Source: Paracoccus bogoriensis (GTDB taxonomy: Bacteria; Pseudomonadota; Alphaproteobacteria; Rhodobacterales; Rhodobacteraceae). From it: a DNA stretch of 64,000 nucleotides. The notes below the pieces were generated by a model, which was not told the origin of the DNA, made no database searches, and saw only the letters and a list, made by a program, of their open reading frames with translations. Positions within the stretch are counted from its first letter, which is position 1, and each line of letters opens with the position of its first letter. Both the position numbers and the translations under genes were made by a program. The stretch is from NCBI RefSeq assembly GCF_019431455.1, contig NZ_JAHYSR010000004.1, positions 62,001 to 126,000 of the forward strand. Reading direction: 5' to 3'. Below, in pieces: positions 1 to 64,000 of the stretch.

Positions 1-200
1 AAACCCCATCGAAAGGGGCCGCGCCGACCCGATTGAGGCAGGCCCTGCCCTTGGATCAGGCAAATAGTCCCGGCTCTGATCATGACGGTTCGGAGTCGGG
101 TTTATTTTCCGGATTGTCGCAAACATCCTTGCAACCGCGCGAAAGTCGCGTCTAACCTGACCCTGCGCTGAATAACCATAGAAACGCAGGGAGAGCGCTT

Positions 201-1304
201 TTGCTGGACGACCGCCTTGGCGACGCTTTCGTCGCCTTTGAGCATGTGCAAAAAAGCTATGACGGCCAGACACTTGTCGTCAAGGACTTGAACCTTTCCA
301 TCGGCAAGGGCGAATTTCTGACCATGCTGGGGCCGTCGGGCTCGGGCAAGACGACCTGCCTGATGATGCTTGCCGGTTTCGAGACCGCCACCCATGGCGA
401 GATCCGGCTGGCCGGACGCCCCATCAACCAGGTGCCACCCCACAAGCGCGGCATTGGCATGGTGTTCCAGAACTACGCCCTGTTTCCGCATATGACCGTG
501 GGCGAGAACCTGTCCTTTCCGCTGGAAGTGCGCGGCATGGGCAAGTCCGAGCGCGAGGCCCGGATCAAGCGGGCGCTGGACATGGTCCAGATGGGCGCCT
601 TCGCCAACCGCCGCCCGGCGCAGCTTTCGGGGGGCCAGCAGCAGCGCATCGCGCTGGCCCGCGCGCTGGTCTTCGATCCTGAACTGGTGCTGATGGACGA
701 ACCGCTCGGCGCGCTGGACAAGCAGCTGCGCGAACATATGCAGTTCGAGATCAAGCACTTGCACGAAAGACTTGGAATCACCGTCGTCTATGTGACCCAT
801 GATCAGGGCGAGGCGCTGACCATGTCCGACCGGATCGCGGTCTTCAATGACGGCCGCATCCAGCAGCTTGCTCCGCCCGCCGCCCTGTATGAGCGCCCCG
901 AAAACAGCTTCGTCGCCAGTTTCATCGGCGAGAACAACGCCCTTCCCGGCGTGATCGAGGAACTGGAAGGCGACAAGGCCCTGGTGCGGCTGGATGGCGG
1001 CGGCGTCATCGACGCGACCCCCGTGAACATCCGCGAGCGGGGCCAGCGCACGACCGTCTCGATCCGGCCCGAGCGGGTCGAGTTCAAGCCCGAGATGATG
1101 CCCCCCGGCGCCCACACGATCGAGGCCAAGGTGCTTGAGGTCATCTATATGGGCGACATCCTTCGTGCCCGGCTGGCCGTCGCGGGCAGCGACAACTTCG
1201 TGATGAAAATGCGCAACACGATCGGCCAGACCCGGCTTGATCCCGGCCAGACCATCCGCATCGGCTGGCATCCCCAGGATGCCCGCGCGCTGGACCCGGT
1301 CTGA
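201..1304 (+). CDS. potA: Polyamine-type ABC transporter ATP-binding protein (PotA-like)
   Basis: Cytoplasmic ATPase of a spermidine/putrescine-class importer, 367 residues, the usual PotA length. Walker A GPSGSGKT is at 44-51, Q-loop Gln90, signature LSGGQQQ at 142-148, Walker B LVLMDE at 162-167 and switch His200. A C-terminal TOBE-like beta domain covers about residues 245-360. I chose the TTG start at 201 because AGGGAG (188-193) sits just upstream and no ATG lies in frame before the ABC core. It is first in an operon with a binding protein, two permeases and a hemerythrin gene. Substrate specificity within the polyamine/amine group cannot be read from sequence. Confidence 0.9.
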   Translation: MLDDRLGDAFVAFEHVQKSYDGQTLVVKDLNLSIGKGEFLTMLGPSGSGKTTCLMMLAGFETATHGEIRLAGRPINQVPPHKRGIGMVFQNYALFPHMTVGENLSFPLEVRGMGKSEREARIKRALDMVQMGAFANRRPAQLSGGQQQRIALARALVFDPELVLMDEPLGALDKQLREHMQFEIKHLHERLGITVVYVTHDQGEALTMSDRIAVFNDGRIQQLAPPAALYERPENSFVASFIGENNALPGVIEELEGDKALVRLDGGGVIDATPVNIRERGQRTTVSIRPERVEFKPEMMPPGAHTIEAKVLEVIYMGDILRARLAVAGSDNFVMKMRNTIGQTRLDPGQTIRIGWHPQDARALDPV

Positions 1305-1313
1305 CGGACCCTT

Positions 1314-1340
1314 TCCGGGGCGTCCTGAATGCGCCCCGGA
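1314..1340 (+). terminator. Intercistronic hairpin after potA
   Basis: A perfect 9-bp stem (TCCGGGGCG at 1314-1322, CGCCCCGGA at 1332-1340) with a 9-base loop. No T-run follows, so it is more likely an mRNA-stabilising or partial-termination hairpin between the ATPase and binding-protein genes than a full terminator. Confidence 0.5.
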
Positions 1341-1390
1341 CAATGACAGGACGGGCCAGAGCCCGCGATATTTCAACAGGGAGTCACCAC

Positions 1391-2470
1391 GTGAAAACCA
1401 CTCTGATCCTCTCCACTGCCCTGACCGGCATGGCCTTTGCCGTCTCGGCGCAGGAAGTCAACGTCGTCTCCTGGGGCGGCGCCTACGAGATGAGCCAGGT
1501 CGAGGCCTATAACAAGCCCTTCACCGCCGAGACCGGCATCCGCGTCAACATGATCGCCGCCGACAACCCGGCCACGCCGCTGAAAGCGCAGGTCGAGGCC
1601 GGCAACGTGACCGCCGATGTCTTCGACGTCGAGGTTTCGGACGCGATCCGTCTGTGCGACGAGGGCGCGCTGGTCGAGATCGACCACGCCTCGCTGCCGC
1701 CTGCGCCCGACGGGACGCCCGCGGTCGATGACTTCGTCGAGGGTGCGCTGCTGGATTGCGCCGTGGCCAACATCGTCTGGGGCACGGTGATTTCGTTCGA
1801 CACGACCAGGTTCCCGGACGGCGCGCAGCCGCAGACCGCCGCCGACTTCTTCGACACCGAAACTTTCCCCGGCAAGCGCGGCCTGCCGCGCAACCCCAAG
1901 CGGACGCTCTATCTGGCGCTGATCGCCGATGGCGTCCCCGCCGCCGAGATCTATGACGTGCTGGGCACCGACGAGGGTGTCGAGCGCGCCTTTGCCAAGC
2001 TGGACACGATCAAGTCGGATGTGGTCTGGTGGGAGGCCGGCGCCCAGCCCGTGCAGCTGCTGGCCGATGGCGAGGTCACGATGACCACGGTCTATAACGG
2101 CCGTATCTTCGACGCGATCGTGGCCGAGAACAAACCTTTCGCGGTGATCTGGGACGGGCAATACATGGACATGGACATGTTCGTGATCCCCAAGGACGCC
2201 CCGAACATGGATGCGGCGCTGCAATATCTGAAATTCGCCACCGACACGCAGCGTCTGGCGGATCAGGCGAAATACATCGCCTATGGTCCGGCGCGGAAAT
2301 CCTCGGCCGCGCTGGTCGGTCTGTATCAGGATGGCGTGACCGAGATGGCGCCCCACATGCCCACCAGCCCCGAGGCGCTTGAGAACGCGGTGATGGACAA
2401 CCCGGAATTCTGGGCCGATCACGACACCGAACTGACCGAGCGCTTCAACGCCTGGCTGGCCTCGTCCTGA
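1391..2470 (+). CDS. Periplasmic polyamine-type substrate-binding protein (PotD/PotF-like)
   Basis: Periplasmic solute receptor for the adjacent ABC importer, 359 residues. A Sec signal peptide ends near AFAVSA-Q at about residue 20. The mature protein opens with VNVVSWGGAY, typical of the PotD/PotF (COG0687) family. The GTG start at 1391 is chosen because AGGGAG at 1378-1383 lies 7 bases upstream and the signal peptide begins there; the open frame continues upstream from 1343 without signal character. It lies between hairpins that may raise its expression above that of the membrane subunits. The ligand (spermidine, putrescine or another amine) is not decidable here. Confidence 0.88.
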   Translation: MKTTLILSTALTGMAFAVSAQEVNVVSWGGAYEMSQVEAYNKPFTAETGIRVNMIAADNPATPLKAQVEAGNVTADVFDVEVSDAIRLCDEGALVEIDHASLPPAPDGTPAVDDFVEGALLDCAVANIVWGTVISFDTTRFPDGAQPQTAADFFDTETFPGKRGLPRNPKRTLYLALIADGVPAAEIYDVLGTDEGVERAFAKLDTIKSDVVWWEAGAQPVQLLADGEVTMTTVYNGRIFDAIVAENKPFAVIWDGQYMDMDMFVIPKDAPNMDAALQYLKFATDTQRLADQAKYIAYGPARKSSAALVGLYQDGVTEMAPHMPTSPEALENAVMDNPEFWADHDTELTERFNAWLASS

Positions 2471-2480
2471 TCGCCGATCG

Positions 2481-2509
2481 CCGCCGCGGCCGGGTAACGG
2501 GCGCGGCGG
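2481..2509 (+). terminator. Intercistronic hairpin after the binding-protein gene
   Basis: 8-bp stem (CCGCCGCG at 2481-2488, CGCGGCGG at 2502-2509) in the 74-base gap before the first permease gene. No strong U-tract follows. Such hairpins commonly give higher binding-protein than permease expression. Confidence 0.5.
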
Positions 2510-2544
2510 TCATTCTGTCCGGACCACGACAATCGGGAAAAGCC

Positions 2545-3843
2545 ATGGCGAATGTCGCCCTTGATCCGCATGCCGCCATCGCCACCACCGCCTCGGGCGT
2601 GGGTGCGGCCCTGACCACCGCCGACGGCAAGCCTTTGGCTCGCGCCCTGGCGCGCAGTCAGCGCCGCGCACGCCGCCGGGCCTTTCTGCTGGTCCTGCCG
2701 CTGCTTGCCTTCATCCTGGTCACGTTCGTCATCCCGATCGGGCAGATGCTGCAGCGGTCGTTCTACAATGACGGCTTCTCGCGCAACATGCCCCAGGTCT
2801 CGGCCTGGTTCGCCGCGACCGAACGCGGCACAGATCCCGACGAAGCTGCCTGGGCTGCGCTGGCCGCCGATCTGACCGCCGCGGCCGAGGCGCGCACCAT
2901 CGGCATGGTCGGCACGCGCATCAATTACGACCTGTCGGGGGCGCGGTCGCTGTTCACCTCGACCGGGCGTGCGCTGCGTGGCGGGCTGGAGCCGCCCTAT
3001 CGCGAGGCGCTGCTGGGGATCAACGAAGGCTGGGACAACCCCATGCTCTGGTCGGCGATGCGCGAGGCGTCGCGCCCCTATACCGCGAATTTCTATCTGG
3101 CCGCGCTGGACCGCACCCGCGACGAGGATGGCCGCATCCGGCAGGTCGATGAACGCCAGCAGGTCTATGTGATGCTGTTCATGCGGACCTTCTGGCTGTC
3201 TTTGCTGATCACCGGGCTGACATTCCTGCTGGGCTTTCCGATCGCGCATCTGCTGGCGACGCTGCCCATGCGGAAATCGAACCTGCTGATGATCCTTGTC
3301 CTGCTGCCCTTCTGGACCTCGCTTCTGGTGCGGACCACAAGCTGGATGGTGCTGTTGCAACAGCAGGGTGTGGTGAACGACATTCTGGTCTGGCTGGGCG
3401 TGATCGGCCATGATCAGCGTTTGCAGATGATCTACAATCAGACCGGGACGATCATCGCGATGACGCATATCCTGCTGCCTTTCATGGTGCTGCCGCTCTA
3501 TTCGGTGATGCGCACGATCAACCCGTCCTATGTCCGTGCGGCGCGCTCGCTTGGTGCGACAAGCTGGACGGCCTTCCGCCGCGTCTATTTCCCGCAGACG
3601 CTGCCAGGGCTGGGGGCGGGGGCGCTTCTCGTCTTCATCCTGGCGGTGGGCTACTACATCACGCCCGCCCTGGTCGGCGGCTCGTCGGGTCAGCTGATTT
3701 CCAACATGATCGCGATGCACATGACCTCGACGCTGAACTGGTCGATGGCGGCGGCCCTGGCCGCGCTGCTCTTGGCTTCCGTCCTGGTCCTCTACTGGCT
3801 TTATGACCGGCTGGTGGGCATCGACAACCTGAAACTGGGATAG
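2545..3843 (+). CDS. potB: ABC transporter permease, PotB type
   Basis: Inner-membrane permease subunit, 432 residues, longer than the roughly 285 residues of E. coli PotB. The extra length is a cytoplasmic N-terminus of about 45 residues, rich in Arg just before TM1 (47-70), and a soluble stretch of about 135 residues between TM1 and TM2 that should lie in the periplasm. The conserved permease core (binding-protein-dependent transport domain) starts near residue 215. The EAA loop that docks on PotA is seen as YVRAARSLGATSWTAFRRV. The start ATG follows the SBP gene by 74 bases; PotC follows after 3 bases. Confidence 0.88.
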   Translation: MANVALDPHAAIATTASGVGAALTTADGKPLARALARSQRRARRRAFLLVLPLLAFILVTFVIPIGQMLQRSFYNDGFSRNMPQVSAWFAATERGTDPDEAAWAALAADLTAAAEARTIGMVGTRINYDLSGARSLFTSTGRALRGGLEPPYREALLGINEGWDNPMLWSAMREASRPYTANFYLAALDRTRDEDGRIRQVDERQQVYVMLFMRTFWLSLLITGLTFLLGFPIAHLLATLPMRKSNLLMILVLLPFWTSLLVRTTSWMVLLQQQGVVNDILVWLGVIGHDQRLQMIYNQTGTIIAMTHILLPFMVLPLYSVMRTINPSYVRAARSLGATSWTAFRRVYFPQTLPGLGAGALLVFILAVGYYITPALVGGSSGQLISNMIAMHMTSTLNWSMAAALAALLLASVLVLYWLYDRLVGIDNLKLG

Positions 3844-3846
3844 ACC

Positions 3847-4797
3847 ATGGCGCTTCCTTCCTACGCCTCGCCGCTGGAGCGGGCCTGGCATTACCTCTAT
3901 CTGGTGATCTGCGGGCTGATCTTCTTTTTCCTGATCGCGCCGATTCTGGTGATCATCCCGCTTTCCTTCAATGCCGAGCCGTTCTTTACCTTCACCCCCG
4001 CCATGCGGTCGCTGGACCCCGAGGGGTTCAGCCTGCGCTGGTATCAGAGCCTTCTGACCTTCGGGATGCAGAACCCCGATGCCGAGGGCTGGGCCTTCTG
4101 GGCCGATGCCTGGACCAATGCGCACTGGATCAAGGCGGCGAAGAACTCGATCATCATCGGCTTCTTCGCAACGCTGGTGGCCACGGTTCTGGGCACGCTT
4201 GCGGCACTGGGCCTGTCGCGGCCGGAAATGCCCTATCGCCGGGCGATCATGGCCATCCTGATTTCGCCCATGATCGTGCCGCTGATCATCACCGCGACGG
4301 GGATGTTCTTCTTCTACTCGAACCCTTGCGAATTGTTGTCCCTGGTCGGGCTGGAACCGCAATGCGGGCGGCTGTCGGGCACATATCTGGGGGTGATCCT
4401 GGCCCATGCCACCCTGGGTATTCCCTTCGTCATCATCACCGTGACCGCAACGCTGGTCGGGTTCGACCAGTCGCTGAACCGCGCGGCGGCCTCGCTTGGC
4501 GCCAGCCCCAGGGTGACGTTCTTCCGGGTGACGATGCCGCTGATCCTGCCCGGCGTGATTGCGGGGGCGCTGTTTGCCTTTGTCACCTCGTTCGACGAGG
4601 TCGTCGCGGTCCTGTTCATCGCAGCACCCGAGCAGCAGACAATCCCGCGCCAGATGTGGAACGGCATCCGCGAGCAGATCAGCCCCGCGATCCTTGCCGT
4701 GGCCACGCTGCTGGTGATCTTCTCGATCGCGCTGCTGACGACGGTTGAATTGCTGCGCCGCCGATCAGAGCGCATCCGCGGCCTGACCCCGCAATGA
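3847..4797 (+). CDS. potC: ABC transporter permease, PotC type
   Basis: Second inner-membrane permease of the polyamine-type importer, 316 residues with about six membrane helices. The first is at 17-40 (LYLVICGLIFFFLIAPILV). The EAA-type docking loop is NRAAASLGASPRVTFFRVT. It begins 3 bases after potB, and its TGA overlaps the ATG of the hemerythrin gene (ATGA), so all five genes are probably one transcript. Residues 55-95 form a longer first periplasmic loop than in E. coli PotC. Confidence 0.88.
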   Translation: MALPSYASPLERAWHYLYLVICGLIFFFLIAPILVIIPLSFNAEPFFTFTPAMRSLDPEGFSLRWYQSLLTFGMQNPDAEGWAFWADAWTNAHWIKAAKNSIIIGFFATLVATVLGTLAALGLSRPEMPYRRAIMAILISPMIVPLIITATGMFFFYSNPCELLSLVGLEPQCGRLSGTYLGVILAHATLGIPFVIITVTATLVGFDQSLNRAAASLGASPRVTFFRVTMPLILPGVIAGALFAFVTSFDEVVAVLFIAAPEQQTIPRQMWNGIREQISPAILAVATLLVIFSIALLTTVELLRRRSERIRGLTPQ

Positions 4798-5354
4798 CGC
4801 CCGATGATCTGGATGACGCGGACGCCCGCCCGGCGCCGCCGCGCTATCCCTCGATCACGGCTGCACAGCGCGCGCATGGCCGCCGTCTGGCCGCGATCCA
4901 CGACATGTATCGGGCCGAACTGGACGGTGTGGCCGGCCTGCTGGCCGCCATCCGCGCCGAGATGGCCGCGCCCGGCGCGCTGGCGCAAGCTGTGGACGAG
5001 ATGCAGATGACGCGCAATTTCCGCCTGTTCGGCACGGCCTGCGGGCGCGATTGCGCGCTTTTGCAGAACCACCACGATATCGAGGAAAGCTGGATGTTCC
5101 CGACCCTGGCCGAACGCGGCGGCTCGCCTCTGGCGCCGGTCATCGCGCGGCTGCGCGCCGAACATCAGGTCATCCACCGCCTGATCGAGACCCTGCATGA
5201 TGCCGCGCGCGCCCTGCGCGATGCGCCCTCGGCCGATGCGTTCGAGGATTGCGCGCGGCGCTTCGCGGCGCTGCACCGCGCGATCCGGTCGCATTTCGGC
5301 TATGAGGAAACCGCTCTTGAAGAGCCTCTGGGCGCGCTTGGCGTGCCGATCTGA
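4794..5354 (+). CDS. Hemerythrin HHE domain protein
   Basis: Predicted cytoplasmic four-helix di-iron protein, 186 residues. Ligand-type motifs in order are HHDIEESWMFP, RAEHQVIHRLIE and LHRAIRSHFGYEETAL, which match the His/Glu pattern of HHE hemerythrins binding O2, NO or peroxide. The roughly 40-residue N-terminus looks unstructured. Its ATG overlaps the potC stop, so it is translationally coupled to a polyamine-type transporter, an unusual partner for which I know no established mechanism. A regulatory or stress role for the transport operon is inference only. Confidence 0.85.
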   Translation: MTPDDLDDADARPAPPRYPSITAAQRAHGRRLAAIHDMYRAELDGVAGLLAAIRAEMAAPGALAQAVDEMQMTRNFRLFGTACGRDCALLQNHHDIEESWMFPTLAERGGSPLAPVIARLRAEHQVIHRLIETLHDAARALRDAPSADAFEDCARRFAALHRAIRSHFGYEETALEEPLGALGVPI

Positions 5355-5360
5355 GCGCCG

Positions 5361-6305
5361 TCAGGGCAGGATCATCAGCCAGACCCACACCGTCAGGATG
5401 GACAGGGCCGTCGCCATCAGCACGCTGGACGCGGCGACCCGGCGGGCCGAGCCGTAGATATTGGCAAAGAGATAGGCGTTGACCCCCGGCGCCATCGCGG
5501 CGGTCAGCACCGCCGAACGCAGCCCCGCCACATCCAGCCCCGCCAGCCGCGCCGCGCCATAGGTGATTGCGGGATGCAGGATCAGCGCAATGGCGCAGCA
5601 CATGGCGATGGTGGCCATGTCCCCTTCGGGCCGGTAGCGGTAAAGGATGCCGCCCAGTCCGAACAAGGCAGCGGGCAGCGCCGCGCGTGCCAGCATGTCC
5701 ACCGCGTCCCAGAAGCCTTGCGGCATGACCAGGCCTGCCTGTATCAGCAGGTTCATGCTGAGCCCGGCCAGGATGCCGATGACCAGCGAGGTCCGCAGCA
5801 CCCCCGCCAGCGCCTTCAGCGCGACCCGCCCGACCGACAGGCCCGAGCCGCGCGCGCGGGTGAACTCCATCACCGTGATCCCGAACGTGTAGAGCATCGG
5901 CGAATGCAGCGCGATGATCGCCCAGTTCCCCGCCAGAGCCTCGGGGCCATAGGCGCGTTCGGTGATCGGCACGCCCAGCAGCAGCGTGTTCGAGAACAGG
6001 CAGACAAAGCCGATGGCCACGCAATCCATCGGCGGGCGCGAGAACAGATACCGTGCCCCCGCCCAGCCCGCCGCAAAGCTGGCAAAGGCCCCCAGATAGA
6101 AGGGGATCAGCAGGGCCGGGCGGAACTCGGTCCCCAGATCCAGCCGCGCGATGGACGCAAACAGCAGCGCCGGCACCGCGAAATTCTGCGCGAAGGCCAT
6201 GACGCCATCGACCGTCGAGGCGCCGAACCAGCCCCGCCACGCCGCCAGATAGCCGAAGCCCACGACCAGAAAGACCGGCAGGATGATCGTGAACAGCGCG
6301 CTCAC
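5361..6305 (-). CDS. AEC (auxin efflux carrier) family transporter
   Basis: Inner-membrane protein of 314 residues with about ten hydrophobic helices. The N-terminus LFTIILPVFLVVGFGYLAA and the internal motif FAQNFAVPALLFASIA are typical of bacterial AEC/bile-acid-like carriers. Substrates of such proteins are mostly small organic acids or are unknown. Its ATG overlaps the stop of the MBL-fold gene (6302-6305), and it ends 7 bases from the convergent hemerythrin gene. It is last in a six-gene minus-strand run, with no obvious functional link to the preceding genes. Confidence 0.85.
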   Translation of the reverse strand: MSALFTIILPVFLVVGFGYLAAWRGWFGASTVDGVMAFAQNFAVPALLFASIARLDLGTEFRPALLIPFYLGAFASFAAGWAGARYLFSRPPMDCVAIGFVCLFSNTLLLGVPITERAYGPEALAGNWAIIALHSPMLYTFGITVMEFTRARGSGLSVGRVALKALAGVLRTSLVIGILAGLSMNLLIQAGLVMPQGFWDAVDMLARAALPAALFGLGGILYRYRPEGDMATIAMCCAIALILHPAITYGAARLAGLDVAGLRSAVLTAAMAPGVNAYLFANIYGSARRVAASSVLMATALSILTVWVWLMILP

Positions 6306-7129
6306 AGGGCGGCGGGCAGATCGGGCAGGGCGGCTGTCGCCTCGACCTGCATCATGTCATGGGCCGGGGTCACGTGATCCGGCGTTTCGCGCGCGACGGT
6401 CGCGTAATCCATGTCGAGATGCATGTTCGTCAGCACCGCGCGGGGGCTGGCCGCGCGGGCGATCCAGTCCAGCGCCAGCGCCAGATGCGCGTGGCTCGGA
6501 TGCGGCTCGGGACGCAGCGCGTCGATGATGAAGGGATCGGCGCCCTCGATCAGGGGCCAGGCCGCGTCGGGAATGGCCGAGACATCCGGCAGATAGACCA
6601 GCCCGCCGATGCGGAAGCCAAGCGCCGTCGTGCGGCCATGCTGCACGCGGAAGGGGATCAGCCCGATGGGGCCGCCGGGGCCGTCGATCGTCACGCGGCC
6701 TTCGATCAGGTTCAGCGTGCAGATGGGGGGGTATTCACTGCCCTCGGGCGTCTCGAAGACATAGCCGAAGCGGGTCAGCAGCGTGTCGGCCGTCTCGGCA
6801 TCGGCCCAGACCGGCAGCATGGCGCGGGCGTTGTAGGCAAGCTGGCGCAGGTCGTCGATGCCGTGGATATGGTCGGCATGGGCGTGGGTATAGACCACCG
6901 CATCCACCCTTGAGACGCCCGCGTCCAGCATCTGCGGCGCCAGATCCGGCCCGGTGTCGATCAGCACGCGGGTGGTGCCCTGCGCGCCGTCGCGTTCGAC
7001 CAGCAGCGCGCAGCGGCGGCGGCGGTTTCTCGGCTCGGCCGGGTCGCAGGCGCCCCAGTTGCCGCCGATCCGCGGCACGCCCCCCGACGAGCCGCAGCCA
7101 AGGATCGTCGCGCGCAGACCGCCGCTCAT
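6302..7129 (-). CDS. MBL-fold metal-dependent hydrolase (PhnP-like)
   Basis: Metallo-beta-lactamase fold phosphodiesterase-type hydrolase, 275 residues, cytoplasmic. The signature THAHADHIHGIDDLR (His82, His84, Asp86, His87) provides the di-metal site. The N-terminal TILGCGSSGGVPRIGGNWG and the Arg/Cys-rich stretch RNRRRRC match the PhnP-like branch that sits next to tatD in many alphaproteobacteria. The start at 7129 is taken because it overlaps the tatD stop (ATGA); the open frame extends further upstream only as a shadow of tatD. Its natural substrate is unknown; cyclic phosphodiesters are a reasonable guess from the family. Confidence 0.87.
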   Translation of the reverse strand: MSGGLRATILGCGSSGGVPRIGGNWGACDPAEPRNRRRRCALLVERDGAQGTTRVLIDTGPDLAPQMLDAGVSRVDAVVYTHAHADHIHGIDDLRQLAYNARAMLPVWADAETADTLLTRFGYVFETPEGSEYPPICTLNLIEGRVTIDGPGGPIGLIPFRVQHGRTTALGFRIGGLVYLPDVSAIPDAAWPLIEGADPFIIDALRPEPHPSHAHLALALDWIARAASPRAVLTNMHLDMDYATVARETPDHVTPAHDMMQVEATAALPDLPAAL

Positions 7130-7944
7130 GCGCGCGCCCTGCCGTCGGGGCGGGCGGCTTTGGCGAAAAGCCTGTCGAAATTCGCGCTGGTCGCGGCGGC
7201 GAAATCCTCGAAGGACAGGCCGAAGACCTCGGCGCCCACACGCGCGGTATGGACGACATGGGCGGGTTCGTTGCGCCGCCCGCGATGGGGCGGCGGGGCC
7301 AGATAGGGGCTGTCGGTCTCGACCAGGATGCGGTCGAGCGGGGCTGCGGCGAAGATCTCGCGCAGGTCCGACGACCGGGGAAAGGCGGCGATCCCCGACA
7401 TCGAGAGGTAGAAGCCCAGATCCAGCGCCGTGCGCGCCAGGGCGGCGGACGAGCTGAAGCAATGCATGACGCAGCCGAAGGCGCCTGCGCGGTGTTCCTC
7501 GGTCAGGATGCGGGCCATGTCGTCATCGGCGTCGCGCGCATGGATGATCAGCGGCAGGCCGGTGCGGCGTGCGGCCTCGATATGGATGCGCAGGCTTTCC
7601 TGCTGAAGCGCGGCGCTTTCGGCGGTGTAGTGATAATCCAGGCCGGTTTCCCCGATCCCCACGAATTTCGGATGCGCGGCCAGCGCGACAAGCTGATCGA
7701 CCGAGGCCATGGGCTCTTCGGCCACGCCCATCGGATGGGTGCCCGCGGCGTAAAAGACGCCCTCATGCGCTTCGGCCAGGGCGCGGACCGCGGGTTCGTT
7801 GCGCAGGCGGGTGCAGATCGTGACCATGCGCGTGACGCCGGTGGCGCGGGCGCGTTCGATCAGCGCTGCGTGCTCGCCATCGAAATCCGGGAAATCCAGA
7901 TGGCAATGGCTGTCCACAAGGGCAGGGGGCGCTGCATCACGCAT
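7126..7944 (-). CDS. tatD: TatD family metal-dependent hydrolase/DNase
   Basis: TIM-barrel metal-dependent hydrolase of 272 residues, the usual TatD size. Metal-binding motifs are DSHCHLD near residue 11, GIGETGLDYHY, LIIHARDADDDM, MHCFSSS and VETDSPYL near the C-terminus. TatD family members act as 3'-5' exonucleases on DNA, with suggested roles in repair and DNA fragmentation. It lies between holB and the MBL-fold gene in the dac-tmk-holB-tatD order widely kept in alphaproteobacteria. Its stop overlaps the start of the next gene. Confidence 0.92.
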   Translation of the reverse strand: MRDAAPPALVDSHCHLDFPDFDGEHAALIERARATGVTRMVTICTRLRNEPAVRALAEAHEGVFYAAGTHPMGVAEEPMASVDQLVALAAHPKFVGIGETGLDYHYTAESAALQQESLRIHIEAARRTGLPLIIHARDADDDMARILTEEHRAGAFGCVMHCFSSSAALARTALDLGFYLSMSGIAAFPRSSDLREIFAAAPLDRILVETDSPYLAPPPHRGRRNEPAHVVHTARVGAEVFGLSFEDFAAATSANFDRLFAKAARPDGRARA

Positions 7945-7958
7945 CCGGTTTCCTTCGG

Positions 7959-9062
7959 TCAGGCTGTCGCGGCGCGCGCGGGGGGCGATTGCGCCAGTTG
8001 CAGCACCATATCCAACACCAGCGCGGCGGGGTCAATATTGACCGCCCGGCCCGCGCGCGCCCGAGCCGACAGGCTGGCCTGCGCCTCGGCCCAGTGGCGG
8101 GCGGCCAGATCGTCGGGTGACAGTCGCGCCATCAGCGCGGCCTCGCCCCGCGCGGCCTGATCCAGCGGCGCGCCCATCAGTCCCGCCCGCGCCAGCCGCG
8201 CGACGAAGCGGTCCAGCAAGGTGATCGCCAGATCGAACGGATCGCCCTCGGCCCCCGCCCGCCCTGCGGCCGCGCTGGACCATTCTGCCGCCGCCAGCCG
8301 GTCCAGCCGGGGCAGGGTGGCGAACAGATCGACCAGCGCCTGATAGCGGTCCAGCCCGTCCTGCCCGGCCAGTCGCAGCGCCTCGCCGACCGAGCCGTCG
8401 GACAGGGCGGCCAGCGCTTGGGCATCCTCGTGCAGGCCCATGTCGGACAGGATCGCGCCCATCTGCGGCGCGGCCAGCGGCGACAGGCGCAGCGTGCGGC
8501 AGCGCGACCGGATTGTGGGCAAAAGCCCGGAGGGCTGATGCGCAACCAAGAGGATCAGCGTCCGGGCGGGCGGTTCCTCGAGCACCTTCAGCAGCGCATT
8601 GGCGGCGGCGGTGTTCATGTCGTCGGCGGCGTCGATGATGGCGACGCGGTGTCCGCCCTCGGCCGCGCTCATGTGGAAGAAGGACAGAAGGCGGCGGATC
8701 TCGTCCACGGTGATCTGCGCCGAAAGGCGTCCGGCCTTGTCGTCCCAGGGGCGGCGGATGACGGTCAGGCGCGGTTCGGACAGCGCCAGCACGCGGCGCG
8801 TCTCAGGGCTTTCGGGGTCCGAGGTCAGGTCATCCGACGCCATTCCAGACAGAACCCACTTGGCGATGGCCCAGGCCAAGGTCGCCTTGCCCACACCGCG
8901 CGGGCCGCACAGAAGCCAGGCATGATGCAGCCGCCCGCCCCGCGCCGCCGAGACGAAGTCGCGCCGCGCCGCATCATGGCCCAGCACGCGCCGCGCCTCG
9001 CGCGGGTGGGGGGCGCCGGGCACGCGGTCGGCTTCGGGGATATCCTCGGGGGCGGTCTTCAC
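7959..9062 (-). CDS. holB: DNA polymerase III delta' subunit
   Basis: Clamp-loader subunit of 367 residues. An AAA+ module opens with HHAWLLCGPRGVGKATLAWA (Walker A GPRGVGKA); the central region has NALLKVLEEPPARTLILLV and the SRC-type motif RSRCRTLRLSPL. The GTG start at 9062 overlaps the tmk TGA (GTGA), in agreement with the beginning of homology. The tmk-holB-tatD order is standard. The Walker A ends in KA rather than KT, which fits the view that delta' is a non-hydrolysing clamp-loader member. Confidence 0.92.
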   Translation of the reverse strand: MKTAPEDIPEADRVPGAPHPREARRVLGHDAARRDFVSAARGGRLHHAWLLCGPRGVGKATLAWAIAKWVLSGMASDDLTSDPESPETRRVLALSEPRLTVIRRPWDDKAGRLSAQITVDEIRRLLSFFHMSAAEGGHRVAIIDAADDMNTAAANALLKVLEEPPARTLILLVAHQPSGLLPTIRSRCRTLRLSPLAAPQMGAILSDMGLHEDAQALAALSDGSVGEALRLAGQDGLDRYQALVDLFATLPRLDRLAAAEWSSAAAGRAGAEGDPFDLAITLLDRFVARLARAGLMGAPLDQAARGEAALMARLSPDDLAARHWAEAQASLSARARAGRAVNIDPAALVLDMVLQLAQSPPARAATA

Positions 9063-9655
9063 AGCGCGGACCGGATGCGGGCAGCGACCTGGTCGGGCGT
9101 GCCACGGCCGTCGATCAGGCGCACGCGGTCCGGATATTCGGCGGCAAGCGCCCGGAAGCCTTGCGCCAGGCGTTCCTGAAAGCCCAGGCCGAGGCGCTCG
9201 AACCGGTCCTCGGTCCCGCCGCGCGCGGTGCCGCGGGCAAGGCCGGTCGCCGGGTCGATGTCGATGACGAAGCTGCGGTCGGGCTCGATCCCGATCGTCA
9301 GCGCGTGCAGACGGTCCACCATCGCGCGCAAATCGCCCCGCGCCGCGCCCTGATAGACGCGGGTGCTGTCGGCAAAGCGGTCGGTGATGACGGTCGCGCC
9401 CCTGTCCAGCGCGGGGCGGATCGTGCGTTCCAGGTGATCGCGCCGGGCGGCGGTGAACAGCAGGCATTCCGTTTCCGGCGACCAGCGTTCGCCCGCGCCC
9501 TCGACCAGCAGGCGGCGGATCTCTTCGGCGCCGGGGCTCCCGCCGGGTTCGCGGGTCAGGACGACCTCGCGGCCTTGGGCGCGCAGAGCCTCGGCCAGCA
9601 GGCGGGCCTGCGTGGTCTTGCCGCAGCCGTCGATCCCCTCGAAGCTGATCAGCAT
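9059..9655 (-). CDS. tmk: Thymidylate kinase
   Basis: Phosphorylates dTMP to dTDP; 198 residues, normal for the family. P-loop GIDGCGKT is at 7-14, the EPGG motif at 36-39 and the DR(F/Y)-type TDRFADST near 91. Its ATG shares one base with the stop of the carboxypeptidase gene (TGATG), and its stop overlaps the holB GTG, so translation is probably coupled along the run. Confidence 0.95.
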   Translation of the reverse strand: MLISFEGIDGCGKTTQARLLAEALRAQGREVVLTREPGGSPGAEEIRRLLVEGAGERWSPETECLLFTAARRDHLERTIRPALDRGATVITDRFADSTRVYQGAARGDLRAMVDRLHALTIGIEPDRSFVIDIDPATGLARGTARGGTEDRFERLGLGFQERLAQGFRALAAEYPDRVRLIDGRGTPDQVAARIRSAL

Positions 9656-10797
9656 CAGATGCCGGTGGCGGCGATGGCGCGCTGCCCCAGTTTCATCACG
9701 GCGCCCTTGATGCGGCCCAGAAAGCCCGCCTCGGCGATGTCGGCGGTGGCGATCAGCGGCGTGACGGCCTCGCGCGCGCCGGGGATGGTCACGACCAGAC
9801 GGCCGACCGGGTCGCCCTTGGCAATGGGCGCGGGGATCGGGCTGTCATAGACGACCTCGACCGTAACCTGATCCTGCGCGCCGGCGGGAACCAGCACGTT
9901 GACGCCGTTTTCGGTGGTCAGGCCCACGCGGCTGGCCGTGCCCAGCCAGACCGGCGCCTCGGTCACGGTCTCGCCCGCCGGGACCAGCGTCTGCATGGTG
10001 AATTGCCGGAAGGCCCAGTTCACGATGCGCTCGGATTCCTCGGCGCGGGCGCGGTCGGATTGCAGGCCCGAGACGACGAAGATGATCCGACGCCCGTCCT
10101 GCGCGGCCGAACCCACCAGACCATAACCCGCCTCTTGCGTGTGGCCGGTCTTCAGCCCGTCGCCGATCCCTTGCCGCAGGATCGGGTTGCGGTTGTAGCG
10201 GTTGGCGGGCGCGCGGTCGTCAAAGCGGAACTCGGTCAGCGCGAAGTCGCTGTAATATTGCGGGAAATCCTCGATGATCCGCAGCGCGACAAGGCCCATG
10301 TCCTCGGCCGACATGACATGGCCCTCGGCGGGCCAGCCGGTCGAGTTCTTGAAGACCGAATGGGTCAGCCCGATCTGACGGCCGCGTTCGGTCATCTGGC
10401 GGGCGAAGGCCTCTTCGGTTCCGGCCAGTCCTTCGGCCACCACCACGCAGGCATCGTTGCCCGACAGCACGATGATGCCCTTGATCAGTTCCTCGACCGT
10501 GGGACGGTCCAGTTCGTTGAGGAACATGGTCGAACCGCCCATCTGCCGGGCGCGGCTGGACACGGGCAGGCGCGTATCCATCTGCACGCGCCCATCCTCG
10601 AGCGCCTCGTAGAGCATGTAGAGCGTCATCAGCTTGGACATCGAAGCGGGCGGGATCGGCACGTCGGCATTCTTTTCCATCAGCACGGTGCCGCTGGTCA
10701 CGTCATAGACCCAGGCCGAGGTCGCGGTCGTGTCGAAGGCACGCGCGGGTGCGGCAAGCGACAGGGCGGCAGCGAACCACAGAAGGAATGCGCGCAT
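9655..10797 (-). CDS. dacA: D-alanyl-D-alanine carboxypeptidase (PBP5/6 class)
   Basis: Periplasmic low-molecular-mass penicillin-binding protein trimming the terminal D-Ala of peptidoglycan stem peptides, 380 residues. The signal peptide ends near APARA-F at residue 20. Active-site boxes are SMSK (Ser52-Lys55), SGN (112-114) and KTG (216-218), followed by a PBP5-type C-terminal beta domain at about 270-360. The last ~20 residues (FLGRIKGAVMKLGQRAI) look like an amphipathic membrane anchor. It is first gene of the minus-strand run, with 40 bases to the tdk stop upstream. Confidence 0.94.
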   Translation of the reverse strand: MRAFLLWFAAALSLAAPARAFDTTATSAWVYDVTSGTVLMEKNADVPIPPASMSKLMTLYMLYEALEDGRVQMDTRLPVSSRARQMGGSTMFLNELDRPTVEELIKGIIVLSGNDACVVVAEGLAGTEEAFARQMTERGRQIGLTHSVFKNSTGWPAEGHVMSAEDMGLVALRIIEDFPQYYSDFALTEFRFDDRAPANRYNRNPILRQGIGDGLKTGHTQEAGYGLVGSAAQDGRRIIFVVSGLQSDRARAEESERIVNWAFRQFTMQTLVPAGETVTEAPVWLGTASRVGLTTENGVNVLVPAGAQDQVTVEVVYDSPIPAPIAKGDPVGRLVVTIPGAREAVTPLIATADIAEAGFLGRIKGAVMKLGQRAIAATGI

Positions 10798-10837
10798 GGG
10801 GTAGGTTCCTCTGACTTCTTTGCCGATGATCGTTACA

Positions 10838-11470
10838 TCAAGCCCCCGCGCCCCGCAACGCAGCGCTGCCCTCGGGCGGGCTGTTGTGATCGGGCCTGCG
10901 CTGGCCTACCGCCTCGCGCCAGTGGCGCCGGCAAAGCGAGACATAGGTTTCGTTCCCGCCGATCTGCACCTGCGCGCCTTCGGTGATGACCCGGCCCGCC
11001 GCGTCGTGGCGCACGACCATCGTTGCCTTGCGCCCGCAATGGCAGATCGTGCGGACCTCGCGCAGGTCGTCGGCCAGGGCCAGCAGCGCGGCCGAGCCGG
11101 GAAACAGCGCGCCCCGGAAATCGACGCGCAGCCCGTAGCACATGACCGGCTGGCCCAGATCGTCGGCCACGCGCGCGAGCTGCCAGACCTGATCTCGGGT
11201 CAGGAATTGCGCCTCGTCCACGAAGATGCAGGCGCAGCCCTTGCCGGTGCGCGCGATCAGGTCGAAAAGGTCGGTTTGCCGGGAAAAGACCACCGAATCC
11301 GCCGCGATGCCGATGCGGCTGGCGATGCGCCCCGCGCCCGCCCGGTCGTCGAACGCCGCCGACAGCAGCAGCACCGCCATGCCGCGTTCGCGGTAATTAT
11401 GCGCGGCCTGCAAGAGCATCGTGCTCTTGCCCGCATTCATCGTGGAATAGTGGAAATAGAGCTTGGCCAT
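10838..11470 (-). CDS. tdk: Thymidine kinase
   Basis: Salvage kinase making dTMP from thymidine, 210 residues. The P-loop is HYSTMNAGKST (MNAGKST at 11-17), DEAQF at 85-89 carries the catalytic Glu, and the lid has a Cys pair (ICHCGRKA) and a later Cys/His (LCRRH) typical of the structural zinc of type II TKs. It precedes dacA by 40 bases. Finding tdk near tmk is a plausible nucleotide-metabolism neighbourhood, though they are probably not in one transcript. Confidence 0.94.
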   Translation of the reverse strand: MAKLYFHYSTMNAGKSTMLLQAAHNYRERGMAVLLLSAAFDDRAGAGRIASRIGIAADSVVFSRQTDLFDLIARTGKGCACIFVDEAQFLTRDQVWQLARVADDLGQPVMCYGLRVDFRGALFPGSAALLALADDLREVRTICHCGRKATMVVRHDAAGRVITEGAQVQIGGNETYVSLCRRHWREAVGQRRPDHNSPPEGSAALRGAGA

Positions 11471-11522
11471 GCCGCCAGATAGCCGCGCCCCGCCGCCGCC
11501 TCAAGGCCCTGCGGCAACATGA

Positions 11523-11553
11523 GAAAAGCCGCAGGGCGGAGCTGCGGCTTTTC
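11523..11553 (-). terminator. Rho-independent terminator after rhlE
   Basis: An 11-bp stem (GAAAAGCCGCA / TGCGGCTTTTC) with a 9-base loop lies in the gap between the rhlE stop and the tdk start. Read on the minus strand the second arm ends in TTTTC. Its A- and T-flanks make it potentially bidirectional. Confidence 0.7.
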
Positions 11554-11573
11554 CGGTGGTATCGGTGCGGGGA

Positions 11574-12974
11574 TCAGCCCCGGCGCTTGGCGCCGCCGGC
11601 GGGCTTGCGCGAGGGTTTCGCGCCGCCGCCCATCGGCGCGCGGGTCCGCGATTGCGGGCGCGGACCCTTGGCGGCGGGGGCCGCCGCATGGGCCCAGGGC
11701 TCGCCGCCGACGACCGGAATGGCGGCCTTCATCGCCTTTTCGATGGCGCGCAATTCGCCCATCTCGGCCGGCGCGCAGAAGGCTATGGCGCGGCCGTCAC
11801 GACCCGCCCGCGCGGTGCGGCCGATGCGGTGGACATAGTTCTCGGGGACGTTGGGCAGGTCGTAGTTATAGACATGCGCGACCTCGGGAATGTCGAGGCC
11901 CCGCGCCGCCACATCGGTGGCGACCAGAACCTGCGTCTGGCCCTTGCGGAAAGCCTCCAGCGCGCGCTCGCGCTGGCCCTGGCTTTTGTTGCCGTGGATC
12001 GCGGCGACCGGAAAGCCCCATTTTTCCAGCAGCCTGGCCAACTTCTCGCAGCCATGCTTGGTGCGGCCGAAGACCATCGCCAATTCGCCGGGATGCCTGG
12101 ACAGATATTCCGCCAGCAGCGTTGCCTTGTCCCCCTGGCCGATGAAGTGGACGCCCTGCTCGATCTTGCGGGCGGCCTGACCCGGAGGGTTCACGGCCAC
12201 GCGGAGGGGATCGGTCAGATAGGTCTCGGCCAGTTCCTCCATCAGCTTGGGCATCGTGGCGGAAAACAGCAGCGTCTGGCGTTCGCGCGGCAGCATCCTG
12301 GCGATCTTGCGCAGCGTGTGGATGAAGCCGATGTCCAGCATCTGGTCGGCCTCGTCCAGCACCAGATAGGTGGTGGCCGACAGATCGACCGCGCGGCGTT
12401 CGATCAGGTCCATCAGGCGGCCCGGCGTGGCGATCAGCACGTCCACGCCGCGCGCCAGCCGCTCGGTCTGGACGTTGATCGAGGCGCCGCCGACCACGCG
12501 GAAGCTGCGGATCGGGGTGCCTTCGGCATAGGCGTCGATATTGGTGGCGATCTGGGTGGCCAGTTCGCGGGTGGGGGCCAGGATCAGCGCCCGGCAGGTG
12601 CGCGGATCGGGTTTCCTGCCGTATCTGATCAGCCGCGTCAGCATCGGCAGGCCGAAGGCGGCTGTCTTTCCGGTGCCGGTCTGCGCCAGGCCCAGCACGT
12701 CGCGCCCTGCCACGACCGAGGGGATAGCCTGGCTCTGGATCGGGGTCGGCTGGGTCAGGCCCATCGCGGCGATGTTGGCGTTGATGCGGTGGTCGATGCC
12801 CATATCGGCAAAGGGGCCGGTGGGCAGCGGGTCGCGGGCAGGGGCGCGGCGCCCCTCGTTTGCGGCCAGCGCGGGCGATTGCACATTCGGCATCATGCGG
12901 CGGCCGCCATGGCCAGTGGCCGAGGCATTGGGGCCGCGATTGTGCCGACGGCGGGGATGGGTTTTCTGTTCCAT
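11574..12974 (-). CDS. rhlE: DEAD-box ATP-dependent RNA helicase (RhlE-type)
   Basis: RNA-remodelling ATPase, 466 residues. Seen in order: Q-motif with TPIQSQAIP near 77, motif I AQTGTGKT 97-104, PTRELA near 134, TPGR near 183, DEAD 207-210, SAT, and motif VI HRIGRTARAGRDG. A basic, low-complexity C-terminal tail (about 430-466, Pro/Lys/Arg/Gly) and an Arg/His-rich N-terminus of about 50 residues are likely RNA-binding extensions. The start at 12974 is the first ATG after a 237-base gap; an internal Met at residue 27/28 is an alternative. Confidence 0.92.
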   Translation of the reverse strand: MEQKTHPRRRHNRGPNASATGHGGRRMMPNVQSPALAANEGRRAPARDPLPTGPFADMGIDHRINANIAAMGLTQPTPIQSQAIPSVVAGRDVLGLAQTGTGKTAAFGLPMLTRLIRYGRKPDPRTCRALILAPTRELATQIATNIDAYAEGTPIRSFRVVGGASINVQTERLARGVDVLIATPGRLMDLIERRAVDLSATTYLVLDEADQMLDIGFIHTLRKIARMLPRERQTLLFSATMPKLMEELAETYLTDPLRVAVNPPGQAARKIEQGVHFIGQGDKATLLAEYLSRHPGELAMVFGRTKHGCEKLARLLEKWGFPVAAIHGNKSQGQRERALEAFRKGQTQVLVATDVAARGLDIPEVAHVYNYDLPNVPENYVHRIGRTARAGRDGRAIAFCAPAEMGELRAIEKAMKAAIPVVGGEPWAHAAAPAAKGPRPQSRTRAPMGGGAKPSRKPAGGAKRRG

Positions 12975-13211
12975 GATTGTCTTTCGTCCCCGCCGCCCCC
13001 CGTATCGGGCGCACGAGGCTGGGACCGCGCATCGGGCGCGGCCTGTTGCAGGAGTGCGGGCGAAATACGAGTATGCCCGCTGCCTCCCCGCGTGAATGGG
13101 AAACGGATCTGTGTCGCGCCCAGGACAGGGTGGCCCGGCGGGCCCGATCTGTGGCTGCTCACGCGGCAGCAGGGGGCGACGTGTTGCAGATGGTGCAGTG
13201 CGGCGCGAAAG
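12975..13211. other. Intergenic region upstream of rhlE
   Basis: 237 bases between divergently reading ends: the start of rhlE on one side and the stop of dtd on the other, both minus strand. It presumably holds the rhlE promoter and a long 5' leader. I could not identify a convincing -35/-10 pair or a dtd terminator by eye. Confidence 0.4.
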
Positions 13212-13661
13212 TCAAGCGCGCTCGGCGCTGTCCAGCCAGATCGTGACCGGACCGTCATTGATCAGTGACACCTGCATCTCGGCGCCGAAGATCCCGGTCT
13301 CGACCGGCAGGCCCAGGCCGCGCAGGGCGGCGACGAAATGCGCGTAGAGGCGGCGGCCGTCCTCGGGTGCGGCGGCCGAGGAAAAGCCGGGCCGGTTGCC
13401 GCTGCGCGTATCGGCGGCCAGGGTGAACTGGCTGACCGCCAGCACACCGCCGCCGATATCGGTGATGGCGCGGTTCATTCGCCCGGCCTCGTCGCGGAAG
13501 ATGCGCAGTTTCGCCATGCGTGCGGCCATGCGTTCGGCCACGTCCTCGTCATCGCCCTGCATCGCGCAGACCAGCGCCAGAAGGCCGGGACCGGTCCGGC
13601 CGACGATCCGCCCCTCGACCGAAACCGAGGCCTCGGTCACGCGTTGCAGCAGCAGCCTCAT
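13212..13661 (-). CDS. dtd: D-aminoacyl-tRNA deacylase
   Basis: Proof-reading enzyme that removes D-amino acids and glycine from mischarged tRNA, 149 residues. The two cross-subunit active-site motifs are present: SQFTL at 77-81 and the Gly-cisPro motif in INDGPVT (GP at 137-138). The start at 13661 overlaps the stop of the upstream YeeE/YedE gene (ATGA), and the reading frame upstream of it is a shadow. Being third in a sulfur-transport operon is odd for a translation-quality enzyme. Confidence 0.94.
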
Positions 13662-14092
13662 GCCAGTGCCGCGCGCGGCTGGCGGTTGTTCCACAGACCG
13701 AACAGCGCCATCCCTGCAACCATCGCCGCCATGAAGATCAGGGCGGGCGTGCCGCCGATCGCCAGCGAGGCGATGGCCGGGCCGGGGCACAGCCCCGCCA
13801 GACCCCAGCCAAGCCCGAACAGCGCCGCGCCCGCGATCAGGCGTCCGTCCAGTTTCTGCGGCGGCAGGGCGGGCATGGGCGCGCCGGTCAGCGCGGCGGG
13901 TCTGCGCGCGGCGAGGCGCCAGGCGAAGAACATCGGCACGACCGCGCCGCCCAGAACGAAGGCCAGCGTGGGATCCCATGCGCCGAAGATATCCAGCCAG
14001 CCCCGGACCTTGGCCGGGTCCGTCATGCCCGAAACCAGCAGCCCGGCCCCGAACAACCCGCCCGACAGGGCGGCGATCAGCAATCGTGTCAT
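13658..14092 (-). CDS. pmpB: YeeE/YedE-family membrane protein, second half (PmpB-like)
   Basis: Inner-membrane protein of 144 residues with about four helices. The family Cys-containing motifs are seen as [13 protein letters not shown] near 18-30 and [16 protein letters not shown] near 92-107; the LCPGP cysteine is the conserved one. Such two-gene YeeE/YedE pairs import sulfur species (thiosulfate-type) or persulfide-related substrates. It starts one base after the stop of the other half and overlaps dtd at its end. The sulfur role is supported here by the operator upstream of the operon. Confidence 0.87.
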
Positions 14093-14093
14093 G

Positions 14094-14516
14094 TCATGCC
14101 CACCCGATCATGCGTGCGATGATGACGGCCAGAACGCCCGTCGCCAGATAGACGCCCGTGGCCGCGATGCTGCGCCAGGACAGTCGAGAAATGCCGCAGA
14201 CCCCGTGCCCCGAGGTGCAGCCATTGCCAAGCCGTGTGCCGAAACCGACCAGCAGACCCGCAAGGATCAGCACGCCCGTTCCCGCCACCGGCTGCGAGGC
14301 CGCGCCCAGACCCGCCGCGACCATCAGCGCCGGCACCAGCACCAGCGCGGTCAGAAAGACGGCGCGTTCGGCCCAGTTCGCGCGGCCCGTGCCGTCGATC
14401 AGCCCGCCCAGCAGCCCGCTGGCTCCCATGATGCGGCCATTGCCCAGAAGATACAGCGCCGCCGCGCCTCCGATCATCAATCCGCCGATCAGGCCCCTGA
14501 TCCAGTCTGGCTCCAT
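14094..14516 (-). CDS. pmpA: YeeE/YedE-family membrane protein, first half (PmpA-like)
   Basis: Inner-membrane protein of 140 residues with four hydrophobic helices. The conserved motif GFGTRLGNGCTSGHGVCG (about 98-115), with its two cysteines, identifies the YeeE/YedE sulfur-transport family. The start at 14516 is preferred over the in-frame ATG at 14558 because AAGGAG lies 8 bases upstream, and because the longer start would put the operator inside the coding region. It forms a pair with the next gene, as in PmpAB/SoxT-like systems. Confidence 0.87.
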   Translation of the reverse strand: MEPDWIRGLIGGLMIGGAAALYLLGNGRIMGASGLLGGLIDGTGRANWAERAVFLTALVLVPALMVAAGLGAASQPVAGTGVLILAGLLVGFGTRLGNGCTSGHGVCGISRLSWRSIAATGVYLATGVLAVIIARMIGWA

Positions 14517-14549
14517 TCGCACGCTCCTTGCTTGCAACGTGCCGAGGAT

Positions 14550-14569
14550 ATATTCCAACCAAAGAATAT
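14550..14569. promoter_or_regulatory. SqrR/BigR-type operator (ATTC-N8-GAAT)
   Basis: ATATTC (14550-14555) and GAATAT (14564-14569) form a perfect inverted repeat with an 8-base centre, containing ATTC-N8-GAAT. This is the site I recall for the persulfide-responsive ArsR-family repressor SqrR/BigR of Rhodobacter. It lies 34 bases upstream of the pmpA start, so binding would block transcription of the YeeE/YedE pair in the absence of persulfide. The repressor gene itself is not in the window. Confidence 0.7.
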
Positions 14570-14590
14570 GTCAAGGCGAGGCGTCGGTGC

Positions 14591-14818
14591 TCAGGGCTTG
14601 AGCATGATCGCCACGACCACGATCATCAGCCCGATGCACGAGGCCGCCAGCGCGCCCATGTTCACCGCCAGCACTTTCTTCATCCGGGCGCGCAGCGCAT
14701 CGTCGTCGATCCCGGCGCGGCGGGCGCGGGTGACGGTCAGGATGCACCAGATGATCCCGCCCAGCCCCAGCAGGGTCAGCGCGGCACCCGCCCAGATGAT
14801 CCAGTCGTAAAGGCTCAT
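14591..14818 (-). CDS. Small two-helix membrane protein
   Basis: 75 residues with two hydrophobic helices (about 4-27 and 50-72) separated by a basic loop with TRARRAGIDDDALRARMKK. No family recognised with certainty; similar small proteins are common in Rhodobacteraceae. The start at 14818 begins MSLYDWIIWAG; the frame upstream to 14878 lacks protein-like character. It ends 22 bases upstream of the pmpA operator and is read in the same direction, so it may be a separate upstream unit that runs toward pmpA. Confidence 0.6.
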   Translation of the reverse strand: MSLYDWIIWAGAALTLLGLGGIIWCILTVTRARRAGIDDDALRARMKKVLAVNMGALAASCIGLMIVVVAIMLKP

Positions 14819-14923
14819 GGCAGCATCCCCCGGCAGTTTTCCGACGCCTGCCCTAGCGGCGATTGCACCGCGCGGCAAGACGGCCTAACAGGTCGGGCAA
14901 AACGCGAAAGGGACAAGACAGCC

Positions 14924-15175
14924 ATGCAGGACGATCGGGCTTACGGCATCGCCGCAGACGAATTGCGCCAGTTCATCGAGCAGTTCGAGCAGCTCGAGGC
15001 CGAGAAGAAGGACATCAGCGAGCGTCAGAAGGAAGTCATGGCCGAGGCCAAGGCTCGCGGCTATGACACGAAGGTCATGAAGAAGATTGTCGCCCTGCGC
15101 AAACGTCACCGCGACGATATTGCCGAGGAAGAGGCGATTTTGGAAATGTACAAGGCCGCGCTGGGGATGGTCTGA
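14924..15175 (+). CDS. gapR: GapR-type nucleoid-associated protein (DUF2312)
   Basis: Small DNA-binding protein of 83 residues. The sequence DELRQFIEQFEQLEAEKKD forms a coiled coil, followed by basic stretches such as KARGYDTKVMKKIVALRKR, matching DUF2312/GapR. In Caulobacter GapR clamps overtwisted DNA ahead of replication forks and transcription. The ATG at 14924 is chosen because homology starts there. It is monocistronic, divergent from the small membrane protein. Confidence 0.92.
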   Translation: MQDDRAYGIAADELRQFIEQFEQLEAEKKDISERQKEVMAEAKARGYDTKVMKKIVALRKRHRDDIAEEEAILEMYKAALGMV

Positions 15176-15192
15176 CACCTTCGCTGTGACGG

Positions 15193-15210
15193 GGCCCCGT
15201 GCGGGGCGCC
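15193..15210. terminator. GC-rich hairpin between convergent genes
   Basis: GGCCCCGTGCGGGGCGCC contains a CCCC-GTGC-GGGG hairpin, extended by flanking G/C pairs, 18 bases after the gapR stop and 27 before the convergent stop. No T-run follows. A nearly identical hairpin with the same GTGC loop occurs at 54754-54771. Confidence 0.45.
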
Positions 15211-15236
15211 GGGCGGCGGCCCCCTGCGGGCGAGCA

Positions 15237-16112
15237 TCAGGGCAGCACGAATTCGACGCCGGGCTGCGCCGCGATCATGGCGGCGTCGGCGCGATAGAGG
15301 TCGGTGACCTGGTCCACGACCTCTTGCGTCCAGCCTGGCAGGTCGATCACCTGGTCCAGCGTGCCGGGCAGGGCGTATTGTTCCAGCACGCGGGCATAGA
15401 TCTCGCGGCGGCGCGTGATGTCCAGGTTGTCCTGCCCGGCCACGGCGTCGCGCAGCCGCGCGATTCCGGCATCGCCCAGCAGCTCGTGCATGTAGATCAA
15501 CGCCCCTGACAGAGGCACGTCCTGCGGGATATGCCCGAGCAGCCGCACCAGTTCCGGCCAGATCAGCGGCACGTCCTCGTGGCACCAGATGACCACGCGG
15601 CAGCCCGCAGCCGCCCGCAACAGCGACAGAAGCGGATCGCGCCAGCGCAGATCCTCGGGACGGCAGCCCTGCACCAGTTCGCGGTAGCCGCCGCCGGCGA
15701 ATTGCGGCAGCACCTCGGTCAGCAGCGTGGCAGGGTTGCGGATCGCCACGAAGAATTCGCATTCCGCCGAGGGAAACAGCTTGCGCAGCGCCGCGACTCG
15801 TGCGCCCATCTGCGGATAAAGGCCGCCCTGGCCGCAAACCCGGCCGGGCGCGCCCATGAAGCTGGCGCTGGACATGACAAGCCGCGACGGATTGTCGCTT
15901 TCGACCAGTGCGTCCAGCATGATCTGTTCCATCTCGGGCGTGGCGGTTCCGCCCTGCAACGCTGCAAGCGCCTCGTCCAGAACGGCGCGGTGACGGTTCG
16001 GCGTGACGACTTCGGTTCCCTCGCGCAACAGCCAGTTGCGGTTGTTCAGCAAGGTCTTCAGCATCCGGTCGCCGTCGGTGCAATGCACCCCGATGTGATA
16101 GGCGATCTGCAT
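15237..16112 (-). CDS. Conserved protein of unknown function (Rhodobacteraceae type)
   Basis: 291 residues, no signal peptide or membrane helix visible. I recognise the opening MQIAYHIGVHCTDGDRMLKT and the later segment FFVAIRNPATLLTEVLPQF as belonging to a family common in Rhodobacteraceae, but no function is known to me. The layout (N-terminal AYHIGVHCT strand, IRNPA motif, conserved WCHEDVPLIWPEL) recalls P-loop sulfotransferase-like folds without a clear PAPS-binding loop. The start at 16112 is the first Met with homology; longer frames run into the leader of the divergent fbpB. Confidence 0.75.
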   Translation of the reverse strand: MQIAYHIGVHCTDGDRMLKTLLNNRNWLLREGTEVVTPNRHRAVLDEALAALQGGTATPEMEQIMLDALVESDNPSRLVMSSASFMGAPGRVCGQGGLYPQMGARVAALRKLFPSAECEFFVAIRNPATLLTEVLPQFAGGGYRELVQGCRPEDLRWRDPLLSLLRAAAGCRVVIWCHEDVPLIWPELVRLLGHIPQDVPLSGALIYMHELLGDAGIARLRDAVAGQDNLDITRRREIYARVLEQYALPGTLDQVIDLPGWTQEVVDQVTDLYRADAAMIAAQPGVEFVLP

Positions 16113-16224
16113 GATGCCGTCCTGTCCCGTCTTGTGATTGGGCCGCTTCCCGAGCGGCCGCGGCGGCAAGCAATCTAACCGTCCTTCGTGGACAGTCAAA
16201 CCGCTTTGCTCTAACCACCGGCCC

Positions 16225-17946
16225 ATGACGACATCCAGCATCGGGCCCGGGACGGCCAAAGGCGGCAGGCAAGATCTGAGACAGGGCGGGGGTTTCGGCT
16301 GGTCCCTGGCCTCGGCGCTGATTGCGGCGCTGGTGCTGTCGCCGGTCGCGGCGGTGGTCTGGATGGCGGCCAATCCGACCGGCAATATCTGGCCTCAATT
16401 GATGTCCACGGTGATGCCGCGCTACTTCACCAATACGGTGATCCTGACGCTTGGCACCGGGGCTCTGGCCGCCGCGATGGGGGCAGGGGCGGCCTGGCTG
16501 GTCTGCATGTATCACTTCCCCGGACGGCGCTGGCTGCAATGGCTGCTGCTGTTGCCCCTGGCGGTGCCCGCCTATATCGGCGCCTATGCGCTGGCCGACT
16601 TCCTGGATTATTCCGGCCCCGTCCAGACCGCGCTGCGCGGCTGGTTCGGCTGGGAAAGCGCGCGCGATTACTGGTTCCCCCGGATCCGCTCGATCGAGGC
16701 GGCGATCGTCGTGCTGGGCGCGGCACTTTACCCATACGTCTATCTGCTGACCCGCGCTGCCCTGAACGAACAATCCGGCAGCGCCTACGAGGTCGCCCGC
16801 GCCCTGGGCTGCGGCCCCTGGGCGCTCTTTCGTCGTGTGGGCCTGCCGCTGGCGCGCCCGGCCATCGTGGCGGGATCGGCCATCGCGATGATGGAGGCCG
16901 TGGCCGATTATGGCGTCGTCAGCTATTTCGGCGTGCAGACGCTGAACACCGGCATCTTCACCACCTGGCTGGAGCGGCGCAATGCCGGGGGCGCGGCCCA
17001 GATCGCTTGCGTGATCCTGGCCATCGTCATCATCCTGGGCCTGTGGGAGCGTCTTGGCCGCCGCCGCGCCCGCTATCACCAGAGCGCCCGCCAACCGCGC
17101 CCCGTCACCCCGCAGCGCCTGCGCGGCCCGGCTGCCTGGGCGGCGACGGCGGCCTGCCTGTTCCCGTTCCTGCTGGGCTTCGTTCTGCCGGTGGGCGTGA
17201 TCCTGACCTATGCGCTGGCCTATCCGCAGGGCTGGGTGACGCCGGGCCTGGCGCGCGCGGCCTGGAACACGGTCAGCCTGGGCGGGATCGCGGCGATCCT
17301 GACGGTGGGGCTGGCCATGGTCATGGTCTATGGCGTGCGCCTGTCGGGGCGGCGCCTGCCGCGTCTGCTGCTGCCGGTGACGACGGTGGGCTATGCCGCG
17401 CCCGGGGCGGTGCTGGCGGTGGGCATCCTGATCCCGATGGCGGCACTGGATCACCGGGTCGCAGATCTGGTGCTTTCGCTGACCGGCAACGATCCGGGCC
17501 TGCTGATCACCGGCACCGGAGCGGCCATCGTGCTGGCCTATATCGTGCGCTTCTTCGCCATCGGGCAGGGCGCCATCGACGCGGCCTTCACGCGGGTTCC
17601 GCCCTCGCTTCCGATGGCGGCACGCTCGCTTGGGCGCAATCATGCCGGGGTCTTGCGCGATGTGTTCCTGCCCTTGATGCGCGGCTCGGTCGGGGCGGCG
17701 CTGCTGCTGGTCTTTGTCGATTGCGTCAAGGAACTGCCCGCCACGCTGCTGTTGCGACCCTTCAACTTCGAAACCCTGGCCACGCGCACCCATGAACGCG
17801 CCAGCCTTGAGGATCTGGGCAATGCCGCGCCTGCGGGGCTGCTGGTGATGATGGTCGGCATTCTGGCGGTGATTCTGCTGGCGCGCACCAATCTTGGCTT
17901 GCAGAAACCGCACAGGCAGGCTATCGCTGGCACCGCGCCGGCTTAG
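16225..17946 (+). CDS. fbpB: Iron(III) ABC transporter permease (FbpB-like, fused double domain)
   Basis: Inner-membrane permease of 573 residues with two fused permease domains, about 12 helices, as in FbpB/SfuB. The two EAA loops are EVARALGCGPWALFRRVGLP near 198 and MAARSLGRNHAGVLRDVFLP near 486. The ATG at 16225 is 113 bases from the divergent gene; no good Shine-Dalgarno is visible, so it may be weakly translated or leaderless. No binding-protein or ATPase gene flanks it, so partners must lie elsewhere. Its last ten bases, including the stop TAG, are the first ten bases of the tRNA-Thr gene. Confidence 0.87.
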   Translation: MTTSSIGPGTAKGGRQDLRQGGGFGWSLASALIAALVLSPVAAVVWMAANPTGNIWPQLMSTVMPRYFTNTVILTLGTGALAAAMGAGAAWLVCMYHFPGRRWLQWLLLLPLAVPAYIGAYALADFLDYSGPVQTALRGWFGWESARDYWFPRIRSIEAAIVVLGAALYPYVYLLTRAALNEQSGSAYEVARALGCGPWALFRRVGLPLARPAIVAGSAIAMMEAVADYGVVSYFGVQTLNTGIFTTWLERRNAGGAAQIACVILAIVIILGLWERLGRRRARYHQSARQPRPVTPQRLRGPAAWAATAACLFPFLLGFVLPVGVILTYALAYPQGWVTPGLARAAWNTVSLGGIAAILTVGLAMVMVYGVRLSGRRLPRLLLPVTTVGYAAPGAVLAVGILIPMAALDHRVADLVLSLTGNDPGLLITGTGAAIVLAYIVRFFAIGQGAIDAAFTRVPPSLPMAARSLGRNHAGVLRDVFLPLMRGSVGAALLLVFVDCVKELPATLLLRPFNFETLATRTHERASLEDLGNAAPAGLLVMMVGILAVILLARTNLGLQKPHRQAIAGTAPA

Positions 17947-18011
17947 CTCAGCGGTAGAGCGTCTGATTTGTAACCAGGGGGTCGGGGGTTCAAATCCCTC
18001 AGCCGGCACCA
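17937..18011 (+). tRNA. tRNA-Thr (anticodon UGU)
   Basis: 75 bases including encoded CCA. The acceptor stem is GCCGGCT/AGCCGGC (7 bp, discriminator A), D-arm GCTC/GAGC, anticodon loop TTTGTAA giving UGU (reads ACA), and T-arm GGGGG-TTCAAAT-CCCTC. The anticodon stem is TCTGA/CCAGG, which leaves an A31-C39 mismatch next to the loop and a U-G at its base; the usual arm would be TCAGA. The 5' ten bases overlap the end of the upstream permease gene. A lower-GC glycosyltransferase gene begins 22 bases downstream. Confidence 0.95.
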
Positions 18012-18032
18012 GACGCGCTGTATCGGAGCGGC

Positions 18033-19187
18033 ATGGCATCCAATGCGAAACATGACGCAAGACGGCTCCAGATGCGGCGCATACCTTTTGCCAGAACCTT
18101 CCAGATGTGGCGCGACGGGTTAAGCCATGTTCTGTCGAGACCAGGGAACAGCTCGGTCGGGCGCAAGCGCCACAGCATCAATGTTATGACATCGTGCGGA
18201 GGTCCGAATTCCGGCATCACACAGATTTTGATCCGGTCGATTTCGGATTCGCACCCCGATGACCACATCACGTTCTGGTTCTTCCACCTGAACGTCGCCC
18301 AAGCGATCCTCAACCGGCTTGAAAGGTTCTGCGAGGGTCTTCCGAATCTCACTCTGCGCCAGGTTCGCGTGCCGCCATCCGACAAGCTCGCAGAGCTGCG
18401 CACGCTCGGGGGCAAACCTGACTGCGAGCGATTTCTCTGGTTCGTCGCGCATCAATATCTTCCGGAAAACCTGGACCGGATCATCTATATAGACGCGCTT
18501 GACGCGATGGTCGTCGATGATCTTTCACCTTTCCTCCATGAAGACATCGGCGATCGGCTTGTGCTGGCCTGTCACGAATTCATGTCCTGGCGACAACACT
18601 CCATCATCAAGACAGGTCCGGCGCGCGAGGCGGCGCGGCAGGGCGCAGACCCCAAGATGCTCAAGCGCGTCGCGATGGGTTTGATCAACAGTGGTGTGAT
18701 GGTGCTCAACCTTTCCCGTTTCAGACAAGATGGGCTCACTCTGGACAGATATGTCGAGACGGCGCGATGGGCGGCAGATCAAGGTCTGTCTTTCGGAGAT
18801 CAGGGATTGTTTTCTCTGACGCATGGCAGCGATTTTGCGCCGGCCCATGACCGATTCAACTATCGCTTCGGCTTTCAGGGCGCGCAGCGTGTCAAGGCAC
18901 CGCCTGCCGTCGTGCATTTCGCGGGCCACATTCCCAAACCCTTCGCCTTTCGCCTTTCCGAGGAACAGGAAGAGCGGGTGAGGACAGCGGCGAGGCGGCA
19001 AGGCGGGGTTCTGCAGCTTGGCAAGACACACAGGATCGCGCCCTCCTTCCTGCCCCATTACCGCCGCTGGTGGGCATTCAGCGAAAGGACGCTGGTGCAT
19101 CAGCGCATCGCGCCACTGGCCGAGGATTCGACCCTCAAACTGTTGGACCGGCTGGGTCTTCAGCTCGAGGATGCGCATGGCGAATAG
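18033..19187 (+). CDS. Glycosyltransferase family 8-like protein
   Basis: 384 residues. GT8/glycogenin-LgtC features are seen in order: SINVMTSCGGP near 48, the donor/metal segment RIIYIDALDAMVVDDLSPF near 150-168 (DALD in place of DADV), INSGVMVLNLSRFR near 218, GDQGLFSLT near 256, and the C-terminal VVHFAGHIPKPF near 291. It would transfer a sugar, perhaps to a surface polysaccharide. The base composition is clearly lower in GC than neighbours (two 60-base lines counted by hand gave 30 and 35 G+C). Sitting just after a tRNA gene, it looks acquired. The start at 18033 has GGAG 4 bases upstream; the catalytic domain begins near residue 47, so a shorter start is possible. Confidence 0.78.
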   Translation: MASNAKHDARRLQMRRIPFARTFQMWRDGLSHVLSRPGNSSVGRKRHSINVMTSCGGPNSGITQILIRSISDSHPDDHITFWFFHLNVAQAILNRLERFCEGLPNLTLRQVRVPPSDKLAELRTLGGKPDCERFLWFVAHQYLPENLDRIIYIDALDAMVVDDLSPFLHEDIGDRLVLACHEFMSWRQHSIIKTGPAREAARQGADPKMLKRVAMGLINSGVMVLNLSRFRQDGLTLDRYVETARWAADQGLSFGDQGLFSLTHGSDFAPAHDRFNYRFGFQGAQRVKAPPAVVHFAGHIPKPFAFRLSEEQEERVRTAARRQGGVLQLGKTHRIAPSFLPHYRRWWAFSERTLVHQRIAPLAEDSTLKLLDRLGLQLEDAHGE

Positions 19188-19241
19188 AAATCCCGTGCGA
19201 TGTGCAAATCGTCCTTGCCTTCGTTCTGTCCAGGCCCTAAG

Positions 19242-19270
19242 TTGACGTTGCTTCGTTATCGTCTTTGCAT
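19242..19270 (+). promoter_or_regulatory. Candidate promoter of the cold-shock gene
   Basis: TTGACG (19242-19247), 17 bases, then TTGCAT (19265-19270). The -35 is good and the -10 is poor (3 of 6). If used, it gives a leader of about 85 bases before the csp ATG, in keeping with cold-shock mRNAs that carry long structured leaders. Confidence 0.35.
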
Positions 19271-19361
19271 CCTGTCTGCTTCTGCCTTCAGTCTGCTTTG
19301 CCAAATGACTGGGCCGGGTCACCGCATTCCGTGGGTGGCAAGCATGACAGGAGATCTCACG

Positions 19362-19568
19362 ATGGCCAACGGCACCGTGAAATGGTTCAACAGCACCAAA
19401 GGCTTCGGCTTCATCCAACCGGAAGGCGGCCGTCAGGACGTGTTCCTGCACATTTCCGCGCTTGAACGTGCGGGCCTCTCGGCTCCGGCCGATGGTCAGA
19501 AAGTGACCTACGAGCTGGAGCGTGGCCGCGACGGTCGCGAATCGGCGACGAACGTCCAGTTCGTCTGA
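19362..19568 (+). CDS. cspA: Cold-shock domain protein
   Basis: 68-residue single-domain CSD protein binding single-stranded RNA/DNA. RNP1 is GFGFIQPE and RNP2 is DVFLHISAL, in the normal spacing, and the start MANGTVKWFNSTKG is canonical. The ATG at 19362 has AGGAG 8 bases upstream; an in-frame ATG at 19344 would add six residues and is less likely. A strong terminator follows, so it is monocistronic. Confidence 0.95.
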   Translation: MANGTVKWFNSTKGFGFIQPEGGRQDVFLHISALERAGLSAPADGQKVTYELERGRDGRESATNVQFV

Positions 19569-19597
19569 TCGCTTCCGCTTTCGGAAACGGAGAAGGC

Positions 19598-19620
19598 CGC
19601 CCCGAGGGGCGGTCTTTTTC
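19598..19620 (+). terminator. Rho-independent terminator after cspA
   Basis: Stem CCGCCC (19598-19603) and GGGCGG (19608-19613) with loop CGAG, followed by T-C-TTTTT. It lies 30 bases after the cspA stop and just before the end of the convergent comM. Confidence 0.85.
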
Positions 19621-19658
19621 TTTCAGCGGTCCCGTTGGACTTCGGTCGGGAAGACAGG

Positions 19659-21197
19659 TCAGCCGCCACGCGCAAGCCCTGCCTGTCCCCCAAGCTGCGA
19701 GGGCAGGCGATAGCTGATCGCCTCGGCCAGATGGGCGCTGTGGACGCGGTCGCAGCCGCCCAGATCGGCGATGCTGCGGGCGGTGCGCAGGATGCGGTGA
19801 TAGCCGCGCGCGGTCAGGCCCAGACGGTCGGCGGCGCGCTGGATCAGGGCACGCCCCTCTGCATCGGGGGCAGCGACCTCGTCCAGAAGGTCGGGCGGCG
19901 CGTCCGCGTTCACCTGCACCAGGGGATGATTGCGGTAGCGCCGATCCTGAAGGGCCCGTGCCTCGGCCACGCGGGCAGCGACCGTCGCACTGGTCTCACC
20001 GTCCGAGGGGCGTTGCAGATCGTCCAGCACCACAGGCGGCACCTCGATCCTCAGGTCGAACCGGTCCATCATCGGTCCCGATAGCCGCGACAGGTAATCG
20101 GCCCCGCATCCGGGTGCGCGCGGGCAGGCGCGGGCCGCATCGGCCATCTGGCCGCAGCGGCAGGGATTGGCCGCCGCCACCAACAGAAAACGGCAGGGAT
20201 AGCGGATATGGGCATTGGCGCGGGCCACGAGAACCTGGCCCGTTTCGATGGGTTGGCGCAGGCTGTCCAGAACGTGGCGCGGAAATTCGGGCAGTTCGTC
20301 CAGAAACAGCACGCCGTTATGCGCCAGGCTGATCTGGCCGGGCCGGGCGCCGCGCCCGCCGCCGATGATCGCCGCCGGGGATGCGGTGTGATGGGGTTCC
20401 TGAAAGGGGGCGCGGCGCGAGATGCCGCCTTGGGGCAGGGTGCCGGCCAGGGACTGGATCATCGAGGTCTCCAGCGCCTCGCGCGCCGTCAGCGGTGGCA
20501 TGAGGCCGGGCAGGCGCCGGGCCAGCATCGACTTGCCCGCACCGGGCGGGCCGATCATCATCAGGTGGTGACGGCCTGCGGCGGCGATTTCCAACGCGCG
20601 GCGGGCGCGTTCCTGACCCCGGACCTGAGACAGGCAGAGGCCGTCCTCTTCGGCGATCACGCGGCCCGGCGCGGCTGGCGGTATGGGCTTGCGGTCGGTC
20701 AGGTGGTCGATCGCCTCGCGCAGATGGGCGGGGGCCAGCACCGTCACGGCCTCGATCCAGGCGGCCTCGGGGCCGCAGACGCGCGGGCAGATCAGCGCGC
20801 GGTCATCCTCGGCGGCCGCAAGCGCGGCGGGCAGGGCACCTGTCACCGCGACCAGCCGCCCGTCCAGCGCCAGTTCGCCAAGAGCAAGGCAGCGGGCCAA
20901 TTCCTCTTGCGGGACGATCTGCAGCGCAGCCAGCACCGCCAGCGCGATGGGCAGGTCGAAATGCGAGCCCTCCTTGGGCAGATCGGCGGGCGACAGGTTG
21001 ACGGTGACACGCTTGTTCGGCAGCGCGATGGCCAGCGCGCCAAAGGCCGCCCGCACCCGTTCGCGCGCCTCGCTGACAGCCTTGTCGGGCAGGCCCACGA
21101 TGGCGAAACCGGGCATCCCGGCGGTGATCGAGCATTGCACCTCGACCAGGCGGGGCTCGACCCCCTCGAAGGCGACCGAATGGGCGGTGGCGATCAT
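19659..21197 (-). CDS. comM: YifB/ComM family Mg-chelatase-like AAA+ ATPase
   Basis: 512 residues. The N-terminal ChlI-like domain (VGLPDKAVSEARERVRAA) is followed by Walker A GPPGAGKS at 216-223, Walker B with GVLFLDELPEF, the Cys-rich loop NPCRCG...CPRAPGCGADY, and the C-terminal Mg_chelatase_C domain. ComM is a hexameric helicase that helps branch migration during natural transformation in Vibrio. The start at 21197 has AGGAG close upstream. In a genome with a GTA cluster, comM is interesting as a possible recombination helper for received DNA, but that is inference. Confidence 0.93.
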   Translation of the reverse strand: MIATAHSVAFEGVEPRLVEVQCSITAGMPGFAIVGLPDKAVSEARERVRAAFGALAIALPNKRVTVNLSPADLPKEGSHFDLPIALAVLAALQIVPQEELARCLALGELALDGRLVAVTGALPAALAAAEDDRALICPRVCGPEAAWIEAVTVLAPAHLREAIDHLTDRKPIPPAAPGRVIAEEDGLCLSQVRGQERARRALEIAAAGRHHLMMIGPPGAGKSMLARRLPGLMPPLTAREALETSMIQSLAGTLPQGGISRRAPFQEPHHTASPAAIIGGGRGARPGQISLAHNGVLFLDELPEFPRHVLDSLRQPIETGQVLVARANAHIRYPCRFLLVAAANPCRCGQMADAARACPRAPGCGADYLSRLSGPMMDRFDLRIEVPPVVLDDLQRPSDGETSATVAARVAEARALQDRRYRNHPLVQVNADAPPDLLDEVAAPDAEGRALIQRAADRLGLTARGYHRILRTARSIADLGGCDRVHSAHLAEAISYRLPSQLGGQAGLARGG

Positions 21198-21332
21198 GCG
21201 CGCTCCTGACTTCTGGCGCATGGTTAGGGGGGCGATGTTAAGGACAGGTTAACGGCGGCCTTTCTTGCGGGCGCGCGCGGGCGGGGCTATCTGTGGCGGG
21301 CTGGCGCAAGTCCGTCGGGCCAAGGGGGCGGC

Positions 21333-22562
21333 ATGTTGGGAAAACGCATACTTCTGATCGTGGGCGGCGGGATTTCCGCCACCAAGATCCCGGCGCTGAT
21401 CCGGCTGATCCGGGCCGAGGGCGCGCATGTCACGCCGGTTCTGACCGCAGCGGGGGCCGAGTTCGTCACCCCCCTGTCGCTGTCCGTGCTGGCCGGAGAA
21501 GCCGTGCATCAGGCGCTGTTCGACGTGGCGGCCGAGGCCGAGATCGGCCATATCCAGCTGTCGCGCCGCGCCGATCTGGTGGTCGTGGCGCCCGCCACCG
21601 CCGATCTGATGGCCAGGATGGCGGCGGGGCTGGCCAATGATCTGGCCTCGACCCTGCTGCTGGCGACCGACAAGCCGGTGCTGATCGCCCCCGCCATGAA
21701 TGTGCGCATGTGGCAGCACCCGGCGACGCAGCGCAATCTGGCGACCCTGCGCGGCGACGGCATCGCGCTTGTCGGCCCCGACGAGGGCGAGATGGCCTGC
21801 GGCGAATACGGCCCCGGACGCATGGCCGAGCCCGGGGCGATCCTTGACGCGATCCGTGCCGCCCTGGCGCCCGTGCCCCTGCGGCTTTTGCCCGAGGCAC
21901 AGATGCCGCGCGGCCCGCTGGCGGGGCGGCATGTGGTCGTGACCTCGGGGCCGACGCATGAGCCGATCGACCCGGTCCGCTACATCGCCAACCGCTCATC
22001 CGGCGCTCAGGGGGCGGCGATTGCGGCGGCGCTGCGCGATCTGGGTGCGCGGGTCAGCTTTGTTACCGGCCCCGCGCAGGTGTCGCCGCCCGAGGGCGTC
22101 GCGGTGATCGCCGTCGAGACCGCGCAGCAAATGCGCGAAGCGGTCGAGGCCACGCTGCCCGCCGATGCCGCCGTGATGGCGGCGGCTGTCGCGGATTGGC
22201 GGGTGGTGAACGGCAGCGACAGCAAGATGAAGAAGGACGGCACGGGCCGACCCCCGGCGCTTGAAATGGCCGAGAACCCGGACATCCTGGCCTGGATCAG
22301 TCAGGCTCCGCAGCGCCCCCGCCTGGTCGTGGGCTTTGCCGCCGAGACGGATGACGTGATCGCCCATGCCAGCGCCAAGCGCGCGCGCAAGGGCTGCGAC
22401 TGGATCCTCGCCAATGACGTGCGCCCCGACACCGGCATCATGGGCGGGGCCGAGAATGCCGTCACGCTGATCACCGCCGAGGGCGCCGAGGACTGGCCGC
22501 GCATGACAAAGCAGGCCGTCGCGGCGCGCCTTGCCGCCCGCATTGCGGATGCGCTGGCATGA
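21333..22562 (+). CDS. coaBC: Bifunctional phosphopantothenoylcysteine decarboxylase/synthase
   Basis: Two coenzyme A biosynthesis steps in one 409-residue protein: CTP-dependent addition of Cys to 4'-phosphopantothenate (CoaB) and FMN-dependent decarboxylation (CoaC). The CoaC half has catalytic His73 in GHIQL, the PAMN motif near 120-123, and Cys156 in ACGEYGPGRM. The CoaB half starts near 195 with GRHVVVTSGPTHEPIDPVR and has the SKMKK motif. Its stop overlaps the ATG of the cysteine desulfurase (ATGA). Confidence 0.95.
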   Translation: MLGKRILLIVGGGISATKIPALIRLIRAEGAHVTPVLTAAGAEFVTPLSLSVLAGEAVHQALFDVAAEAEIGHIQLSRRADLVVVAPATADLMARMAAGLANDLASTLLLATDKPVLIAPAMNVRMWQHPATQRNLATLRGDGIALVGPDEGEMACGEYGPGRMAEPGAILDAIRAALAPVPLRLLPEAQMPRGPLAGRHVVVTSGPTHEPIDPVRYIANRSSGAQGAAIAAALRDLGARVSFVTGPAQVSPPEGVAVIAVETAQQMREAVEATLPADAAVMAAAVADWRVVNGSDSKMKKDGTGRPPALEMAENPDILAWISQAPQRPRLVVGFAAETDDVIAHASAKRARKGCDWILANDVRPDTGIMGGAENAVTLITAEGAEDWPRMTKQAVAARLAARIADALA

Positions 22563-23626
22563 GGGTCTATCTGGACTGGAACGCCACCACCCCCCTGCGC
22601 CCCGAGGCGCGCGCGGCGATGATGCAGGCGATGGATCTGGTCGGCAATCCCTCATCCGTCCATGCCGAGGGCCGCGCCGCCAGGATGGCGATGGAACGCG
22701 CGCGCGAAGAGATTGCCACCGCCCTGGGCGCGGACGGGGCGGATCTGATCTTTACCTCGGGCGCCACCGAGGCAGCGGCGTTGATCCTGGCGGGGCGCGG
22801 CCTTGCCTGCGCGCCGGTCGAACATGACGCGGTGCGCGCCTGGTGCGACCCCTGTCTGCCGGTCGATCACGACGGCATCGTCACCGTGCCCGACCCCTCG
22901 GGTGCCACACTGCAACTGGCCAATAGCGAGACCGGCGTGATCCAGCGCCTGCCCGAGGGGCTGGCGGTCAGCGATCTGACGCAGGCTTTCGGCAAGATTC
23001 CCCTGGCCTTCAACTGGCTGGGCATCACGGCGGGCTTTGTCAGCGCGCACAAGCTGGGCGGCCCGAAGGGGATCGGCGCGCTTGTTCTTCGCACGGGCAC
23101 GGACCTGGAGGCGATTCTGAAGGGCGGCGGTCAGGAACGGGGCCGCCGGGCGGGGACCGAAAACCTGATCGGGATTCTGGGCTTTGCCGCCGCCGCCCGC
23201 GCCGCGCAGGCCGAACTGGAGGCCGGATTGTGGGACGAGGTCGCCGCCCGGCGCGACCGGCTGGAGGCGCGCCTGACGGATCGTTTCCCCGAAATTTCCA
23301 TCGCCGGAAAGGGGGCGCGGCGCTTGCCGAACACGACATGCCTTCTTACATCCGGCTGGAAGGGTGAAACGCAAGTGATGCAGATGGATCTTCGGGGCTT
23401 TGCCATCTCGGCGGGCTCGGCTTGTTCGTCCGGCAAGGTGCGGGCCAGCGGCACCTTGCAGGCGATGGGTTATGACGATCAGCAATCGCAATCGGCGATC
23501 CGCATCTCGATAAGCCCGGCTTTGGGCGAGGATCAGATGAACCGATTTGCGGATGCCTGGGAAAGCGCGTATTCACGCTGGCGCGACAGGAATGGTGTGC
23601 GCGATCGCGGCACCGAGGAAGGATAG
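22559..23626 (+). CDS. Cysteine desulfurase, NifS/IscS-like (class I)
   Basis: PLP enzyme of 355 residues that mobilises sulfur from cysteine. PLP Lys165 is in SAHKLGGPKGIG, NSETGVIQ replaces the usual NNEIG segment, and catalytic Cys289 lies in the class-I loop SAGSACSSGK. At about 355 residues it is shorter than E. coli IscS (404) and lacks the long C-terminal scaffold-binding tail. It starts within the coaBC stop and precedes sufB by 3 bases, so it is probably a second sulfur donor in the Suf operon besides SufS. Confidence 0.9.
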   Translation: MRVYLDWNATTPLRPEARAAMMQAMDLVGNPSSVHAEGRAARMAMERAREEIATALGADGADLIFTSGATEAAALILAGRGLACAPVEHDAVRAWCDPCLPVDHDGIVTVPDPSGATLQLANSETGVIQRLPEGLAVSDLTQAFGKIPLAFNWLGITAGFVSAHKLGGPKGIGALVLRTGTDLEAILKGGGQERGRRAGTENLIGILGFAAAARAAQAELEAGLWDEVAARRDRLEARLTDRFPEISIAGKGARRLPNTTCLLTSGWKGETQVMQMDLRGFAISAGSACSSGKVRASGTLQAMGYDDQQSQSAIRISISPALGEDQMNRFADAWESAYSRWRDRNGVRDRGTEEG

Positions 23627-23629
23627 AGG

Positions 23630-25150
23630 ATGACGGCAACCACCGATCTTGACGTGCGCGAAGGCGTTGACCGGGAAACGGTCGAGACCGTGCAGAACAT
23701 GGGCAGCTATAAATATGGCTGGGACACCGAGATCGAGATGGAATATGCCCCCAAGGGGCTGAGCGAGGATATCGTCCGTCTGATCTCGAAAAAGAACGAC
23801 GAGCCCGAATGGATGACCGAATGGCGCCTGGCCGCCTATCGGCGTTGGCTCACCATGTCCGAGCCGAAATGGGCAATGCTGAACTATCCCGAGATCGACT
23901 ATCAGGATCAGTATTACTACGCGCGCCCCAAAAGCATGGAGGTCCGGCCCAAGTCGCTGGACGAGGTCGATCCCAAGCTGCTGGCCACCTACGAGAAACT
24001 GGGCATTCCGCTGCGCGAGCAGATGATCCTGGCCGGGGTCGAGGGCGCCGAGGCCGCACCGGCCGATGGCCGGCGCGTCGCCGTGGACGCGGTCTTTGAC
24101 AGCGTCAGCGTGGGCACGACCTTCAAGGATGAACTGGCCAAGGCCGGCGTGATCTTCTGCTCGATCTCGGAAGCGATCCGCGAGCATCCCGAACTGGTCA
24201 GGAAATACCTCGGCAGTGTCGTTCCGCAATCCGACAACTTCTTTGCCACGCTGAACAGCGCCGTCTTTTCGGATGGCAGCTTCGTCTATGTGCCCGAAGG
24301 CGTGCGCTGTCCGATGGAATTGTCCACCTATTTCCGCATCAATGCCGAAAATACCGGCCAGTTCGAGCGAACGCTGATCATCGCCGACAAGGGCAGCTAT
24401 GTCAGCTACCTCGAGGGCTGCACCGCCCCCAAGCGTGACACCAACCAGCTGCACGCGGCGGTCGTCGAGATTGTGGTGCTCGAGGATGCCGAGGTGAAAT
24501 ACTCGACCGTCCAGAACTGGTTCCCCGGCGACGAGGAGGGCAAGGGCGGCATCTACAACTTCGTCACCAAGCGCGCCGATTGCCGCGGCGACCGGTCCAA
24601 GGTCATGTGGACGCAGGTTGAAACAGGCTCGGCGATCACCTGGAAATACCCCTCCTGCATCCTGCGCGGCAATGAATCGCAGGGCGAGTTCTATTCGATC
24701 GCCATCGCCAACAATCACCAGCAGGCCGATACCGGCACCAAGATGATCCATCTTGGCAAGAATACCCGGTCTCGCATTGTTTCCAAAGGGATTTCGGCCG
24801 GTCGGGCGCAGAACACCTATCGCGGCCTCGTGACCATGCATCCGCGGGCCACGAACAGCCGCAACTACACGCAATGCGACAGCCTGCTGATCGGCGACAA
24901 ATGCGGCGCCCATACCGTGCCTTATATCGAGGTCAAGAACACCTCCAGCCGGGTCGAGCACGAGGCAACCACCAGCAAGGTCGATGACGACCAGCTGTTC
25001 TACTGCCGCTCGCGCGGGATGGACGAGGAAGAGGCCGTCGCGCTGGTCGTGAACGGTTTCTGCCGCGAAGTGCTTCAGGCGCTGCCGATGGAATTCGCCA
25101 TGGAGGCGCAGAGTCTTGTCGCCATCTCGCTGGAAGGTTCGGTGGGCTGA
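23630..25150 (+). CDS. sufB: Fe-S cluster assembly scaffold SufB
   Basis: 506 residues, full length. SufB holds the nascent Fe-S cluster in the SufBCD complex in the cytoplasm. The beta-helix core and C-terminal helices are recognised through segments such as [31 protein letters not shown] and [20 protein letters not shown] (conserved Cys and His). The start has a strong GAGGAAGG-type ribosome site 10 bases upstream. No IscR-type regulator gene precedes it in this window. Confidence 0.96.
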
Positions 25151-25209
25151 CCGCCCGCGCCCATAGCCAATGCGGCGCCCTGGTGGCGCCATCGCCTTTT
25201 GAGGAAAAG

Positions 25210-25964
<755 letters not shown>

Positions 25965-25965
<1 letters not shown>

Positions 25966-27290
25966 TGTCGGATATTGCCGTCAAGGACATGCAGGTGCCG
26001 CAGGTCAGCGGCACCGCCAAGGCGCCTGACGCGCTGGACCAGCGCCTTGCCGCGCTGGACCTGCCCAAGGGCGCCTTTGCCGCTGCGCGCACCGATGCGC
26101 TGGCGCGGCTGCGCGCCATGGGCCTGCCGGGGCCGCGCGACGAATATTGGCGCTATACCGATCCACGCCCCTTCAACGCGCCCGAACCCGCCGCCATCGC
26201 CCGCATCGAAGGCCCGGATTCGCCGCTTTTCGCCTCGCGCGACAAGCTGACGCTGGTATTCGTGGATGGCGTCTTCGATCCCACCGCTTCCGATGACCCG
26301 ACCCTGGACGGGATCGAGATCACGACGCTTGCCAACCCTTCGGGCGCCGAATGGGCCGAGGGGCTTTTCGGCACGCTGGAGGCTGCCGGTCAGACGCCGG
26401 TCCGCCGTCCCTTTGCCGCGCTGAACACGGCCGCGGCGCGCGACGGTCTGCTGATCCGCGTGACGGGCAAGCCCGCGAAGCCGGTTCACGTGCTGCACCG
26501 CCGCGCCTTCGACAAGGCGGATGCAATCTGGCACCACCTGATCCGCCTTGAGGAAGGCGCCGAACTGACCTTGCTGGAGACCGGCAGCGTCGGCGCGCGC
26601 TCGAATGCCGTGATCGAGGCCGATCTGGCACCCGGCGCGAAGCTGCATCACATCGCTGCCAAGCGCGCCAATGACGCCAAGGTGGGGGTGTCGCACCTGT
26701 TCGCGCGGGTGGCGGCCGGGGCCGTGCTGAAAAGTTTTGCCCTGGCCGTGAACGGCACGGCCATGCGGCAGGAAAGCTTCATCGACCTGATCGGCGATGA
26801 CGCCGTGGCGCATGTCGCGGCCGCTGTGCTGGGCGATGGCGAGGAAGGTCCGTTCCACCACGACGACACGGTCTTTATCACTCATGGCGCGCTGCGCGGC
26901 GAAAGCCGTCAGGTCTTCAAGAAGGTGCTGAAGAACGGCGCAACGGGCGTCTTTCAGGGCAAGATCCTGGTCAAGCCCGGCGCACAGAAGACCGATGGCT
27001 ACCAGATCAGCCAGGCGCTGCTGCTGGACGAGGCCAGCCAGTTCCTGGCCAAGCCCGAGCTTGAGATCTATGCCGACGACGTGAAATGCTCGCACGGCTC
27101 GACCACCGGGGCGATCGACGAGGATGCGCTGTTCTACCTGCGCTCTCGCGGGGTGCCGCGGGATCGGGCCATCGTGTTCCTGGTCCTGTCCTTCCTGGCC
27201 GATGCGCTGGAAGAGGTCGAGGATGAGGGTCTGCGCGACGAAATCAATGAACGGCTGGACGCGTGGCTGACCGGGCGCGGCCGGGCGTGA
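25965..27290 (+). CDS. sufD: Fe-S assembly protein SufD
   Basis: 441 residues, partner of SufB in the SufBC2D complex. The C-terminal half shows the beta-helix and the conserved segment KTDGYQISQALLLDEASQF, then PELEIYADDVKCSHGSTTG with the conserved Cys/His. The N-terminal ~60 residues hold the recognition segment GLPGPRDEYWRYTD. The start overlaps the sufC stop as TGATG, and the end overlaps the next GTG start. Confidence 0.95.
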
Positions 27291-27787
27291 GCCATCCGCG
27301 CCGTCAGGGCATGGCGGCGCGCGTGGTGCAAAGCTGGTGGGCGCCGCGCCGCGTGGTGCGGGGCCTGCAAGGTATGCCCGACCGGGTGATGCTGGTCGTG
27401 CTGATGCTGGCCATGCTATTCATGCTGGTAGCACAGGCGCCGATTCATGCCCGCGCGGCAGCCTTGGACCCTTCGCGCCCGTTCGAGGCGCGGATGGGCG
27501 GGGCGCTGATAGCCGTCATGTTCATGATGCCGCTTCTGGCCTATGCGGTGGCGGCGCTGGTGTCGCTGTTCAGCCGCGCGACGCCATGGCGGCTTGCGCC
27601 CGAGGCCTCGCGGCTGGCATTGTTCTGGGCGCTGCTGGCCGTGGCGCCGGCCATGCTGCTACGCGGGCTGGTCGGCGGCTTCATCGGCGAGGGTCCGGCG
27701 CTGGTTGTCACCGACATCGTGGCAGGCTCTGGTTTCTTCTTTATCTGGGGCGCCGGGATCGCGGCGCTGGCAAGGCGTGTTCGATGA
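27287..27787 (+). CDS. Membrane protein of unknown function in the suf operon
   Basis: 166 residues with about four hydrophobic helices, beginning after a basic N-terminus that includes VVQSWWAPRRVVRGLQGMP. The GTG start at 27287 overlaps the sufD stop (GTGA), and its own stop overlaps the next ATG, so translation is coupled to SufD and the Yip1-like protein. No firm family; the composition and pairing suggest a partner of the following membrane protein. A role in Fe-S assembly is suggested only by location. Confidence 0.7.
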   Translation: MSHPRRQGMAARVVQSWWAPRRVVRGLQGMPDRVMLVVLMLAMLFMLVAQAPIHARAAALDPSRPFEARMGGALIAVMFMMPLLAYAVAALVSLFSRATPWRLAPEASRLALFWALLAVAPAMLLRGLVGGFIGEGPALVVTDIVAGSGFFFIWGAGIAALARRVR

Positions 27788-28374
27788 GCTCTGACGACTT
27801 CAAGGCCCTGATCCGATTGACTTTCCGGGAGCCGGAGCAAGCCGCCCACTGGCTGATGGCGCAGGGCTGGCCGATGTCCGTCCGCTGGATGGCACTGGCG
27901 CTGGCGGTCTCGGTCTCGGGGCTGCTGGCCTGGGTCTCGATGCAGATCCATGGGGCCGGCGCCGAATCCCAGCCGGGATGGCTGGCCGGGCAACAGCCGC
28001 TGGCCCTTGCGGGTCTGCAATTCGCCGCCGTGGTGGTCGGGGCCTCGCTCATGGCCTCGGTCGGGCGGATGTTCGGGGGGCATGGCCGGTTCGAGGATGC
28101 GCTGTTGCTGGCCGTCTGGATCGAGGCGATCCTGCTGATGGTGCAGGCCGTCCAGATCGTGCTGTCGATCATCCTGCCCCCCTTCGGCGCCATTCTGGGC
28201 ATCCTGTCCATCGCCCTGTTCCTGTGGCTGACGGTGCAATTCACCAAGGCGCTGCACGGCTTTACCAGCGCGCCCAGGATCCTTCTGGTCATGTTCGCCA
28301 CGCTTCTGGCGCTTGGCTTCGTTCTGTCCTTCTTTGCTGTCGCCCTGGGAATCCTGCCGGAGATGCCGCAATGA
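27784..28374 (+). CDS. Yip1-domain-like membrane protein
   Basis: 196 residues with about five hydrophobic helices and an N-terminal amphipathic stretch with FREPEQAAHWLMAQGWPM. It resembles bacterial Yip1/YIPF-type membrane proteins, whose function is unknown. Its ATG overlaps the upstream stop and its TGA overlaps the sufS ATG, so it is embedded between sufD and sufS with no room for a promoter. Confidence 0.75.
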   Translation: MSSDDFKALIRLTFREPEQAAHWLMAQGWPMSVRWMALALAVSVSGLLAWVSMQIHGAGAESQPGWLAGQQPLALAGLQFAAVVVGASLMASVGRMFGGHGRFEDALLLAVWIEAILLMVQAVQIVLSIILPPFGAILGILSIALFLWLTVQFTKALHGFTSAPRILLVMFATLLALGFVLSFFAVALGILPEMPQ

Positions 28375-29582
28375 GCTTCGATGTCGATGCCGTCCGCGCC
28401 GATTTCCCGATTCTGGCGCGGCAGGTCCATGGCCGCCCGCTGATCTATCTGGACAACGGCGCCAGCGCGCAGAAACCCCGCTGCGTGATCGAGGCGATCA
28501 CCCGCGCCTACGAGGGCGAATACGCCAATGTTCATCGCGGCCTGCATTACCTGTCGAACCTGGCCACCGAGAATTACGAGCGCGTGCGCGCCATCATCGC
28601 GCGTTTCCTGAACGCGCCCCACGAGGACGAGGTGATCTTTACCTCCGGCTCGACCGAGGCGCTGAACATGGTCAGCTATGGCTGGGCCGCGCCGAACCTG
28701 CAACCGGGCGACGAAATCCTTCTGTCCGTGCTGGAGCATCACGCCAATATCGTGCCGTGGCATTTCCTGCGCGAGCGTCAGGGCGTGGTGCTGAACTGGG
28801 TCGAGCCCGAGCCCGATGGCAGCCTGCCCCCCGAAAAGGTGCTGGCCGCGATCACGCCGCGCACGAGGATGATCGCCGTCACGCATATGTCGAACGTGAC
28901 TGGCACGGTCGTCGATATCGCGGGAATCCGGGCGGGAACCGACCTGCCGCTGGTCGTGGACGGCAGCCAGGCCGCGGTGCATATGCCGGTGGACCTCTCG
29001 AAGCTCGGGGCGGATTTCTACTGCATCACGGGCCACAAGCTTTACGGCCCCTCGGGCTCGGGCGCGATCTGGGTCCGGCGCGAGCGTCAGGCCGAAATGC
29101 GGCCCTTCCTGGGCGGGGGCGACATGATCCGCACGGTCGCCCGCGATGCAGTCACCTATAATGACGGCCCCCTGCGCTTCGAGGCGGGAACGCCCGGCAT
29201 CGTCAATCAGATCGGTCTGGGCGTCGCGCTGGAATATCTGATGGATCTGGGGATGGAGAACATCGCCGCCCATGAACGCGCCCTGCGCGACTATGCCCGC
29301 GACCGGCTGCGCAGCCTGAACTGGCTTCAGGTCCAGGGCGATGCGGCGGACAAGGGCGCGATCTTTTCCATGACGATGGAGGGGGCGCATGCGCATGACA
29401 TCTCGACCATCCTGGACAAGAAGGGAATCGCTGTCCGGGCGGGCACGCATTGCGCGATGCCGCTGATGGCGCATCTGGGCGTCCCGGCCAGTGCGCGGGC
29501 CAGCTTTGCGATGTATAACACGCAGGCAGAAGTGGACGCGCTGATCGAAGGATTGACCTTCTGCCGCGAGCTTTTCGCCTGA
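28371..29582 (+). CDS. sufS: Cysteine desulfurase SufS (class II)
   Basis: 403 residues, full length. PLP Lys223 is in ITGHKLYGPSG, and the catalytic Cys361 is in the class-II loop RAGTHCAMPLMAHLG. SufS works with a SufE/SufU-type acceptor, which is not seen in this window. It is the last gene of the suf operon; a weak AGGGC/GCCCT hairpin (29603-29620) followed by TT lies downstream. Confidence 0.95.
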   Translation: MSFDVDAVRADFPILARQVHGRPLIYLDNGASAQKPRCVIEAITRAYEGEYANVHRGLHYLSNLATENYERVRAIIARFLNAPHEDEVIFTSGSTEALNMVSYGWAAPNLQPGDEILLSVLEHHANIVPWHFLRERQGVVLNWVEPEPDGSLPPEKVLAAITPRTRMIAVTHMSNVTGTVVDIAGIRAGTDLPLVVDGSQAAVHMPVDLSKLGADFYCITGHKLYGPSGSGAIWVRRERQAEMRPFLGGGDMIRTVARDAVTYNDGPLRFEAGTPGIVNQIGLGVALEYLMDLGMENIAAHERALRDYARDRLRSLNWLQVQGDAADKGAIFSMTMEGAHAHDISTILDKKGIAVRAGTHCAMPLMAHLGVPASARASFAMYNTQAEVDALIEGLTFCRELFA

Positions 29583-29685
29583 ATCTTGCAAAGATTCGGG
29601 CGAGGGCCGAAGAAAGCCCTTTCATCCTTGCCGGATACGCGCGATCCCGGCATCCCTGACCCAGTTCAGCGGACAGGGGGCAGAG

Positions 29686-30903
29686 ATGGCCGAGATTCTG
29701 GTTCTGGGTGCGGGGATGGTCGGGGTCTCGACCGGGTTGGCGCTGCAGGCGCGCGGGCATGATGTCACGATCATCGAACGTGGCGTGCCGGGACGCGAGA
29801 CCAGCTATGGCAATGCCGGGCTGATCCAGACCGAGGCGGTCGAGCCCTATGCGATGCCGCTGGCGCCTTTTGCACTGCTGCAGATCGCGCTTGGCCGGGG
29901 CTTTGACGTGAAATGGACGCCCTCGGGGCTGCTGCCGCAGCTGGGCGCGATCCTGTCCTATGCGCGCCATTCGCTGCCCGCCGCGCATCGCCGCGCCTCG
30001 GCCACCTGGGGGCGGCTGATCCGGCAATCGACCGATCGCCATGGCCCGCTGATCGAGGCGGCCGGCGCAGACAACATCATCCGCCGCAACGGCTATATCG
30101 AGATTCACCGCACCCCCGCCCGGATGGACAAGGCCCGCAAGACGGCCGAACGCTTCCGGACCGAATTCGGCGTCGAGGCGCGGCTGATGACGGGGGCAGA
30201 ACTGCGCGCCATCGAACCTTCGATCAAGATCGAGGTCGAGGGCGCGACCCATTGGTCCGATAGCTGGAACTGCGCCGATCCGGGTGGGCTGGTCGCGGCC
30301 TATGCGGCGCTGTTCCAGAAGCGCGGCGGGCGGATCGTGAACGGCGATGCGGGCGACCTGCGCCGCAAGGGCGCAGCCTGGATCGCCGACGAGGTTCAGG
30401 CCGAACATGCCATCATCGCGCTTGGCCCCTGGTCGCCCATCTTGACCGAACGCTTTGGTTTGCGGGTTCCGATGGTCTTCAAGCGCGGCTATCACCGCCA
30501 TTACCATATGGAGATTCCGCCCCACCACCCGATCGCGGATTTCGGCAATTCGGTCGTGTTGTCGCCGATGCGCCGGGGACTGCGCATCGCCACCGCCGCC
30601 GAGCTGACGCCGCATCCGCGCCTGTCGCCCCCGCAGCTGAAGCATGGCGAGAAGGCCGCGCGCGAGTTGTTCGACATCGGCGCTCCGGTCGAGGCCGAGC
30701 CCTGGACCGGCCGCCGGCCCTGTATGCCCGACATGCTGCCTCTGGTCGGACCTGTGCCGGACCAGCCCAATCTCTGGGCGCATTTCGGCCATGGCCACCA
30801 GGGCTTTACCCTCGGGCCCGTGACAGCCGAGATCCTGGCCGAAGAGATGGATGGCGGGGCCGGCTGGCCCGAACTTCAGCCCTCGCGGATCAAACGCGGT
30901 TGA
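29686..30903 (+). CDS. FAD-dependent amino acid/amine oxidoreductase (DadA-like)
   Basis: 405 residues. The N-terminal Rossmann dinucleotide motif is LVLGAGMVGVSTGLALQARG and the C-terminal DAO signature is FGHGHQGFTLGPVTAEILAEE. The family oxidises D-amino acids (or other secondary amines) with electrons passed to the respiratory chain. The GRETSYGNAGL segment is typical of DadA relatives. No alanine racemase or other pathway gene is adjacent, so the substrate stays open. Confidence 0.85.
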   Translation: MAEILVLGAGMVGVSTGLALQARGHDVTIIERGVPGRETSYGNAGLIQTEAVEPYAMPLAPFALLQIALGRGFDVKWTPSGLLPQLGAILSYARHSLPAAHRRASATWGRLIRQSTDRHGPLIEAAGADNIIRRNGYIEIHRTPARMDKARKTAERFRTEFGVEARLMTGAELRAIEPSIKIEVEGATHWSDSWNCADPGGLVAAYAALFQKRGGRIVNGDAGDLRRKGAAWIADEVQAEHAIIALGPWSPILTERFGLRVPMVFKRGYHRHYHMEIPPHHPIADFGNSVVLSPMRRGLRIATAAELTPHPRLSPPQLKHGEKAARELFDIGAPVEAEPWTGRRPCMPDMLPLVGPVPDQPNLWAHFGHGHQGFTLGPVTAEILAEEMDGGAGWPELQPSRIKRG

Positions 30904-30957
30904 AATCGGTCCCGTTCGGGCACATCTTTGGCTGAAGCCGAACGGATCAGGAACCCC

Positions 30958-33144
<2,187 letters not shown>

Positions 33145-33156
33145 AGGGGGCAGGGG

Positions 33157-33423
33157 TCAGCCGCAACTGATCCGCTGGATCCAGCCCTTTTCATCCACAT
33201 GCAGGTTCAACCGACCCGGATTGCTGGTCGCCGGGACGATGCGATCCCGGTCGATCAGGCGCACGCTCAGGTTCGGCGGCAGGAAGACTTCGCCCCAGTT
33301 CATGCCGACCAGCTGCTGATGACGGGCCGGATTGCAACGTGTCTCGGCGACAGTATAGGGCGAGGTCGCAGCACAGGCGCCAAGCGCAAGCATGGTTGCA
33401 CAAGTGATGCTGGCAGCTTTCAT
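33157..33423 (-). CDS. I78-family peptidase inhibitor-like lipoprotein
   Basis: 88 residues. The lipobox LALGAC puts the lipidated Cys at residue 17. The mature part has the pattern of the inhibitor I78 family: a Cys early (ETRCNP), LVGMNWGEVF, SVRLIDRDRIVPAT, RLNLHVDEKGWIQRISCG with a terminal Cys, consistent with a disulfide-linked small inhibitor. Some I78 members inhibit serine proteases; here the target is unknown. It is convergent with uvrB, ending 12 bases past its stop. Confidence 0.8.
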   Translation of the reverse strand: MKAASITCATMLALGACAATSPYTVAETRCNPARHQQLVGMNWGEVFLPPNLSVRLIDRDRIVPATSNPGRLNLHVDEKGWIQRISCG

Positions 33424-33485
33424 CTCTGATCCTCTCGTCTTCGTGACCGAACGCAGGCTGGCTTCCGGCGGTTCCGCAGGGCATT

Positions 33486-33519
33486 TCCGGGGAATGCGTC
33501 AGATCCGGGGAATGCGTCA
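33486..33519 (+). repeat. 16-bp tandem direct repeat
   Basis: TCCGGGGAATGCGTCA occurs twice, at 33486-33501 and 33504-33519, an 18-base period, just upstream of the small secreted-protein gene and between two divergent genes. It could be a pair of operator sites for a regulator of either gene. The copies also read as a repeated GMRQ in the frame open upstream of 33533, but I consider that frame non-coding. Confidence 0.75.
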
Positions 33520-33532
33520 AAAAGGTCTTTCC

Positions 33533-33814
33533 ATGCGCCTTGCCCTGATCCTGACCATCCTGGCCCTGCCGGCCCTGGCCTCGTCTCCCTCCGCTTGGGA
33601 CGAGATGCGCGACCGTCTGGCCGCGGGTTGCGAGGCGCTGCTGCCCGAGGGCGCCGAGGCCGGGATCGAGGTCAATCCCTTCGGGTCGGAAAGCTACGCG
33701 CTGGCTCTGGTGACGCTGACCGATCCCCATGGCGCGACCGAGCGCATGGCCTGCATCATGGACAAGGCGACGGGCGCCATCGAACTGACCGCGCGATTCG
33801 ACGAAACGCCCTGA
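33533..33814 (+). CDS. Small secreted protein of unknown function
   Basis: 93 residues. The signal peptide MRLALILTILALPALAS ends near residue 17-18, and two Cys residues (AAGCEALLP, MACIMDK) lie in the mature part, likely a disulfide. The mature protein is acidic. No family recognised. The ATG at 33533 has AAAGG 7 bases upstream and begins the signal peptide; the frame is open to 33392 but that part overlaps the divergent lipoprotein gene. It is preceded by the 16-bp tandem repeat. Confidence 0.7.
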   Translation: MRLALILTILALPALASSPSAWDEMRDRLAAGCEALLPEGAEAGIEVNPFGSESYALALVTLTDPHGATERMACIMDKATGAIELTARFDETP

Positions 33815-33890
33815 GGCCGCGCATTGCAGGGTCTTGAAACGGCGCAGATTTAGGGCGATATGACCGCCACAGCAAAGCCGGAGTGCCGCC

Positions 33891-34202
33891 ATGATCGTGC
33901 GTATCTATCAGCCTGCCCGCAACGCGATGACCTCGGGGATGGCTCGGACCAAGGGCTGGGTGCTGGAATTTCCGCCCTCTGATACGCGCGAGATCGACCC
34001 GCTGATGGGCTGGACCAGCAGCCGCGACACGCAAAGTCAGGTGCGCCTGCGTTTTGACAGCCGCAAGCAGGCCGAGGATTACGCCCGCGAACATGGGCTG
34101 GAATACATCGTTCAGGAACCGCAGCGCCGTCGCACGAATATCCGCCCGCGCGGTTACGGCGAGAACTTCGCGACCGATCGCCGCGCTCCCTGGACGCATT
34201 GA
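33891..34202 (+). CDS. NDUFS4-type accessory subunit of respiratory complex I
   Basis: 103 residues. Key segments are [49 protein letters not shown] and EQAEDYA-like [16 protein letters not shown], which match the ETC_C1_NDUFS4 family. In mitochondria this 18 kDa subunit stabilises the NADH-oxidising arm; in Paracoccus denitrificans it is a known accessory subunit. It is far from any nuo genes here. Expected location is the cytoplasmic side of complex I. Confidence 0.9.
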
Positions 34203-34386
34203 TCGTTCGTGTCCCGGGGAAGGTTTCGCCAGCCGCTGACATGTCGCTGACTGCCCGCAGGGGGTCATCTGCCTGTCAGGCCATATCCATGATATCGCCC
34301 CGCGCCACTTCATGACAGGACGCCCTATTGCAGGCGGGCCGCAAAAGCCGTTGACAGGTTGCGATCATCCGTCGCAGATGGGCGCT
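34203..34386. other. Intergenic region upstream of the cobalamin riboswitch
   Basis: No gene is seen. It includes a possible promoter: TTGACA at 34351-34356 with only a weak -10 (GCAGAT) 17 bases downstream at 34374-34379. Transcription would then start near the 5' edge of the riboswitch. Confidence 0.45.
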
Positions 34387-34557
34387 GCTACGGTTCCGGC
34401 GAAGGTCGGATGAAAAGGGAATGTCGGTGCGCCCCGTCAGGGGCAATTCCGCGGCTGCCCCCGCAACTGTAAGCGGCGAGCGACGGTCCATCGCGCCACT
34501 GGAGCGATCCGGGAAGGCGGACCCAGGCCAAGACCCGCAAGCCAGGAGACCTGCCGC
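34387..34557 (+). ncRNA. Cobalamin (AdoCbl) riboswitch
   Basis: Conserved core elements in order: GGTTCC near 34392, AAAGGGAA near 34415, the GGTG segment, the long conserved GCTGCCCCCGCAACTGTAA at 34454-34472, CCACTG near 34496, GGGAAGG, and the B12 box GCCAGGAGACCTGCC at 34541-34555. It controls the btuB operon: cobalamin binding should turn off uptake gene expression. The boundaries are approximate. Confidence 0.95.
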
Positions 34558-34632
34558 AGCGATCACCCATTTCCGGCGCGGGGTGTGCCAGGAAAGCGGT
34601 CGATCCGCAGAGGTGACAGTCACCGTTCCGCG

Positions 34633-34657
34633 GCCCCGCCGCGGGGCATTTCTGTTT
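34633..34657 (+). terminator. Candidate expression-platform terminator of the B12 riboswitch
   Basis: GCCCCG (34633-34638) and CGGGGC (34642-34647) form a tight 6-bp hairpin with a 3-base loop, followed by ATTTCTGTTT, between the B12 box and the btuB ATG. It could be the switched terminator, or a hairpin affecting the leader, but alternative pairing with the aptamer was not computed. Confidence 0.45.
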
Positions 34658-34696
34658 GCCGCAGGCCCTGGCCTGCCACGCGAAAGGTCTGACCGG

Positions 34697-36550
34697 ATGC
34701 GTTCCATATTCTCTCTGCTGGCGCTTGGCGCCGTCTTTCCCGCCGTGCCCGTCCTGGCCGAGCCGCAGCCCTTTCTTCTGGACGAGATCGTCCTGTCGGG
34801 CAGCCTGACCCCGGTTCCCGCCGACGGCTATGCCCGCGCCTACAGCGTCGTCACCCGCGCCGAGATCGAGGCACGTGGTCTTGCCAGCGTCGAGGATGCC
34901 CTGCGCGCGCTGCCCGGTCTGTCGGTCAGCACCAGCGGCAGCAGCCTGACGCAGATCCGCATCCGGGGCGGCGAGGCCAATCACACGCTGGTCCTGATCG
35001 ACGGGATCGAGGCCTCGGGCGGTGCGGATTCGCATGTCTTTTCGGGGTTTGGCACGGAAGACATCGAACGGATCGAAGTTCTGCGCGGACCGCAATCGGT
35101 GATCTATGGCTCGAACGCCTCGACCGGGGTCGTCAACATCATCACGCGCCGGGCCGAGCCGGGGCGCGGCCATGGCGGAGGCATCGAGGTCGGCAATGGT
35201 GCGGCCGGTTCGGCCTGGGTCACGCAGCGCGGCGATCGCGGTGGCCTGGCGCTGAGCCTTGCGGCGCGCAACGACCGGGGCTTCGACTATTCGGGCGATG
35301 GCGGCGGCAAGGATGGGCTGGACACGCGCACGGCCACCCTGACGGGCGATGTTGCTGCGACCGAGACGCTGCGCGTCGGCGCCATCCTGCGCCGCGAGCG
35401 GCTGCGCTATGATTACGACGCCGAGAACCCTGACTGGGCTGCGACCGATGCCGACAGCTATATTGTCGATGCGCCGCTTTTCGGACGCCGCGACGGTCTG
35501 CGCGGCGCGCTCTGGGCCGAGCACGAGGCTTTCGACGGCCGCCTGACGCAGCGCCTGCAATGGCAGCAGAGCCGTGACCGGGCCAGCGAGAATGACGGCC
35601 CGCAGCGGCGCGGCGAGACGCAGAGGCTGAGATACCGCGCCTCGGTCGGGTTGGATGGGCGCGTCTCGGATGCGCGGCACCTGCTGAACCTGCTGGCCGA
35701 GCGTCAGCGCGACACGACCAGCATGGCGCCCGACCAGCGGCGTCAGGCGAACGCGGTGGCGCTGGAATACCGCGCGCGGCTGGATGGGCTGGATGTCCAG
35801 GCCGGCCTGCGCCACGACGACAACCGCGCCTTTGGCGACTTCACCAGTTGGAACATCGCGGCCTCGTGGCAGGTGCCGGACATGCCGCTGCGGCTGCGGG
35901 GCTCGGCGGGGACGGGCCTGGTGAACCCGTCCTTTACCGAATTGTTCGGCGGTTTCGGCACGATCGGCAATCCCGATCTGCGCCCCGAGCAGAACAGAAG
36001 CGTCGATCTGGGCGTCGATTGGCAATGGGCGCAGGGACAGGTCGGGCTGACCTGGTTCCGCGAAAGCTTGAAGGACGAGATCGAGTTCTTCGCGACGCCA
36101 TCGGGCGATTTCTCCTATCGCAATCAGTCGGGCCGCAGCCCGCGCCAGGGGGTCGAGCTTGCCGCGCGGATGGATGCCACCGAGGTGCTGAGCCTTGGCG
36201 CCAGCTACACCTATCTGGACGCGAAGAACCCCGATGGCAGCGTCGAGATCCGCCGCCCCCGCCACGAGGCCGGGCTGAACGCCACCCTGGCGCTGCTGGA
36301 GGGGCGCGCGCAGGTTTCGGGCGATCTGCGCCGGGTCTCGGGTTTGTGGGACACGCAGTTCTGGGGCGGTTTCGAGACGCGCGAGCTGCCTGCCTATACC
36401 GTCGTCAACCTGGCGGCGGCCTACGACCTGACCCCGAATGTGCGGGCGACGGCGCGGGTGGTGAACCTGTTCGACCGCTCTTATTCCGAAGTCTGGGGCT
36501 ATGCGAGCCAGGGCCGCACTGCCTATCTCGGCCTGCAGGCCCGCTGGTGA
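34697..36550 (+). CDS. btuB: TonB-dependent cobalamin receptor
   Basis: 617-residue outer-membrane barrel. A signal peptide ends near PVLA-E at residue 21; the TonB-box-like LLDEIVLSG follows. The plug domain runs to about 155 (RIRGGEANHTLVLIDGIEA, IEVLRGPQSVIYGSNA). The C-terminus ends YLGLQARW with a terminal aromatic, as needed for barrel assembly. The ATG at 34697 is chosen since the frame upstream lies within the riboswitch. The stop overlaps the next GTG start (GTGA). Confidence 0.93.
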   Translation: MRSIFSLLALGAVFPAVPVLAEPQPFLLDEIVLSGSLTPVPADGYARAYSVVTRAEIEARGLASVEDALRALPGLSVSTSGSSLTQIRIRGGEANHTLVLIDGIEASGGADSHVFSGFGTEDIERIEVLRGPQSVIYGSNASTGVVNIITRRAEPGRGHGGGIEVGNGAAGSAWVTQRGDRGGLALSLAARNDRGFDYSGDGGGKDGLDTRTATLTGDVAATETLRVGAILRRERLRYDYDAENPDWAATDADSYIVDAPLFGRRDGLRGALWAEHEAFDGRLTQRLQWQQSRDRASENDGPQRRGETQRLRYRASVGLDGRVSDARHLLNLLAERQRDTTSMAPDQRRQANAVALEYRARLDGLDVQAGLRHDDNRAFGDFTSWNIAASWQVPDMPLRLRGSAGTGLVNPSFTELFGGFGTIGNPDLRPEQNRSVDLGVDWQWAQGQVGLTWFRESLKDEIEFFATPSGDFSYRNQSGRSPRQGVELAARMDATEVLSLGASYTYLDAKNPDGSVEIRRPRHEAGLNATLALLEGRAQVSGDLRRVSGLWDTQFWGGFETRELPAYTVVNLAAAYDLTPNVRATARVVNLFDRSYSEVWGYASQGRTAYLGLQARW

Positions 36551-37374
36551 GGGGCTTGCCCGCCCTGGTGCTGGTCCTTCTGGCGATGACGGGACCGGCT
36601 GTGGCCGATCCCGTGGCGCAGGCCGCGCCCTTGCGGGTTCTGTCGATGAACCTGTGCACCGATCAGCTGGCAATGCTGGTCGCGGCGCCGGGGCAGCTTG
36701 TGTCGGTCAGCCACATGGCGCGCGATCCGCTGGTCTCGGCCATGGCGGCCGAGGCCGCGTCGCTGCCCGTCAACAACGGTCAGGCCGAGGACATCCTGCG
36801 CCACCGCCCCGACCTTGTCCTGGCCAGCGCCTACAGCGCCCCGGTGACGCTGGACATGCTGCGCCGGCTGGGCATTCCGGTTGCGGTCTTTCCGCCGGAA
36901 AACGACATGGAGGGCGTCCGCGCCAACCTGCGCCTGATGGGCGCGGTTCTGGACCGCAAGGCCGAGGCCCAGGCCATCATCGACCGGTTCGACACCGATC
37001 TGGCGGCACTGGCCGCCTTGCCGGCTTCGGGTCGGCGGGCGGCGCTTTATGGGGCCAACGGCTACACATCGGGGCGGGGCAGTCTGGCCGATGCGATCCT
37101 GTCGGCGGCGGGTCTGACGAATGTCGCAGCGGAACTGGGGATGTCGCAGGGGGGTGTGCTGCCGCTGGAGCGGCTGGTCATGGCACGGCCCGACCTGGTC
37201 TTGACCAGCCAGCCCTATCCGGGCGGCTCGCGCGCCGAGGAGATCCTGCGTCACCCCGCCCTGCGCGCCCTGACCGCCGAGCCGGGCGCCGGGGCCGTGT
37301 CAGACAGCGATTGGGTTTGCGGAACGCCCCATGTCCTGCGCGCGGCCGCGCGACTGGCGGGGGTCGCGCCATGA
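36547..37374 (+). CDS. btuF: Periplasmic cobalamin-binding protein
   Basis: 275 residues. A signal peptide runs from the GTG start to AVA near residue 21. The mature protein is a class III (BtuF/FepB-like) binding protein: RVLSMNLCTDQLAMLVA, DILRHRPDLVLA, ANGYTSGRGSLAD. The GTG start is chosen because it overlaps the btuB stop and begins the signal peptide. The stop overlaps btuC. Confidence 0.88.
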   Translation: MRGLPALVLVLLAMTGPAVADPVAQAAPLRVLSMNLCTDQLAMLVAAPGQLVSVSHMARDPLVSAMAAEAASLPVNNGQAEDILRHRPDLVLASAYSAPVTLDMLRRLGIPVAVFPPENDMEGVRANLRLMGAVLDRKAEAQAIIDRFDTDLAALAALPASGRRAALYGANGYTSGRGSLADAILSAAGLTNVAAELGMSQGGVLPLERLVMARPDLVLTSQPYPGGSRAEEILRHPALRALTAEPGAGAVSDSDWVCGTPHVLRAAARLAGVAP

Positions 37375-38351
37375 GGCTGATGGCGGGGCTGTGGCTTCTG
37401 GTGCTGCCGCTCTGTGCGGCCTCGTTGCTGGTCGGCGCGGTCTGGCTGCCGCCGGGCGCTGCGCTGACGGCACTGTTCGGGCGGGGCGATCCGCTGCTGG
37501 TGCTGGTCATGCAGGAACTGCGCCTGCCGCGTGCGATCCTGGGCGCGGCGGTGGGGGCGGCGCTTGGGCTGGCGGGGGCGGCGATGCAGGGGTACCTGCG
37601 CAACCCCCTGGCCGAGCCGGGGCTGATCGGCACCTCGGCCATGGCCTCGCTTGGGGCGGTTCTGGCGATCCAGACCGGCCTTGCCGCTGCGCTGCCGCTG
37701 GCGCTGCCCGGCGCGGCGCTGGCGGGGGCGGGGCTGTCGGTCGTGCTGGTTCTGGCGATGGCCGGGCCTCGGGGCGGGGCGCTGGCGCTGATCCTTGCGG
37801 GGATCGCGGTCTCGGCGCTGGCCGGGGCGCTGACCTCGCTGGTGCTGAACCTGTCGCCCAACCCTTTTGCGGCGAACGAGATCGTCTTCTGGATGATGGG
37901 CTCGCTGGCCGACCGCTCGATGCTGCATGTGCAGATCGCGCTGCCGGTGATGGCGGCGGGGGTGCTGATCCTGTGGCCCTTGGGCCGCGGCCTGCGCGCT
38001 CTGTCCCTGGGCGAGGACGTGGCGGCCAGCATGGGCATCAGCCTGCCGCGCCTGCGGCTGAGGCTGGCGCTCGGCACGGCGGCGCTGGTCGGCGGGGCCA
38101 CGGCCGTGGCGGGGGCGATCGGCTTCGTCGGACTGGTCGTGCCGCATCTCTTGCGCCGCGCGGTGGGTGGCGATCCGGGGCGGCTGATGGCGGCCTCGGC
38201 GCTTGGCGGGGCGGCGATGGTATTGGCCGCCGACATCGCGGTGCGCCTGATCCTGCCGGAACGCGACCTGAAACTGGGCGTTCTGACCGCACTGATCGGG
38301 GCGCCCTTCTTTCTGCACCTGATCCTGCGGTTGAGAAGGCAGATGCCATGA
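37371..38351 (+). CDS. btuC: Cobalamin ABC transporter permease (FecCD family)
   Basis: 326 residues, about ten membrane helices. FecCD-type motifs: RLPRAILGAAVGAALGLAGA near 54-73, RNPLAEPGLIGTSAMASLG near 79-97, GAIGFVGLVVPHLLRRAVG near 245-263. The ATG overlaps the btuF stop (ATGA) and the stop overlaps the btuD ATG. Both siderophore and cobalamin permeases belong here; the riboswitch fixes cobalamin as substrate. Confidence 0.92.
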   Translation: MRLMAGLWLLVLPLCAASLLVGAVWLPPGAALTALFGRGDPLLVLVMQELRLPRAILGAAVGAALGLAGAAMQGYLRNPLAEPGLIGTSAMASLGAVLAIQTGLAAALPLALPGAALAGAGLSVVLVLAMAGPRGGALALILAGIAVSALAGALTSLVLNLSPNPFAANEIVFWMMGSLADRSMLHVQIALPVMAAGVLILWPLGRGLRALSLGEDVAASMGISLPRLRLRLALGTAALVGGATAVAGAIGFVGLVVPHLLRRAVGGDPGRLMAASALGGAAMVLAADIAVRLILPERDLKLGVLTALIGAPFFLHLILRLRRQMP

Positions 38352-39100
38352 GCCTGATGACGCTGTCCGGTCTGTCGGTTCATCGCGGCGCCTCTGCGGT
38401 TCTGGACGGGATCGACCTGACGGTCGGCCCGGGCGAGTTCGTGGGCCTTCTGGGCCCGAACGGGGCGGGCAAGACGACGCTGCTGCGCGCGGCGATGGGG
38501 CTTTTGCCCGCGCGGGGCACGGCTTCGCTGGCCGGGCTTGCGCCGATGGCCCGGGCGCGGCGCGCTGCCTATCTGCCGCAGGGGCGCGAGATCGCCTGGC
38601 CCATGCCAGTGGGTGCGGTTGTGGCGCTTGGCCGGATTGCGCATGGCGAGGGCGCGGCGCCCCGGGATCGGGCCGCGACCGAGGCTGCGATGGCCGCGCT
38701 TGGCCTGACCGCCATACGCAACCGGGACGCGACCTCCCTGTCGGGGGGAGAGCAGGCGCGTGTCCTGATCGCCCGTGCCCTGGCGCAGGAGACGCCGCTG
38801 CTGATCGCGGACGAGCCGATCGCGGGGCTTGATCCGGCTGCGGCGATCCGGGTGATGGCGCTGTTTTCGGACCTTGCCCGGCAGGGGCGCGGCGTGGTCG
38901 CGGCCCTGCATGACCTGGGCCTTGCCGCGCGGCATTGCACGCGGCTGGTGGTGCTGAATCGGGGCCGGATCGCCGCCGACGGCCCCCCCGAGACCGTCCT
39001 GACGCCCGAGCTTATGGCCTGCGTCTTCGGTATCCGCGCGCGCGTGACCGATGCGCCAGAGGGGCCGTTCCTTCAGGTGCTGGGCTGTCTGGACGGCTAG
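38348..39100 (+). CDS. btuD: Cobalamin ABC transporter ATP-binding protein
   Basis: 250 residues. Walker A GPNGAGKT is at 36-43, the signature LSGGE at 131-135 and Walker B LLIADE at 151-156, with the switch His in VAALHDLGLAARH near 195. It starts within the btuC stop and ends at 39100, where its TAG overlaps the stop of the convergent cytochrome b561 gene (shared CTAG). Confidence 0.92.
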   Translation: MSLMTLSGLSVHRGASAVLDGIDLTVGPGEFVGLLGPNGAGKTTLLRAAMGLLPARGTASLAGLAPMARARRAAYLPQGREIAWPMPVGAVVALGRIAHGEGAAPRDRAATEAAMAALGLTAIRNRDATSLSGGEQARVLIARALAQETPLLIADEPIAGLDPAAAIRVMALFSDLARQGRGVVAALHDLGLAARHCTRLVVLNRGRIAADGPPETVLTPELMACVFGIRARVTDAPEGPFLQVLGCLDG

Positions 39101-39648
39101 CGCCGCCAAGGCATCATGCGCTGCCAGACCCCGTCGCGCAGGATCAGGCCGTGATAGGCCGCCGCCCCCAGATGCAGCGCCAGCAGCGCCATCAGCATCA
39201 TCCCCGAGGCCCAGTGCACAAGGCTGGCCCATTCCGCCAGCGCGTCCGAGCGCGGCACGATCCGGCCCGCGCCGGACAGGCCCAGGATCTCGATGGGAAA
39301 GCCCCCCGCGCGGACCCGGACCACGCCCGAAAGCGGCAGCACGATCATCAGCGCGTAAAGCAGACCGTGCGAGAGGCCCGCCGCCCGGACCTGCCAGCGC
39401 GGCATCGAGGCGGGCAGGGGCGGGGCCTTCTGCCGCAGCCTGATCCAGATCCGCAGCGCAATCAACGGGATCAGAACCGTGCCCAGGTTCTTGTGCAGAA
39501 GAAACAGCGCATTGCGCGTGTCGCGCGAGAGGCCCTCCTGGATCATCAGGATGCCCGCCGGGATCATGATCAGGATGGGCAGCGCCACCGACCAATGCAG
39601 CCAGATGGCCGGGCGGCTGTAACGATGCGATGGGCCGGGATGCGACAT
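39097..39648 (-). CDS. Cytochrome b561 family protein
   Basis: 183-residue inner-membrane di-heme b protein with four helices. Candidate heme ligands are His18 (WLHW), His52 (LLHKNLG), His94 (GLSHGLLY) and a C-terminal His in LVHWASG/ALHLGAAAYHG. The family carries electrons from quinol to periplasmic or membrane acceptors (as in CybB superoxide oxidase). The start at 39648 has AGGAGG 5 bases upstream; the open frame extends to 40617 only as a shadow of the opposite-strand operon. Confidence 0.88.
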   Translation of the reverse strand: MSHPGPSHRYSRPAIWLHWSVALPILIMIPAGILMIQEGLSRDTRNALFLLHKNLGTVLIPLIALRIWIRLRQKAPPLPASMPRWQVRAAGLSHGLLYALMIVLPLSGVVRVRAGGFPIEILGLSGAGRIVPRSDALAEWASLVHWASGMMLMALLALHLGAAAYHGLILRDGVWQRMMPWRR

Positions 39649-39738
39649 GATGACCTCCTGCCGATTCAGCATAGCGCAAAGGCGCGATGGGGCGAAGCGC
39701 GCACTTGACGCGGGCGGGCGGGCGGCGTTCGATGTGCC

Positions 39739-40476
39739 ATGCGCGATCTGCCCGTGACAGGAACAGCCCGATTTCCCGAAGCCCGCCCGACCCTTGCGGT
39801 CGCCGAACTGTTGCGTGCGGGGATGGTGGGGTTGGTCGTAATGCTGGGCGCCTTGCCGGTCCTGTCGATGGATCCGGTCGGGCTGGCGGTGGCCGTCATC
39901 GCCTATGGCGCGGGATTCGCGCGCATCGCCCGGATCATGCGCCGCACCTATCCCCATCAGCGCGTCGGTGCGGGCAATCTGGTCACATTGTCCCGCGCGG
40001 CTCTTGTCGCGGCGCTGCTGGGCGCGGTGACGGGCGGTCAGGCGGCGGGCTGGGCGGTTGCCATCGTGGCGGCAATCGGGCTGGCGCTGGACGGAATCGA
40101 CGGCTGGCTGGCGCGGCGGGCGGGTCTTGTCTCGGATTTCGGGGCGCGCTTCGATCTGGAGGTCGATGCCGCGTTGGCCTTTGTCCTGGCGCTGCATGTG
40201 CTTTCGGGCACGGCGGTCGGGGCCGAGGTGCTGGTGCTGGGCTCGCTGCGTTACCTCTTTGTCGCGGCCGGGCGGGTCGCGCCCTGGCTGCGGGGCGATC
40301 TGCCCTTCAGCCAGCGCAGGCGGGTGATCTGCGTGGTGCAGATCGCGGCGCTGATCTTTCTGGTGACGCCTCTGGCGGGCGACGATCTGGCGATCTGGAC
40401 CGCGCGTCTGGCCAGCGCCGCGCTGGTCTGGTCCTTCGCGGTCGATGTGGCTTACCTGTGGCGGGTGCGGGCATGA
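39739..40476 (+). CDS. CDP-alcohol phosphotransferase family protein
   Basis: 245-residue inner-membrane enzyme. The full catalytic signature DGxxAR-x8-GxxxDxxxD is present (Asp121, Arg126, Gly135, Asp139, Asp143), with NLVTLSRAALVAALLGA near 80 as the substrate helix. The reaction would join an alcohol to a CDP-lipid (or a lipid alcohol to a CDP-linked head group). The ~80-residue N-terminal extension with two helices is longer than in PgsA/PssA. It opens a four-gene operon; its stop overlaps the next ATG. Confidence 0.85.
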   Translation: MRDLPVTGTARFPEARPTLAVAELLRAGMVGLVVMLGALPVLSMDPVGLAVAVIAYGAGFARIARIMRRTYPHQRVGAGNLVTLSRAALVAALLGAVTGGQAAGWAVAIVAAIGLALDGIDGWLARRAGLVSDFGARFDLEVDAALAFVLALHVLSGTAVGAEVLVLGSLRYLFVAAGRVAPWLRGDLPFSQRRRVICVVQIAALIFLVTPLAGDDLAIWTARLASAALVWSFAVDVAYLWRVRA

Positions 40477-42029
40477 GCGCGGGGCGGATCCTGCCGCCCT
40501 TGCTGGCGGCCGGCCTGCTGTGGCTGCCCTTCGCCATGCCGCTACGCCCCGGCCCGGGGCTGGGCCAGTGGTTCCCGCTGGCCCCGGAATGGCCCGCCTT
40601 GCTGCTGGCTCTGGCATTGGCGGGGCGCTGGCTGCGCCTGCCGGTCGTCGTGCTGCTACTGGCGCTGGCGGCGCATAAACTGGCCGATATCGCCATGCAT
40701 TCGGCCCTGGCGCGGGGCTTCAACCTGCGCGCCGATCTGCCGCTGATCGAGGCGGGCTTGCGTCTGCTGGCCGGTTCGGTGGGGATGATGGCAAGCCTGG
40801 GGCTGGTCGTGCTGGCGGTGGCGTCGCTGGCCGGTCTTGCGGTGCTGCTATGGTGGGCGGCGGGCCTGTGGTCGCGCATCGGCGGTGGCTGGCGGCTGCG
40901 CGGTGTGCTTGCAGCGCTGTCGCTGGCCAGCCTGGTCCTGGTGCAGATGGGTGCGATCCGGGCGGAAAGCACGCTTTATGCCCAGAGCCGGGTTGCGCTG
41001 TTTGCCGATACGCAGCGCGCGCTGGCGGGTTTTGCGCAGGAGGCCGCGCATGATCCCTTTCTGAGCGCGACGGGTCTGCTGGAACGCATCGACCGCGACG
41101 TGCTGCTGATCTTCGTCGAAAGCTATGGCCGCACCAGTTTCGACACGCCTCTTTACGCCGAGACCCATCTGCCGCTGCTTGAACAGGCCGAGGCGCGGCT
41201 GGCCGAGGCTGGACTGTCCATGCGGTCGGGTTTCGTCGCCGCGCCGACCCGGGGCGGGCAAAGCTGGCTGTCGCACGGCACCTTGTCCAAAGGAATGTGG
41301 ATCGCGGACCAGACCCGCTATCGCGCGGCCCTGGCCAGCGGGCGGCAAAGCCTGTTCCACCATGCCGCGCGGGCGGGTTTTCACACCGCTGCGGTGATGC
41401 CTGCGATCACGCTGCCCTGGCCCGAATCCAGTCGCATGGGCTTCCAGACCGTGCTGGAGGCCGCCGATCTGGGCTATCAGGGTCTGCCCTTCAACTGGGT
41501 GACGATGCCCGACCAGTTCACCTTGGCCGCGCTGGACCGGCTGCTGCGCGACGGCCGAGACCCGCGGCGGCTGTTTGCGCAGGTGGCGCTGATCTCGTCC
41601 CATGCGCCTTGGGTGCCGGTGCCGCGGCTGATCGACTGGAACCTTGTGGGCGATGGCAGCGTTTTCAATGACATGGCGCAAGAGGGCGACCCGCCCTCGG
41701 TCGTCTGGCGCGACCGCGACCGCGTGCGCGACCAGTATCGGCAGGCCGTGGCCTATTCGCTGGAGGTCGTGATGGATTATGCCTTGCGCCATGCCGAGGA
41801 TCCGCCGCTGATGCTGGTCATCGGCGATCATCAGGCCGCCCCGCGCATCGCGCTGGACGAACGCCCCGACGTGGCGCTGCATGTCATCGGACCCAAGGCG
41901 CTGGTGGCCGAGACTGCGGCCTGGGGCCTGACCCCCGGCCTGATCCCGCCGCCGGACAGCGAGGCCTTTCCGATGGACCGGCTGCGCGACATGATCCTTG
42001 ACAGCTTCAGCGGCAGACCGCGCTCATGA
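40473..42029 (+). CDS. Membrane sulfatase/phosphoglycerol-transferase-like protein
   Basis: 518 residues: about five N-terminal membrane helices (to about 160), then a large periplasmic alkaline-phosphatase-superfamily domain. LLIFVESYGR near 211 (metal-ligand Glu216), GGQSWLSHG near 261 (candidate nucleophile Ser264), and VIGDHQAAP near 450 (Asp-His metal ligands) fit the LtaS/OpgB-like arrangement. Such enzymes transfer or cleave phospho-head groups from lipids outside the membrane. The ATG overlaps the stop of the CDP-alcohol gene and the stop overlaps the next ATG. Confidence 0.82.
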   Translation: MSAGRILPPLLAAGLLWLPFAMPLRPGPGLGQWFPLAPEWPALLLALALAGRWLRLPVVVLLLALAAHKLADIAMHSALARGFNLRADLPLIEAGLRLLAGSVGMMASLGLVVLAVASLAGLAVLLWWAAGLWSRIGGGWRLRGVLAALSLASLVLVQMGAIRAESTLYAQSRVALFADTQRALAGFAQEAAHDPFLSATGLLERIDRDVLLIFVESYGRTSFDTPLYAETHLPLLEQAEARLAEAGLSMRSGFVAAPTRGGQSWLSHGTLSKGMWIADQTRYRAALASGRQSLFHHAARAGFHTAAVMPAITLPWPESSRMGFQTVLEAADLGYQGLPFNWVTMPDQFTLAALDRLLRDGRDPRRLFAQVALISSHAPWVPVPRLIDWNLVGDGSVFNDMAQEGDPPSVVWRDRDRVRDQYRQAVAYSLEVVMDYALRHAEDPPLMLVIGDHQAAPRIALDERPDVALHVIGPKALVAETAAWGLTPGLIPPPDSEAFPMDRLRDMILDSFSGRPRS

Positions 42030-42961
42030 CTCTCGCGGCCTGCCTGCGGCTGCTGGCCAGCCTCGTGATCCTGGGGCTGGTCTGGTGGCAGATCGGCGCG
42101 CCCGAGGCCGCCGCGCGGCTGGCCGAGGCGCATCCGGGCTGGCTGCTGGCGGGGCTGGCGGCGCTTTGGGCGCAGACGCTTCTATCGGCCTGGCGCTGGC
42201 GGCTGGTGGGGTATGCGCTTGGCGTAATGATCGCGCCCGCCCGCGCGCTGTCGGAATATTTCCTGGCGCAACTGGTCAATCAGACCCTGCCGGGTGGCGT
42301 TCTGGGCGATCTCTCGCGCGCCTGGCGCAGCGCGCAGGGGGCGGGCTTTGCCCGGGCGGGCGGTGCGGTTCTGGCCGAGCGCGTGCTGGGGCAGGTGGCG
42401 TTGATGGCGCTTCTGGTCGCCGGGCTGGTCTGGGCGGCGCGGGCGCCGGGCCAGATCCGCGTTCCGGCCGAGGTGCTGATCCCGGCAGGTCTGGTCCTGG
42501 GCCTGCTGATCGCGGGCCTTGGCGTCGTGCTGCTGATGCCGCGCCTGGCCCAGGCTGGTCGGGCGCTGCTGCCTGCGGGCGTGATGCTGCCGCAACTGGC
42601 GCTGAGCCTTGGCGCGGCGGCGCTGAATCTGCTGGCTTTCGATTTCGCCGCCCGCGCGACCGGCACGACCTTGCCGCCCGCCGCCATCGCGGTTCTGGTG
42701 CCTCTGATCCTGCTGACCATGCTGGTGCCGGTGACGGTCAGCGGCTGGGGCCTGCGCGAGGGGGCGGCGGCCGCCCTGTTTCCGCTGGCGGGCGCCAGCG
42801 ATGCGGCGGGGCTGGCGGCCAGCACGGCCTTCGGGCTGATCTTCCTGATCTCGACCCTGATCGGGACAGGGGTTTGTCTGGCCCATGGTGCCATTGCGGG
42901 GCAGGCTTCGACCATGCGTCCCGCCCTGCGCCCGTCGCGCGCCCGCCCGGAACAGAGGTGA
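42026..42961 (+). CDS. LPG-synthase-type transmembrane (flippase-like) protein
   Basis: 311 residues with about eight helices, matching the LPG_synthase_TM/UPF0104 fold: WWQIGAPEAAARLAEAHPGW, SAWRWRLVGYALG, NQTLPGGVLGDLSRAWR, and the C-terminal VPVTVSGWGLREGAAAALF. Relatives move or modify lipid-linked substrates. Its ATG overlaps the sulfatase-like gene stop and it ends 4 bases before the glycosyltransferase ATG. Confidence 0.82.
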   Translation: MTLAACLRLLASLVILGLVWWQIGAPEAAARLAEAHPGWLLAGLAALWAQTLLSAWRWRLVGYALGVMIAPARALSEYFLAQLVNQTLPGGVLGDLSRAWRSAQGAGFARAGGAVLAERVLGQVALMALLVAGLVWAARAPGQIRVPAEVLIPAGLVLGLLIAGLGVVLLMPRLAQAGRALLPAGVMLPQLALSLGAAALNLLAFDFAARATGTTLPPAAIAVLVPLILLTMLVPVTVSGWGLREGAAAALFPLAGASDAAGLAASTAFGLIFLISTLIGTGVCLAHGAIAGQASTMRPALRPSRARPEQR

Positions 42962-42965
42962 CCCG

Positions 42966-44012
42966 ATGAGCCCGATCCCCGCCGCCTTTGCCCTGCCGGG
43001 CGACATCGCCACCGTGACGGGGGGCTATCTCTATGACCGCCGCCTGTTCGAGGGCTTGGAGGGGCTGGGCCATGCGATGCGCCTTGTGCCTCTGTCGCCG
43101 CAATTCCCCTTTGCCGATGCGGCGGCGATGGCGGAAAGCCTTGCCGCACTGGCAGACCTGCCCGCCGATTGCCCGGTCATCGTGGACGGTCTGGCCTATG
43201 GCGCGCTGGAGACCGAGGGGCTGGCGCGGGTCCGCGCGCCCATCCTGGCGCTGGTGCACCACCCCCTGGCGCTGGAAAGCGGGCTGCCTGCCGATCAGGC
43301 CGCCCATCTGGAGGCGACCGAGCGCGCCAATCTGCGCCTTGCGCGGCATGTGCTGGTCCCCAGCCCCCATACAAGCCGCATCCTGATCGAACGCTACGAC
43401 GTGCCGCCCGGCGCGATCACCGTCGCCCGGCCTGGCGTCCAGCCGGTGCGGATTGCGCCCGCCCCGACCGATCCGCCGCTGATCCTGTCGGTGGGCATCC
43501 TTCATCCGCGCAAGGGCCACGACATCCTGATCGCGGCCTTGGGTGCACTGGGCGATCTGGATTGGCGCGCGGTGATCGCCGGAACTCCGTGGGAGGCCGG
43601 CCATGCCGATGCGTTGGCGCGCCAGATCGCCGCCAGCCCGGTTGCCGACCGGATCACCCTGGCCGGGGCCGTGCCGGATGAGCGGCTCGAGACGCTTTAC
43701 GCCGAGGCCAGCCTGTTCGCGCTGGCCACCCGATACGAGGGGCATGGGCTGGTCTTTGACGAGGCGATCCTGCGCGGCCTGCCGATCCTGTCCTGCCGCA
43801 CCGGTGCGGTGCCCGACACGGTGCCGCAGGATGCGGGGCTGCTGGTCGCGCCCGATGATGCGACGGCCTTTGCCGGGGCGCTGCGGCTGATGCTGACCGA
43901 TCGGGCACGGCGCGAGGCTGCTGCTGCGGCAGCGCGGCGGGCGGCGGCGGCCTTGCCCGACTGGCCCGCGACGGCGCGGGTCGTCTCGGGCGTGTTGCAG
44001 AGGCTGGCCTAG
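42966..44012 (+). CDS. Glycosyltransferase, GT4 (GT-B fold)
   Basis: 348 residues. Seen: N-terminal GGYLYDRRLFEGLEGLGH (substrate loop), donor-domain VGILHPRKGHDILIAAL near 176, and the retaining-GT E-x7-E motif (Glu258 and Glu266) in YEGHGLVFDEAILRGLPIL. It would transfer a nucleotide-activated hexose at the cytoplasmic face. The ATG at 42966 is chosen from homology and spacing. It is last in the four-gene operon; its stop region overlaps the convergent GntR gene by 4 bases. Confidence 0.85.
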   Translation: MSPIPAAFALPGDIATVTGGYLYDRRLFEGLEGLGHAMRLVPLSPQFPFADAAAMAESLAALADLPADCPVIVDGLAYGALETEGLARVRAPILALVHHPLALESGLPADQAAHLEATERANLRLARHVLVPSPHTSRILIERYDVPPGAITVARPGVQPVRIAPAPTDPPLILSVGILHPRKGHDILIAALGALGDLDWRAVIAGTPWEAGHADALARQIAASPVADRITLAGAVPDERLETLYAEASLFALATRYEGHGLVFDEAILRGLPILSCRTGAVPDTVPQDAGLLVAPDDATAFAGALRLMLTDRARREAAAAAARRAAAALPDWPATARVVSGVLQRLA

Positions 44013-44782
44013 TCCGACTTCGGGCTGCGGTTGCGCAACCTGAGCTGTGCGATGGCGTCCTGTTCGTCGGCCTTGCGTTGCGATTCCAGCGCCGCGGCCA
44101 CGCAATCGAGATGCGATTCCAGCGCCCGGCGGGCCAGCGCGCCGTCGCGGGCCTGAAGGGCGGCATTGATCGCCTGGTGCTGGTCCAGGATGCGGTCGCG
44201 CAGATCGCCGCGCTGAAAGATGCGGGGGCGGTTGAACAGCATCCCCTGGCGCAGCAGATCCTGCATGGCGCGCATCATGTGCAGGGCGACGATGTTGTGG
44301 CTGGCCTCGACGATGGCCATGTGGAAATCGGCATCCAGCGCGGCCTCGGCCTCGGGATCGGCGATGGCATGGGCGTGACGCATGTCGGTGACGATCCGGT
44401 CCAGCAGGTCCAGATCGGCCTGCCCGGCCTCGGTCGCGGCGCGTTCGGCGGCCAGCCCCTCAAGATCCTTGCGAAAGCGCAGAAAGTCGTCCGCGGCGCG
44501 GGGATGGCGGGCGATCAGCCGCACCAGAGCGGGGGAAAAGGCGCTGCCCAGAACCTCGGCCACATGGATACCTGCATTGGGGCGCAAGACCAGCAGCCCG
44601 TCTGCCTGCATCGCCGCCAACGCCTCGCGCAGCGAGGGGCGGCTGACACCCATCCGCGCGGCCAGATCGCGTTCGCCCGGCAGACGCTGGCCCGGACGCA
44701 GCACGCCTTGCAGGATCAGCCATTCGATCTGGCGTCTCACCTCTTGCGAAAGTTTCGCAGCGTCGATCTTCTCAAAGGGCAT
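44009..44782 (-). CDS. GntR-family transcriptional regulator, FCD subfamily
   Basis: 257 residues. The winged HTH (about 11-75) carries LRPGQRLPGERDLAARMGVS and SRPSLREALAAMQADGLL; the FCD domain has metal-type ligands Asp152/His154 (DADFH), His202 (DQHQAI) and His224 (ESHLD). FCD regulators respond to small carboxylates such as lactate or pyruvate. It does not sit next to an obvious target operon. The convergent end overlaps the GT4 gene by 4 bases. Confidence 0.88.
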   Translation of the reverse strand: MPFEKIDAAKLSQEVRRQIEWLILQGVLRPGQRLPGERDLAARMGVSRPSLREALAAMQADGLLVLRPNAGIHVAEVLGSAFSPALVRLIARHPRAADDFLRFRKDLEGLAAERAATEAGQADLDLLDRIVTDMRHAHAIADPEAEAALDADFHMAIVEASHNIVALHMMRAMQDLLRQGMLFNRPRIFQRGDLRDRILDQHQAINAALQARDGALARRALESHLDCVAAALESQRKADEQDAIAQLRLRNRSPKSD

Positions 44783-44844
44783 GGGGTGCGGCTTTTCGGG
44801 GGATGCGGTCGCGGGACCAGATTAGGCGAGGGGGCGCGGGAATG

Positions 44845-44870
44845 CAAAAGGGGCCGGACAAGCCGGCCCC
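44845..44870 (-). terminator. Rho-independent terminator after the OmpA-like gene
   Basis: 8-bp stem GGGGCCGG (44850-44857) / CCGGCCCC (44863-44870), 5-base loop; on the minus strand it is followed by TTTTGC. It closes the OmpA-like lipoprotein transcript. Confidence 0.85.
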
Positions 44871-44893
44871 CTTGTCGTCGATGCGTGCCGCAA

Positions 44894-45550
44894 TCACTGG
44901 GTCGGACGAATCAGGATCTCGACGCGGCGGTTCTGGGCGCGCCCGGCCTCGGTCGCGTTCGAGGCGACGGGTTGGGTATCGGCCACGCCAATGGCGGTGA
45001 GGCGGCTCGGGGCGACGCCTGCAGCGGCCAGGATACCCGCCACCGATTGCGCGCGGCGTTGCGACAGATCCCGGTTGATCGCCGGCGTGCCGGTGCTGTC
45101 GGTGTGGCCCACGACCTCGACCCGGCTGTTCGGATACTGGTTCAGGTTGCGCGCGACGGCATAGAGATCCTGCTGGGCGGGGCCGGACACGGCGGCCGAG
45201 CCGGTCGCGAAAAGAATGCCATCGGGCATCACGACCTGCAGATACGACCCGTGATTGACCACGCGGATATTCGGGTTGGTCAGCGATTGCTGCAGGGCCT
45301 GAGCCTGGCGGTCGAGCATGTTGCCCGCGACCGCGCCCACGGCGGCGCCGACGATGGCCCCGCGCGCGGCGTCACGGCTGCGGCCGCTGCTGTCATCGTC
45401 GCGCGTGCCGGCAAGCACGGCGCCGACGGCGGCGCCGGCCAGCGCGCCCTGCTGGGTGCGGCTCATGCCGCCGTTCATGGCCGGGTCGGCGCAGGCGGTC
45501 AGGACCAGAAGTCCCGAGGCGGCGAGAATGGTGGTGGCGCGGAGTGTCAT
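44894..45550 (-). CDS. OmpA-family lipoprotein (Pal/YiaD-like)
   Basis: 218 residues. The lipobox LVLTAC gives a lipidated Cys at 20. A glycine-zipper region follows (GALAGAAVGAVLAG and RGAIVGAAVGAVAGNML), then the OmpA peptidoglycan-binding domain: GILFATGSAAVSGPAQQDL, VEVVGHTDSTGTPAINRDLS, RRVEILIRPTQ. It anchors the outer membrane to peptidoglycan. The start at 45550 has AGGGAG upstream; the frame open to 46021 overlaps the divergent nth region and is not real. Confidence 0.88.
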   Translation of the reverse strand: MTLRATTILAASGLLVLTACADPAMNGGMSRTQQGALAGAAVGAVLAGTRDDDSSGRSRDAARGAIVGAAVGAVAGNMLDRQAQALQQSLTNPNIRVVNHGSYLQVVMPDGILFATGSAAVSGPAQQDLYAVARNLNQYPNSRVEVVGHTDSTGTPAINRDLSQRRAQSVAGILAAAGVAPSRLTAIGVADTQPVASNATEAGRAQNRRVEILIRPTQ

Positions 45551-45773
45551 GCGGCTCCCTCTCCTTGTGATGGGCCGTGCCGGTCCGGCATGGCTGTCGA
45601 ATCCTGTGCTGGCGGTCCGATTCCGGTCCACCGCGGCAACGCGCGTCACGCTGTCGCAGTTCCCGGCGGAAGGAAAGCCCAAGTTTTGGTGAAGGCGATG
45701 GAATGACGTCACAAACGGGCGATGAGCAGGGCCGCTTGCATCGCGCCGCCCGTCAGGCCAGAAGAAGGCGGTC

Positions 45774-46436
45774 ATGGCCCGCTTGTCCCGCATTCCCCCG
45801 GCGTTACCCTTTGCCGCCCAGGTCGCGATCTTTTCGCGGCTGCAGGCGGTCAACCCCACGCCCGAAACCGAACTGGAATTCGTCAACCCCTTCACGCTGG
45901 TCGTGGCGGTGGCCCTGTCTGCGCAGGCGACCGATGCGGGCGTCAACCGCGCCACGCGGGGCCTGTTCGCGGTGGCCGACACGCCCGAGAAGATGCTGGC
46001 CCTGGGCGTCGAGGGCGTCACCGAGCATATCAGGACGATCGGTCTCTATCGCCAGAAGGCAAGGAACGTCATCGCGCTGTCGCGCATCCTGGTCGAAGAT
46101 TACGGCGGAGAGGTGCCTGACAGCCGCGCGGCGCTGACCAGCCTGCCGGGCGTCGGGCGCAAGACCGCCAATGTTGTCCTGTCCTGCGCCTTCGGCCATC
46201 CGGCGCAGGCGGTGGACACGCATATCTTCCGCGTCGGCAACCGCACCCGCATCGCGCCGGGCCGCAACGTGGACGAGGTCGAGCGCGCCATCGAGGATCA
46301 CGTTCCCGCCCGCTTCCAGGCCCATGCCCATCACTGGCTGATCCTGCATGGCCGCCATGTCTGCCAGGCGCGCAGGCCCCGCTGCGGCATCTGCCCGATT
46401 GCCGATCTCTGCCCCTACGAGGAAAAGACCGAATGA
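45774..46436 (+). CDS. nth: Endonuclease III
   Basis: 220-residue bifunctional DNA glycosylase/AP lyase for oxidised pyrimidines. HhH motif LPGVGRKTANVVL with catalytic Lys130, Asp148 in VDTHIFRVGNR, and a [4Fe-4S] loop with Cys197, 204, 207 and 213 (C-x6-C-x2-C-x5-C). It is divergent from the lipoprotein gene across 223 bases; its stop overlaps the kinase ATG. Confidence 0.95.
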   Translation: MARLSRIPPALPFAAQVAIFSRLQAVNPTPETELEFVNPFTLVVAVALSAQATDAGVNRATRGLFAVADTPEKMLALGVEGVTEHIRTIGLYRQKARNVIALSRILVEDYGGEVPDSRAALTSLPGVGRKTANVVLSCAFGHPAQAVDTHIFRVGNRTRIAPGRNVDEVERAIEDHVPARFQAHAHHWLILHGRHVCQARRPRCGICPIADLCPYEEKTE

Positions 46437-47461
46437 CCCTGGCCTCTGACAAGACCCCCTATGTGATCGGGATCGGCAATGCCGTCATGGACATCATCGC
46501 CCCCACCGACGAGGCGCGGCTGGCTGAATTGGGCATCGCCAAGGGCATCATGCAACTGGTCGAGCGCGAGCGGTCGGAATTCCTGATGGCGGCGCAGGCC
46601 GATGACAGATCCGCACGGCGCGCGGATGCGCGGATGGTCGCCGGCGGCAGCGTGGCCAATACGCTGGCCGGAATCGGGGGCCTCGGTCTGCGGACCGCCT
46701 TCATCGGGCTGGTGGCGGATGACGAGATCGGACGGCTCTATGCCCGCCAGACCGAGGCGGCGGGAACGCGCTTTGTCAACACGCCCGTCGCGGGGTCGGA
46801 CCTGCCCAGTTCGCGCACGATCATCTTTGTCACCCCCGATGGCGAGCGGTCGATGAACACCTATCTGGGGATCTCGGCCGAGCTGGGGCCGGATGACGTG
46901 GATCCGGCGGTCTTCGAGGGCGCGGGCTGGCTGTTCCTGGAGGGCTATCTGTTCGACAAGGACAAGGGCAAGGCCGCGTTCCTGAGGGCCACCGAATATT
47001 GCCATGCGGCGGGCGGTCAGGCCGGGATCGCGCTGTCGGACCCGTTCTGCGTGGACCGCCACCGCGACGATTTCCGCAAGCTGGTCGCCGGGCCGATGGA
47101 TTACGTGATCGGCAATATCCACGAATGGCAGTCGCTTTATCAGGTCGAGGATCTGGAGGAGGCGCTGCGCCTGGCCGTGGCCGATTGCCGGACGGTGATC
47201 TGCACGCGCTCGGGCGATGACGCCATCCTGATCCGCGAGGGCGAGCGGGTCAGCATCCCCGTCCAGCGCGTGGTGCCGGTGGATGCGACGGGCGCGGGCG
47301 ACCAGTTCGCGGCGGGTCTGATCTATGGGCTGGCCTGCGGGCATTCCCTGGCTGCGGCCGGCCGGATGGGCTGCATTGCGGCATCCGAGGTGATCAGCCA
47401 TGTCGGCGCGCGTCCCGAGGCCGACATCATGGCGCGGTTCCGGGCCGAAGGGCTGGTCTGA
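46433..47461 (+). CDS. PfkB-family adenosine/sugar kinase
   Basis: 342 residues. The C-terminal PfkB signature 2 is VDATGAGDQFAAG with catalytic Asp290; the N-terminal part has MVAGGSVANTLAGIGGLG. The length and the early NAVMDIIAP segment resemble the adenosine-kinase-like branch common in alphaproteobacteria. It begins in the nth stop. A GC-rich hairpin follows before fabF. Confidence 0.88.
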   Translation: MTLASDKTPYVIGIGNAVMDIIAPTDEARLAELGIAKGIMQLVERERSEFLMAAQADDRSARRADARMVAGGSVANTLAGIGGLGLRTAFIGLVADDEIGRLYARQTEAAGTRFVNTPVAGSDLPSSRTIIFVTPDGERSMNTYLGISAELGPDDVDPAVFEGAGWLFLEGYLFDKDKGKAAFLRATEYCHAAGGQAGIALSDPFCVDRHRDDFRKLVAGPMDYVIGNIHEWQSLYQVEDLEEALRLAVADCRTVICTRSGDDAILIREGERVSIPVQRVVPVDATGAGDQFAAGLIYGLACGHSLAAAGRMGCIAASEVISHVGARPEADIMARFRAEGLV

Positions 47462-47493
47462 GGTCATCGGTCCCGGGATTGCGTCCCGCGACG

Positions 47494-47513
47494 GCGGGGG
47501 GCCAGCCCCCCGC
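47494..47513 (+). terminator. Strong GC hairpin between the PfkB kinase and fabF
   Basis: A perfect 8-bp inverted repeat (GCGGGGGG at 47494-47501, CCCCCCGC at 47506-47513) with a CCAG loop. No T-run follows, so termination would be partial at most. Confidence 0.45.
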
Positions 47514-47644
47514 ACCCCCCGATTCATCCCTGCAACGGGGACGGGGCGGCGGCAAGGCGCTGGCCCGCGCTGGCCTGCGGCGTTGCACGGCGCGGGGGTG
47601 GCGTGTATCAGGGCGGGAATTGCGAGCAGTTGAAGGACATGCGG

Positions 47645-48907
47645 ATGCGCCGGGTTGTTGTCACGGGATTGGGGATGGTCACGCCTCTGGCCTCTGGGGT
47701 CGAGGCGACCTGGGAGCGCCTGCTGGCCGGCAAGTCGGGCGCCGGGCCGATCACGCGGTTCGATCCCAAGGACGTGGCGACGAAGTATGCCTGCGAGATA
47801 CCCTTGGGCGACGGGACGGACGGCACCTTCAATCCCGATCACTGGATGGAGCCGAAGGACCGGCGCAAGGTCGATGACTTCATCCTCTACGGCATGGCCG
47901 CAGCGCAGCAGGCGGTCGAGGATGCCGGCTGGATGCCCCAGGACGAGCAAGGCCGCCTGCGGACCGGCGTGATGATCGGTTCGGGCATCGGCGGGCTGTC
48001 CTCGATCGCCGAGACCGCTGTGCTGATCAAGGAACGGGGCCCGAAGCGGGTCAGTCCTTTCTTCATTCCCGGCGCGCTGATCAACCTGGTTTCGGGTCAG
48101 GTCTCGATCCGCTACGGGTTCAAGGGGCCGAACCATGCGGTCGTGACCGCCTGTTCGACCGGCGCCCATGCGATCGGGGATGCGGCGCGGCTGATCCGCT
48201 ACGGCGATGCCGATGTGATGATCGCGGGCGGCGCCGAAAGCCCGATCAGCGAGATCGGGATCGCGGGCTTCAACGCCTGCAAGGCGCTGTCCACCAGGCG
48301 CGCCGATGATCCGCAGGCCGCAAGCCGCCCCTATGACGTGGACCGCGACGGCTTCGTGATGGGCGAGGGCGCGGGCGTCGTCGTGCTGGAGGAATACGAG
48401 CACGCCCGCGCACGCGGCGCGAAGATCTATGCCGAGGTGTTGGGTTATGGCCTGTCGGGCGATGCCTATCACATCACCGCCCCGTCCGAGGATGGCGATG
48501 GCGGCTATCGCGCCATGGAGGCGGCACTGCGTTCGGCCGGGCTGACGCCGGACCGGATCGACTATATCAACGCGCATGGCACCAGCACCATGGCCGACAC
48601 GATCGAACTGGGCGCAGTCGAGCGGTTGATGGGCGATCATGCGGCAAAGGCGGTCATGTCCTCGACCAAGTCCAGCATCGGGCACCTGCTGGGGGCGGCT
48701 GGCGCGGTCGAGGCGATCTTCTGCGTGCTGGCGATCCGAGACCAGATCTGCCCGCCGACGATCAACCTGGACAACCCGGCCGTCACGCCCAGGCTGGACC
48801 TGGCCGCCAATGCCGCCGTGCGCCGCAAGGTCGATGTGGCCCTGTCCAACAGCTTCGGCTTCGGCGGCACCAATGCCAGCTTGATCCTGGGGCGCGTGGC
48901 GGAATGA
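47645..48907 (+). CDS. fabF: 3-oxoacyl-ACP synthase II
   Basis: 420-residue condensing enzyme of fatty acid elongation. The catalytic triad is Cys170 (VTACSTGAHA), His311 (INAHGTSTM) and His347 (SIGHLLGAAG). I take the ATG at 47645 (MRRVVVTGLGM): AAGGA lies at a good distance (about 7 bases), while the ATG at 47639 is too close. The stop overlaps the mltG ATG. No acpP gene is in this window. Confidence 0.94.
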   Translation: MRRVVVTGLGMVTPLASGVEATWERLLAGKSGAGPITRFDPKDVATKYACEIPLGDGTDGTFNPDHWMEPKDRRKVDDFILYGMAAAQQAVEDAGWMPQDEQGRLRTGVMIGSGIGGLSSIAETAVLIKERGPKRVSPFFIPGALINLVSGQVSIRYGFKGPNHAVVTACSTGAHAIGDAARLIRYGDADVMIAGGAESPISEIGIAGFNACKALSTRRADDPQAASRPYDVDRDGFVMGEGAGVVVLEEYEHARARGAKIYAEVLGYGLSGDAYHITAPSEDGDGGYRAMEAALRSAGLTPDRIDYINAHGTSTMADTIELGAVERLMGDHAAKAVMSSTKSSIGHLLGAAGAVEAIFCVLAIRDQICPPTINLDNPAVTPRLDLAANAAVRRKVDVALSNSFGFGGTNASLILGRVAE

Positions 48908-50088
48908 TCTGGCGCAACCTTGCCTCGAACATGCTGACGCTGCTGCTGGTGCTGCTGGTCGCGGCAGCGGCGGCGGTGGCCTGGGCCAAGCGCGAGTTCA
49001 CCGGGCCCGGCATCAGCGAGGTCGCGCAATGCGTCGAGATCCCGCCGGGCGCCAGCCTGGGCGCGGTCAGCGAACGGTTGGCGGCGCAGGGGGCGATCTC
49101 GAACGCCTATGTGTTCCGGGCGGGGGCGGATTATCTGGGCAAGGCCGGAGACCTGAAATTCGGCAGCTTTCTGATTCCTCCCCGCGCCAGCATGGAAGAG
49201 ATCATCGGCGTGATCACGGCCGGCGGACCTTCGACCTGCGGGACCGAGATCGTGCTGCGGGTGGGGGTCCGCGAAACGGTCATGCTGCTGCGCGACACCA
49301 ATCCTGAAACGGGCGCCTATGAGGAGGTCGCGCGTTTCAACCCCGCCGCAGACGAACGCCCCGAGGCGATCGCCGAGGCCGAGCAACGCGGCGATATCCG
49401 CATGTCGCTGGTCGTGGTCGAAGGCGTGACCAGCTGGCAGGTGGTCGAAGGGTTGAAGGCCGCGAGCTTTCTGACCGGCGAAGTGGCCGAAATCCCCGCC
49501 GAAGGCACGCTGGCGCCCGACACCTATCTGCTGTCGCAGGGCAGCGACCGCGGCGCGATCCTGGCCGAGATGGCCCGGCGGCAAGAGGCGATCCTGGCCG
49601 CCGAATGGGAGAGCCGTGCCGAGGGCCTGCCCTATGCCAATCCGCAGGAGGCGCTGATCATGGCCTCGATCGTGGAAAAGGAGACCTCGATTCCTGCCGA
49701 GCGGCCACAGGTCGCCAGCGTCTTCGTCAACCGGCTGCGGCAGGGAATGCGGTTGCAGACCGATCCGACGGTGATCTATGGCGTGACCGAAGGCCGGGGC
49801 ATCCTGGATCGCGGCATCCGCCGGTCGGAACTGGAAGCGCGCACGCCCTGGAACACCTATCAGATCGACGGGCTGCCGCCGACGCCGATCGCCAATCCGG
49901 GCCGCGCCTCGATCCGGGCGGCGCTGAACCCCGACACGACGGATTACCTGTTCTTCGTGGCCGATGGAACGGGCGGACACGCCTTCAGCCGGACCCTGGC
50001 CGAGCATAACGCCGCAGTCGCACGCTGGCGCGAGATCGAGCGCCAGCGCGGCCTGCCCGCCGACAGCCCGGTTCAGACCGACCAGTAG
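48904..50088 (+). CDS. mltG: Endolytic murein transglycosylase MltG
   Basis: 394 residues: one N-terminal membrane anchor (about 9-28), a LysM-like region, and the YceG domain with catalytic Glu258 in ALIMASIVEKETS, plus QTDPTVIYG and PTPIANPGRASI. It cuts nascent glycan strands. Its start overlaps the fabF stop. Its location just upstream of the GTA cluster is the usual fabF-mltG neighbourhood in Rhodobacterales as I recall it. Confidence 0.93.
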   Translation: MIWRNLASNMLTLLLVLLVAAAAAVAWAKREFTGPGISEVAQCVEIPPGASLGAVSERLAAQGAISNAYVFRAGADYLGKAGDLKFGSFLIPPRASMEEIIGVITAGGPSTCGTEIVLRVGVRETVMLLRDTNPETGAYEEVARFNPAADERPEAIAEAEQRGDIRMSLVVVEGVTSWQVVEGLKAASFLTGEVAEIPAEGTLAPDTYLLSQGSDRGAILAEMARRQEAILAAEWESRAEGLPYANPQEALIMASIVEKETSIPAERPQVASVFVNRLRQGMRLQTDPTVIYGVTEGRGILDRGIRRSELEARTPWNTYQIDGLPPTPIANPGRASIRAALNPDTTDYLFFVADGTGGHAFSRTLAEHNAAVARWREIERQRGLPADSPVQTDQ

Positions 50089-50111
50089 GACTTGGAGGAT
50101 TTGACATTGAG

Positions 50112-50148
50112 AGGCCTCGGGACCAGTCTTGCTGGCGCGGGGCCTTTT
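50112..50148 (+). terminator. Rho-independent terminator after mltG
   Basis: AGGCCTCG (50112-50119) pairs with CGGGGCCT (50138-50145), one T-G pair, followed by TTT. It separates mltG from the coiled-coil gene. Confidence 0.7.
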
Positions 50149-50198
50149 CGTTACGGCGCGGCACGGGGCTGCGGCGGGCCTTGCCGGAGGATGCTGCC

Positions 50199-50639
50199 AT
50201 GAAGATGTCGGAGATGTTTGCGATGCTGGCCGAGAACGCCCGGACCTTTGAGGAGAGGATGAGCGCCCTGCAGGCCGAGATGGCGAAGAACAGCGAAAGC
50301 GCCATGGACTATGCCCGCCAGTGGCAGGCCAGCGCCATGCAGCGGCAGGAGGAGGTCAACCGCCAGATCCGCGAGCATATGGCCAACGCCAACGAACAGG
50401 TTCGCGAACAGTGGCAGAAGATGCAATCAGGCTGGGAGGCGCAATATGAAAGAATGCGCGCCCAAGGCGAGGAGATGCGCGCCGCCGCGATGAAGATGGC
50501 GGGCGGCAAGGACGCACACGGCCTGGCCGATTGGGCCGAGGCCTATGCCGCCCAGATGGTGGCCTTTGCCCAGAAGGTTCAGGCCGAGGCCGCCGAAGCC
50601 ATCGCCAGAGCCACCGAAGCGCGTAGCAAAAAGGGCTGA
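50199..50639 (+). CDS. Helical coiled-coil protein of unknown function
   Basis: 146 residues, almost entirely helical, rich in Met, Gln, Ala and Glu, no membrane segment or signal peptide. The heptad-like stretch spans about 10-100, and the C-terminus is Ala-rich and charged. It is reminiscent of phasins but I cannot assign a family. The ATG at 50199 has GGAGG 8 bases upstream. It sits between the mltG terminator and the GTA leader, so it may be monocistronic and possibly linked to GTA biology. Confidence 0.65.
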   Translation: MKMSEMFAMLAENARTFEERMSALQAEMAKNSESAMDYARQWQASAMQRQEEVNRQIREHMANANEQVREQWQKMQSGWEAQYERMRAQGEEMRAAAMKMAGGKDAHGLADWAEAYAAQMVAFAQKVQAEAAEAIARATEARSKKG

Positions 50640-50668
50640 AACGGGCCCTGAAGCGCGCGATTCTGCCT

Positions 50669-50714
50669 GGGTGTTGCGCGGGTTCGTCATGCGTGCGCCA
50701 AGGGTGTTGCGCGG
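50669..50714 (+). repeat. 13-bp direct repeat upstream of the GTA cluster
   Basis: GGGTGTTGCGCGG at 50669-50681 and again at 50702-50714; the copies are 33 bases apart, close to three helical turns. A candidate double binding site for a GTA activator (a GafA-like protein would be the first suspect, but I do not know its site). Confidence 0.7.
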
Positions 50715-50774
50715 ATCAAGGCTTTGTTTTTGAACGTTTAATGAATGAGAGGCGTTCTCTCTCAGGTTTAGCGA

Positions 50775-50803
50775 TTGACTCGCCGAACGGCCTGAGGTAG
50801 AAG
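50775..50803 (+). promoter_or_regulatory. Candidate GTA promoter
   Basis: TTGACT (50775-50780), 17-base spacer, TAGAAG (50798-50803). Five of six and four of six matches to consensus. Transcription would start near 50810, about 18 bases before the terminator-like hairpin. Confidence 0.45.
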
Positions 50804-50827
50804 TTCCCCATGCTGGGAGAAATGGGC

Positions 50828-50861
50828 AAGCGGCCAGGGGGAGACCCCTCAGGCCGCTTTT
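50828..50861 (+). terminator. Terminator-like hairpin in the GTA leader
   Basis: AAGCGGCC (50828-50835) pairs with GGCCGCTT (50852-50859); inside it AGGGG/CCCCT closes a GAGA tetraloop (GNRA type), with a CA bulge; TTTT ends at 50861. It lies between the candidate promoter and g1, so it reads as an attenuator, or as the terminator of a short leader RNA. Confidence 0.8.
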
Positions 50862-50906
50862 GCATTTCGAGGCTCGTGCGGACAGGACACGAGGCGGGAC
50901 AGTTGC

Positions 50907-51323
50907 ATGAACGATATGGAATGGGGCAAAGCGGGCAAACCCGCCGGACCTTTCACGGCCGCAAGGCAGTCCGGGACCGGGCCGGCCGAAGAGCTGCGCG
51001 CGGCCGGAGCACCAGTGGACGAGGACGAGATCGCCGTCGCCCGCTGGTTGTTCTGGGACTACGTCAAGGATCTGCGCCAGCATCAGGCCGAGCTTGTCTC
51101 GATCCAGGCAGACGAGATTGATCCGGCCCGGCTGAAAAAGGCGGTGGACGCGGCGCGCACGGTTCGTGACGCGATCCAGCTTCTGATGGTGGAAAGGAAC
51201 AAGGTTGACAAACTTCGCAAGGAGATCGCGGGCGGGGTCGCAGGAGGCTGCCTTGACCTTGACGCCGCACGAGACGAGATCGGGCGCCGCCTGGCTTGCC
51301 TCCGCCGAGCCGGAGCAGGTTGA
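50907..51323 (+). CDS. g1: GTA small terminase-like protein
   Basis: 138 residues. First gene of the gene-transfer-agent cluster, matching RcGTA gp1, which acts as a small terminase. A helical central region (WLFWDYVKDLRQHQAELVS, LKKAVDAARTVRDAIQLL) and a disordered N-terminus of about 35 residues are seen. An in-frame ATG at 50916 is an alternative start. Its 3' end overlaps the start of g2 by about 70 bases in another frame. Confidence 0.88.
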   Translation: MNDMEWGKAGKPAGPFTAARQSGTGPAEELRAAGAPVDEDEIAVARWLFWDYVKDLRQHQAELVSIQADEIDPARLKKAVDAARTVRDAIQLLMVERNKVDKLRKEIAGGVAGGCLDLDAARDEIGRRLACLRRAGAG

Positions 51324-52620
51324 GGAATTCCTGGGCGGGCTGTCGGACAATGCGCTGATGGCGCTGCCTTGGCTGTTCGAGTTCTGGGCCCTGCCGCATC
51401 AATTGCCCCCCGAGGGCGACTGGAAGTCCTGGGTCATCATGGGCGGACGCGGGGCAGGCAAGACCCGGGCGGGTGCGGAATGGGTGCGGCGGATGGTCGA
51501 GGGACCATCCGCCGCTGCGCCGGGGCGCTGTCAGCGCGTCGCGCTGGTCGGTGAGACCTTCGATCAGGTGCGCGAGGTGATGATCTTCGGCGAGTCGGGC
51601 ATCCTGGCCTGTTCACCGCCCGACCGCCGCCCCGTCTGGGAGGCCGGGCGCAAGCGGCTGGTCTGGGCCAATGGCGCGACCGCGACCTGCTATTCGGCGC
51701 ATGAGCCCGAGGCGCTGCGGGGGCCTCAGTTCGATGCGGCCTGGGTGGACGAGCTGGCCAAGTGGAAGAAGGCCGAAGATGTCTGGGACATGCTGCAATT
51801 CGCGCTGCGTCTGGGCGAGCATCCTCAGCAGGTCATTACCACCACGCCGCGCAATGTGGGCGTGCTCAAGCGGATCCTGGGCAATGCCTCGACCGTGGTG
51901 ACGCATGCGCCGACCGACGCCAACCGCGCCTATCTGGCCGAGAGCTTCCTGGCCGAGGTCGAGGCGCGTTATGGCGGCACGCGGCTGGGAAGGCAGGAGC
52001 TGGAGGGCGTGCTGCTGGACGATGTCGAGGGCGCGTTGTGGACCACCGCCATGCTGGAGGCCGCCCGTCAGGACGAGGCGCCCCGCCTGGACCGGATCGT
52101 CGTGGCTGTCGATCCGGCCGTGACCGGGGGCGCGGGCAGCGACGAATGCGGGATCGTGGTGGCGGGCGTCGAGATGCGGGGCGAGCCGCGCGACTGGCGG
52201 GCCTGGGTGCTGGAGGATGCCAGCGTCCGCGGCGGCCCGACCGACTGGGCGCGTGCCGCCATCGCCGCGATGGAGCGCCACGGCGCCGAGCGTCTGGTGG
52301 CCGAGGTCAATCAGGGCGGCGATCTGGTGGAAAGCGTGATCCGGCAGATCGACCCTCTGGTCCCGTTCCGGGCGCTGCGGGCCTCGCGCGGGAAGGGCCT
52401 GCGGGCCGAGCCGGTGGCCGCGCTCTACGAGCAGGGCCGCATCCGGCATCTGCGCGCGGGCAATCTGGGCGCGCTGGAGGACCAGATGTGCCAGATGACG
52501 GTGCGCGGCTATGAGGGGCGGGGCAGTCCCGACCGTCTGGATGCCCTGGTCTGGGCGATGCACGAGCTGATGATCGAGCCCGCCGCAAGCTGGCGGCGGC
52601 CGCAGATGCGGCGGCTTTAG
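51253..52620 (+). CDS. g2: GTA large terminase
   Basis: 455 residues. ATPase Walker A GGRGAGKT is at 64-71, Walker B VDE at 165-167, and the nuclease domain begins with VVAVDPAVTGG (Asp287). Packages host DNA into GTA heads. I chose TTG at 51253 because AGGAGG (51242-51247) lies 5 bases upstream; another TTG at 51205 is in frame but with a poorer site. Packaging in GTAs is headful and non-specific. Confidence 0.92.
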   Translation: MTLTPHETRSGAAWLASAEPEQVEEFLGGLSDNALMALPWLFEFWALPHQLPPEGDWKSWVIMGGRGAGKTRAGAEWVRRMVEGPSAAAPGRCQRVALVGETFDQVREVMIFGESGILACSPPDRRPVWEAGRKRLVWANGATATCYSAHEPEALRGPQFDAAWVDELAKWKKAEDVWDMLQFALRLGEHPQQVITTTPRNVGVLKRILGNASTVVTHAPTDANRAYLAESFLAEVEARYGGTRLGRQELEGVLLDDVEGALWTTAMLEAARQDEAPRLDRIVVAVDPAVTGGAGSDECGIVVAGVEMRGEPRDWRAWVLEDASVRGGPTDWARAAIAAMERHGAERLVAEVNQGGDLVESVIRQIDPLVPFRALRASRGKGLRAEPVAALYEQGRIRHLRAGNLGALEDQMCQMTVRGYEGRGSPDRLDALVWAMHELMIEPAASWRRPQMRRL

Positions 52621-52670
52621 CCTCGGGCAGGGTTTCGGGAAGTCCGCTGCAAAACATGATGAAGCAGGAC

Positions 52671-52703
52671 AAGGGGCCGGGCCGCGATGGCGCCGGCCCT
52701 TTC
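52671..52703 (+). terminator. Terminator-like hairpin between g2 and g3
   Basis: AAGGGGCCGG (52671-52680) pairs with CCGGCCCTTT (about 52692-52701) over 10 bp including one G-T pair, followed by CCTTT, in the 108-base gap before g3. It may lower expression of downstream structural genes or stabilise processed mRNA. Confidence 0.55.
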
Positions 52704-52728
52704 CTTTGGCCGCATGAAGGAGGCGAGG

Positions 52729-53913
52729 ATGGCGTTTCGATTGTTTTCACGGGAGACCAGGGGCGCGCCCGTTCCCGAAAGGAAGGCCAGCGCGACCGGC
52801 CGGGTTGTCGCCCTGGCCAGCGGATCGGGCCGGGCGGTCTGGTCGGCGCGCGATACCGGCAGCCTGACGCGGGGCGGCTTCGTCGGCAACCCGATCGGCT
52901 TTCGCAGCGTCAAGCTGATCGCGGAAGCTGCGGCGGCAGTGCCTCTGGTCTGCGAGGATCACGAGCGGCGCTATGACGCGCATCCTGTGCTGGATCTGCT
53001 GCGGCGTCCCAATCCGGGGCAGGGCCGGGCCGAACTGTTCGAGGCGTTGTTCGGGCAGCTGCTGCTGTCGGGCAACGGCTATCTGGAGGCGGTGGGCCTG
53101 GGCGCTTCGGGCTTGCCCGAAGAGCTTCATGTCCTGCGCGCGGACCGGATGAGCGTGGTGCCGGGCGAGGATGGCTGGCCGGTCGCCTATGAATACGCCG
53201 TGGGCGGGCGCAAGCATCGCTTCGACATGTCCGGCAGTCCCGATCCGATCTGCCACATCAAGAGCTTTCACCCGCAGGACGACCATTACGGCCTGTCGCC
53301 CCTGCAGGCGGCGGCGGTGGCGCTGGATGTCCATAACAGCGCCAGCGCCTGGTCCAAGGCGCTGCTGGACAATGCCGCCCGGCCCAGTGGTGCGATCGTT
53401 TACAAGGGGCTGGACGGGCAGGGCACGCTGAGCCCCGAGCAATATGACCGGCTGGTCGGCGAGATCGAGATGAACCATCAGGGCGCGCGCAATGCGGGCC
53501 GTCCGATGCTGCTTGAGGGAGGGCTGGACTGGAAGCCCATGGGTTTCAGCCCTTCGGACATGGAGTTCCACGAAACCAAGCTGTCGGCCGCGCGCGAGAT
53601 CGCGCTGGCCTTCGGCGTGCCGCCCATGCTGTTGGGCATCCCGGGCGACGCGACCTATGCCAATTACGCCGAGGCGAACCGCGCCTTTTACCGGCTGACG
53701 GTGCTGCCGCTGGCGACGCGGGTCGCGGCCTCGGTCGCGTGGTGGCTGTCCGAGCATCTGGGCGCCGAAATCGAATTGCGTCCCGACCCCGATCAGGTGC
53801 CGGCTCTGGCCGAGGAGCGCAATCAGCAATGGGCGCGCGTGGCCGCTGCGACCTTCCTGACCGATGCCGAGAAGCGGGCGCTGCTGGGACTGCCGCCCCT
53901 GGAAGGGGCGTGA
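52729..53913 (+). CDS. g3: GTA portal protein (HK97 type)
   Basis: 394 residues, the dodecameric portal ring at the head vertex. Recognised by VKLIAEAAAAVPLVCEDHE, SGNGYLEAVG, HIKSFHPQDDHYGLSPLQAA and AFGVPPMLLGIPGDATYANY. The ATG at 52729 has AGGAGG 5 bases upstream, and the frame upstream is shadow. It is complete. Confidence 0.93.
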   Translation: MAFRLFSRETRGAPVPERKASATGRVVALASGSGRAVWSARDTGSLTRGGFVGNPIGFRSVKLIAEAAAAVPLVCEDHERRYDAHPVLDLLRRPNPGQGRAELFEALFGQLLLSGNGYLEAVGLGASGLPEELHVLRADRMSVVPGEDGWPVAYEYAVGGRKHRFDMSGSPDPICHIKSFHPQDDHYGLSPLQAAAVALDVHNSASAWSKALLDNAARPSGAIVYKGLDGQGTLSPEQYDRLVGEIEMNHQGARNAGRPMLLEGGLDWKPMGFSPSDMEFHETKLSAAREIALAFGVPPMLLGIPGDATYANYAEANRAFYRLTVLPLATRVAASVAWWLSEHLGAEIELRPDPDQVPALAEERNQQWARVAAATFLTDAEKRALLGLPPLEGA

Positions 53914-53916
53914 GGG

Positions 53917-54147
53917 ATGGAAGGGTCGCGTTTCGTCAGGGACGGGCAGTGGCATGACCAGCGCTTCGAGGCGCAGGAGCGGATCATGGCGCTACAATTC
54001 GGGGCCGTCGAGAAGCGCCTGGAGCGGATCGAGGCGCTGATCGAGGGGCTGGAGCGGCGGCTGTGGATGACGGTTTACGGCGTCGTTGCGGTGATCCTGA
54101 CACAGGCCGTCCAGGGGATACTGGATTATGTGCCGAAAGGAGGCTGA
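53917..54147 (+). CDS. g3.5: GTA g3.5 small protein
   Basis: 76 residues. An amphipathic coiled-coil segment (ALQFGAVEKRLERIEALIEG) is followed by a C-terminal hydrophobic helix (LWMTVYGVVAVILTQAVQ). It matches the position and size of the small gene between portal and protease in RcGTA. Precise role not established to my knowledge. It overlaps the beginning of the g4 region by sequence only upstream of its ATG. Confidence 0.78.
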   Translation: MEGSRFVRDGQWHDQRFEAQERIMALQFGAVEKRLERIEALIEGLERRLWMTVYGVVAVILTQAVQGILDYVPKGG

Positions 54148-54151
54148 GGAA

Positions 54152-54682
54152 ATGGTTCCGGGACTAGAGGTAAAATTCGCGGGCGGATCGCCTGTCCTGA
54201 CCGAAGGTCACGTGATCGAGGGCTATGCCAGCCTGTTCGGGCTGACCGATCAGGGCGGTGACGCGGTGATGCCGGGCGCCTTTGGGGCCTCGCTGAAGCG
54301 GCTGGCCGATCGGGGCGACAAGGTGCGGATGCTGTGGCAGCACGATCCGTCCAGGCCCATCGGAGTCTGGGACGAGATCCGCGAGGATGCCAAGGGCCTG
54401 TGGGTCCGCGGCCGTCTGCTGCCCCAGGTCGCTCAGGCCCGCGAGGCGGTTGCGCTGATCGAGGCGGGCGCGATCGAGGGTCTGTCTATCGGCTATCGCA
54501 CGCTGCGCGCCACCCGCGACGAGAAGGGCCGCCGGATGCTGGCCGAGGTCGAACTGTGGGAGGTATCGCTGGTGACTTTCCCGATGCTGGCCGAGGCGAA
54601 GCTGGGCCGCAAGGAGGCTTGCGATCTGTCCGAATTCGCCGCCATGCTGACCGAGGCCGCCCGCGTGTTGCGCGGCGGCTGA
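54152..54682 (+). CDS. g4: GTA prohead protease
   Basis: 176 residues, HK97-type (S78) serine protease that matures the head. Catalytic His64 in LWQHDPSRPIG, Ser112 in IEGLSIGYRT. The ATG at 54152 is preceded by AGGAGG (54138-54143). It should remove the N-terminal scaffold-like segment of the major capsid protein encoded next. Confidence 0.92.
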   Translation: MVPGLEVKFAGGSPVLTEGHVIEGYASLFGLTDQGGDAVMPGAFGASLKRLADRGDKVRMLWQHDPSRPIGVWDEIREDAKGLWVRGRLLPQVAQAREAVALIEAGAIEGLSIGYRTLRATRDEKGRRMLAEVELWEVSLVTFPMLAEAKLGRKEACDLSEFAAMLTEAARVLRGG

Positions 54683-54753
54683 CCATTTCGGGCCGTGCGT
54701 GCCGTGCGGCCCTTGCAGGTTCGGGCCGTTCCCAGGTGCGGCCCGTCAACAGG

Positions 54754-54771
54754 GGCGCCCCGTGCGGGGCC
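54754..54771 (+). terminator. Hairpin upstream of the capsid gene
   Basis: GGCGCCCCGTGCGGGGCC forms a CCCC-GTGC-GGGG hairpin in the 120-base gap before g5. Same loop and core as at 15193-15210. No T-run; it probably protects or adjusts the capsid mRNA. Confidence 0.5.
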
Positions 54772-54802
54772 GGTCCCCATCATCCGCGATGAGGAGAAGA
54801 CC

Positions 54803-55966
54803 ATGACCGAGGCAAAGGCCGCGGGCGGCAGTGACATGCCCGCCGACCTGAAGGGGGCCATGACCGGGTTCGTCAGCGAACTCAGGGCTTTCCGTGACGA
54901 TATTCAATCCCAGCTCAAAGCACAGGACGAGCGCATGACCATGATCGACCGCAAGACCGCCCTTCGCGGCCGCACCCCGCTTTCGACTTCGGCCGCGACC
55001 GAGGCGCCGCATCAGAAGGCGTTCAACGCCTATCTGCGCAGTGGCGACGATGACGGCCTGCGCGGCCTGGTCATCGAGGAAAAGAACCTGACCGTTGCCA
55101 GCGATGGCGGTTTCCTGGCGGCGCCTCGGGTGGCCGAGACGGTGCAGGCGGTGCTGCGCTCCAGCAGTTCGCTGCGGCAGATGGCCAATGTCGTGACCAT
55201 CGAGAGCTCTGTCTATGAGGCGTTGGTCGAAAAGGGCGAGATGGGTGCCGGCTGGGCCACCGAGACGGCGGCGCCGGCCACGGCCTCGGCCAGCATCGAG
55301 CGCATCTCGATCCCGCTGCACGAACTCTCGGCGGTGCCGCGTGCCAGCCAGCGGCTGCTGGATGATGCGGCCTTCGATGTCGAGGCCTGGCTGGCCGAGC
55401 GCATCGCCGACCGCTTCGCCCGCGCCGAGGCCGCGGCCTTCGTGAACGGCGACGGCGTGGACAAGCCCAAGGGCATCCTGCGCTATACCACGGCGCCCGT
55501 CGCCACCGCGACCGACATGCAGGTGGGCTTTGTCAATTCGGGCGCGCTGGGCGGCTTTGCCGCAACGAACCCCGCCGATTGCCTGATCGACCTGATCTAT
55601 GCGCTGGGCGCGCCCTATCGCGCCAATGCGGCCTTCCTGATGAACTCCAAGACCGCCGCCGCGGTGCGCAAGATGAAGGATGCCGATGGCCGCTTCCTGT
55701 GGACGGATGCGCTGTCGGTCGGGCAGGTGCCGCAACTGCTGGGCTATCCGGTGATGATCAGCGAGGACATGCCCGACATGGCGCCGAACGCCTTCGCCAT
55801 CGCCTTCGGCGATTTCCGCGCGGCCTATACGATCGTCGAGCGACCCGACCTGCGGGTGCTGCGCGATCCGTTCAGCGCCAAGCCGCATGTGCTGTTCTAT
55901 GCCACCAAGCGTGTCGGTGGTGGCGTGACCGATTTCCGCGCCCTGCGTCTGCTGCGGTTCGCCTGA
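54803..55966 (+). CDS. g5: GTA major capsid protein (HK97 fold)
   Basis: 387 residues. The N-terminal coiled coil (GFVSELRAFRDDIQSQLKAQ) is the delta-like scaffold segment; the HK97 body is recognised by VIEEKNLTVASDGGFLAAPR, AAFVNGDGVDKPKGIL and NSKTAAAVRKMKDADGRFLW. The ATG at 54803 follows GAGGAGA. Highly expressed protein in GTA producers; intact here. Confidence 0.95.
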   Translation: MTEAKAAGGSDMPADLKGAMTGFVSELRAFRDDIQSQLKAQDERMTMIDRKTALRGRTPLSTSAATEAPHQKAFNAYLRSGDDDGLRGLVIEEKNLTVASDGGFLAAPRVAETVQAVLRSSSSLRQMANVVTIESSVYEALVEKGEMGAGWATETAAPATASASIERISIPLHELSAVPRASQRLLDDAAFDVEAWLAERIADRFARAEAAAFVNGDGVDKPKGILRYTTAPVATATDMQVGFVNSGALGGFAATNPADCLIDLIYALGAPYRANAAFLMNSKTAAAVRKMKDADGRFLWTDALSVGQVPQLLGYPVMISEDMPDMAPNAFAIAFGDFRAAYTIVERPDLRVLRDPFSAKPHVLFYATKRVGGGVTDFRALRLLRFA

Positions 55967-56153
55967 TCCTTCCGGGGATCGGGTGACGGGCGAGGGCGCG
56001 CTTGGGGCTGGCCGTTCCGGCTTTGCAACTGTCCGCGCGCGCTGATGGCTGGCGTGCGGGCGCGCCCTCTGCCCGAGAGAACCGAGGCGGGGCCCCTGGT
56101 GGGGCCTTGTCCTTCGAGCAACGATGCGGACGGCAGGACGGGAGGTTCGCGAG

Positions 56154-56768
56154 ATGATGCTGATAGAGGAAACCGGGGTGCCGGCCGGGGCCTTGCCCGT
56201 CGCCGCACTTCGGTCCCATTTGCGGCTTGGCACGGGTTTCGACATGCCCGAGGACGCCGCCGAGACCGCCGCGTTGCAGGGTTTCCTGCGCGCGGCCATC
56301 GCCACGATCGAGGCGCGGACGGGCAAGGTGCTGCTGCGCCGGCGCTTTGTGATGCGGCTGGATGATTGGCGCGACAGGCTGGGGCAGTCGCTGCCCCTGG
56401 CGCCGGTTCTGGCGGTCGAGCGGATTGCGATCGAGGATGGCGCAGGGACCGAAACGGAACTGCCCCCCGAAAGCTGGCGGCTGGTGCCGGACAGCCAGCG
56501 GCCGATGATCCTGCCTGCGGGCGTGGTCTTGCCGCATGTGCCGCGCCGGGGCAGCCTGTCGGTGAGGTTCGAGGCCGGGTTCGGCGAAAGCTGGGACGAG
56601 GTGCCCTCGGATCTGGCCCATGCGGTCATCATGCTGGCTGCGCGCTATTACGAGGTGCGCCATGACGAGGCCGCCCGGCAGGCGCTGCCCTTCGGGGTCA
56701 GCGCGCTGATCGAGAAATGGCGCGCGGTCCGCACGCTGGCCGGGCGCGGCAGCCGGGAGTGGCGCTGA
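56154..56768 (+). CDS. g6: GTA head-tail connector (gp6-like)
   Basis: 204 residues. Head-tail adaptor of the gp6/phiE125 gp8 type: VAALRSHLRLG near 20, FLRAAIATIEARTGKVLLRR near 52, and SDLAHAVIMLAARYYEVR near 161. GGAGG at 56141-56145 lies 8 bases before the ATG at 56154; a second ATG follows immediately. The stop overlaps g7 (TGATG). Confidence 0.88.
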   Translation: MMLIEETGVPAGALPVAALRSHLRLGTGFDMPEDAAETAALQGFLRAAIATIEARTGKVLLRRRFVMRLDDWRDRLGQSLPLAPVLAVERIAIEDGAGTETELPPESWRLVPDSQRPMILPAGVVLPHVPRRGSLSVRFEAGFGESWDEVPSDLAHAVIMLAARYYEVRHDEAARQALPFGVSALIEKWRAVRTLAGRGSREWR

Positions 56769-57106
56769 TGCCTGTGCCTCGGCTGGATGTGGAACTGACC
56801 TTGGAGAACGGCGCGCGCATCGCCGACGGAATGGGCGGCCACCGCCTGAACTGGCAAGAGATCGGGCGGCTCTGGGCCTCGCTGCGGGCGCGGTCAGGGC
56901 GCGAAAAGGGCAGCGGCGCGGGCCTGGTCAGCGTGGTGCAGTGGCGCATCACGGTCCGCGCAGCGCCGGCCGGCGATCCACGCAGGCCGCGGCCCGGCCA
57001 GCGGTTCCGGCTGGGCGCGCGGCTTTTTCGCATCGAGGCGGTGGCCGAAGCCGATGCCGGGGGTCGCTACCTGGACTGCTTTGCCCGAGAGGAGGACAGC
57101 CAATGA
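56768..57106 (+). CDS. g7: GTA head-tail adaptor/stopper
   Basis: 112 residues, phage head-closure type: WQEIGRLWASLRARSGRE, VQWRITVRAAPAGDPR, RPRPGQRFRLGARLFRIEAV. It joins connector to tail. Starts within the g6 stop and its stop overlaps the g8 ATG. Confidence 0.88.
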   Translation: MPVPRLDVELTLENGARIADGMGGHRLNWQEIGRLWASLRARSGREKGSGAGLVSVVQWRITVRAAPAGDPRRPRPGQRFRLGARLFRIEAVAEADAGGRYLDCFAREEDSQ

Positions 57107-57522
57107 GCTATGGCGCAAGCGCGGCCCTTCAGGCGGCAATCTATCAGCATCTGCGCGCCGACGATGCGCTGGCCGATCTGGTGGGGGATGCGATCTTCGA
57201 CGCGATGCCGGTCGCCTCGCCCGCCGGGGTCTATGTGACGCTTGGCCCCGAAGAGGTGCGTGAGGCAGGCGACGCCACAGCACCGGGCGCGCGGCACGAT
57301 TTCGTCGTCTCGGTTCTGTCGGGGCAGGATGGCGGGGCGGGTTTCGCCACGCTCAAGGCGGCGGCGGCGCGGGTGTCGGACCTCTTGGATCAGGCGCAGC
57401 TGGTGCTGGACCGGGGCCAGTTGGCGGGAATGTGGTTCCTGCGCGCCGTCGCGCGCCGGGTGGATAATGGCGCGGCGCGGCAGGTCGATCTGACCTTTCG
57501 TGCGCGCGTCGATTTGGGCTGA
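57103..57522 (+). CDS. g8: GTA tail terminator (DUF3168)
   Basis: 139 residues. The DUF3168 pattern is seen in ALQAAIYQHLRADDALADLV, PAGVYVTLGPEEVREAGDA, and the C-terminal VDLTFRARVD. It caps the tail tube at the head end. The ATG overlaps the g7 stop. Confidence 0.88.
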   Translation: MSYGASAALQAAIYQHLRADDALADLVGDAIFDAMPVASPAGVYVTLGPEEVREAGDATAPGARHDFVVSVLSGQDGGAGFATLKAAAARVSDLLDQAQLVLDRGQLAGMWFLRAVARRVDNGAARQVDLTFRARVDLG

Positions 57523-57533
57523 GGAGCAAGACC

Positions 57534-57947
57534 ATGTCAGTGAAGAACGGGCGCGACCTGCTGATCAAGATGGACATGACGGGCGACGGTGCCTTCGAGA
57601 CGGTGGCGGGTCTGCGCGCCACGCGGCTGTCCTTCAACGCCGAGACGGTGGATGTCACCAGCCTGGAAAGCGAAGGCGGCTGGCGCGAGTTGCTGGCGGG
57701 GGCGGGCGTGCGGAGCGCCTCGATCTCGGGGTCGGGGGTGTTTCGCGACGCGGCTACCGACGGCCGCGCACGGCAGGCCTTTTTCGACGGCGAGGCGCCG
57801 CGCTGTCAGGTGGTGATCCCCGATTTCGGGCGGATCGAGGGGCGGTTCCAGATCACCTCGCTGGAATATGCGGGCCGCCATAACGGCGAGGCGACCTATG
57901 AGCTTGCTCTGGCCTCGGCGGGCGCGCTGACCTTCGTGGATCTGTGA
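57534..57947 (+). CDS. g9: GTA major tail tube protein
   Basis: 137 residues, TP901-1-like tail protein: MSVKNGRDLLIKMDMTGDG, RLSFNAETVDVTSLES, GRIEGRFQITSLEYAG. Forms the hexameric tail tube. GAGGAGCAAGACC is the ribosome site. The stop overlaps the g10 ATG (TGATG). Confidence 0.9.
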   Translation: MSVKNGRDLLIKMDMTGDGAFETVAGLRATRLSFNAETVDVTSLESEGGWRELLAGAGVRSASISGSGVFRDAATDGRARQAFFDGEAPRCQVVIPDFGRIEGRFQITSLEYAGRHNGEATYELALASAGALTFVDL

Positions 57948-58261
57948 TGGCAAATCCCATGCGCGGTGAGGTCGATCTGGTGATCGACGGCCAGCCCCGG
58001 CTGGCGCGCCTGACCCTGGGCGCGCTGGCCGAGCTGGAGGGCGCCCTGGCCGCGGGCAGCCTGATGGAACTGGCCGAGCGGTTCGAGACCGGGCGCGTCT
58101 CGGGGCGCGACGTGATGGCGGTTCTGGTCGCGGGCCTGCGCGGTGCGGGCTGGACGGGCCGGGCCGAGGATCTGATGGCCGCCGATATTCAGGGCGGCCC
58201 CCTGGCCGCGGCACGGGCCGCAGCGCAATTGCTGGCGCTGGCCTTTCGGGGGCCGGAATGA
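57947..58261 (+). CDS. g10: GTA tail assembly chaperone (gp10)
   Basis: 104 residues. Small helical protein following the tube gene: LTLGALAELEGALAAGS, ISGRDVMAVL-like VSGRDVMAVLVAGLRGAG. Position fits the tape-measure chaperone. ATG at 57947 is used; the GTG one codon before is possible. Stop overlaps the next gene. Confidence 0.85.
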   Translation: MANPMRGEVDLVIDGQPRLARLTLGALAELEGALAAGSLMELAERFETGRVSGRDVMAVLVAGLRGAGWTGRAEDLMAADIQGGPLAAARAAAQLLALAFRGPE

Positions 58262-58512
58262 GCGACGGCGCGGCGCGGTTGGATTGGGCGGGGATGATGC
58301 GGGCGGGTCTGCGCGACCTGCGCCTGCATCCCGATGCCTTCTGGGCGCTGACCCCGGCAGAGCTTGCGCTGATGCTGGGGCTGAAGGCCGCCGCCCCGCC
58401 CATGACGCGCGACCGGCTGGCTGAACTTGCGCGGCTTTATCCCGACGATCCGGCCCCGACGCCGGGCGTCCCTGACACGAATATCCAGGAGGACAGCGAT
58501 GCCGATGGATGA
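58258..58512 (+). CDS. g10.1: GTA tail chaperone, second part (g10.1)
   Basis: 84 residues, recognised by LDWAGMMRAGLRDLRLHPDA and FWALTPAELALMLGL, the conserved short phage_TAC-type protein found between g10 and the tape-measure gene. Starts within the g10 stop. No slippery frameshift site was obvious, and the separate start codon makes one unnecessary. Confidence 0.83.
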   Translation: MSDGAARLDWAGMMRAGLRDLRLHPDAFWALTPAELALMLGLKAAAPPMTRDRLAELARLYPDDPAPTPGVPDTNIQEDSDADG

Positions 58513-59152
58513 GGCACATGGCGCCGGGATCGGTGGCCTGAACGACGATCTGGCCCAGAGCGCCCGGATGGTCGCGGCCTTCGAGGGGGAATTGTCGCGT
58601 CTGCGGCAGTCGATGCTGTTCACCTCGCGCGAGATGGGCAGCCTGACCTCGGGGCTTGAGGGCGGGCTCAGGCGCGCCTTTGACGGGCTGGTCTTTGACG
58701 GTGCGCGCCTGTCGGATGCGCTGAAGGGCGTGGGCCGGGCCTTGGCCGACAGCGTCTATGCGATCGCCATGAAGCCCGTGCAGCAGGCTTTGGCCGGGGG
58801 CATGGCCACCATGCTGGGCGCGGCCTTGCCGGGGGCGATCACGCCCTTTGCCAATGGCGGCGTGTTCCAGCAGGGGCGCGTCTGGAGCGGGGGCGAGGTG
58901 ATCGGCGCGCCGGCCACATTCCCGATGCGGGACGGGCTTGGCCTGATGGGCGAGGCCGGTCCCGAGGCGATCATGCCCCTGCGGCGCGGAGCGGATGGGC
59001 GGCTTGGCGTCGCGGCCGCGGGCGGGGGCGCGCGGCCCGTCCATGTAACTTTCAATATCCAGACGCCAGATGTCGCGGGCTTTCAGCGCAGCCAGTCGCA
59101 GATCGCGGCGCAGATGTCGCGGCTGATGGCCCAGGGCCAGCGCAACAGCTGA
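58499..59152 (+). CDS. g11: GTA tape-measure protein
   Basis: 217 residues, about the size of RcGTA gp11, much shorter than phage tape measures, matching the short GTA tail. A helical N-terminus, a hydrophobic core (LAGGMATMLGAALPGAITPF), and the typical FANGGVF ... GEAGPEAIMPL motif are seen. AGGAGG (58487-58492) lies 6 bases before the ATG, which overlaps the end of g10.1. Confidence 0.9.
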   Translation: MPMDEAHGAGIGGLNDDLAQSARMVAAFEGELSRLRQSMLFTSREMGSLTSGLEGGLRRAFDGLVFDGARLSDALKGVGRALADSVYAIAMKPVQQALAGGMATMLGAALPGAITPFANGGVFQQGRVWSGGEVIGAPATFPMRDGLGLMGEAGPEAIMPLRRGADGRLGVAAAGGGARPVHVTFNIQTPDVAGFQRSQSQIAAQMSRLMAQGQRNS

Positions 59153-59162
59153 GGAGGGAACG

Positions 59163-59795
59163 ATGGCGTTCCACGAAGTGAGATTTCCCGCCAACCTGTC
59201 CTTTGGCGCGGTGGGCGGCCCCGAGCGGCGGACCGAGATCGTGTCGCTGGCCAGTGGCCATGAAGAACGTAACACGCCCTGGGCCCATGCCCGGCGGCGC
59301 TATGATGCGGGCATGGGAGTGCGGTCGCTGGACGATCTGGCGGCGGTGGTGGCCTTCTTCGAGGCGCGCTCGGGGCAGTTGCACGGTTTTCGCTGGAAGG
59401 ATTGGTCGGATTTCAAGAGTTGCCTGCCTTCGGCATCGCCCGCCTTCGGCGATCAGGTGATCGCTACAGGTGACGGCCAGACGCGAAGCTTTGCGCTGGT
59501 CAAGGCCTATGTTTCGGGTGCGCACCGCTACATGCGGCCGATCACCAAGCCCGTTGCGGGCAGCGTACGCGCGGGCATTGGCGGCGACGAGATGTTTCCG
59601 GGCACGAATTATGTCGTCGATCACCTGCGCGGCATCATCACCTTTCACCAGCCGCCCGAGGTCGGCGCCGATATCACCGCGGGCTACGAATTCGACGTGC
59701 CGGTGCGCTTCGACACCGACCGGATCGCGGTGTCGGTCTCGTCCTTTCAGGCGGGGCAGGTTCCCGACATCCCGGTGATCGAGGTGCGGGTATGA
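59163..59795 (+). CDS. g12: GTA distal tail protein (DUF2460)
   Basis: 210 residues. DUF2460: MAFHEVRFPANLSFGAVGG, GQLHGFRWKDWSDFKSCLP, TKPVAGSVRAGIGG. It forms the distal ring of the tail. Stop overlaps the g13 ATG (ATGA). Confidence 0.9.
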   Translation: MAFHEVRFPANLSFGAVGGPERRTEIVSLASGHEERNTPWAHARRRYDAGMGVRSLDDLAAVVAFFEARSGQLHGFRWKDWSDFKSCLPSASPAFGDQVIATGDGQTRSFALVKAYVSGAHRYMRPITKPVAGSVRAGIGGDEMFPGTNYVVDHLRGIITFHQPPEVGADITAGYEFDVPVRFDTDRIAVSVSSFQAGQVPDIPVIEVRV

Positions 59796-60625
59796 GCGCG
59801 CAGACCCTTGCCCGCGCCTGGTCGATCCGTCGGTCCGACGGAATGGTTCTGGGCTTCACCGATCACGATCGCCGCCTGCAATTCGGTGGCGTGACCTTTC
59901 GGCCCGATCACGGGCTGACGGCGCGGGCCATCAGCCAGGCAACCGGGCTTGCCGTGGACAACAGCGAGGCCGTCGGTGCCCTGAGCGACGATGCCATCAC
60001 CGAAATCGACCTGTTGTCGGGCCGGTGGGACGGGGCCAGCCTGCGCATGTGGGAGGTGAACTGGCGCGATGTCAGCCAGCGTCGGCTGGTCTTTCGCGGC
60101 ACGCTTGGCGAAGTCTCGCGCGCGAATGGTGCCTTCCGCGCCGAGTTGCGCGGTCTGGCTGAGCCGCTGAGCCACGCGCAGGGCCGGATCTATCATCCGC
60201 GCTGCACCGCCGAACTGGGCGACGCTTCGTGCAAGCTGCGGTTGGACAGGCCGACCTGGACGGTCGAGGTGGCAGTGCAGGGGTTACAGGATGGGCGGGT
60301 CTTTTCCATGTCCGCCTTTCCAGCCTATGATGCGAACTGGTTCGAGGGCGGCACATTGGAGGTTCTGGACGGCGCAGCCATGGGTCTGCGCGGGCGGATC
60401 AAGAACGACACCGCCCGCCCGGGCCAGCGCCGCGAGATCGAGCTTTGGGCCGGGCTTGCCATCCCCCCCGCCCCGGGGGACCGCATCAGGCTGGTCGCTG
60501 GCTGCGACAAGGCCGCCGATACCTGCCGGTTGAAGTTCTCGAACTTGCTGAATTTCCGCGGCTTTCCGCACCTGCCTCCAGAGGATTGGCTGCTCGCGCC
60601 CAAGCTGGGAGGGCGCCATGGATGA
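59792..60625 (+). CDS. g13: GTA baseplate hub protein (DUF2163)
   Basis: 277 residues. DUF2163 is seen in WSIRRSDGMVLGFTDHDRRL and LKFSNLLNFRGFPHLP. Cysteines at 138, 147, 238 and 245 (two pairs, CTAELGDASC and CDKAADTC) can hold a metal or Fe-S centre; I recall that the RcGTA hub has such a cluster but could not verify it. Its stop overlaps the g14 start. Confidence 0.9.
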   Translation: MSAQTLARAWSIRRSDGMVLGFTDHDRRLQFGGVTFRPDHGLTARAISQATGLAVDNSEAVGALSDDAITEIDLLSGRWDGASLRMWEVNWRDVSQRRLVFRGTLGEVSRANGAFRAELRGLAEPLSHAQGRIYHPRCTAELGDASCKLRLDRPTWTVEVAVQGLQDGRVFSMSAFPAYDANWFEGGTLEVLDGAAMGLRGRIKNDTARPGQRREIELWAGLAIPPAPGDRIRLVAGCDKAADTCRLKFSNLLNFRGFPHLPPEDWLLAPKLGGRHG

Positions 60626-61046
60626 GCCGCGCGAAGTTGCCATCGCGCGCGGCTGGCTGGGCACGCCCTATGTCCATCAGGCCAGCACGCGCGGTGCGGG
60701 GGCCGATTGTCTGGGTCTGATCCGCGGCATCTGGCGCGAGATTCACGGCGCCGAGCCCGAGTCCCCGCCCCCCTATAGCGGTGACTGGGCGGAATGCGGT
60801 GGCGTCGAGGTCTTGTGGCAGGCCGCGCTGCGGCATCTGCGCCCAGTTCCTGCCGATGCGCCCCTTGCCGCGGGGCAGGTGCTGCTGTTCCGGATGCGAG
60901 AAGGCGCGATCGCCAAGCATCTGGGGCTGGTCTCGGATGCCGAGGGAACGCGCTTCATCCATGCCTATACGTCTCATGGGGTCATCGAGAGCCCGCTGAC
61001 GCGGCCTTGGGCGGGCCGGATTGCGGCGCGGTTCCGTTTTCCCTGA
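60618..61046 (+). CDS. g14: GTA NlpC/P60-type tail peptidase
   Basis: 142 residues. Catalytic Cys31 in GADCLGLIRG, His101 in AKHLGLV; His115 may be the third residue. Cleaves peptidoglycan peptides of the recipient or producer cell envelope so that the tail can inject DNA. Overlaps the g13 end by 8 bases. Confidence 0.9.
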   Translation: MDEPREVAIARGWLGTPYVHQASTRGAGADCLGLIRGIWREIHGAEPESPPPYSGDWAECGGVEVLWQAALRHLRPVPADAPLAAGQVLLFRMREGAIAKHLGLVSDAEGTRFIHAYTSHGVIESPLTRPWAGRIAARFRFP

Positions 61047-61073
61047 CACATCCTGTTTGCGAAGGAAGAAAAC

Positions 61074-64000
61074 ATGGCCACGATTGTCCTGTCTGCCGTT
61101 GGCGCATCGCTTGGGGCGGGGTTTGGCGGCACGGTCCTGGGCCTGTCGGGCGCGGTCCTGGGACGCGCGGCGGGCGCGCTGGCGGGCCGGGTGATCGACC
61201 AGCAATTGCTGGGCGGCGGGGCCCGCGCGGTCGAGACCGGGCGCATCGACCGGCTGCGCATCCAGGCGGCCGGTGAGGGTATGCCCATCCCGCGCGTCTG
61301 GGGACAGATGCGGATGCCGGGTCATGTCATCTGGGCCTCGCCCCTGACGGAGGTCACGCGCAGCCAGTCGGTGCGCGGCGGCAAGGGCGCGCCCCGGACG
61401 CAGGTGACCGAGGTCAGCTATCGCTTGTCGGTTGCGCTGGCGCTTTGCGAGGGGCGCATTCTCAGCGTGGGGCGGATCTGGGCGGATGGCGAGGAGATTG
61501 CGCAATCCGACCTGAACATGCGCGTCTATCGCGGAGGCGAGGCGCAGATGCCGGACCCCGCCATCGCCGCGATCGAGGGCGACGCAGCCCCCGCCTATCG
61601 GGGCACGGCCTATGTCGTGCTGGAGGATCTGAACCTTGAGCGGTGGGGCAACCGGATGCCGCAACTGAGCTTCGAGGTGACGTGCCCCGCCCGCGACGGC
61701 ACCGGTGTGTCGCGCGATGTGCAGGCGGTCGCGCTGATCCCGGGAACGGGCGAATATTCGCTGGCCACCACCCCCGTCACGACCGAACTTGAACCGGGCG
61801 AGGCGCGCAGCTTCAACGTCAACACCCCGATGGGCGGGACGGATTTCCGCGCCTCGCTGGATGTGCTGGGGAGGGAATTGCCCAACGTCGGCTCGGTCTC
61901 GGTGATCGTGTCGTGGTTCGGCAGCGATCTGCGTATCGGCGAATGCCGGGTCGAGCCCAAGGTCGAATTCGCCAGCAATGACGGCACGCAGATGCCTTGG
62001 CGCGCCGGCGGCATCGACCGTTCGCAGGCGCGCGAGGTTGCGCGCGTCATGGGTCGGCCCATCTATGGCGGCACCCCCTCGGACCAATCGGTGATCGAGG
62101 CGATGCGCGCGCTGACTGCCTCGGGACGCAAGGCGATCTTCTATCCGTTCATCCTGATGGAGCAAATCGCGGGCAACGGCCTGCCGGATCCCTACGGCGC
62201 CAGCGAGCAGCCGGTCATGCCCTGGCGCGGGCGTATTACGACACGTATCGCGCCCGGCCGCCCCGGCACCACCGACCTGACGGCCGCTGCCACCGCCGAA
62301 GTGGCGGCGTTTTTCGGCATTGCGCAGCCCGGAGACTTTACTCGCGAAGGCGATCTGGTCCGGTATGACGGGCCGGACGAATGGTCCTATCGCCGCTTCA
62401 TCTTGCATTACGCGCATGTCTGCGCTGCGGCGGGCAATGTCGATGCCTTCCTGATCGGCAGCGAAATGGTCGCGATGACCCAGATCCGGGGGCCGGACAA
62501 CAGCTATCCGGCAGTCGCAGCCTTGCGCCAGCTTGCCGCCGATGTGCGCGGCATCCTGGGGCCGAATGTCAAGATCGGTTACGCCAGCGACTGGTCGGAA
62601 TATTTCGGCCACCATCCCGGCAACGGAGAATTGTTCTTCCACCTCGATCCGCTGTGGTCGGACCCCAATATCGACTTCATCGGCATCGACAACTACATGC
62701 CTCTGTCCGACTGGCGCGATGGCGACGATCATCTGGACGCGCATTGGGGCCGCATCGACAATATCGACTACCTCAAGTCCAACATCGCCGGCGGCGAGGG
62801 TTACGACTGGTACTATGCCAGCGAGGCCGATCGCGATGCACAGATCCGCACGCCGATCACCGACGGCCTCTATGACGAGGCCTGGGTCTGGCGCTACAAG
62901 GATCTGAAAAGCTGGTGGCAGAACCTGCATTACGACCGCCCCGGTGGGGTGCGTAGCCGACAACCGACGGGCTGGGTGCCGGGCTCGAAACCCTTCTGGT
63001 TCACCGAATTCGGTTGTGCGGCGCTGGACAAGGCGACGAACCAGCCCAACAAGTTCCTGGATGCAATGAGTTCGGAAAGCCAGCTGCCCTGGTATTCCAA
63101 CGGCACCCGGAACGACGCGATCCAGGCCGCCTATATCGAGGCGATGATGGCCTTCTGGAACGATCCGGCGAACAACCCCCGCATGGCGGATGGCCGCTTC
63201 ATGGTCGATCCGGGCCGCGCGCATGTCTGGGCCTGGGATGCCCGCCCCTATCCCGCCTTCCCTGGGCGGCGCGACCTGTGGTCGGATGGTCCGGCCTGGG
63301 ATCGTGGCCATTGGCTGAACGGTCGGGCAGGGGCGGTGACGCTGCGCGCGGTCGTGGGCGATCTGTGCCGGGCCGCCGGAGTGGCGGCCTGGGATGCGTC
63401 GCGCCTGTCGGGCGTGGTGCGCGGCTATGCGCTGACCGGGCAGGAAAGCGGGCGTGCGGCCTTGCAGCCTCTGATGCTGGCCTATGGTTTCGATGCAGTC
63501 GAGCGCGATGGCGTCCTGACCTTCGTGATGCGCGACGGGTTGGCCAGGGTGCGGCTGGGGCCTGACGATCTGGCGGTCGCGGGCGATCTGTCAGGCTTCG
63601 AGGCGACCCGCGCGCCCGAGGCCACGGTTGCAGGTCGCGTCAGGCTGAGCCATGTCGAGGCGGGCGCCGATTATGCCGTCGCTGCCGCCGAAGCCGTGGG
63701 CGTGGGTTCGGCCCGCCGCTCGGTTGCCGAGACCGAGTTCCAGATGGTCCTGACGCGCCCGGAGGGCCGCGCCATCGCCGATCGCTGGCTGGCCGAGGCC
63801 GAGGTCGCGCGCGACACCGCGCGATTTGCGCTGCCGCCTTCTCGGGTCGATCTGGCACCGGGTGATGTGGTGATCGTCGAACGTCCCGGGCTGCCCGACA
63901 GTCGCTGGCGGATCGACCGGGCCGAGCGGGCGGGCGTCATCACACTGGAGGCTGTGCGCGTCGATCCGGGGCTATACCGCCCGGCGATCAGCCACCAGGA
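61074..64000 (+). CDS. g15: GTA tail-tip/host-specificity protein, 3'-truncated by the window edge
   Basis: At least 975 residues and open to the window end. N-terminal glycine-rich hydrophobic region (to about 35), then GMPIPRVWGQMRMPGHVIWA, a TIM-barrel glycoside-hydrolase-like (GTA_TIM) domain around 380-640 with YDEAWVWRYKDLKSWWQ and WFTEFGCAALDK, and a phage-tail-3-type region after about 760. RcGTA gp15 is about 1,300 residues, so some 300 residues lie outside. The ATG has AAGGAAG 8 bases upstream. Confidence 0.92.
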   Translation, partial: MATIVLSAVGASLGAGFGGTVLGLSGAVLGRAAGALAGRVIDQQLLGGGARAVETGRIDRLRIQAAGEGMPIPRVWGQMRMPGHVIWASPLTEVTRSQSVRGGKGAPRTQVTEVSYRLSVALALCEGRILSVGRIWADGEEIAQSDLNMRVYRGGEAQMPDPAIAAIEGDAAPAYRGTAYVVLEDLNLERWGNRMPQLSFEVTCPARDGTGVSRDVQAVALIPGTGEYSLATTPVTTELEPGEARSFNVNTPMGGTDFRASLDVLGRELPNVGSVSVIVSWFGSDLRIGECRVEPKVEFASNDGTQMPWRAGGIDRSQAREVARVMGRPIYGGTPSDQSVIEAMRALTASGRKAIFYPFILMEQIAGNGLPDPYGASEQPVMPWRGRITTRIAPGRPGTTDLTAAATAEVAAFFGIAQPGDFTREGDLVRYDGPDEWSYRRFILHYAHVCAAAGNVDAFLIGSEMVAMTQIRGPDNSYPAVAALRQLAADVRGILGPNVKIGYASDWSEYFGHHPGNGELFFHLDPLWSDPNIDFIGIDNYMPLSDWRDGDDHLDAHWGRIDNIDYLKSNIAGGEGYDWYYASEADRDAQIRTPITDGLYDEAWVWRYKDLKSWWQNLHYDRPGGVRSRQPTGWVPGSKPFWFTEFGCAALDKATNQPNKFLDAMSSESQLPWYSNGTRNDAIQAAYIEAMMAFWNDPANNPRMADGRFMVDPGRAHVWAWDARPYPAFPGRRDLWSDGPAWDRGHWLNGRAGAVTLRAVVGDLCRAAGVAAWDASRLSGVVRGYALTGQESGRAALQPLMLAYGFDAVERDGVLTFVMRDGLARVRLGPDDLAVAGDLSGFEATRAPEATVAGRVRLSHVEAGADYAVAAAEAVGVGSARRSVAETEFQMVLTRPEGRAIADRWLAEAEVARDTARFALPPSRVDLAPGDVVIVERPGLPDSRWRIDRAERAGVITLEAVRVDPGLYRPAISHQ

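Follow-up and report, generated by a model that had tools for sequence, protein, structure and literature searches.

The locus examined here raises the question of what a tight cluster of four genes, coding for a CDP-alcohol phosphotransferase (CDPAP), an alkaline-phosphatase-superfamily protein (SULF), a flippase-like protein (FLIP) and a family-4 glycosyltransferase (GT4), may build, and whether these genes constitute a unit by themselves. They lie on the forward strand, in the order CDPAP, SULF, FLIP, GT4, at positions 39739-44012 of a 64,000 nucleotide stretch of the Paracoccus bogoriensis genome, hereafter the window, and form a single tight operon (Table 1). As noticed in the first-pass annotation, which had proposed a lipid or glycolipid head group as the product, the genes overlap or are 4 bases apart: ORF coordinates define 4-base overlaps (ATGA) at both the CDPAP/SULF and SULF/FLIP junctions, and 4 bases separate the end of FLIP from the start of GT4. 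The four genes are part of a larger, previously undescribed gene set common to distant bacteria; its remaining genes are located elsewhere in the window genome and, in relatives, are interleaved with CDPAP, SULF, FLIP and GT4.

Table 1. Features of the operon and its upstream side; coordinates are positions of the window.
Feature	Coordinates	Strand	Remarks
Cytochrome b561-type membrane protein, 183 aa	39097..39648	-	divergent partner of the operon; NF008566 6e-13, under model cut-off
CTTGAC, -35-like element	39704..39709	+	recurrence upstream of CDPAP
CDPAP, CDP-alcohol phosphotransferase, 245 aa	39739..40476	+	PF01066 1.3e-12; nearest solved fold PgsA
SULF, N-terminal helical region and alkaline-phosphatase-superfamily domain, 518 aa	40473..42029	+	PF00884 5e-9
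SULF E216 (ESYGR)	41118..41132	+	conserved residue, metal-ligand-like
SULF S264 (GGQSW)	41253..41267	+	conserved residue, likely nucleophile
SULF H377 (SSHAPW)	41595..41612	+	conserved residue, metal-ligand-like
SULF D452/H453 (GDHQ)	41823..41834	+	conserved residues, metal-ligand-like
FLIP, LPG_synthase_TM / flippase-like, 311 aa	42026..42961	+	PF03706 1.4e-32
GT4, family-4 glycosyltransferase, 348 aa	42966..44012	+	PF00534 1.6e-25, 90 bits

The assignment of the first gene to the CDP-alcohol phosphotransferases, with a full catalytic motif, was confirmed: CDPAP matches PF01066 with 48.8 bits, against a cut-off of 22, and contains the complete motif DxxDGxxAR(8)GxxxDxxxD at residues 118-143 (nt 40090-40167). 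Its nearest fold is that of PgsA (Z 14.1, rmsd 3.0, 164 aligned residues), followed by PIP synthase (Z 11.7, rmsd 3.5, 163 aligned). It differs from PgsA, however, in scoring far under the cut-off of the pgsA model TIGR00560 (24.4 bits vs 109.1), and the host already has an ordinary pgsA, above the model cut-off, on contig C66; on these grounds, a role of CDPAP as the housekeeping PgsA was rejected.

The SULF model (pLDDT 91.3) is helical between residues 3 and 192 and continues with an alpha/beta domain; the N-terminal helices are taken as membrane helices, on a topology derived from the model. Comparison of the phosphatase-like domain with known structures, suggested at the outset, yielded matches to LtaS (Z 20.6, rmsd 4.2, 280 aligned), GacH (Z 20.0, rmsd 3.5, 258 aligned) and a LOS PEtN transferase (Z 19.3, rmsd 4.0, 274 aligned), LtaS/LtaP being the best VIA matches. 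SULF resembles the LtaS/LtaP/GacH/EptA-MCR group (VIA Z about 19-20.6) in its helical N-terminus followed by an alkaline phosphatase fold domain, and metal-ligand-like E, D and H residues along with a hydroxyl residue are conserved in it: E216, S264, H377 and H453 are found in 50/50 sequences, D452 in 49/50. LtaS and EptA combine E/D/H metal ligands with a Thr nucleophile, whereas the likely nucleophile of SULF is an invariant Ser, within GGxSW. At the sequence level, no LtaS/LtaP/GacH/EptA-MCR match to the SULF profile was found in PDB at E<=10, and the PDB search with both profile and protein gave no relevant match. Alignment to the profiles of E. coli OpgB and OpgE returned an hhalign probability of 0.3% each, and SULF was therefore rejected as an orthologue of either.

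For the two remaining genes the expected identities, an LPG-synthase-type membrane protein and a GT4 glycosyltransferase, hold. PF03706 is the sole Pfam domain in the 311 residues of FLIP, which lacks the C-terminal aminoacyl transfer domain of the lysyl-PG synthase/flippase MprF. GT4 has a GT-B nucleotide-sugar domain (PF00534) and an EX7E motif, EGHGLVFDE, at 43737-43763.

Gene order was evaluated in 80 named loci, the best of at least 559 matches; in these counts, ATP/MalK/F24 matches below 55% and FkbM/IMP matches below 50% identity were dropped, as were, here and in the class-level counts, matches covering less than about one third of the query. CDPAP is immediately 5' of SULF in 79/80 loci and a divergent cytochrome b561 gene is found in 68, while FLIP is absent from 13; an EEP gene, none of which was seen at the window locus, is present in 28. 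In the corresponding 80 upstream regions (the window and 79 loci) a pattern recurs, formed by CTTGAC and then C(T/A)TA: 53 regions contain CTTGAC with at least 32 nt after it, at a median of 35 nt from the CDPAP start codon. In the window copy, the -10 part behind CTTGAC is weak. An RpoE-type promoter was set aside, as the consensus TGATCC-N14-18-TAW occurs in 0/80 regions on both strands, forward-strand shuffles averaging 0.2.

Failure of the four families to co-occur had been indicated beforehand as an argument against the proposed role. Among 198 genomes of the family Rhodobacteraceae, scanned with gene-specific thresholds ranging from 1e-10 to 1e-100, CDPAP and SULF are found in the same 24 (E<=1e-15 and 1e-10), 21 of which contain FLIP and 20 GT4. 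The co-occurrence of the four genes far exceeds chance, and the proposed role was not refuted on this count, with the caveat that Fisher p-values overstate independence, the genomes being related to each other.

GT4, in turn, is part of a second module: it is accompanied by an NMT1/THI5-type importer or by a set of genes for making a GTP-derived, pterin-like compound, and only seldom by the two together. All importer (SBP) genomes (16/16) carry GT4; the 26 GT4 genomes divide into 15 with the importer only, 8 with RibD_C only (3 by weak matches), 1 with both and 2 with neither, and in the lone family genome with both the importer is decayed. The RibD_C set comprises 12 family genomes, six of them by weak matches (157-197 bits): G064, G114 and G161 are without GT4, and G143, G182 and G210 are counted among the RibD_C-only GT4 genomes; G210, the one inspected among the latter three, contains the synthesis set. 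Of the named loci, 44 have the importer, 19 the synthesis genes, 17 neither and none both; in 7 of the 65 that contain GT4, the surrounding stretch shows no importer and no synthesis genes. Six genomes (G071, G143, G182, G185, G222, G248) have GT4 without CDPAP/SULF. The latter are not required by the glycoside module, since three family genomes carry GT4 and the importer in their absence. In four of the 24 SULF genomes (G078, G125, G154, G219) no GT4, importer or RibD_C match passed the thresholds applied, and the locus of three of these four contains a sugar-type ABC transporter in their place. The four-gene operon is not the natural unit, and a stand-alone four-gene lipid operon was set aside: the ties of GT4 to the pterin-like synthesis set or the importer are closer than those to CDPAP/SULF. 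In addition, CDPAP genes outside Rhodobacterales are often located beside RibD_C, PTPS-like or GTP cyclohydrolase II genes.

In all six Rhizobiaceae plasmid records CDPAP, SULF, FLIP, GT4, PTPS, ZnDH, RibA and SAMMT are found in a single locus, in which CDPAP and RibA (and FkbM) are interleaved. In the gammaproteobacterium Ca. Thiodictyon, ZnDH, PTPS, GT4, MT, b561, RibD, CDPAP and SULF are on one strand, CDPAP coming after RibD; RibA and FLIP are missing there. Over 248 alphaproteobacteria, the PTPS-like gene is present in 17/18 SULF genomes, including that of the window, vs 14/230 others (p=5.5e-17); the exception is G289, where SULF is present and the PTPS-like gene absent. The pterin locus includes CDPAP in 10 of the 17 other SULF-positive genomes vs 0/4 of the SULF-negative ones examined, out of 14 with the PTPS-like gene. 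These class-level stretches, for which ATP/MalK/F24/OpgH/OpgG matches below 38% were dropped, are single-locus views: CDPAP was not found in those of 6/17 SULF genomes, and SULF and the pterin string share a stretch in only 5/17. SULF relatives occur on 28 plasmid records, 17 of which were examined; in three of these, two from Streptomyces and one from Indioceanicola, no pathway genes adjoin the SULF relative, except one FkbM match, and the SULF family alone is therefore not diagnostic.

In the window genome the synthesis string IMP-FkbM-RibA-ZnDH-PTPS-SAMMT-RibDC is located on contig C77, and the importer has no match at E<=1e-100. The PTPS-like protein remains below the cut-off of the QueD model (27.8 bits vs 89.25) and has no Cys in FGPAQGMHGATF, at what we take to be the position of the canonical PTPS catalytic Cys; lacking it, the protein justifies 'pterin' only as a family-based label. 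Its sole PDB relative at E<=0.001 is 3d7j (E 1e-35), the PTPS-like protein SCO6650 of Streptomyces coelicolor, with which it shares the stretch VFGPAQxxHGAT; the two Streptomyces plasmid relatives of SULF differ in lying outside any pterin-type cluster. The RibA-like GTP cyclohydrolase II was tested on the copy of a relative, L101, which matches PF00925 with 199 bits and aligns to the GTP cyclohydrolase II 2bz0 through CFTGDVLGSRKCDC; GTP cyclohydrolase II has a Cys-rich zinc site. The nearest NCBIfam model of RibD_C is the general RibD C-terminal one, under every cut-off.

In the open-access literature, no description of the gene set was found besides that of Dshi_4160-4172, a locus of orthologous genes on the 72-kb chromid of Dinoroseobacter shibae (PMC4373377), which differs from the window genome in having the importer form. 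According to the available part of that paper, Dshi_4166-4170 are up in light/dark, light or singlet-oxygen induction of the orthologues being reported, and light induction spans the region Dshi_4160-4171. The same part describes starved cells as depending on the 72-kb replicon to survive in light, a phenotype of the loss of the whole replicon, growing cells without it showing no light defect; it presents the locus as possibly providing an unknown mechanism of protection from ROS, and gives no pathway (PMC4373377). The main text of a D. shibae peroxide/paraquat/diamide proteome paper does not name these locus tags (PMC8007024); the 72-kb chromid is reported, in the portion available, as having no major influence on growth under the conditions used (PMC9426580), and the accessible portions of PMC7074977, PMC10949492 and PMC9426580 hold no gene-level evidence on the set.

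These data can be combined, tentatively and with chances a little short of even, by assuming that CDPAP, FLIP and SULF form a phospholipid head-group relay, joined to a pterin-glycoside pathway and leading to an envelope conjugate for photooxidative stress. The evidence used consists of gene content, co-occurrence, predicted folds and conserved residues, together with the published D. shibae induction; what the substrates, the acceptor and the final product are, and in which order the reactions run, we infer throughout. The pathway would be split in two, and the operon would encode its membrane part. In the cytoplasm, a GTP-derived pterin-like compound may be produced by the RibA-like GTP cyclohydrolase II, the RibD_C reductase, the PTPS-like protein, the Zn-dehydrogenase and the methyltransferase encoded on C77 or, in relatives, imported by the NMT1/THI5-type ABC transporter, and GT4 would glycosylate it. 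From CDP-diacylglycerol, CDPAP would form a phospholipid reserved for this route, which may carry the pterin-type glycoside or an accompanying alcohol as its head group; FLIP would move this lipid to the periplasmic face, where SULF, probably through its Ser nucleophile, would pass the phospho-head group on to an acceptor in the periplasm. For Rhodobacterales, this acceptor may be the OpgGH glucan. The product would be a pterin conjugate with redox or photo activity, anchored in the envelope, and cytochrome b561 may be its electron partner. The build, translocate and transfer order put forward in the first-pass annotation fits the PgsA-like fold of CDPAP, FLIP, and the LtaS/GacH/EptA fold of SULF; its head-group reading finds partial support in this order and in co-occurrence, but not as the work of four genes alone, and the final product may be a lipid or glycolipid or else a head group passed to a glucan or a different acceptor.

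A rather unlikely alternative is that CDPAP makes a special phospholipid which FLIP turns over and SULF uses for an OpgB-like transfer to OpgGH glucans, the pterin-like genes sharing stress regulation only. OpgB and OpgE, the glucan phosphoglycerol and phosphoethanolamine transferases, belong like SULF to the alkaline phosphatase superfamily, and the transfer from phospholipid to periplasmic glucan proposed here follows their logic. In the family, SULF is linked to MdoG, present in 23/24 SULF genomes vs 60/174 others (p=4e-9); OpgG or OpgH-like genes are in the stretch of 25/80 named loci, no more than about 4 kb separate GT4 from an OpgH-family glycosyltransferase in 5/6 GT4 genomes without SULF, and mdoH adjoins b561 in D. 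shibae. Addition of phosphoglycerol to OPGs by OpgB is described in the available part of PMC10514313. However, no OpgG/OpgH match is found in the SULF stretches of the six Rhizobiaceae plasmid records, a search confined to the plasmids, or of Thiodictyon, neither MdoG nor OpgH was found in G192, which has CDPAP and SULF, and CDPAP is often within the RibD_C/PTPS locus outside Rhodobacterales. SULF, moreover, has no detectable sequence relation to OpgB or OpgE, and differs from them in having its own lipid-making enzyme.

It is also unlikely that CDPAP-FLIP-SULF and the pterin/GT4 genes lead to separate products, sharing stress regulation and traveling together, often on plasmids or chromids. 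Both modules are found singly, in the four and six genomes listed above, SULF is apart from the pterin string in 12/17 class-level genomes, its relatives populate plasmids, and the D. shibae induction covers the whole region; but the interleaving of CDPAP with pterin-like genes in Rhizobiaceae and the gammaproteobacterium, along with its absence from the 4/4 SULF-negative pterin loci examined, exceeds what shared regulation needs. SULF may instead be a periplasmic phosphodiesterase or sulfatase turning over the CDPAP lipid, as its Pfam family (PF00884, sulfatase) and the sulfatases among its structural matches (Z about 17-18) could suggest. This is improbable: the GGQSW site does not show the Cys/Ser-x-Pro-x-Arg signature of sulfatases, and the helical N-terminal region and best matches resemble phospholipid-dependent transferases. 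Very improbable is an LTA-like assembly, where GT4 would provide a glycolipid anchor and SULF would polymerise on it phospho-alditol units from the flipped CDPAP lipid. The LtaS/LtaP matches of SULF, the PgsA fold of CDPAP and a weak GT4 match to the LTA glycolipid anchor model (0.006, among 30 matches listed) would agree with it, but GT4 is linked to the pterin string or importer, also occurs without CDPAP/SULF, and Z values of SULF for EptA-type enzymes are only about 1 lower than for LtaS.

Partial parallels exist for a head-group relay fed by its own lipid-making enzyme. In enterobacteria YbhP is an EEP-family protein, YbhN is of the LPG_synthase_TM type and ClsB is a PLD-type synthase. 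The clsB operon consists in full of ybhP-clsB-ybhN, according to the available part of PMC9241728; a phospholipid-making enzyme is thus in operon with YbhP and YbhN, and EEP genes recur at CDPAP loci, but ClsB is not a CDPAP, neither an alkaline phosphatase fold transferase nor a GT4 is found there, and the window locus showed no EEP gene. Similarly, phosphatidylcholine, made by Pcs or PmtA, has been proposed to feed PptA, an alkaline phosphatase superfamily transferase of phosphocholine whose donor is called unidentified; PptA targets are proteins, however, and the available part of the paper mentions no pterin-like genes (PMC10434233).

If the relay operates on the pterin-like compound, it would represent a new covalent envelope modification, an unlikely prospect: a glycosylated pterin-like cofactor would be loaded by CDPAP on a dedicated phospholipid and flipped, after which SULF would attach it to a glucan or protein of the periplasm. 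The pterin, with redox or light activity, would thereby be immobilised, and b561 would serve it. ApbE transfers flavin; the pterin modification would work similarly, but via a lipid carrier, in genomes which make or import the cofactor. Periplasmic phosphotransferases of the LtaS/EptA fold so far known use common phospholipids; SULF is here accompanied by a separate enzyme for making its lipid and, in at least two alphaproteobacterial orders and one gammaproteobacterium, is linked with a pterin-like pathway that has no name yet and is either run or substituted by an importer. The D. shibae orthologues are light and singlet-oxygen response genes. Solving the pathway would assign a function to genes whose present annotations (6-carboxytetrahydropterin synthase, RibA, sulfatase, LPG synthase) treat them one by one.

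The four ORFs proposed by the first-pass annotation were confirmed in place, on the plus strand; the window is G000:C44:62001-126000 of a 3.0 Mb assembly. They encode a CDP-alcohol phosphotransferase (CDPAP), an LtaS/EptA-fold phosphotransferase (SULF), an LPG_synthase_TM/flippase-like protein (FLIP) and a family-4 glycosyltransferase (GT4), with ATGA overlaps at the CDPAP/SULF and SULF/FLIP junctions and a 4-base gap between FLIP and GT4. Among the matches listed, the nearest named relative is a Paracoccus sp. MAG, whose SULF is 90% identical.

Features of the window and of related loci (window coordinates unless a locus is named)
Feature	Location	Coordinates	Remarks
CDPAP	window, +	39739-40476	PF01066
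SULF	window, +	40473-42029	PF00884
FLIP	window, +	42026-42961	PF03706
GT4	window, +	42966-44012	PF00534
Cytochrome b561-type gene (b561)	window	39648 to 39097	divergent from operon
TonB-dependent receptor, then binding-protein, permease and ATPase ORFs	window	34421-39100	upstream of b561; by their translations, resemble an uptake operon for cobalamin or heme
GntR/FadR-type regulator	window	44009-44782	convergent with GT4; read from translation
Synthesis set	L152 (G000:C77)	1544-7257	IMP, FkbM (opposite strand), RibA, ZnDH, PTPS-like, methyltransferase, RibD_C
Decayed importer	L060	11340-14320	binding protein with in-frame stop, broken permease; genome also has the synthesis RibD_C
OpgH-family glycosyltransferases (600-640 aa)	L157	3533-5410	adjoin GT4; genomes without CDPAP/SULF
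	L158	2891-4810
	L160	7567-9381
	L161	9944-11743
Light-dependent protochlorophyllide reductase (LPOR)	L174 (pDSHI05), D. shibae	16531-17517	adjoins cluster
Response regulator, NepR anti-sigma, sigma factor, histidine kinase	L182, Roseicitreum antarcticum plasmid	12896-16486	adjoin cluster; predicted general stress response type

The operon had been made conditional on co-occurrence of its genes elsewhere, and it withstood this comparison, because CDPAP, FLIP and GT4 track SULF both in genomes and in named loci. Counting the window's own genome, 14 of 61 near genomes have SULF, and within the genus 13 of 37 do; in the family it is present in 24 of the 198 genomes. CDPAP occurs in the identical 24 genomes (Fisher p = 2e-31), FLIP in 21 of them plus three others (p = 3.5e-22) and GT4 in 20 plus six others (p = 1.6e-18), these p-values being uncorrected for relatedness of the genomes. 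At least 559 named loci match; among the best 80, CDPAP lies directly 5' of SULF in 79, SULF is followed by FLIP in 66, a divergent b561 occurs in 68, and the arrangement of the window, with GT4 directly after FLIP, recurs in 13. The gene set is therefore real and conserved. The four genes do co-occur, but their natural unit is larger, and the operon is the membrane half of it.

The other half would make or import a substrate. The synthesis genes encode a RibA-like GTP cyclohydrolase II, a RibD_C reductase, a PTPS-like protein, a methyltransferase, a Zn-dehydrogenase (ZnDH), an inositol-monophosphatase-family protein and a FkbM methyltransferase; the importer is an NMT1/THI5-type ABC transporter (PF09084). 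Among 26 GT4 genomes, 15 have the importer without the pathway RibD_C, eight have RibD_C without the importer (three via weak matches), two have neither, and the only one with both (G123) carries an importer decayed by in-frame stops and frameshifts. GT4 was found in all 16 importer genomes. Of these best 80 named loci, 44 hold the importer, 19 hold synthesis genes, none holds both and 17 hold neither; for the 65 of them bearing GT4, the figures are 43 and 15, with neither within reach in seven. The decay at L060 looks like import replaced by synthesis. No importer match was found in the window genome, where the synthesis set lies on contig C77; GT4 was not found in that stretch, the window copy being the one GT4 match of the genome. 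The closest solved structure to RibD_C of the relative L101 is 2,5-diamino-6-ribosylamino-pyrimidinone phosphate reductase (1e-27, vs 1e-14 for RibD proper), a similarity that would be consistent with an enzyme taking the product of GTP cyclohydrolase II directly; in NCBIfam only the general RibD C-terminal model matched RibD_C, under cut-off. SCO6650 is the one relative of the PTPS-like protein in the PDB; the PTPS-like protein is without the catalytic Cys of true PTPS.

Outside Rhodobacterales the two halves are merged. CDPAP, SULF, FLIP, GT4, PTPS, ZnDH, RibA and SAMMT occur together in all six Rhizobiaceae plasmid records. Five of these also have RibD_C and b561; the stretch of the sixth (L177) is cut. 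In the gammaproteobacterium Ca. Thiodictyon, a purple sulfur phototroph, ZnDH-PTPS-GT4-MT-b561-RibD-CDPAP-SULF lie on one strand, SULF aligning to the profile across 481 columns; RibA and FLIP were not found at this locus. Among 248 alphaproteobacterial genomes, 18 have SULF and 31 have the PTPS-like gene, the latter being present in 17 of the 18 SULF genomes vs 14 of 230 others (p = 5.5e-17). The string ZnDH-PTPS-GT4-MT is repeated in 18 of the 20 PTPS stretches examined, one of the two misses being cut by a contig end. Of the 17 SULF-positive genomes that remain when the window's genome is left aside, 10 have CDPAP at the pterin locus and one has it only beside SULF; the stretches of the other six showed no CDPAP. 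SULF shares a stretch with the string in five of the 17. None of the four SULF-negative pterin loci examined, from 14 such genomes, had CDPAP. CDPAP and SULF therefore appear to be an optional end part of a pathway to a pterin glycoside.

In the SULF model (pLDDT 91.3), an N-terminal helical region, presumed to be made of membrane helices, is followed by an AP-superfamily domain. The nearest structural matches, those within 1 Z of each other counting as ties, are LtaS (Z 20.6, rmsd 4.2, 280 aligned), LtaP (20.6, 3.7, 261), GacH (20.0, 3.5, 258) and meningococcal LOS phosphoethanolamine transferase (19.3, 4.0, 274). All 50 sequences compared have E216, S264, H377 and H453, and 49 of them have D452; S264, within GGxSW, is by position the likely nucleophile. 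Comparison with OpgB and OpgE gave no detectable relation. The CDPAP model (pLDDT 92.4) matches PgsA (Z 14.1, rmsd 3.0, 164 aligned) ahead of PIP synthase (Z 11.7, rmsd 3.5, 163 aligned); CDPAP scores 24 bits with the pgsA model, whose cut-off is 109, and an ordinary pgsA lies on contig C66 of the window genome. PgsA-like enzymes use CDP-diacylglycerol, LPG_synthase_TM proteins may flip a lipid product, and donors of LtaS/EptA-fold enzymes are phospholipids. From these family functions a head-group relay is proposed, in which CDPAP would work from CDP-diacylglycerol, FLIP would flip its product and SULF would take the phospholipid as donor. Genomic neighbours point to the GT4 product as a candidate for the alcohol entering the CDPAP step.

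MdoG tracks SULF (23 of 24 SULF genomes vs 60 of 174 others, p = 4e-9), and in five of six GT4 genomes without SULF an OpgH-type enzyme is encoded at most about 4 kb from GT4. In Rhodobacterales the acceptor may therefore be periplasmic glucans, a possibility that agrees with this relay. The OpgH-family variant beside GT4 may work with the GT4 product. Against glucan as a general acceptor, however, neither MdoG nor OpgH was found in the SULF genome G192, nor OpgG or OpgH in the locus stretches of the six Rhizobiaceae records and of Thiodictyon, to which these last searches apply.

Other observations count against the relay on a pterin-glycoside pathway itself: FLIP is absent from 13 of the best 80 named loci and from three of 24 SULF genomes; four SULF genomes are without GT4, importer and RibD_C; six family genomes have the GT4 module without CDPAP/SULF; and one genome (G289) has SULF without the PTPS-like gene. 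A sugar-type ABC transporter stands at the locus in three of those four SULF genomes. L061, L063 and L071, loci of three SULF genomes in which GT4 is missing, encode a MalK-type ATPase together with a sugar-binding protein of family-1 type, possibly a different head-group supply.

The 72-kb chromid of D. shibae carries the same genes, in the form with the importer, beside mdoG, mdoH and the LPOR gene; tags were matched to genes by order, with Dshi_4160 (LPOR) and Dshi_4169 (cybB) as anchors. CTTGAC precedes CDPAP in 53 of 80 upstream regions. One study (PMC4373377) reports light induction of the genes, ascribes them to the singlet-oxygen response, gives LPOR a cyanobacterial origin, and describes loss of light-aided survival under starvation on curing, a phenotype of the whole chromid; growing cells showed no comparable effect of light. 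The main text of a D. shibae oxidative-stress proteome paper (PMC8007024) does not mention these tags.

No description of the gene set as a pathway was found in the open-access literature searched. Each part is of a known kind and the pathway product is only proposed; a pterin conjugate, if real, would be categorically new.
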